DNA of 24,104 nt, from positions 1 to 24,104 of IMG/VR virus record IMGVR_UViG_3300032296_003394; one strand, 5' to 3'. This document shows, one piece after another, positions 1-24,104 of this stretch. The first letter of the stretch is position 1; each line of letters starts with the position of its first letter. This DNA is from a virus. A program made the position numbers and the translations under genes. The notes beneath the pieces are model-generated. The model was not told the DNA's origin. It saw only the letters and a list, made by a program, of their open reading frames with translations, and ran no database searches.

Positions 1-750
1 TAAATCTAAAACATTTAAATCTAATTGTTTGTATGATAAAAAATCTTGATCAAGAAAATTAATATCTAAATCAGTTTTTATTTGTTCTACTTTTGTTGAA
101 TTATCTGTAGATTTTACAGGAGGGGATACAATTAATGTATTATCTATATTAGCTGCATCGATTGATATGATAACAGGTTTTGTTGGAGCAGAATTTTTAT
201 CTGATACAACTGTTGTTTGGAATGCTTGGTTCATTAAAACAAACCCTGCATCAGTAGAAACTTCAATAGCACCTGTAACACAACCAGTAATATCACAACT
301 GGGTAATAAAATAATTGTACTTTTACCTAATTCATCAACAGTCCCGCTAAAATCTGTACCTCGTACAGAAATTGTCGAAGTTGGCGTATTAATGGATACT
401 GTTTGAGGGTTGTGTTTAGCTATTTGACCCGAAGTATATCGAACAGTTCCTAAAGCAAATTTTAAAGCAAGTTTTCCCGTTGATTTGTTAACATCGTACA
501 CAAAATTATCAATAACAAGTTTACTTTGTTCCGATATAGCAACTCGCGTATCATCTTCAAATTTAATATTCAGTTTAGAATTAGCTGTAATAATGGAATC
601 TAGGGATTCTACCGGAAATTGTTCTTTAGTTGGGTATGATTTATTATTCCTATTAATTTCAGCTAATCCTGTTTGATATTCAATTTTCCCTATATCGGAT
701 AAAACGGCTTTCGATACGATCAACAAAAACACAAACGCGAAAATTTGCAT
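1..750 (-). CDS. FecR-domain protein, exported, 3' end outside window
   Basis: An open frame runs from ATG at 750 to the window edge (250 codons, no stop), so the C-terminus is missing. Residues 1-18 look like a Sec signal peptide (hydrophobic IFAFVFLLIV then a small-residue site near AVLS). Residues about 48-135 match the FecR fold: DSIITANSKLNIKF, then DDTRVAISEQSKLVI, then NTPTSTISVRGTDF, which is the hallmark 'TP-A-VRGT-F' end of PF04773. A possible disulfide pair C152/C157 follows. FecR domains usually sit in periplasmic or surface proteins and sense or bind ligands. Here the gene lies downstream of csgF-csgG-curlin, separated only by a homing endonuclease whose stop is 2 bases before this ATG. 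No clear ribosome-binding site precedes the ATG, perhaps because the insertion replaced it. The FecR call is firm; the role is unknown. Confidence 0.8.
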   Translation of the reverse strand, partial: MQIFAFVFLLIVSKAVLSDIGKIEYQTGLAEINRNNKSYPTKEQFPVESLDSIITANSKLNIKFEDDTRVAISEQSKLVIDNFVYDVNKSTGKLALKFALGTVRYTSGQIAKHNPQTVSINTPTSTISVRGTDFSGTVDELGKSTIILLPSCDITGCVTGAIEVSTDAGFVLMNQAFQTTVVSDKNSAPTKPVIISIDAANIDNTLIVSPPVKSTDNSTKVEQIKTDLDINFLDQDFLSYKQLDLNVLDL

Positions 751-752
751 TT

Positions 753-1601
753 TTATGTTAAAATATTTTCTTTAAAGTGTAATAAAAAATCATCAGATTT
801 CATATTTAATCCTGGTGGCAATTTAATATTTAATGTTTTAGCTAATTCTTTTATCTCAAGATATAATTTCCTTTCTGATTTTTGTTTTGATATAGTAAGA
901 AAATGGTGCGTTCCATCATCTAATCGTTTTTTATTCGATTCTGGACCTAAAAGATTATGCGTTCCGTCATCTAATCGTTTTTTATTCGATTCTTTGAGCC
1001 TAACTGCTTGTTTTTGTTGAAAGTTACGATTAAGGAATATGTGAGATCCTTCAGCCAATAATTTTAATTGGACATTTTTTTGAAAATCGGAATCTAGAAA
1101 ATTATGCGTTCCGTCATCTAATCGTTTTTTATTCGATTCTGGACCTAAAAGATTATGCGTTCCATTTAACACCCGTTCTCTTGAATATTTTCCTGAAATT
1201 TCTCCACCTAAAAGATTATGTGTTCCTGCTGCAACTTTTGCATTTTGTTGTTTCCTAACAGTTTCTGAATCACCTCCAGTCAACCCATTTTCTGGTACAA
1301 TATTTGCCCAAAAATCTGAAGCTACAACATCATAAATCTCAGATAGAGTTAATGCAACTGAAATTAATTCATCTATATCTGTATACATTTTAAACCACAA
1401 AGTGGTAACAAATTTAGTTCCGTGTTTTTTTATATGTTTTGACCACCTAATACCAGATCCTTTATATTTTATTGGATCAGATTTAATCGTTTTCCCGAAA
1501 TATTTTAGTCCCGTAACTGAATGTTGTTTGATATAAAGGTATGTTGGTTTAAAATTTAAACGCTGTTGTTCTGTGATAATATAAATATTTGCGCTGGACA
1601 T
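753..1601 (-). CDS. GIY-YIG homing endonuclease with repeated DNA-binding motifs (HEG1)
   Basis: A 282-residue free-standing homing endonuclease. The N-terminal 110 residues form a GIY-YIG nuclease-like domain: YLY (21-23) in place of GIY, YFG (34-36) in place of YIG, the KGSG(I/K)xW segment near 48-53, a conserved Glu (E88 in LSEIYD) and Asn (N100). Residues about 125-235 hold five to six copies of a short motif of the form (D/N)GTHNLLGPESNKKRL, which resembles NUMOD-type DNA-contact repeats. Three copies are near identical at DNA level. ATG at 1601 has a good ribosome-binding site (AGAGGA, 7 bases upstream). The gene, its promoter and leader exactly fill the gap between the curlin stop and the FecR start. 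It keeps the motif tyrosines that the second copy (4551-5201) has partly lost, so it is the better candidate for an active enzyme. Confidence 0.85.
   Translation of the reverse strand: MSSANIYIITEQQRLNFKPTYLYIKQHSVTGLKYFGKTIKSDPIKYKGSGIRWSKHIKKHGTKFVTTLWFKMYTDIDELISVALTLSEIYDVVASDFWANIVPENGLTGGDSETVRKQQNAKVAAGTHNLLGGEISGKYSRERVLNGTHNLLGPESNKKRLDDGTHNFLDSDFQKNVQLKLLAEGSHIFLNRNFQQKQAVRLKESNKKRLDDGTHNLLGPESNKKRLDDGTHHFLTISKQKSERKLYLEIKELAKTLNIKLPPGLNMKSDDFLLHFKENILT
908..1163 (-). repeat. Near-identical tandem units inside HEG1
   Basis: A unit of about 51 bases recurs starting near 908, 959 (partial) and 1106. The copies differ at one or two positions over about 35-50 bases. Each encodes the ESNKKRLDDGTH(N/H) segment. 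The unit is absent from the paralogue at 4551-5201, so it is a recent expansion of the DNA-binding part of HEG1. Confidence 0.85.
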
Positions 1602-1636
1602 TGTTAATCCTCTTGATTAAGTGTAAAAATGTTTAG

Positions 1637-1668
1637 AGGTAGTGGGATCGGGGGATCCGCGACTACCT
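1637..1668 (-). ncRNA. Conserved two-tier leader stem-loop of HEG1
   Basis: On the minus strand a 7-bp outer stem (AGGTAGT/ACTACCT) carries an asymmetric internal loop (CGC on the 5' side, single C on the 3' side) and a 5-bp inner stem (GGATC/GATCC) closed by a CCCC loop. The element at 4486-4515 in front of the second endonuclease has the same geometry with different bases. It starts 2 bases after the late promoter octamer. A T4-type late transcript might begin inside the first arm, so a role in read-through RNA or in DNA is also possible. Confidence 0.75.
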
Positions 1669-1670
1669 TC

Positions 1671-1678
1671 TATTTATA
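1671..1678 (-). promoter_or_regulatory. T4-type late promoter octamer, HEG1
   Basis: Exact TATAAATA on the minus strand, beginning at the base right after the curlin stop codon. It can drive HEG1 and, by read-through, the FecR gene. Confidence 0.7.
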
Positions 1679-2269
1679 TTAATTGGATTGATTAACAGTA
1701 ATATTATTGTTAGAACCAGTACTTTCAATTTTTATACTCTTATCCAAAGTTCCGCTTTGAGTTAAATCAATTGTATTACTGTTACCAGTTAAAGTTAAAT
1801 CAGCAGATACAATACCAGAACTTGTACTTGTATGAGTAATAGCATTACTATCACCAGTTACAGTCATTTTACTATTAGTTGTAGCACCAATTGTAGTGTC
1901 AATAGTATTATTATCACCCGATATAGTATGATTGATTGTAGTATTGTTACATGTCACAGCAGTTTTGACTCCACAATTAATTGTTTCTTTATTATCATTA
2001 CCTGTTGTACTTAATGTAACAGTTGTGTTATCACCATTTACGATCAAATCTAATTCATTTCTAGAACCAATTTGTTCAATAGTCGACACATCACTACTTC
2101 CACCAAAAAATGAAGGATTAAGAGCTGTCCCAATACGATTATCAACACCCTGTTGTGTTAATGTAATATCAGATAAACTCCCAACCTGTTCAATAAAAAT
2201 ATCATTAGCAAATGTAGTAGTAGCAAAGAGCATAACAAACATAATCAAATATGTTTGTAAGATTTTCAT
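1679..2269 (-). CDS. Curlin-like secreted repeat protein (CsgA/CsgB-like)
   Basis: A 196-residue protein with a signal peptide (residues 1-21, cleavage after TTFA). The mature part begins with curlin-like motifs: IEQVG (26-30), LTQQGVDNRIG (37-47) and IEQIGSRN (64-71), matching the I-x-Q-x-G-x-x-N pattern of CsgA/CsgB. From residue 78 on, a looser period of about 20-23 residues built on G(D/N)xN-T-(I/V) continues to the C-terminus, with IDLTQSG near 167-173. Composition is Thr/Asn/Ser rich, as in extracellular beta-solenoid amyloids. C99 and C107 are unusual for a curlin. The ATG directly follows the csgG stop, with AAGGA in the end of csgG as ribosome-binding site. It is the likely substrate of the neighbouring CsgG/CsgF. 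It may form fibres or coat the cell or virion; that is inference. Confidence 0.75.
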   Translation of the reverse strand: MKILQTYLIMFVMLFATTTFANDIFIEQVGSLSDITLTQQGVDNRIGTALNPSFFGGSSDVSTIEQIGSRNELDLIVNGDNTTVTLSTTGNDNKETINCGVKTAVTCNNTTINHTISGDNNTIDTTIGATTNSKMTVTGDSNAITHTSTSSGIVSADLTLTGNSNTIDLTQSGTLDKSIKIESTGSNNNITVNQSN

Positions 2270-3046
2270 CTATTTTTCCTTTTTAAATTTCCAAAGACCT
2301 CGTTTTTCCCCTTCAATTATCATAGAATAAACACTGTCTTCAATAGCAACTCTAACACCTTCAGTAATAGGTTCGTTGACGCTATTTCCAACTTCTGCTT
2401 CTAGAGCAGTTACATTACCAGTTCCAATAAACATCATAACACCAGCATCACTAGCAAAACTATAAATCGTTTTAGTTGTTGCCACTGATACTAATACTTC
2501 TCCAGATGAAACAGAAATTAATCTCATCGAGATAGTAATTTGATCAACTCTATATTCTTGGGTGAATCCAAGTTTAAATAACCTTAACCCTATTCCACCC
2601 GTACGAATATCAGAATCGTATCCACTAATGCTACCTGTTACCATTAATCCACTAACTAATAATGGAGGTAATGGTTTAGATTCTTTTCCTTCGTAAACAT
2701 CTCGTTGATTGCGAATTAATTGTCGCTCTTTAACTAAATTATCTAAACCAACTCGTTCAACAACCTTAAACCAATTTTTTGAATCTTGTAATGCTTTGAT
2801 AACAAACGATTCTGCTCCCTGTGGAACAGCTGTTGATAATTGAGCTAATTTGTCTGATGGTTTACGTTGCCCAGTTTTATCAGTAAAATCGTAAATAGAA
2901 ATTGGTATTGCTGGTCCTTCCAATTCTGGTAATTTATTGCTTAATGTGGTTCTTGGTGTTATAGGAACGGGATCTTCTCTCATAATATCCAAAGCAATTT
3001 GAGAACACCCTGTAAGCAATAATATGGATAAAATAATATATTTCAT
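2270..3046 (-). CDS. csgG: CsgG-family outer-membrane curli secretion channel lipoprotein
   Basis: Residues 1-13 plus Cys14 form a lipoprotein signal (lipobox LTGC; Ser at +2 favours the outer membrane). The body follows E. coli CsgG closely: DKTGQRKP (56-63), STAVPQGAESFVIKAL (71-86), NWFKVVER-GL-NLVKERQLIR, SGSISGYDS-type segment (GSISGYDSDI, 138-147), RTGGIGLRL, VDQITISMRLISVSSGEVL, TKTI and NEPITEGVRVAIE, ending RGLW. CsgG forms a nine-subunit pore that exports curlin. Length is 258 against 277 for the E. coli precursor; the C-terminal extension after RGLW is nearly absent. The loop that lines the pore in E. coli (Y51, N55, F56) is changed here. I chose ATG 3046 over TTG 3067 because it gives a proper lipobox and sits 1 base after the csgF stop. 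Confidence 0.95.
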   Translation of the reverse strand: MKYIILSILLLTGCSQIALDIMREDPVPITPRTTLSNKLPELEGPAIPISIYDFTDKTGQRKPSDKLAQLSTAVPQGAESFVIKALQDSKNWFKVVERVGLDNLVKERQLIRNQRDVYEGKESKPLPPLLVSGLMVTGSISGYDSDIRTGGIGLRLFKLGFTQEYRVDQITISMRLISVSSGEVLVSVATTKTIYSFASDAGVMMFIGTGNVTALEAEVGNSVNEPITEGVRVAIEDSVYSMIIEGEKRGLWKFKKEK

Positions 3047-3047
3047 A

Positions 3048-3494
3048 TTAAAACCCAAACTGACCAATAGGAACTATAATATCAGTGGTGTTACCATTAG
3101 ATTCTGTAATTGTTAACGATACATCAGTTGCACCTTTAACCCAATTAATAGATGTTCCCTGAAAATCCATTGTACCTGATGTTGCTCCACTATCAGTAAA
3201 CATTTGATCAGCTAATTGTTTGGATAATTGAGCGTAAATCCTGGACTCAACATTAACTAAAAATTTAGATAAATTGCTATTTTTAGCATCAGCTGCAGCT
3301 TTGGCTATGCCAGCTGCAGCATCATCTTTTATTTTTTGTTTTCGAGCGGATTCTATTTGTTCTAGAGTTATTACTTGAGTTGACCAACCATTTCCCGAAA
3401 ACGTTGGATTATTGAATTCATAAACTAGATTAGAGGCGTTAACATCAATTGAAAAACACATAATAAAAAACAACTTTAATAGGTGTTTTCTCAT
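3048..3494 (-). CDS. csgF: CsgF-family curli assembly factor
   Basis: A 148-residue exported protein. Residues 1-20 are a signal peptide ending VNA. The mature N-terminus reads SNLVYEFNNPTFSGN, matching the E. coli CsgF start (TFQFRNPNFGGN). In E. coli that part plugs into the CsgG barrel and links channel to nucleator. The middle (45-95) is Lys/Ala-rich and helical, and the C-terminal half has a beta pattern (TSINWVKGATDVSLTITE... DIIVPIGQFGF). AGGA lies about 8 bases before the ATG. It sits immediately upstream of csgG, as a functional pair. No CsgE or CsgD homologue is visible in the window. Confidence 0.88.
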   Translation of the reverse strand: MRKHLLKLFFIMCFSIDVNASNLVYEFNNPTFSGNGWSTQVITLEQIESARKQKIKDDAAAGIAKAAADAKNSNLSKFLVNVESRIYAQLSKQLADQMFTDSGATSGTMDFQGTSINWVKGATDVSLTITESNGNTTDIIVPIGQFGF

Positions 3495-3498
3495 ATAA

Positions 3499-3783
3499 TT
3501 ATCCTGATCTTGGACGTTTTGGTTTTGGTGGTTCTTTGATAGGTGTCCGTTCTCTAATTTGTAACACTGTATTTAATTTAGCAGTTAATCGCAACAAATC
3601 CGCATCTAATAAACGTATTCTGTCTATTAGGGCAATTAACTCTTTATTAGCTTCAGCTAAAATCGGATTAATTTCCTCGATAGTAAAAGTCCAAACAAAT
3701 TTGACCATTTTTAACATATATGCACTCGAAATTATCGGAAAACCGTATTTAGAGATTAACTCACCTATTTCTGTAATATCCAT
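3499..3783 (-). CDS. Small membrane/coiled-coil protein A (third of three paralogues)
   Basis: 94 residues. A moderately hydrophobic segment at 14-34, interrupted by Lys25 and Lys28, is followed by an amphipathic helix (EEINPILAEANKELIALIDRIRLL...LNTVLQI, 36-76) and a basic Pro-rich tail (PPKPKRPRSG). Its layout, length and the ALIDRIRLLDADLLRL stretch align with the two genes upstream, so the three look like tandem duplicates. AAGGT precedes the ATG; csgF starts 4 bases after its stop. Function unknown. Candidates are a holin/antiholin set acting with the endolysin at 5202-6098, or inner-membrane partners of the curli channel. Confidence 0.75.
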   Translation of the reverse strand: MDITEIGELISKYGFPIISSAYMLKMVKFVWTFTIEEINPILAEANKELIALIDRIRLLDADLLRLTAKLNTVLQIRERTPIKEPPKPKRPRSG

Positions 3784-3804
3784 TTTTATACCTTATCCAA
3801 AAAT

Positions 3805-4089
3805 CTAATCTCTGCGAGCATCAACTTTTCCATCCGCTCTGGACAATCTATCCAAATCAGGACGCAATCCTAAAACTGATGATATCGTTACGTCAATTTT
3901 TATTAACTCATTAGATGCAGTTTTTACCCTATTTTCTAAAGCCATAACAATTGCTGCCAATGTTCTAACTGATGTAATAACATCACCTAAGACAAATTTT
4001 AATGCAGTAAAAATAAAACTACCTAGAGCACTACTAGCAATAATAGGAATAATAACATCAGAAAAAAAACTTACATATGCTTGATTCAT
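3805..4089 (-). CDS. Small membrane/coiled-coil protein B (second of three paralogues)
   Basis: 94 residues with a clear transmembrane helix at about 9-34 (SDVIIPIIASSALGSFIFTA). An amphipathic helix (36-74) contains ALENRVKTASNELIKID, the counterpart of SMDGRVRQMNVDVLELD in protein C, and a charged tail follows. ATG is 1 base after the stop of protein C, with AAGGA 7 bases upstream. The hydrophobic N-terminus and charged C-terminus fit a small holin-like protein, but no specific family is recognised. Confidence 0.78.
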   Translation of the reverse strand: MNQAYVSFFSDVIIPIIASSALGSFIFTALKFVLGDVITSVRTLAAIVMALENRVKTASNELIKIDVTISSVLGLRPDLDRLSRADGKVDARRD

Positions 4090-4090
4090 A

Positions 4091-4381
4091 TTAATCCTTG
4101 TTCATTTCTGCTGCAACTTCGTGGTGTATTTTAGTAGGTAATGGATCAACTAAAAGAGAAGTTGATACTAATTGATCCAATTCAAGTACATCAACATTCA
4201 TTTGACGAACGCGACCATCCATTGAACGCATTAATCCAGTCATCTTTCTGATTGTTTTAACAACACTACTTAAAACCAATTCAATTGCTTGCATTAAAAA
4301 CCATCCACACACAACAGCAATTGCTATTGGCGCTCCACACTGCTCTACAAGATCAAAAAAATTAGGAACACCTATATCCAT
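4091..4381 (-). CDS. Small membrane/coiled-coil protein C (first of three paralogues)
   Basis: 96 residues. A transmembrane helix at 16-39 (GAPIAIAVVCGWFLMQAIEL) is followed by an amphipathic helix rich in Met and charged residues (42-76) and a short acidic/basic tail. It aligns without large gaps to proteins A and B. AGGA lies 7 bases before the ATG, inside the end of a possible 22-residue reading frame. Being the first full gene after the minus-strand late-like promoter at 4471-4478, it leads the holin-like/curli operon. Holin-like by shape only. Confidence 0.78.
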   Translation of the reverse strand: MDIGVPNFFDLVEQCGAPIAIAVVCGWFLMQAIELVLSSVVKTIRKMTGLMRSMDGRVRQMNVDVLELDQLVSTSLLVDPLPTKIHHEVAAEMNKD

Positions 4382-4384
4382 AAA

Positions 4385-4453
4385 TTATCCTAATAATTTT
4401 TTAGCGGTATCATAATGATGTTTACGGTCGGACAAACCTGTTAAATTAAACAT
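4385..4453 (-). CDS. Possible 22-residue leader peptide
   Basis: ATG at 4453 opens a frame of 22 codons (MFNLTGLSDRKHHYDTAKKL followed by two residues) that stops with TAA at 4385-4387, 3 bases before the ATG of membrane protein C. GAGA lies about 6 bases upstream of its ATG and the late-like promoter about 18 bases upstream. Its last codons form the ribosome-binding site of the next gene, as in the coupled genes downstream. It could be a real small protein, a leader peptide, or the remnant of a gene cut by the HEG insertion. Confidence 0.4.
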   Translation of the reverse strand: MFNLTGLSDRKHHYDTAKKLLG

Positions 4454-4470
4454 ATTTTCTCTATTTTGTT

Positions 4471-4478
4471 AATTTATA
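4471..4478 (-). promoter_or_regulatory. Late-type promoter for the membrane-protein/curli operon
   Basis: TATAAATT on the minus strand, 7 of 8 to the T4 late octamer, about 18 bases before the ATG at 4453. It overlaps by 4 bases the exact plus-strand octamer for HEG2, giving a face-to-face promoter pair. Confidence 0.45.
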
Positions 4479-4482
4479 AATA
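4475..4482 (+). promoter_or_regulatory. T4-type late promoter octamer, HEG2
   Basis: Exact TATAAATA on the plus strand, 3 bases before the leader stem-loop and 69 bases before the ATG of the second homing endonuclease. Spacing to the stem-loop matches HEG1 if the seventh outer base pair of HEG1 is counted. Confidence 0.7.
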
Positions 4483-4485
4483 GTT

Positions 4486-4515
4486 ATAGGTCGCGATATT
4501 ACAGTATCCACCTAT
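4486..4515 (+). ncRNA. Conserved two-tier leader stem-loop of HEG2
   Basis: Outer stem ATAGGT/ACCTAT (4486-4491 with 4510-4515), internal loop CGC on the 5' side and C on the 3' side, inner stem GATAT/GTATC closing with a T-G wobble, loop TACA. The fold equals that at 1637-1668 while most paired bases differ in a compensating way. The linear sequence after it (CTAAACATTT then C or T, then TACA) is conserved between both leaders. Confidence 0.75.
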
Positions 4516-4550
4516 CCTAAACATTTCTACAGCAATCAAAGAGGATTACT

Positions 4551-5201
4551 ATGTCCAGCACAAGTATTTATACCGCAAGCCAAATTTCGCGTTCAAATTT
4601 TAAACCTACTTATTTAATGATTAAACAACACGAAATAACTGGATTAAAATATCTATGTAAAACAATAACAAAATATCCTAACCAATATAAAGGTTCCGGT
4701 AAATATTGGAAATCGCATTTGAAACAACACGGTTCGCAATATGTAAAAACTATTTGGTATAAATTGTATACCGATATTGACGAATTAGTTTCTATCGCGT
4801 TAACTTTATCTGAATTATATGATATCGTAGAATCGGATTCCTGGGCTAATTTAACCCCAGAAAATGGATTAGACGGTATTGATGCAAAAACAGCATCAAT
4901 AACCGCAATATCAACTAATAATACCAGATTAAAAAATGGAACGCATTTATTTTTAAATAACGAATTCCAAAGAAATCTCACATTAACCAGAATAAATAAT
5001 AATACGCATAATTTTCAAACAGAACAACATAAAATAGACGTAACTAATAATAATTATAAATTATCTGCTAGACCAGAATATTTAGAATTAAAATTATTAT
5101 ATAAACAATTTAAAGTTAAACAACCTAAATTTTTACATATGAAATCTATAGAAACTCTTAATAAATTAAAATTTGAACTACTAGCTTCTCTTGGAAATTA
5201 A
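4551..5201 (+). CDS. GIY-YIG homing endonuclease paralogue, probably catalytically impaired (HEG2)
   Basis: 216 residues, aligning without gaps to HEG1 over the first 110 or so. The start MSS..IY, FKPTYL.IKQH..TGLKY, YKGSG..W, LYTDIDELVSIALTLSELYD and WAN..PENGL are shared. Two motif residues differ: the GIY-type tyrosine is Met23 (YLM against YLY) and the YIG glycine is Cys36 (YLC against YFG). Y34, E88 and N100 remain. The C-terminal part keeps only two eroded copies of the (N)GTH-F-L repeat, so it is shorter. ATG at 4551 has AGAGGA 7 bases upstream. It lies on the opposite strand to both neighbours and its TAA abuts the endolysin stop. Likely a decaying HEG. Confidence 0.82.
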   Translation: MSSTSIYTASQISRSNFKPTYLMIKQHEITGLKYLCKTITKYPNQYKGSGKYWKSHLKQHGSQYVKTIWYKLYTDIDELVSIALTLSELYDIVESDSWANLTPENGLDGIDAKTASITAISTNNTRLKNGTHLFLNNEFQRNLTLTRINNNTHNFQTEQHKIDVTNNNYKLSARPEYLELKLLYKQFKVKQPKFLHMKSIETLNKLKFELLASLGN

Positions 5202-6098
5202 CTATTTTTTTAACAGAGATCTCGCCAAATTATACATTTTTTGGCGAGAATCTAAACCATGCGTCCCACCATTAATCGCTTTAGTTAAACCCATAAAATC
5301 AAAGTTAACGTCAATAAAACGTTCGCTTAATCTATTTTCTTTCCAGAACCAACAAGCACTCTCCAGAGCCCCGAGTAGTGTTCTGCAATACTCTACAGTT
5401 TCATCTAAAGGTTTACCGATAAATTTAGAAAATTTTGTATAATTATCCTTTCCTGTAATTTGAATAAACCCAGAACCACGATATTTCCACCCATCGCCAC
5501 TAGCTTCCGAACCATTACCCATACGATCGCAATAAACTTTATTAGCGATTTTTTCTGGGTTTCTATGATAAGGTTGAGCTGCTGCTACGGATGGAAAACG
5601 TTTTGGCCAAATTTTACATAGACCCTCGGCAGAATAGTTTAAATTTTCCATCATTACTGAAAATTGAGCGCTTTCTTGGCTACATTGCCCAAGAAAACAC
5701 GCAACTCTTTCAGTTCCTGTAATATCATATTTTGGGAGAACCGCATTTAGCGCAGCAGTTAATCCGCTAGGATCTTTATGTTTAGGGAATAACGCTTTAA
5801 TTTGTTCTAGAGATATTACTTGTTTACCGGAAATAGCAGGTTGTGGTTTTTCTGCTACAGAAGGCGTTGCAGTACCGTCTGGAAAATCTTTCACAGCTTT
5901 TCTAGTAGCTGGACCATCAAGACCATCAGCAGTGATTTTTGCACCGCGAGCAATTAATTTTTTTTGTAACTCAAAAATTTTCGGATCGCCTTTTGGTGAC
6001 ATTTTTGGTTCAGTAACTGATGGAACTACAACATCAGAGAATGATTTAGAAACTTCTTCAAGTTTTTCGTCCAATAACCCTTTTAACATATCTAGCAT
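5202..6098 (-). CDS. GH19 (chitinase-like) endolysin with N-terminal peptidoglycan-binding domain
   Basis: 298 residues. About 37-72 fit a PG_binding_1 domain (KIFELQKKLIARGAKI, then DGLDGPATRKAVKDF). A Pro/Ala-rich linker leads to a glycoside hydrolase 19 domain at about 95-296: FLGQCSQESAQF with the likely catalytic acid E142, MMENLNYSAEGLCKIWPKRF with E151 as second candidate, KYRGSGFIQITGKDNY (206-220), and INGGTHGLDSRQ (275-286). This family cleaves the glycan strand of the cell wall in phage lysis. There is no signal peptide or signal-anchor helix, so it needs a holin; the three small membrane proteins 0.8 kb downstream on the same strand are candidates. ATG at 6098 has AGAGG. Only a weak late-like motif (CCTAAATA) is seen upstream. 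Confidence 0.92.
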   Translation of the reverse strand: MLDMLKGLLDEKLEEVSKSFSDVVVPSVTEPKMSPKGDPKIFELQKKLIARGAKITADGLDGPATRKAVKDFPDGTATPSVAEKPQPAISGKQVISLEQIKALFPKHKDPSGLTAALNAVLPKYDITGTERVACFLGQCSQESAQFSVMMENLNYSAEGLCKIWPKRFPSVAAAQPYHRNPEKIANKVYCDRMGNGSEASGDGWKYRGSGFIQITGKDNYTKFSKFIGKPLDETVEYCRTLLGALESACWFWKENRLSERFIDVNFDFMGLTKAINGGTHGLDSRQKMYNLARSLLKK

Positions 6099-6174
6099 AA
6101 CGCACCTCTTTTAACAAATTGCTTTTTCTATATTTAGGTTTAACAGGTTTTTTAACCGAATCGTAAAAAAGTGC

Positions 6175-6203
6175 TTGCTTTTTTACCGCAAAAACGGTAT
6201 AAT
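6175..6203 (+). promoter_or_regulatory. Sigma70-like promoter with internal inverted repeat
   Basis: TTGCTT at 6175-6180 and TATAAT at 6198-6203 with a 17-base spacer, a near-ideal host promoter. The spacer holds the inverted repeat ACCG-CAAAAA-CGGT (6185-6198), a possible operator. A second inverted repeat GGTT-TTTT-AACC lies at 6146-6157. It faces the gene at 6237, which may therefore be expressed early. Confidence 0.65.
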
Positions 6204-6236
6204 GTAGTTGTACCTTAACTTAACTTGGAAAACTTT

Positions 6237-6650
6237 ATGCAAAAAATCAAACACTATTTCGAAAGCCGTAAAATTTTTAAAGAAATTAAAGAAGCAAATA
6301 ACTATCATGTTATTAAACCGTTTTTACACGGTTCACAATTAGAATATCGCAGATTTGCGAATTATGTTTTCCTAAAAGATTCTAAAGAAAACCAAGAAGC
6401 ATTGGCTAAACGAAATTTCTCAGATTTCAAAGAAAGTGTACAGAAACACGTTAATTGGGAATTAAACGATGAGGTGTTGGATTTTGGTGAATCAATTCTT
6501 TATAACAAAAAATATAACATTATGTTGGTAATGGTTCCTGAAAAGAAATGGAACACATTAAATACCTCAGTTACAATTGCAGAAAAAACTGATAGCGGTA
6601 TTGAAGTCCAAAGAAATGTGTTGATTAATGTTTATACAACTTTAATCTAA
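6237..6650 (+). CDS. Hypothetical protein, likely early gene
   Basis: 137 residues, no family recognised. It starts with a basic amphipathic helix (MQKIKHYFESRKIFKEIKEA) and has mixed alpha/beta character with no membrane segment or cysteine motif. An upstream in-frame TTG at 6225 is possible, but ATG 6237 has GGA 7 bases upstream and the TTG has no ribosome-binding site, so I chose ATG. The sigma70-like promoter at 6175-6203 points to host-polymerase expression, unlike the TATAAATA-led genes around it. Its stop overlaps the stop of the convergent small gene at 6647 by 4 bases. Confidence 0.7.
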   Translation: MQKIKHYFESRKIFKEIKEANNYHVIKPFLHGSQLEYRRFANYVFLKDSKENQEALAKRNFSDFKESVQKHVNWELNDEVLDFGESILYNKKYNIMLVMVPEKKWNTLNTSVTIAEKTDSGIEVQRNVLINVYTTLI

Positions 6651-6829
6651 AATTCTTCCATCATCCATATAGCATTTCTAGGTAACGCTTCAAGCATCTT
6701 ATCTCTAGTAAATAGATTATTCGCAGTACAAAAATCATCAAATTTGACGTATTGCGAATAGTCTTTTACATCAAACATACTCTCTAAAAAATCACAACGT
6801 TCTTCAAAACTTGTTATTTGATCGCTCAT
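6647..6829 (-). CDS. Hypothetical small acidic protein
   Basis: 60 residues, acidic, with several aromatics (EERCDFLESMFDVKDYSQYV, then FDDFC, and WMMEEF at the end). No family recognised. GGAGA lies 6 bases before ATG 6829, a good ribosome-binding site that supports the gene. It is convergent with 6237-6650, with a 4-base overlap of the 3' ends. Confidence 0.55.
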   Translation of the reverse strand: MSDQITSFEERCDFLESMFDVKDYSQYVKFDDFCTANNLFTRDKMLEALPRNAIWMMEEF

Positions 6830-6860
6830 AGATTTTCTCCATTTATATCTTATTTATTTT

Positions 6861-6868
6861 TATAAATA
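6861..6868 (+). promoter_or_regulatory. T4-type late promoter octamer
   Basis: Exact TATAAATA, 31 bases before the ATG of the virion gene at 6900. Confidence 0.7.
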
Positions 6869-6891
6869 CTATAAAATTAACCAATTTATAG
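6869..6891 (+). other. AT-only stem-loop directly after late promoter
   Basis: CTATAAA (6869-6875) pairs with TTTATAG (6885-6891) around a 9-base loop, immediately after TATAAATA and 8 bases before the start codon. It could occlude a weak ribosome-binding site (GAG in the 3' arm). Its geometry differs from the HEG leaders. Confidence 0.4.
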
Positions 6892-6899
6892 AGTTTAAA

Positions 6900-8165
6900 A
6901 TGGCATCTACATATTCTGATTTACTCCGCTTGGAGTTAATGGCAAATAAAGAAAATAAGGGAACTTGGGGAACAAAAACCAATAATAATTTGGATATTGT
7001 TATCGAAGCTGCAATTGCTGGCATGGCAACGGTTTCAATGTTAAACGCAGATTATACATTAACTACAGCTAATGCAAGCGATGATGAAGCCAGAAAAGCT
7101 ATTCTAACGATTACATCTTCTGTCTCATTAACCGCAACCCGAAATATAATTATCCCAGCTTCTACTAAAATTTATATTATATCAAATAAAACAACAGGTG
7201 GAAAAAGTATTGTTGTCAAAACTGCGGCTGGAACTGGTGTTACTATTTTAAACAATTCTACAAAAATAATTTATTGTGATGGGGTAAATGTTGTAGAAGC
7301 AATTACGCAAATTAACGCTAACACTATATTTGTTGGAACAAGTGCAAATACTACACGATTCCCTAATTCATCTGTCACCGTATCATCAACTGCTACTGCT
7401 AATCAACGATCTGAAATACATAATATAGGATTATTGGCAGAAGGTGTGGCGCACGCAACTGATGCAAACGTGTACGGGGTTGGGGTATATGGAAAAGGTT
7501 ATACAAGCCCAGCAACTAGATGCGCTGGAGTTATTGGTGAAGCACATGTTTTAGGAGTTGCTGATCAAGGATCTGCAATTGGTGTTCGTGGATATTCTAA
7601 TGACATACACACAGGTGGCCATAATGTCGGGTTATTTGGTGAAGCATCTGGCGCCAGTGGTTCAGGTAATAATTATTCTTTGTATTTAAATAATGGCGGA
7701 ATTTATTTAAATAGTGCTCAAACATGGTTATTAGGCGCTAATTTAACATTTTCTAGTTCAAATATAATATACAGCAACACAAATATTTACACAACTGGTA
7801 TTAGTAGTGTTTTAGTTGGTGGATCTGGTGGTATAGGATATGGTCCTGGATCTGGTGGAACAATTACTCAGCTTACAAACAAAGCAACAACAGTTGTTTT
7901 AAATAAAACATCTGGACAAATAACAACAAATAATGCTGCTTTAGCAGGAAATACAACAGTATCGTTTACAATGACTAATTCAACATTAAAAGCTGGTGAT
8001 GTATTAGTTCTTAATCATTTATCTGGTGGTACTGCAGGATCTTATCTTTTAAATGCTCAATGTGCAGCTGGATCAGCATCAATCAATATTAGAAATGTAA
8101 CGAATGCATCATTAACAGAAGCAATTACAATCGCATTTGCAGCAATTAAAACAGCTACAGCTTAA
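6900..8165 (+). CDS. Tail-fibre / structural protein
   Basis: 421 residues. The N-terminus (MASTYSDLLRLELMANKENK, then GTWGTKTNNNLD and IEAAIAG) is a common start of phage fibre proteins, where it caps or attaches the fibre. Residues about 45-140 form a beta-rich cap (TLTTANA, ITITSS-type strands, KTAAGTGVTI). The middle (about 165-260) has Gly-rich pseudo-repeats such as VYGVGVYGKGY and GVIGEAH. The last 100 residues (GTITQLTNKATTVVLNKTSG, then ITTNNAALAG...VLNHLSGGTAGSY) match a C-terminal domain found on many phage spikes and fibres. A late promoter precedes it and two other putative virion genes follow. No enzyme motif seen; probably adsorption. Confidence 0.8.
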   Translation: MASTYSDLLRLELMANKENKGTWGTKTNNNLDIVIEAAIAGMATVSMLNADYTLTTANASDDEARKAILTITSSVSLTATRNIIIPASTKIYIISNKTTGGKSIVVKTAAGTGVTILNNSTKIIYCDGVNVVEAITQINANTIFVGTSANTTRFPNSSVTVSSTATANQRSEIHNIGLLAEGVAHATDANVYGVGVYGKGYTSPATRCAGVIGEAHVLGVADQGSAIGVRGYSNDIHTGGHNVGLFGEASGASGSGNNYSLYLNNGGIYLNSAQTWLLGANLTFSSSNIIYSNTNIYTTGISSVLVGGSGGIGYGPGSGGTITQLTNKATTVVLNKTSGQITTNNAALAGNTTVSFTMTNSTLKAGDVLVLNHLSGGTAGSYLLNAQCAAGSASINIRNVTNASLTEAITIAFAAIKTATA

Positions 8166-8185
8166 ATAATATAGGAAATCTTTAA

Positions 8186-8695
8186 ATGATAACAGAAATT
8201 TCAAGAACTTTATATGGTGTATATGATTATGCCAACACACAAATTAATTTTGAATCAAATCCATATCTTCAAACAACTAATGATTTGATTCTATATTTCA
8301 CAGACAATGATGCTAGATATGCAGCTAAAGTTTCTAGTGTTTCTGGAAATAATGCCGTTATTGATTTTTCAAATGCTCAGTATGATGGGTGGGGTGTGGT
8401 TGCTAAAACCCCAAATTATGGAGCAGGTTTAACTGGTCCACAAGAAGTATTTTCTTTTAAATTTACTAATCCACCTAATGCAGTTCTTCAAGCATTCTCA
8501 ACTGGAGGCAGTTCTAATGTTGCTATTGAAGTATCAACAGATCAACAACATTGGATCTCATTAGCCACATTACCAATTACCGTTGCTAATTCAAATACTG
8601 CATATACAACAGTAACAACTCCTTGGCCATATGGAAGACTTAATATTACTAATATTGGCGCTGGAAATTCAATTGCAGTAAACAAAGTAATATAA
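8186..8695 (+). CDS. Putative virion-associated protein, unknown family
   Basis: 169 residues, beta-rich, with many Asn/Thr/Ser and no charged clusters, as in fibre accessory or adhesin domains. Segments such as VSSVSGNNAVIDFSNAQYDG and AIEVSTDQQHWISLATLPI suggest a jelly-roll or immunoglobulin-like fold. AGGAAA precedes the ATG by about 8 bases and it lies 20 bases after the fibre gene, so it is co-transcribed. I do not recognise a family. Confidence 0.6.
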   Translation: MITEISRTLYGVYDYANTQINFESNPYLQTTNDLILYFTDNDARYAAKVSSVSGNNAVIDFSNAQYDGWGVVAKTPNYGAGLTGPQEVFSFKFTNPPNAVLQAFSTGGSSNVAIEVSTDQQHWISLATLPITVANSNTAYTTVTTPWPYGRLNITNIGAGNSIAVNKVI

Positions 8696-8704
8696 TAAAT
8701 AATA

Positions 8705-8712
8705 TATAAATA
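8705..8712 (+). promoter_or_regulatory. T4-type late promoter octamer
   Basis: Exact TATAAATA, 24 bases before ATG 8737. A strong ribosome-binding site (AAGGAG) lies between. Confidence 0.65.
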
Positions 8713-8736
8713 AAAATTTACAAGGAGTAATATACT

Positions 8737-9180
8737 ATGGCAGCAATGTCCGATTATCTTGAAAACAAAATCATTGATCATATTTTAAGAGGCACACCGT
8801 ATACAGCACCATCAACAAACGTTTGTATTGCGTTATTCACAACAACACCTAGTGATACAGGTGGTGGCACAGAAATTCCTAGTTCTAACAACTATACTCG
8901 TGCTAATGTTGCTGCAAGTTTAAGTGGTTGGACAGGTACACACGGTGGTTCTGGTGCAGTAAGTTCTGGTACAAGTGGTTTTGCTAACAATGCGTCAATA
9001 ATTTCATTTAATGCTCCATCAGGTAACTGGGGCGTTGTTCAAGGTTTTGGTATGTATGATGCATTCACTGGCGGAAACTTGTTATTCTACGGTGCATTAA
9101 CTGTTCCTAAAACTATCAATAATGGGGACGCTGCTCCTAGTTTTGCAGCTAATACATTGTGTATCCAAATCGATAATTAA
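8737..9180 (+). CDS. Phage tail-fibre-like structural protein
   Basis: 147 residues. The start MSDYLENKIIDHILRGTPYT followed by APSTNVCIALFTTTPSDTGGGTEI matches a small virion protein widespread in tailed phages and often labelled tail fibre protein (pattern: YLENKLLDH...LG...Y..P..vyvALfT..P.d...GtEv.g..Y.R). The C-terminal half is beta-rich (FNAPSGNWGVVQGFGMYDA, GGNLLFYGAL). ATG 8737 fits AAGGAG with 10-base spacing; a second ATG at 8746 is also possible. Its own late promoter and strong ribosome-binding site suggest high expression, and a strong terminator follows 20 bases after the stop. Confidence 0.75.
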   Translation: MAAMSDYLENKIIDHILRGTPYTAPSTNVCIALFTTTPSDTGGGTEIPSSNNYTRANVAASLSGWTGTHGGSGAVSSGTSGFANNASIISFNAPSGNWGVVQGFGMYDAFTGGNLLFYGALTVPKTINNGDAAPSFAANTLCIQIDN

Positions 9181-9199
9181 TATTATCTCTCTGGAAATC

Positions 9200-9225
9200 A
9201 AAAAGGGGCGAAAAGCCCCTTTTTT
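9200..9225. terminator. Strong bidirectional rho-independent terminator
   Basis: A GGGGC/GCCCC stem with GAAAA loop, flanked by an A-tract and a T-tract that extend the pairing. It lies between convergent genes ending at 9180 (+) and 9229 (-) and can serve both. It is the only GC-rich hairpin of this kind seen in the window. Confidence 0.92.
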
Positions 9226-9228
9226 CAT

Positions 9229-10551
9229 TTATAATAAATTATGTAATTTTTCTAATGGTTCAACCCAAGATCTCGGTTTTTGCTGTCTCAACAAAGTTAC
9301 CTCATCGCCATACCAAGGACTTTGTTCTGTTGAATGAGACCAAATATAATACGCTGAAATTGGTATCAAAATATTAGTTTTCTTACCTAGAGCAGCTGAC
9401 GCGTGAGCAACTGAAGTACAGGTTGTGATAACTAAATCTAACTTATTAATAATAGATAGTGTATCCTCAAATGAATCCATGTGTTGATGCATAGGTATCA
9501 ATCCAGGAAAATCATCCATTTCTTCTAAACCAACATCGCGTTGTAAACTATAAAATTCAGCATCTAAATGTTTCACAGATTCATAAATTTCTTTTAATGG
9601 AACTGAACGATGTAAATCATTATCATATTCAGGATTACCCTGCCAACGAATACCAATTTTTAATTTATCAGATTGCATCCAATGATATTTACTATCATAC
9701 TGCTCAGATGAGGTTAAATATGGACCATACCATAAATCAACATATTGTAACTCTAAAAGAGTTGGTAAATCCATAGGATAAGTCCAAATAGAATTCTCAG
9801 GAATATCTTTTCTATTTGTTATGGTTTTAAACCCATTTCTATTGAAAATTTTAGCTAAATCTTTTCTATCGGTTAACCAAATAGGATTCATTCCAGAATC
9901 GGCAAGATGTTTCATAAATCTTACATTGATAATCTCATCACCAATTCCTGCTTCAGCAAATAAAATAATAGTTTTTCCTGGTTCAATTTTACCGCTCCAA
10001 TATTCAAACGGTAATTTTGCTTTTTGCCAGTAATTTAATTTTTTACCTTCATCTAAAAATAATTTTAAACCTTTTTGAAACTCATCACGATATAGGTAAT
10101 ATGTTCCTAGATTAAATTTAATTTTAGTTGCAATTTCTTCTGATAAATTTGGAGCATTCAATAATACATTATGTAGAATTGTTTCTGCTTCATCCCTACG
10201 AGTCATTAAATAAAGAGAATATGCTTTTTCTAATTGGATATCAATATCATCAGGAATAGAATTTTCTGCTTGTTTAATATATTTTAATGCAAGTTCAGGT
10301 TGATTAGCATGATTATATACATTAATTAAATTAGATCGCGCGACCCAAATTTTATCATTGGTGTATGAAGTTATTAATGCTTTTTCTGAATATTCAATCG
10401 CTTTATCATATACCTTTTGTTTAAAGAAACACTTAGCAAGATCATCATATTCATCAAATTTCCAAGCATGTTTACCCATGACATTCAACAAACTAATAGC
10501 TTGTTCCTTTTCGCCATGTGCCACCAGATAGTTAATTAATCCCTCAAGCAT
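9229..10551 (-). CDS. TPR-repeat protein fused to a GT9/OGT-like glycosyltransferase
   Basis: 440 residues. About 1-165 are helical TPR repeats (for example AIEYSEKALITSYTNDKIWV, LALKYIKQAENSIPDDIDIQ). About 185-440 resemble the GT-B domain of TPR-glycosyltransferases and heptosyltransferases: GKTIILFAEAGIGDEIINVRF (192-212, with the typical GDEI), KIGIRWQGNPEYDND, and a donor-site-like stretch DLVITTCTSVAHASAALGKK. This would transfer a sugar from a nucleotide donor to protein or glycan. Acceptor is unknown; fibre glycosylation or host-surface change are both open. ATG overlaps the methyltransferase stop by 8 bases, so the two are translationally coupled. Confidence 0.75.
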   Translation of the reverse strand: MLEGLINYLVAHGEKEQAISLLNVMGKHAWKFDEYDDLAKCFFKQKVYDKAIEYSEKALITSYTNDKIWVARSNLINVYNHANQPELALKYIKQAENSIPDDIDIQLEKAYSLYLMTRRDEAETILHNVLLNAPNLSEEIATKIKFNLGTYYLYRDEFQKGLKLFLDEGKKLNYWQKAKLPFEYWSGKIEPGKTIILFAEAGIGDEIINVRFMKHLADSGMNPIWLTDRKDLAKIFNRNGFKTITNRKDIPENSIWTYPMDLPTLLELQYVDLWYGPYLTSSEQYDSKYHWMQSDKLKIGIRWQGNPEYDNDLHRSVPLKEIYESVKHLDAEFYSLQRDVGLEEMDDFPGLIPMHQHMDSFEDTLSIINKLDLVITTCTSVAHASAALGKKTNILIPISAYYIWSHSTEQSPWYGDEVTLLRQQKPRSWVEPLEKLHNLL

Positions 10552-11092
10552 CCTTGATCACCATTAATTTCATATGAGTTTCACCATAAACATTATTAAA
10601 ATTGCGAGCAACTTCAATTTGTTCTTCTTGAGTCATTTGTGCAAATCTTGGTTTCCAATGCTCATCAACTAAAAATTCATATTCTATGATCTCAAAATCA
10701 ACATTCAACGGTAATCCAAAACCTGATGAACTATTCCATTGTTCCATATGCCACTTATTATATTTTTTACTGAAAAGGCGCATATTGTCTACAGTAACAA
10801 ATCTAACATGAGAAGGGTCACCATACCAAATTTCACTTCTATGGTGCGGAACTTGAATATCAATAATAGCAGTATCTTTACAAACTCTATAGAGTTCTTT
10901 CATTAATTGAAAGAACCCTGGACCAATATGTTCTAGAATATGATATGCTTTTACTTCATCAACGGTATTGTCTTCGAATGGTAGGGTATCTTCACCAAGT
11001 CTTATAAGATAATCTGGATTTGTTAATGGATCAGCATCCAAATTTAAAAAACCATCGTATCGTTTAAAACCGCCACCAATATTAATTTTCAT
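10544..11092 (-). CDS. Class I SAM-dependent methyltransferase-like protein
   Basis: 182 residues. INIGGGFKRYDGFLNLDAD (3-21) is motif I plus the acidic residues that would bind the ribose of SAM; LPFEDNTVDEVKAYHILEHI (37-56) fits motifs II-III of the methyltransferase 11 type. The C-terminal half (PHHRSEIWYGDPSHVRFVT) is typical of phage and sugar-locus members. I chose ATG 11092 over GTG 11101 because AAAGGT lies 7 bases before it and the fold starts right there. It overlaps the upstream gene by 11 bases. Substrate probably a sugar or other small surface group given the glycosyltransferase partner. Confidence 0.78.
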   Translation of the reverse strand: MKINIGGGFKRYDGFLNLDADPLTNPDYLIRLGEDTLPFEDNTVDEVKAYHILEHIGPGFFQLMKELYRVCKDTAIIDIQVPHHRSEIWYGDPSHVRFVTVDNMRLFSKKYNKWHMEQWNSSSGFGLPLNVDFEIIEYEFLVDEHWKPRFAQMTQEEQIEVARNFNNVYGETHMKLMVIKDA

Positions 11093-11450
11093 TCTTATCA
11101 CCTTTTATTAATATGTAATATGTATTATTTTGTCTAACCCAATTATCAATATAATTTAAAACATCTAATCTAATTGGAATACCCATCTCAACAACTTTTA
11201 AGAATTGTTTTCCGCCTGGATCAACCTCAACTGAAATGATAACATTACTTTCAGTTGGTTTCAACCAATGTTCAAACAATCCTTGTGACCAAGCGCACTG
11301 ATAATTACTACACGCTCTTGGTCTATTTGTATATATTGTGCAATTTTGATTTAAAAATACACAGCGTTTTCCAGGGTAAAAATCGTTACCATAAGCACTA
11401 CCCATTAACCAACCATGGCAACAAGCAGTGCAATCACCACATTCTATCAT
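11082..11450 (-). CDS. CxxCxxCC (YkgJ-like) zinc/iron-binding protein
   Basis: 122 residues with a perfect CxxCxxCC at 4-11 (C4, C7, C10, C11) and further cysteines C30, C37, C47 and C52 in the typical order (RCVFL-NCTIY-RPRAC). This matches PF03692, a family proposed to bind Zn or an Fe-S cluster, of unknown reaction. It is first in the overlapping operon with the methyltransferase and glycosyltransferase, so it likely serves the same modification. The ATG at 11450 lacks a clear ribosome-binding site, but the metal motif starts at residue 4, so a later start is unlikely. Confidence 0.85.
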   Translation of the reverse strand: MIECGDCTACCHGWLMGSAYGNDFYPGKRCVFLNQNCTIYTNRPRACSNYQCAWSQGLFEHWLKPTESNVIISVEVDPGGKQFLKVVEMGIPIRLDVLNYIDNWVRQNNTYYILIKGDKNEN

Positions 11451-11483
11451 TATCGTGTTATCTTAAAATTTGAAAAATATCTA

Positions 11484-11513
11484 AGTATAGTTGAAATTCT
11501 CTCTCAGGTGCAA
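11484..11513 (-). promoter_or_regulatory. Sigma70-like promoter, proximal
   Basis: Minus strand TTGCAC (11513-11508), 18-base spacer, TATACT (11489-11484), 34 bases before the ATG of the CxxCxxCC gene. Confidence 0.5.
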
Positions 11514-11530
11514 TTACTGTAATAAAAATA

Positions 11531-11560
11531 ATTATACCTCAAGATTAATTAAATTCTCAA
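11531..11560 (-). promoter_or_regulatory. Sigma70-like promoter, distal
   Basis: Minus strand TTGAGA (11560-11555), 18-base spacer, TATAAT (11536-11531). With the proximal one it forms a tandem pair in the 126-base gap after the RCC1 gene, the longest gap of the minus-strand block. No GC-rich terminator separates it from the RCC1 gene. Confidence 0.5.
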
Positions 11561-11576
11561 AGTATATATATTGAAT

Positions 11577-12593
11577 TTACATATCGTCTTTAGTGGCTGC
11601 TGTATGATAATTGCCAGAAGATACTTGTCTCCAGTTAGTTCCGCCTACTATGGTCTGTACTGGTGAACTCTTATCTGTTGTTGTATTATCGCCTAATTGA
11701 CCATTAACATTATAACCCCAAGACCATAGAGTTCCATCGGTTTTAATCGCTGCTGTATGATAAGTTCCACAGGCGACTTGTCGCCAGTTAGTTCCACCTG
11801 TTACGGTTTGGACTGGTGAACTCTTAGCTGTTGTTGTATTATTACCTAATTGACCATAGAAATCATTACCCCAAGTCCATAGAGTTCCATCGGTTTTAAT
11901 CGCTGCTGTATGATAGCTACCGCAAGAAACCTGTCGCCAGTTAGTTCCACCTGCTATGGTTTGGACTGGTGAACTCTTATTGGTTGTTGTATTATCACCT
12001 AATTGACCATTAGTATTATAACCCCAAGACCATAGAGTTCCATCGGTTTTAATCGCTGCTGTATAATAATTGCAAGCAGCAACCTGTCGCCAGTTAGTTC
12101 CACCAGCGATTGTTTGTACTGGCGAACTCTTATCTGTTATTGTATTATCACCTAATTGACCATTATTATTAACTCCCCATAACCATAGAGTTCCATCTGT
12201 TTTAACCGCTGCTGTATGGGATACTCCAGCTGCAACTTGTCGCCAATTGTTGCCACCTACTACGGTTTGGACTGGTGAACTCTTATTGGTTATTGTATTA
12301 TCACCTAATTGACCAGTACTATTATATCCCCAAGACCATAATGTTCCGTCTGTTTTGATCGCTGCTGTATGATTGGCGCTACCGCAAGAAACCTGTCGCC
12401 AGTTAGTTCCACCTGCGATGGTTTGAACTGGACTGGATTTATTAACAGAGGTATTATCACCTAATCTGCCACTACCATTATTACCCCAGTTCCACAAACC
12501 ACCTTCAGAAAATAAATCTCTGGGTACGAGTAAATCTCCTAAATCAGCGCCACCACCATCTGTTGTACTTACTGTAAATCCAATTCGAGCCAT
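11577..12593 (-). CDS. RCC1-repeat beta-propeller protein 1 (putative receptor-binding)
   Basis: 338 residues: a short N-terminal region (MARIGFTVSTTDGGGADLGD to about 32) and six RCC1 units of about 50 residues, each LW-WG-N-GQLGDNT-KSSPVQT-GG-NWRQV-G-HTAAIKTDGT. Such units fold into blades of a propeller. The units are nearly constant apart from a few positions after WGYN, after GDNT and after RQV. The N-terminal ADLGDLLVPRDL resembles the start of protein 2, suggesting a common virion anchor. No signal peptide. AAAGGA lies before the ATG, 1 base after the upstream stop. Likely a tail adhesin by context; RCC1 proteins are otherwise eukaryotic regulators or bacterial surface proteins. Confidence 0.88.
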   Translation of the reverse strand: MARIGFTVSTTDGGGADLGDLLVPRDLFSEGGLWNWGNNGSGRLGDNTSVNKSSPVQTIAGGTNWRQVSCGSANHTAAIKTDGTLWSWGYNSTGQLGDNTITNKSSPVQTVVGGNNWRQVAAGVSHTAAVKTDGTLWLWGVNNNGQLGDNTITDKSSPVQTIAGGTNWRQVAACNYYTAAIKTDGTLWSWGYNTNGQLGDNTTTNKSSPVQTIAGGTNWRQVSCGSYHTAAIKTDGTLWTWGNDFYGQLGNNTTTAKSSPVQTVTGGTNWRQVACGTYHTAAIKTDGTLWSWGYNVNGQLGDNTTTDKSSPVQTIVGGTNWRQVSSGNYHTAATKDDM

Positions 12594-12594
12594 C

Positions 12595-13080
12595 TTAGTT
12601 TCCTTTTAACCTGTACACTTGTACTAACCCTTCTTCCAAACTATGAAATAACCAAGGTCTGAATATAACCCCTTCATTTGGTTCCAGTAATATATTAGTG
12701 TGATAATCCCAATCCATAAAATCCTGATAATTAAAATGATACCCATCAAGAGCAGTTTTAGCACCGCTTAAATGGTGATACAAATTAAATGTAGTTCTTT
12801 CTAGTGCAACAATAAATACCCAATCATGCAGCGATTCAAAACTTTCAAAATGAATACCAAATGTTGGTTTACGGAATATACCGGAATATTTCTCATCAAC
12901 AGTTACTTCTTCAGCAAGAAGTTTTGAAAATACTGGATCTAGATCAGGTATGACTAAATTAAAATTATCAATTTCTTCACCGTATTCTTTTTCTACAAAT
13001 GGTAGAGAATATGCAACATTTCTTAAAGTTGAAATATCTTCTTCTTTGAAAAAATTATCTGCTTGTAATAATTTAATCAA
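12595..13080 (-). CDS. Possible double-stranded beta-helix protein (2OG-Fe(II) oxygenase-like)
   Basis: 161 residues. The C-terminal half has the look of a cupin/2-oxoglutarate oxygenase: a possible metal HFE (in FGIHFESF), then NLYHHLSG, WDYHTNILLEPNEGVIFRPW and a final LFHSLEEGLVQVYRLKG where the His and Arg would bind iron and cosubstrate. The HxD/E motif is not certain. Such oxygenases are frequent near tail-fibre genes of T4-like phages and may hydroxylate fibre proteins. The start is TTG at 13080, overlapping the RCC1 2 stop, with GGGGGA 8 bases upstream; no better start is seen. It lies between two RCC1 genes and is probably coupled to both. Confidence 0.5.
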   Translation of the reverse strand: MIKLLQADNFFKEEDISTLRNVAYSLPFVEKEYGEEIDNFNLVIPDLDPVFSKLLAEEVTVDEKYSGIFRKPTFGIHFESFESLHDWVFIVALERTTFNLYHHLSGAKTALDGYHFNYQDFMDWDYHTNILLEPNEGVIFRPWLFHSLEEGLVQVYRLKGN

Positions 13081-14306
13081 AAATCATCCCCCATTTCTTG
13101 GATTGCAGTTGAGTGGTTGCCGCCACAGGAAATCTGTTTCCAATTGTTTCCGCCTACTATGGTCTGTACTGGTGAACTTTTACTGGTTGTTGTATTATCA
13201 CCTAATTGACCATATAGATTATAACCCCAAGACCATAGAGTTCCATCAGTTTTAATCGCTGCTGTATGATCAGTACCACAGGCGACTTGTCGCCAGTTAG
13301 TTCCGCCTACTACGGTTTGGACTGGCGAACCTTTACTGGCAGTCGTATTATCGCCTAATTGACCATTAGTATTATAACCCCAAGTCCATAATGTTCCATC
13401 TGTTTTAATCGCTGATGTGTGGGAGGAACCACTGGCGACTTGTCGCCAGTTAGTTCCACCTGCGATTGTTTGGACTGGACTGGACTTATTTACAGAGGTA
13501 TTATCACCTAATTGACCATATAGATTATAACCCCAAGACCATAGAGTTCCATCAGTTTTAATCGCTGCTGTATAAATGGCACCACTAGCAACTTGTCGCC
13601 AGTTAGTTCCGCCTACTACGGTTTGGACTGGCGAACTTTTACTGGTAGTCGTATTATCGCCTAATTGTCCATATATATTAAAACCCCAAGTCCATAGAGT
13701 TCCATCTGTTTTGATTGCTGCTGTATGGGAGTTACCACAGGCGACTTGTCGCCAGTTAGTTCCACCTGCGATTGTTTGGACTGGTGAACTCTTATTGGTT
13801 AATGTATTATCACCTAATTGTCCATTACTATTAAAACCCCATAACCATAGAGTTCCATCTGTTTTGATTGCTGCTGTATGGGAGGAACCACCGGAAACTT
13901 GCCGCCAGTTAGTTCCACCAGCGATTGTTTGGACTGGTGAACTCTTACTGGTTACTGTATTATCACCTAATTGACCAACACCATTATAACCCCATAACCA
14001 TAGAGTTCCATCCGTTTTAATCGCTACTGTATGATTGGCGCCACCGGAAACTTGTCGCCAGTTAGTTCCACCAGCGATTGTTTGGACTGGACTGGAGTTA
14101 TTTACAGAAGTGTTATCGCCTAATTGACCATATAGATTATAACCCCAAGTCCACAAACCAGCAGTTTTAATGTTATTACCCAACCCATTTAAATACGGAT
14201 AAACCTCCATTAGGTAACTCTTGGTTACAAATTTTGTACCAAGGTCAACATTATTCTCTGCTGAACTTTCTTGGAATCCGCTATTAAATTGATTATTTGT
14301 AGACAT
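13077..14306 (-). CDS. RCC1-repeat beta-propeller protein 2 (putative receptor-binding)
   Basis: 409 residues with an N-terminal 48 residues (MSTNNQFNSGFQESSAENNV, then DLGTKFVTKSYLMEVYP) of the type that anchors fibre proteins, followed by seven RCC1 units, the number of blades in a closed RCC1 propeller. The first and fifth unit share GDNTSVN, also found in the other two proteins, suggesting shuffling of units. ATG 14306 overlaps the stop of the DUF4376 gene (TAATG). Its own stop overlaps the TTG of the oxygenase-like gene. Presumed tail adhesin. Confidence 0.88.
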   Translation of the reverse strand: MSTNNQFNSGFQESSAENNVDLGTKFVTKSYLMEVYPYLNGLGNNIKTAGLWTWGYNLYGQLGDNTSVNNSSPVQTIAGGTNWRQVSGGANHTVAIKTDGTLWLWGYNGVGQLGDNTVTSKSSPVQTIAGGTNWRQVSGGSSHTAAIKTDGTLWLWGFNSNGQLGDNTLTNKSSPVQTIAGGTNWRQVACGNSHTAAIKTDGTLWTWGFNIYGQLGDNTTTSKSSPVQTVVGGTNWRQVASGAIYTAAIKTDGTLWSWGYNLYGQLGDNTSVNKSSPVQTIAGGTNWRQVASGSSHTSAIKTDGTLWTWGYNTNGQLGDNTTASKGSPVQTVVGGTNWRQVACGTDHTAAIKTDGTLWSWGYNLYGQLGDNTTTSKSSPVQTIVGGNNWKQISCGGNHSTAIQEMGDDF

Positions 14307-15004
14307 TATACAGGCAATCCTAAATCACTAGGTGTTAGTAATACTGGTTCCAAATCTGTATTATCAGAAACCAAACTTAAATTATTTAATTCTTCTAATG
14401 TTGTACAAGCATCAATTGCAGCAATTTTAGCAGACTCCCAATCAAATACAGATTGTACATGAACAGAAACTGCTTCAACAATTGTTGCTAAATCAGCATT
14501 AGATAATGTTAAAAATTCTGAACCAAATTTCCAGTTGACACCATCTTTACCTAATTGATATGCCTGAAGATAAAGACCTCTATCTTCTCGTGTAGTCAAT
14601 ACGGATAATTGTTTATCTTGAATAATAACGGTTGTACCTTTTACTTCGTATCGGTAACGATTAGCAGCAATAATAGGTTTCAATTCTTCTTTGACAACTT
14701 CTACAGTTTTATCTTCAACATCATAATACATTTCTGCAGACGTTTCTGAGAAGTTGTATTTCGGACCAACTAATCGTTGAATTTTTGGATTATATTCCGA
14801 TGTTATTCCAATATCAGTAACAGGTATAATTCTAGCAATATCGTTTACGATAATTGCTTCACCTCTATCATTTGATAAAGGTACTTTAAAATCTATATCA
14901 AGATCATCTCTTAGTACTGACTGGAAGAAACTTGGTCTCCAGTTCATTGGACCAAGATGTACGAAATCCATGTTATCGTGTGTTTTTTCTATAAGTAAAT
15001 ACAT
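14306..15004 (-). CDS. DUF4376-type tail-fibre-associated protein
   Basis: 232 residues. The C-terminal half (ANRYRYEVKGTTVIIQDKQL, TTREDRGLYLQAYQL, VNWKFGSEFLTLSNADLATI, VHVQSVFDWE) matches the DUF4376 domain of tail-fibre and tail-fibre-assembly proteins. The N-terminal half (MYLLIEKTHDNMDFVHLGPM) is a phage domain I do not recognise. An in-frame upstream start at 15061 would overlap the RCC1 3 gene by 58 bases; ATG 15004 forms TAATG with its stop, as seen at 14306, so I chose it. Likely a fibre cap or assembly factor for the RCC1 proteins on either side. Confidence 0.72.
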   Translation of the reverse strand: MYLLIEKTHDNMDFVHLGPMNWRPSFFQSVLRDDLDIDFKVPLSNDRGEAIIVNDIARIIPVTDIGITSEYNPKIQRLVGPKYNFSETSAEMYYDVEDKTVEVVKEELKPIIAANRYRYEVKGTTVIIQDKQLSVLTTREDRGLYLQAYQLGKDGVNWKFGSEFLTLSNADLATIVEAVSVHVQSVFDWESAKIAAIDACTTLEELNNLSLVSDNTDLEPVLLTPSDLGLPV

Positions 15005-16182
15005 TATAATACTTGTCCTATGTCTGAATATTGTGTTGCTGTTGTATGTTCCCGACCGCAAGAAACCTGTTTCCAGTTAGTTCCGCCTGCTATGGTTTGG
15101 ACTGGTGAACTCTTACTGGTGGTTGTTGTATTATCACCTAATTGACCACTACCACCTATACCCCAAGACCATAGAGTTCCATCTGTTTTAATCGCTGCTG
15201 TATGACGAAAGCCGCTGGCGACAAGTCGCCAGTTATTTCCACCTGCTACGGTCTGCACTGGACTGGATTTATTAACAGAGGTATTATCTCCTAATTGGCC
15301 ATAAATACCTTCACCCCAAGTCCATAGAGTTCCATCGGTTTTAATCGCTGCTGTATGATAGCTACCGCAAGAAACCTGTTTCCAATTGTTGCCACCTGCT
15401 ATGGTTTGGACTGGTGAACTTTTACTGGTTGTTGTGCTATCACCTAATTGACCATTTGTATTCCATCCCCATAACCATAGAGTTCCATCGGTTTTGATCG
15501 CTGCTGTATGACTACCGCAAGCTACTTGTCGCCAGTTAGTTCCACCTGCTATGGTTTGGACTGGTGAACTCTTACTGGTTGTTGTATTATCTCCCAATTT
15601 ACCATTAAAATTACTACCCCAAGTCCATAGAGTTCCATCGGTTTTGATCGCTGCTGTATGACTACCGCAAGCTACTTGTCGCCAGTTAGTTCCACCAGCG
15701 ATTGTTTGGACTGGTGAACTTTTATTGGTAGTCGTATTATCACCTAATTGACCACTCCCATTAGAACCCCATAACCATAATGTTCCATCGGTTTTAATCG
15801 CTGCTGTATTATAATTGCCAGCAGCAACCTGTTTCCAGTTAGTTCCGCCAGCGATTGTTTGGACTGGTGAACTCTTATTGGTTGTTGTATTATCACCTAA
15901 GTTACCATAGCCATTATCATTAGAACCCCATAACCATAGAGTTCCATCCGTTTTAATCGCTGCTGTATGAAAATCGCCAACATATACTTGTTTCCAATTG
16001 TTGCCACCTGCTATGGTTTGTACTGGTGAACTCTTAGCGGTTGTTGTATTATCGCCTAAATCACCAGAGGAATTATAACCCCAGCCCCACAAACCGCCAT
16101 TGGCATACCTGTCAATGAGGTCTGTTGTAGTCATGAAATACTTATCAAAATCTCCAGTCTGTGCGGATTGAAACCCAGACAT
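15004..16182 (-). CDS. RCC1-repeat beta-propeller protein 3 (putative receptor-binding)
   Basis: 392 residues: N-terminal MSGFQSAQTGDFDKYFMTTT followed by DLIDRY, then seven RCC1 units. Two adjacent units (3 and 4) share the shortened VACGSHTAAIKTDGT form lacking one residue pair, a sign of recent duplication of one blade. The second unit carries a 2-residue insertion (NDNGYGNLGD). GGAGT precedes the ATG, 20 bases after the long fibre gene. No signal peptide and no catalytic motif. Same inferred role as the other two. Confidence 0.88.
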   Translation of the reverse strand: MSGFQSAQTGDFDKYFMTTTDLIDRYANGGLWGWGYNSSGDLGDNTTTAKSSPVQTIAGGNNWKQVYVGDFHTAAIKTDGTLWLWGSNDNGYGNLGDNTTTNKSSPVQTIAGGTNWKQVAAGNYNTAAIKTDGTLWLWGSNGSGQLGDNTTTNKSSPVQTIAGGTNWRQVACGSHTAAIKTDGTLWTWGSNFNGKLGDNTTTSKSSPVQTIAGGTNWRQVACGSHTAAIKTDGTLWLWGWNTNGQLGDSTTTSKSSPVQTIAGGNNWKQVSCGSYHTAAIKTDGTLWTWGEGIYGQLGDNTSVNKSSPVQTVAGGNNWRLVASGFRHTAAIKTDGTLWSWGIGGSGQLGDNTTTTSKSSPVQTIAGGTNWKQVSCGREHTTATQYSDIGQVL

Positions 16183-16202
16183 TACTTACTCCAGTTATTA
16201 GA

Positions 16203-19200
16203 TTATACTTTATTTATTTGTTTTTTCAACTCATCAATCTGTTGTTGCTGCTCTTTAATCGCTTCAATTAATAAACCAATAATGTTGCCGTATGTGATAC
16301 TTTTGTTCCCCTCAGGATCTGTATAAACAACCTCTGGAATAATCTCTTCAGCTTCCTGTGCAATTAAACCAATAGATGGTTGTTTCGATTCTTTTAAATC
16401 ATACGAAACGCCACGCAACGCTAAAGTTTTTTCCAAAGCACCAGTTAATGTTTGGATATTTTCTTTTTTGTTCGCATCAGAAAGAGAATTAAAGATAACA
16501 GAACTTAATGTTCCAGTACTTGGATTAAATGTTAAATTTGTACTAGAAACGTTTGCAGTTAATGACCCGCTAGATGCAGAAGTAATAACAGGATAATAAG
16601 TTGCATTTGTTGCTGTATCATCAGTTAACGAAATAGAAACAGTATTTGCTTTATTGTAAGCTGCATTAGCTTGATTGAATCCTGCCTGCCCAACCCCTAA
16701 AGCAACGTTGGCTTGGTTAAACGCATTGGTTGCTTGATCATAACTTAATTTAACACTGTTAGGTGTAGCAGCTGTTGTTGTACTTGTACTAGAAACACTA
16801 TCTGTCAACTGTACAATACCAGCCAACGTTGTGCTAGCAGTATTAGCAATTAAAGTTGTTATACCAGAACCGTTAAATGAACCAACATTAAAACCGTTAC
16901 CAAATGTTAAACTATTAAAAGTATTGGCAGAAATTGTTATATTTGCGCTGCCATCAAAACTTGTTCCATTGATTAATCTAGCAGATTGGAAAGCTGTTGC
17001 TGTATTTGCATTGCCATAATTATTTCCAATAACAGTTCCAACTCTCAATGTATCATAAACAGCACCAGAAAAATCAACAGTATTGTTAGCGAATTCATTA
17101 ACAACGTTCGAAAATAATTTCCAAACACCATCATGAGCATCTCTAACCAATCCAGTATGTTGATATCCAGTAGGCGCTGCGGTAAAATGACCAACAAAAC
17201 CAATATCGTTTAAATTAGCTGGATTATTATTTGCTAGATAAATTAATGAATCATTAATTGTTAAATTATTAGCACTTAATGTAGTTACATTTCCACCAAG
17301 ATACACATTTCCAGTAATTGTTAGATCATTATTGATTGTTACTGCACCAGAAATTGTACCGCCTGAACTAGCAAATTTAGTATTTGCAGTATTATAAGCT
17401 GCATTAGCTTGAGTAAATGCTAATTGACCAACCCCTAGAGCAACGTTGGCTTGTGTATAAGCTGCATTAGCTCTAGAAAACGCTGTTTGACCAACCGCTA
17501 GAGCAACATTAGCTTGTGCATAAGCACTATTAGCTTGAGTAAATGCTAATTGACCAATTAACGAATTATTAGCCTGAGTATATGCTGCATTCGCTTGGTT
17601 AAATGCGTTAGTTGCTTGGTCATAAGCTAAATTAACACTGTTAGGTGTAGCAGCTGTTGTTGTACTTGTACTAGAAACACTATCTGTTAACTGTACAATA
17701 CCAACTCCAGTTGTACTGGCAGTATTAGCAGTCAAGGTCACAGCACTTGACCCATCGAATAATCCAGGATTAAAACCGTCGCCGAATGTTAAATCATTAA
17801 AAGTATTAGCTAAAATTGTTACATCTGCACTACCATTAAAACTTGTTCCATTAATCAATCTAGAAGTTTGTAGAACAGTAGCTGTATTGGAGTTACCATA
17901 CAAACTGCCATTAAACACAGTAGAAGTTACAGAAGATAAACCAGCAATTGTTGTGTTAGTTGAACCAATGTATAGAGGTGTTGATCCTAATGTTATTGCG
18001 GAATTTGCTTTATCAAACGATGCTCGAGCAACAGCAACAGCAGTGTTTGCTTGAACAAACGCATTGGTTGCTTGATCATAACTCAATTTAACACTGTTAG
18101 GGGTTGCAGCTGTTGTTGTACTTGTACTAGATACTGAATCAGTCAACTGTACGATACCAGCTCTAGTTGTGCTAGCAGTATTAGCAGTTATAGTTACTGC
18201 ACTAGAACCGTCATATAACCCAGGATTAAAACCAGTACCTATCGTTAATGGTTTTGAAACATTAGCGGCATATCCATCTATAGAAGAAATACCTGTCAAA
18301 GCAATTAAACCAGCACTTCTATTTAACGCAATTGATGTATTACCAACATAAAGAGATGAATTACCAAACACCGCACTAGGAATTGTTCCTGTTAAATTTG
18401 CAGAGGGTAGATTGGTTAAATTAGCCCCGCTAACATTACCAATTGCAGAAATCCACCTACCAGAAGTAATTGTTCCAACTGATGTTAATGATGACCCAGT
18501 AACGCTGTTTCCAAGAGTAGTTGATGATAAAACATCAGTACCATTAATTTTAAATGTTTTACCAGAAGCAATATTTAAATTTTCTGAGCTAGACCAACTT
18601 GCAATGCTTGCAGTATTAGACCAAGTAAAAGATTTATTTGTTGCTCCAATAACTGTAAGACCACCACCATCAGCTGTTACATCTGTTGGAGCAACAACAT
18701 TTGCTAATTCTATATTTTTATCATTAACTCGTATTGTTGTTGAGTTAATAGTAGTTGTTGTTCCTTGAACAGAAAGATTTCCTGAAATATTTACATCATT
18801 CCCAAACGCAACAGTATTATTAAAATTTGTCTTACCATCAACGTAACTTTTCATTGCGTTATTGGCATTGTTTGTGTATGTTTGCGCAAATGTATTTGCT
18901 AAATCGGTGTAAGCTCTAGCAGCTGTTAAAGTTATACCATCATTTGCTTGAAGGAAAGTATTTGCATTATTAGTTCTTGTTGTATTATAGGTGTTGGCTA
19001 AATCGGTGTAAGCTCTAGCAGCTGTTAAAGTTATACCATCATTTGCTTGAAGGAAAGTATTCGCTATATCTAATTCTTTTTGTGAAATAACTTGATAGAA
19101 TGTACTTGTTTCTACATCTTTAATCTGCCAAATTTTACCAGCATTATACCATCTTAATACAGCAGTATTACCGATATTTAAAATTGTATTTGGTTCACCA

Positions 19201-21170
19201 ATACCACGATTAACAATAATATCTGTGCTAGGTGAAATGGTTGAACCAGTATTTGATTGGAATATATATGATGCACTATCAGTTGCAGAAGAACCATAGG
19301 AAATAAATGTTCCAGTTACACTAAGATTACCAGTAACCAAATCTTGCGCTGCTAAAATGTTAAATGTAGTATTAGGTAATCTTACCACATTATTTGATGT
19401 AAAAATTGGTAAAAATTTACCATCAGCATAAGATCTAGCAGCTGCTAAAGTTAATCCATCATTTGCTTGAAGGAAAGTATTAGCTCCAATTAAAGCAACA
19501 TTGCCGAAATTATTAGCTAAATCGGTGTAAGCTCTAGCGCGAGATAAAGTTATACCATCATTTGCTTGAAGGAAAGTATTAGCTCCAATTAAAGCAACAT
19601 TGCCGAAATTATTAGCTAAATCGGTGTAAGCTCTAGCACGAGATAAGGTTATACCATCATTTGCTTGAAGGAAAGTGTTAGCTGCAATTAGAGCTAGATT
19701 AGCAAAATTATTAGCTCTATCGGTATATCCTTGCAAGAATGTGTTAGCGTTATCGGTTCTTGTTGTATTATAGGTGTTGGCTAAATCGGTGTAAGCTCTA
19801 GCGCGAGATAAGGTTATACCATCATTTGCTTGAAGGAAAGTATTCGCACTAATTAGAGCTAGATTAGCAAAATTATTAGCTCTATCTGCATAACCCTGTA
19901 AGAACGTATTTGCATTATCGGTTCTTGTTGTATTATAGGTGTTGGCTAAATCGGTGTAAGCTCTAGCACGAGATAAAGTTATACCATCATTTGCTTGAAG
20001 GAAAGTGTTAGCTGCAATTAGAGCTAGATTAGCAAAATTATTCGCTCTATCTGTATATCCCTGTAAGAACGTATTTGCATTATCGGTTCTTGTTGTGTTG
20101 AACGTATTAGCTCTATCTGCATAACCTTGCAAGAACGTATTTGCATTATCGGTTCTTGTTACATTAAACGAATTGGCTTTATTGGTATAATCTTGCAAGA
20201 ACGTATTAGCATTATTAGTTCTTGTTGTATTGAACGTATTAGCTCTATCTGCATAACCTTGCAAGAACGTGTTAGCATTATTTGTATAACCCTGCAAGAA
20301 CGTGTTAGCGTTATCAGTTTTTGTTACATTAAATGAATTGGCTTTATTTGTATAATCTTGTAAGAACGTGTTAGCGTTGTCGGTTCTTGTTGTATTATAG
20401 GTGTTGGCTTTATTTGTATAACCCTGCAAGAACGTGTTGGCGTTATCGGTTCTTGTTACATTAAATGAATTGGCTTTATTTGTATAATCTTGTAAGAACG
20501 TGTTAGCGTTATCAGTTTTTGTTACATTAAACGAATTGGCTTTATTGGTATAATCTTGTAAGAACGTGTTAGCGTTTAGTATATCTTCAGTAGATACTAT
20601 TTTGTATAATTGACCATTACTGCTGTATTTGACATATGCATTAGCTGTATTAAATATTACTGAATTATTAACAGTTAAAAATTCAGAAAAGGTATTTGAC
20701 GCCCAAGCATAATTATTTGATCTGATAGATTCAGAAATTACAAGATTATTACCTTGAATCAACTCATTAGATTTTATTAATGTATTTGCAATCACTGTGC
20801 CGTTTAAAATAGAAACAGCATTTGTCAATAATGAAGTATTTGATCTAATAGAACCAGATGATAATATAGAAGCATTAGAAGCAATATTACCTGAAGCAAC
20901 TAAACTTAATGGATCTGTAATAGTTATTGTATTAGAAACTAAAGTTGGAATTTGAATTTTTACGAATCCGCTACCGCTAAAGGTCGTGTTACCAGTAAAT
21001 GCAGCTGAATTCGAAACTGAAAGACCTAATCCAGAAGAAAGTAAATTTAATGTTCCGCTAGTCTTATTAAAATCACCTGAATTTAACGTATTTACATTAT
21101 CAACCAATTGGTTAGTTGATATTAACCAATGTGAAAATGTATTTGAATAATTAATCTGAGATATAGCCAC
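16203..21170 (-). CDS. Long tail fibre with 20-residue repeats and C-terminal S74 chaperone
   Basis: 1655 residues. After an N-terminal beta-rich part (about 1-195), residues about 196-400 are tandem units of about 20 residues, NANTFLQ(G/D)YT(N/D)(K/R)AN followed by a short variable stretch and RTD. Longer units with ANDGITLSRARAYTDLAN follow up to about 760. The middle has fibre modules (GNVSGANLTNLPSANLTGTI; NPGLFDGSSAVTLTANTAST) and AYTQANVALGVGQ repeats. The C-terminal 92 residues are an S74 intramolecular chaperone beginning SDANKKENI at about 1564, with Ser and Lys (+5) placed as in the self-cleaving endosialidase type, and ending in a coiled coil. The start is GTG 21170 with AAGGGA upstream. 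Probably a trimeric long fibre trimmed after folding. Confidence 0.88.
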   Translation of the reverse strand: MAISQINYSNTFSHWLISTNQLVDNVNTLNSGDFNKTSGTLNLLSSGLGLSVSNSAAFTGNTTFSGSGFVKIQIPTLVSNTITITDPLSLVASGNIASNASILSSGSIRSNTSLLTNAVSILNGTVIANTLIKSNELIQGNNLVISESIRSNNYAWASNTFSEFLTVNNSVIFNTANAYVKYSSNGQLYKIVSTEDILNANTFLQDYTNKANSFNVTKTDNANTFLQDYTNKANSFNVTRTDNANTFLQGYTNKANTYNTTRTDNANTFLQDYTNKANSFNVTKTDNANTFLQGYTNNANTFLQGYADRANTFNTTRTNNANTFLQDYTNKANSFNVTRTDNANTFLQGYADRANTFNTTRTDNANTFLQGYTDRANNFANLALIAANTFLQANDGITLSRARAYTDLANTYNTTRTDNANTFLQGYADRANNFANLALISANTFLQANDGITLSRARAYTDLANTYNTTRTDNANTFLQGYTDRANNFANLALIAANTFLQANDGITLSRARAYTDLANNFGNVALIGANTFLQANDGITLSRARAYTDLANNFGNVALIGANTFLQANDGLTLAAARSYADGKFLPIFTSNNVVRLPNTTFNILAAQDLVTGNLSVTGTFISYGSSATDSASYIFQSNTGSTISPSTDIIVNRGIGEPNTILNIGNTAVLRWYNAGKIWQIKDVETSTFYQVISQKELDIANTFLQANDGITLTAARAYTDLANTYNTTRTNNANTFLQANDGITLTAARAYTDLANTFAQTYTNNANNAMKSYVDGKTNFNNTVAFGNDVNISGNLSVQGTTTTINSTTIRVNDKNIELANVVAPTDVTADGGGLTVIGATNKSFTWSNTASIASWSSSENLNIASGKTFKINGTDVLSSTTLGNSVTGSSLTSVGTITSGRWISAIGNVSGANLTNLPSANLTGTIPSAVFGNSSLYVGNTSIALNRSAGLIALTGISSIDGYAANVSKPLTIGTGFNPGLYDGSSAVTITANTASTTRAGIVQLTDSVSSTSTTTAATPNSVKLSYDQATNAFVQANTAVAVARASFDKANSAITLGSTPLYIGSTNTTIAGLSSVTSTVFNGSLYGNSNTATVLQTSRLINGTSFNGSADVTILANTFNDLTFGDGFNPGLFDGSSAVTLTANTASTTGVGIVQLTDSVSSTSTTTAATPNSVNLAYDQATNAFNQANAAYTQANNSLIGQLAFTQANSAYAQANVALAVGQTAFSRANAAYTQANVALGVGQLAFTQANAAYNTANTKFASSGGTISGAVTINNDLTITGNVYLGGNVTTLSANNLTINDSLIYLANNNPANLNDIGFVGHFTAAPTGYQHTGLVRDAHDGVWKLFSNVVNEFANNTVDFSGAVYDTLRVGTVIGNNYGNANTATAFQSARLINGTSFDGSANITISANTFNSLTFGNGFNVGSFNGSGITTLIANTASTTLAGIVQLTDSVSSTSTTTAATPNSVKLSYDQATNAFNQANVALGVGQAGFNQANAAYNKANTVSISLTDDTATNATYYPVITSASSGSLTANVSSTNLTFNPSTGTLSSVIFNSLSDANKKENIQTLTGALEKTLALRGVSYDLKESKQPSIGLIAQEAEEIIPEVVYTDPEGNKSITYGNIIGLLIEAIKEQQQQIDELKKQINKV
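18880..20580 (-). repeat. Tandem coding repeats in the long fibre gene
   Basis: About 60-base units encoding NANTFLQ-Y-(K/R)AN-(F/Y)N-TRTD dominate 20080-20580. A longer composite unit of about 150 bases encoding ANDGITLSRARAYTDLAN plus NNFANLALIAANTFLQ recurs several times between 18890 and 20080. Copies are often identical over tens of bases. Confidence 0.9.
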
Positions 21171-21201
21171 GTTTAATTCCCTTTAGTAAAAATTTTACAA
21201 C

Positions 21202-21209
21202 TATTTATA
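21202..21209 (-). promoter_or_regulatory. T4-type late promoter octamer for the long-fibre/RCC1 block
   Basis: Exact TATAAATA on the minus strand in the 49-base gap before GTG 21170. Downstream genes to 11577 are spaced by 20 bases or less, so this could serve the whole block. Confidence 0.7.
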
Positions 21210-21219
21210 TTAGCGTTTT

Positions 21220-24104
21220 TCATTTTTTGTTTTGCGTAAATTGAAGTAAAATATCTTTAATCTCTTTTACATCATTGTTTAAATTATTAATCTGAGATGT
21301 TATTTCGGTAATCTCATTTTCTATAGTATTTATTCTAGAACTTTCGGTGTTATGTTGCTCTTTAATCGCTTCAACTAATAAACCAATGATGTTACCATAA
21401 GTTATGCTCTTATTCCCTTGCGGGTCTGTACAAACAACCTCTGGAATAATCTCTTCAGCTTCCTGTGCAATTAAACCAATAGATGGTTGATTAGAATCAA
21501 TTAAATTGTATGAAACGCCACGCAACGCTAAAGTTTTTTCCAAAGCACCAGTTAATGTTTGGATATTTTCTTTTTTGTTAGCATCAGAAAGAGAATTGAA
21601 AATAATAGCACTGAAAGTACCAGTACTTGGATTAAATGTTAAATCAGTAGATGCCGTTTTAGCAGTAGAACCACCTGCTGCGGTTACAAATACTGGATAA
21701 TAGGTTGCATTTGTTGAATTATCATCAGTTGTGGTGAAACCAACTGGTGCTGCTGAACTTACCCAAGATGTACCATTAGATGTTAATACATTACCGCTTA
21801 TACCAGGAGTAATTGCTATGGTAGTTGCTGTATTCGCGTTACCGTATAAATTACCAACAAAGAACGTAGATGTTACTGATGTTAACCCTGAAATTGTTGT
21901 ATTAGTTGAACCTAGATATAAAGGCGTTGAACCTAATGTTATTGCAGTATTGGCTTTGTTAAACGCATTAGTTGCTTGGTCATAACTCAATTTAACGCTG
22001 TTAGGTGTAGCAGCTGTTGTTGTACTTGTGCTAGAAACACTATCTGTTAACTGTACGATACCAGCTCCAGTTGTGCTAGCAGTATTAGCAGTTAAGGTTG
22101 TTGTACTAGAACCGTCAAATAATCCAGGATTAAAACCAGTACCGATTATCAAATCATTAAAAGTATTAGCTAAAATTGTTACATCTGCACTACCGTTAAA
22201 ACTTGTTCCATTAATTAATCTAGATGTTTGTAGAGCTGTTGCTGTATTGGCGTTACCATATACAGTACCATACACATTACCAACTCTAATACTATCATAA
22301 ACTGCTGATGTAAAATCTACAGTATTCGTTGGTTCTGAAACTACATTAGAAAATAGTTTCCAAACACCATCATGAGCATCTCTAACCAATCCAGTATGCT
22401 GATATGATCCTGAAGTAAAATTACCAACAAAACCAATATCGTTTAAATTAGCTGGATTATTATTTGCCAAGTAAATAATAGAGTCATTAATTACTAAATT
22501 ATTTGAACTTAGGGTTGTAGTATTACCAGAGATATAAACATTACCAGAAACAGATAAATCTTGAGATATTTTAACTGAACCAGCAACATCTAATTTAGCA
22601 GTTGGGCTTATTGTACCAATTCCCACGTCACCTGTGTTTGCTATACGAACAGTTTCTGTTGCCCCTCCAGTAGAAAATCTAATTCCACCCGCTACTTCGC
22701 CTGCAGTAATATTCAGAAAATTAGATGATACACCAAATCCATAAGTAGGAGTTGAACCATTACTCCATAATGCAATTTTATTATTTAATTGTGCTAGAGT
22801 TGTCGGAGTTCCGCTATAAAAAGTATTATTTAAATCTAAAATAGTAGTTGGAGAAGATGCACCAATACCAACATTAGTATTAATTACAGTTTTTCCAACT
22901 GCACCACTAACAGCACTACCAATATTAATATTAGTATTTGATCCACTAACACCAGCTGTACCAATATTAATTGTTTTTGTTGATACAGCAGTTGTTGCAC
23001 CTGTTCCTAAGTTTAAAGTTTGTGTAACAGTTGATTGACCAACAGTAATAGTACCAGTTTGAGTCGTTCCTCCAATTTGGGTTGTTCCAGTGGTTGCCGC
23101 AGTTCCAAGTGTTGTGGCAGTAGTTGTCGCACCAGTTAAAGTTATTGTTGAAGCTGCTGTTAAAGTACCGCTAGATGTTAATGTACCACCAACATTTAAT
23201 GTGCTAGATAATATTGCTGGGTTAGTAACTTCTAAAAACCCCAATGCACGAATAGAACCCAATGTTTCTATATCATTTTTAAAATAGGTAAATGGAGAAA
23301 CAACTAATTTATTACCACTAACTTTTAGTGGCGTGGTATTTGTTGTATATTGAAATACACGTTGTGCATTAAGATCAAAAATATACGCAACATTATTGGA
23401 AAAATCTGTGTATATATCATGTGGAGCATTCGCTATTGATGCCCCAAGTGGATTAATAACACTAAGACCATTGGATATCAGCAATCTATCGGTAAAAACC
23501 GAAGTTGAAACATCCCATGCTGTGGATAATGTATATTCAATAATACAGTCGTAACCACTACCCACAACATACATTTTTGTACCATCGGCATTAAATTCAA
23601 TGCCAGTTGGTGTTCCATCAAATGTTGTGACAGAAAATGATTTTGTAGCATAAGTGGCAGTTGAAACATCCCATGCTGTGGATAGCGTATATTGGTAAAC
23701 AGTATCATTAGTAGTCCCAATAACATACATCTTGGTTCCATCAGGGCTAATTTCCAACCCAGATGGCGCAGTTTCTTGAGTAGTAACTGAAAATGATTTT
23801 GTAGCATACGTGGCAGTTGAAACATCCCATGCTGTGGATAGCGTATATTGAAAAACAGTATCAACAGTATCGCCTAGCATATAAAATGCTAATCCATCCG
23901 ATTTAAAAAATATCGAAGCGGATGCAGTATCTTGTGCTAAAACGGAAAACGATTTGCTTGCATAAGTAGCAGTAGAAACGTCAAATGGAGTTGAAAGAGT
24001 ATATTGATACACTGTATCATTGGTTTGCCCAACAATATACATTTTAGTTCCATCAGTGCTAAAACTTAAACCGCGAGAAGCAGTCTCTTGAGCAGATACA
24101 GATA
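21220..24104 (-). CDS. Tail fibre with N-terminal propeller-like repeats and S74 chaperone, 5' end outside window
   Basis: The frame is open to the window edge, so the true start lies beyond it; the Met encoded at 24042 is inside a repeat. The N-terminal part shows at least four units of about 47 residues (MYVIGTTNDTVYQYTLSTAW, then DVSTATYATKSFSV and a GLEISPDGTK-type end), a pattern expected of a beta-propeller. Then come GT-rich fibre repeats (TLTGATTTATTLGTAATTGT), a segment LDVAGSVKISQDLSVSGNVY, modules shared with the 16203 gene (NPANLNDIGFVGNFT, LVRDAHDGVWKLFSNVV, NPGLFDGSS), and an S74 chaperone starting SDANKKENI. After it a coiled-coil tail (ESSRINTIENEITEITSQIN) is longer than that of its paralogue. 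Confidence 0.87.
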   Translation of the reverse strand, partial: SVSAQETASRGLSFSTDGTKMYIVGQTNDTVYQYTLSTPFDVSTATYASKSFSVLAQDTASASIFFKSDGLAFYMLGDTVDTVFQYTLSTAWDVSTATYATKSFSVTTQETAPSGLEISPDGTKMYVIGTTNDTVYQYTLSTAWDVSTATYATKSFSVTTFDGTPTGIEFNADGTKMYVVGSGYDCIIEYTLSTAWDVSTSVFTDRLLISNGLSVINPLGASIANAPHDIYTDFSNNVAYIFDLNAQRVFQYTTNTTPLKVSGNKLVVSPFTYFKNDIETLGSIRALGFLEVTNPAILSSTLNVGGTLTSSGTLTAASTITLTGATTTATTLGTAATTGTTQIGGTTQTGTITVGQSTVTQTLNLGTGATTAVSTKTINIGTAGVSGSNTNINIGSAVSGAVGKTVINTNVGIGASSPTTILDLNNTFYSGTPTTLAQLNNKIALWSNGSTPTYGFGVSSNFLNITAGEVAGGIRFSTGGATETVRIANTGDVGIGTISPTAKLDVAGSVKISQDLSVSGNVYISGNTTTLSSNNLVINDSIIYLANNNPANLNDIGFVGNFTSGSYQHTGLVRDAHDGVWKLFSNVVSEPTNTVDFTSAVYDSIRVGNVYGTVYGNANTATALQTSRLINGTSFNGSADVTILANTFNDLIIGTGFNPGLFDGSSTTTLTANTASTTGAGIVQLTDSVSSTSTTTAATPNSVKLSYDQATNAFNKANTAITLGSTPLYLGSTNTTISGLTSVTSTFFVGNLYGNANTATTIAITPGISGNVLTSNGTSWVSSAAPVGFTTTDDNSTNATYYPVFVTAAGGSTAKTASTDLTFNPSTGTFSAIIFNSLSDANKKENIQTLTGALEKTLALRGVSYNLIDSNQPSIGLIAQEAEEIIPEVVCTDPQGNKSITYGNIIGLLVEAIKEQHNTESSRINTIENEITEITSQINNLNNDVKEIKDILLQFTQNKK

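Follow-up and report, generated by a model that had tools for sequence, protein, structure and literature searches.

A paralogous family of one-helix membrane proteins encoded with the curli genes of aquatic phages

Organisation of the curli operon in the window

The sequence under study is a 24.1-kb virus record, referred to in its whole length as the window, in which three small genes, here called h1, h2 and h3, are followed by a set of curli genes (Table 1). The order of transcription is h1, h2, h3, csgF, csgG, csgA, fecR, with intergenic gaps of 1 nt between h1 and h2, 21 nt between h2 and h3 and 4 nt between h3 and csgF. The start of csgG was read from the sequence as a lipoprotein start (MKYIILSILLLTGCS); the listed open reading frame opens at an upstream TTG (3067).

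Table 1. Genes at the curli locus of the window, with the best supporting match for each
Feature	Coordinates	Strand	Remarks
fecR-domain protein	1..750	-	PF04773 1.1e-10; 3' end truncated at window edge
homing-endonuclease-like ORF	753..1601	-	csgA/fecR interval; phrog_12324 1e-11
curlin-repeat protein (csgA/B type)	1679..2269	-	PF07012 2.6e-7, three repeats
csgG	about 2270..3046	-	PF03783 2.3e-47
csgF	3048..3494	-	PF10614 3.6e-18
h3	3499..3783	-	94 aa, member B of universal pair; phrog_18771 1.6e-18
h2	3805..4089	-	94 aa, member A of universal pair; phrog_18771 3.7e-23
h1	4091..4381	-	96 aa one-helix membrane protein, third paralog; phrog_18771 4.6e-13
homing-endonuclease-like ORF	4551..5201	+	endolysin/h1 interval; phrog_12324 6.8e-4
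endolysin (peptidoglycan-binding + GH19-like)	5202..6098	-	phrog_181 1.1e-67

A first-pass annotation of this DNA had described three tandem genes for proteins of 94-96 residues standing between the endolysin and csgF, and all three reading frames were confirmed, on one strand and in that interval, which also holds an oppositely oriented homing-endonuclease-like ORF before h1. The Pfam matches of the endolysin (PF01471 2.6e-4 and PF00182 7.5e-4) both lie under the curated cut-offs. An Rfam scan of the window found no RNA element, promoter-like sites were no more frequent than at shuffle level and a PADLOC run gave no match.

The products of the two homing-endonuclease-like ORFs are 47% identical, and related ORFs stand at varied operon sites in close relatives (L006 6369-7223; L021 6304-6930, between h2 and h3). 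Elsewhere in the window, three large and apparently paralogous ORFs with RCC1-like repeats (LWxWGxNxxGQLGDNT...), possibly tail-associated, lie at 11577-12593, 13077-14306 and 15004-16182, and two very long repetitive proteins with NANTFLQ... repeats are encoded at 16203-21170 and 21220-24042, both ending in a common stretch that resembles an intramolecular chaperone (SDANKKENIQTL...IGLIAQEAEEIIPEVV).

Homology and duplication history of h1, h2 and h3

The only strong family match for h1, h2 and h3 is phrog_18771 (PHROGs v4, unknown function), significant over most of the profile and matched by all 22 family members examined; HTVC008M gp011/gp012 and Melnitz gp97/gp98 belong to the same family. 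In BLASTP with single sequences h3 matched h1 (21% identity, E=0.057), and no match was obtained between h1 and h2 or between h2 and h3. Profile-profile comparison using 12-30 members per family gave E-values of 1.2e-21 for h1-h2, 1.2e-14 for h2-h3 and 2.3e-6 for h1-h3, with 71-81 columns aligned, compared to best values of 2.9e-4, 1.5e-4 and 1.3e-3 respectively for column shuffles that retained the hydrophobic pattern (40 per pair). The three proteins are thus true paralogs, with homology above that of hydropathy-preserving controls. The first-pass view that they align weakly but end to end, and so look duplicated and diverged, is borne out by these E-values and by phrog_18771, and the pairwise profile comparison which it had proposed as a check returned homology and not unrelated known families.

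Across all three proteins the residues most often shared are two of the N-terminal motif (G and P), one helix G, the arginine of the (D/N)R(V/I) core and a leucine late in the coiled coil; in addition h2 has a conserved C-terminal ...DGKxDARRD tail and h3 a core of ALIDRIRxLDxDLxRL. A profile search of the PDB gave generic coiled coils only (best E 0.023), and the sole NCBIfam match was a weak coiled-coil similarity to a short lysis-protein model (0.011). YvrJ (PF12841) and the “holin” family phrog_4898 share with the h family the first membrane helix and the GFP motif at the N-terminus but leave the coiled coil and tail unmatched, and PF12841 scored below its gathering cut-off (h3 12.3 versus 29.5 bits; best E 0.012, with matches in 4 of 22 members). 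Proteins of the TatA/TatB type, which occur as several paralogs, have a single N-out helix and, after it, an amphipathic helix in the cytoplasm. The h proteins resemble this plan, but with a long continuous helix instead of the L-shaped hinge of Tat, and the Pfam TatA/B/E model was not among the matches listed for any h member at E up to 0.5-1.

In a tree of 71 rows built on a 94-column alignment, h3 forms a single clade (support 100/100) and h1 a single clade (100/99) nested within h2, with h1 and h2 together supported at 100/100; the internal details are poorly settled because the alignment has only 94 columns. As the h3 clade is separate and h1 lies within h2, the tree points to an ancestral h2+h3 pair, old and obligate, of which h1 is a later h2 copy. 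The cultured phages HTVC008M and Melnitz differ from the window clade in having two copies, the third copy of the latter being derived from h2. The h1 gene was found in one freshwater phage clade (33 viral contigs) and the h2/h3 pair is far wider (at least 595 relatives).

Among the strongly conserved h2 positions, 7 are retained by h1 yet lost from h2 within its clade (N-terminal motif, MNxD), 10 are retained by same-clade h2 and lost from h1 (DNR core, C-terminal DARRD tail), 10 are retained in both and 1 is lost in both. These counts are descriptive, and such complementary retention looks like a division of labour, in which h1, a duplicate of h2, and its parent would now share out the ancestral h2 features. 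The dN/dS values of 0.07-0.30 show purifying selection on the h genes. The trio may offer a small natural example of how a membrane complex acquires a third subunit through duplication.

Association with phage curli modules

The h2/h3 pair accompanies phage curli genes in hundreds of aquatic phages, which suggests that it is probably an unrecognised part of the curli machine and not a holin. Where csgG was flanked by at least 7.5 kb on each side (31 loci), h genes were present on the same contig in 30, including contigs of 288-349 kb; they lay within the locus in 26, as a pair elsewhere on the contig in 3, and the remaining one was the L033 contig, for which h had already been found. The sole fully flanked csgG locus without h was L307, a 31-kb contig fragment. 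Synteny with csgFG in other phages, another of the checks proposed at first pass, holds as stable physical linkage. Conversely, CsgG was present in 28 of 29 and 23 of 27 h-bearing records, the records lacking it being contigs of 10.8-33 kb. Pairing is obligate: loci found with the h3 of HTVC008M carried both h2 and h3 in 75 of 75 cases, and long records held exactly two or three h copies (22/22).

This linkage persists through rearrangement. At least four gene orders occur, namely h2-h3-csgF-csgG, h genes convergent with a cyclase/csg block, h genes downstream of csgA, and h3-csgF-h2-csgG; the last, an unusual arrangement with csgF placed between both h genes, was seen at L223 9995-11053 and L313 6810-8825. 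In many lineages h is transcribed apart from csgFG. Nine loci (L012, L016, L019, L020 and L030-L034) that had been taken as h without csgFG were dropped as such, since whole-record searches located csgFG on the same contig, in opposite orientation, in all except L031, a record which ends soon after h and has no csgFG on it. In L158, L175 and L177, all of them fragments, csgFG does not follow the h2-h3 pair; the gene after the pair in L175 resembles a desaturase.

In the 30 dereplicated lineages compared, h had the curli genes and a CHASE2 cyclase (PF05226 4.5e-37, PF00211 1.9e-18) as its stable neighbours, the cyclase being present in all 66 loci in which h and csgG were accompanied by 7 kb or more of downstream sequence. 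The window has csgF, csgG, curlin repeats and FecR in common with the published pelagiphage curli/type VIII secretion (T8SS) module (PMC7029224, PMC9599517, PMC9004378); the CHASE2 adenylate cyclase of that module was seen in relatives of the window, and the window differs from the published modules in having an endolysin in front. The endolysin is a subclade-specific neighbour, outside the stable curli module.

Presence and absence of the h family follow those of the phage curli genes. Among 50,697 phage records, the h holders (HTVC008M and four Melnitz records) were the holders of a close, full-length csgG, and the sister pelagimyophage Mosig had neither h nor csg genes. HTVC008M and Melnitz carry the block running from h2 to the cyclase after the ssDNA-binding-protein gene, a point at which Mosig goes directly to structural genes. 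No T8SS-bearing podophage was recognised among the collected loci. Bacterial genomes were scanned with the h3 alignment as query, the mixed h alignment being too divergent. A collection of 84,980 species yielded four MAG contigs with the family, three of which also carry csg or curlin genes and the fourth of which (L158) has genes that look T4-type phage-like. Of 385 alphaproteobacterial genomes, one matched clearly (the MAG itself) and one marginally, and no h was found near the csgF loci of the other genomes, with about 3.3 kb covered per locus. By these searches the family is absent from the sampled bacterial curli loci and is phage-only.

Earlier papers have probably met these proteins under other names. 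Two hypothetical proteins of the same size are listed beside csgFG (PMC7029224), and a histidine kinase, short and diverged, has been reported always before csgF, sometimes as two (PMC9599517). Orthologs of h2 and h3 directly precede csgF in HTVC008M and Melnitz (in HTVC008M an annotated ORF of 41 codons separates h3 from csgF), and therefore, on this indirect identification, the “histidine kinase” is probably the h family, which would call for correction of that label; the h proteins are thus probably either the “two hypothetical proteins” or the “HK” of these reports. Earlier work had not recognised them as a single family of phage-only paralogs. Curli genes are carried widely by aquatic phages, and the uses proposed for them in print are lysis timing, sibling capture and uptake, with CsgG suggested as a pinholin-like lysis timer (PMC9004378); a component found in the phage modules and absent from the sampled bacterial ones offers a handle on what phages use them for.

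Predicted form and possible role of the h proteins

AlphaFold2 modelled h2 as one continuous helix from residue 3 to 73 (pLDDT 84.6) and h3 as helices 3-13 and 15-79 (pLDDT 85.4), with pTM values of 0.41-0.48 for the single-helix models. Hydropathy of the cytoplasmic part peaked at a 3.5-residue period in h1, h2 and h3 (shuffle p 0.008, 0.058 and 0.005 respectively), and Lys/Arg residues were more numerous after the helix than before it in 70 of 71 rows. Both the heptad period and the excess of charge behind the helix suggest coiled coils oriented N-out, C-in, so that each h protein is predicted to have a short N-terminus outside, of which some 12-18 residues would be exposed in the periplasm, a single transmembrane segment and an extended coiled coil in the cytoplasm. 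In the window clade h3 has a weak transmembrane region, with a KxxK inside it, and its net charge showed no clear orientation bias.

Between phages of the h1 clade the h proteins share 62-100% identity, and CsgF/CsgG fall to 34-50%. Identities correlated among the three h proteins (r 0.55-0.84) and for CsgF with CsgG (0.93), with values of about 0 across the two groups, all of these being descriptive because the 91 pairs are non-independent. Over 121 lineages the contrast was softer (h2-h3 r=0.84, CsgF-CsgG 0.89, across groups 0.58-0.62). Obligate pairing, this strong co-variation and the heptad coiled coil make a complex of different subunits plausible. We judge it slightly more probable than not that h1-h3 are a paralogous single-pass inner-membrane hetero-oligomer, a fixed and phage-only part of the phage curli module, and not a lysis holin. 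The h2/h3 pair would pack together in most phages and the h1/h2/h3 trio in the window clade, and the resulting complex would be part of the same type VIII secretion module as csgF, csgG, curlin, FecR and the CHASE2 cyclase, where it may face the cytoplasm as a scaffold for, or a regulator of, either curli export or the membrane cyclase.

The first-pass annotation had offered as one possibility a holin with antiholins. On this reading h2 and h3 (plus h1) would time lysis with the adjacent endolysin. The size and tandem pairing of the proteins are compatible with this, the endolysin lies directly upstream of h1 in the window subclade, and the N-terminus of h3 (residues 4-50) resembles phrog_4898, labelled holin, at up to 6.6e-7. 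That similarity is genuine but covers the N-terminal membrane part, and phrog_4898 also gave matches in Bacillus subtilis in the control panel, so the holin label is unspecific. An endolysin adjoins h in just 5 of 30 lineages (the window subclade and a few others), and the h family is lost together with curli in Mosig. Separate holin-like genes were found in 10 of 25 h-bearing records (5 above the Pfam cut-off, with some PF11351 matches in other records under it), several of them near an endolysin, and several h-bearing genomes have separate holin-endolysin cassettes 12-85 kb from h, which disfavours the holin and antiholin reading. In G032, for example, the endolysin at 36 kb has a GTA-type holin (7.2e-10) 1 kb away and h lies at 122 kb, and G036 and G040 follow the same pattern with h about 57 kb and about 15 kb from holin and endolysin. 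Judged by partnership with an endolysin and freedom from a second holin, the h family does not qualify, and a holin role is in our view unlikely. A gene for a 74-aa membrane protein lies directly 3' of h3 in L016 (6545-6769), with a weak match to a holin/anti-holin PHROG (0.0013) that speaks for lysis, and a similar ORF is present in L012 (7650-7874).

More doubtful still is a signalling role, either as the reported phage histidine kinase or as regulators of the CHASE2 cyclase. The published position and description of the kinase and the constant presence of the cyclase, which in many loci adjoins h3 on the opposite strand, would fit with this, but members have only about 80-150 aa and do not qualify as histidine kinases (HisKA/H-box His plus HATPase_c), HisKA and HATPase being absent from 22 of 22 by Pfam. 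Neither h2 nor h3 has a conserved His (at most 33% and 10%, respectively, in any column), both conserved His of h1 fall in its divergent C-terminal tail, and co-variation of h with the cyclase (r 0.45-0.47) was the weakest of all pairs. The idea of an inner-membrane platform that docks physically onto the CsgG/CsgF pore and substitutes for CsgE, which is absent from the published pelagiphage curli regions (PMC9599517), draws on the genomic linkage of h to csgFG but is very improbable, as it is set against the short predicted periplasmic part and the constancy of h while CsgFG is exchanged in the h1 clade.

Of the first-pass proposal that an inner-membrane complex works with the CsgG pore, the genomic linkage thus stands, and a CsgG-specific contact is argued against by the uncorrelated identities in the h1 clade and by a coiled coil predicted to be cytoplasmic. 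Returning to the hetero-oligomer within the curli module, the high identity of the h proteins beside low CsgF/CsgG identity, with r about 0, suggests that CsgFG has been swapped beneath a constant h cassette. A more tentative proposal, which we would put forward as possible rather than probable, is that curli-borrowing phages added an inner-membrane complex of their own invention, phage-only and absent from the sampled bacterial curli systems, which went from two to three subunits by duplication and labour division, as a self-contained unit with swappable CsgFG. Between the window and L006, dS was 0.03-0.13 for csgF, csgG and csgA and 0.60-0.79 for h1, h2 and h3, a contrast which points to a recombination break between h3 and csgF.
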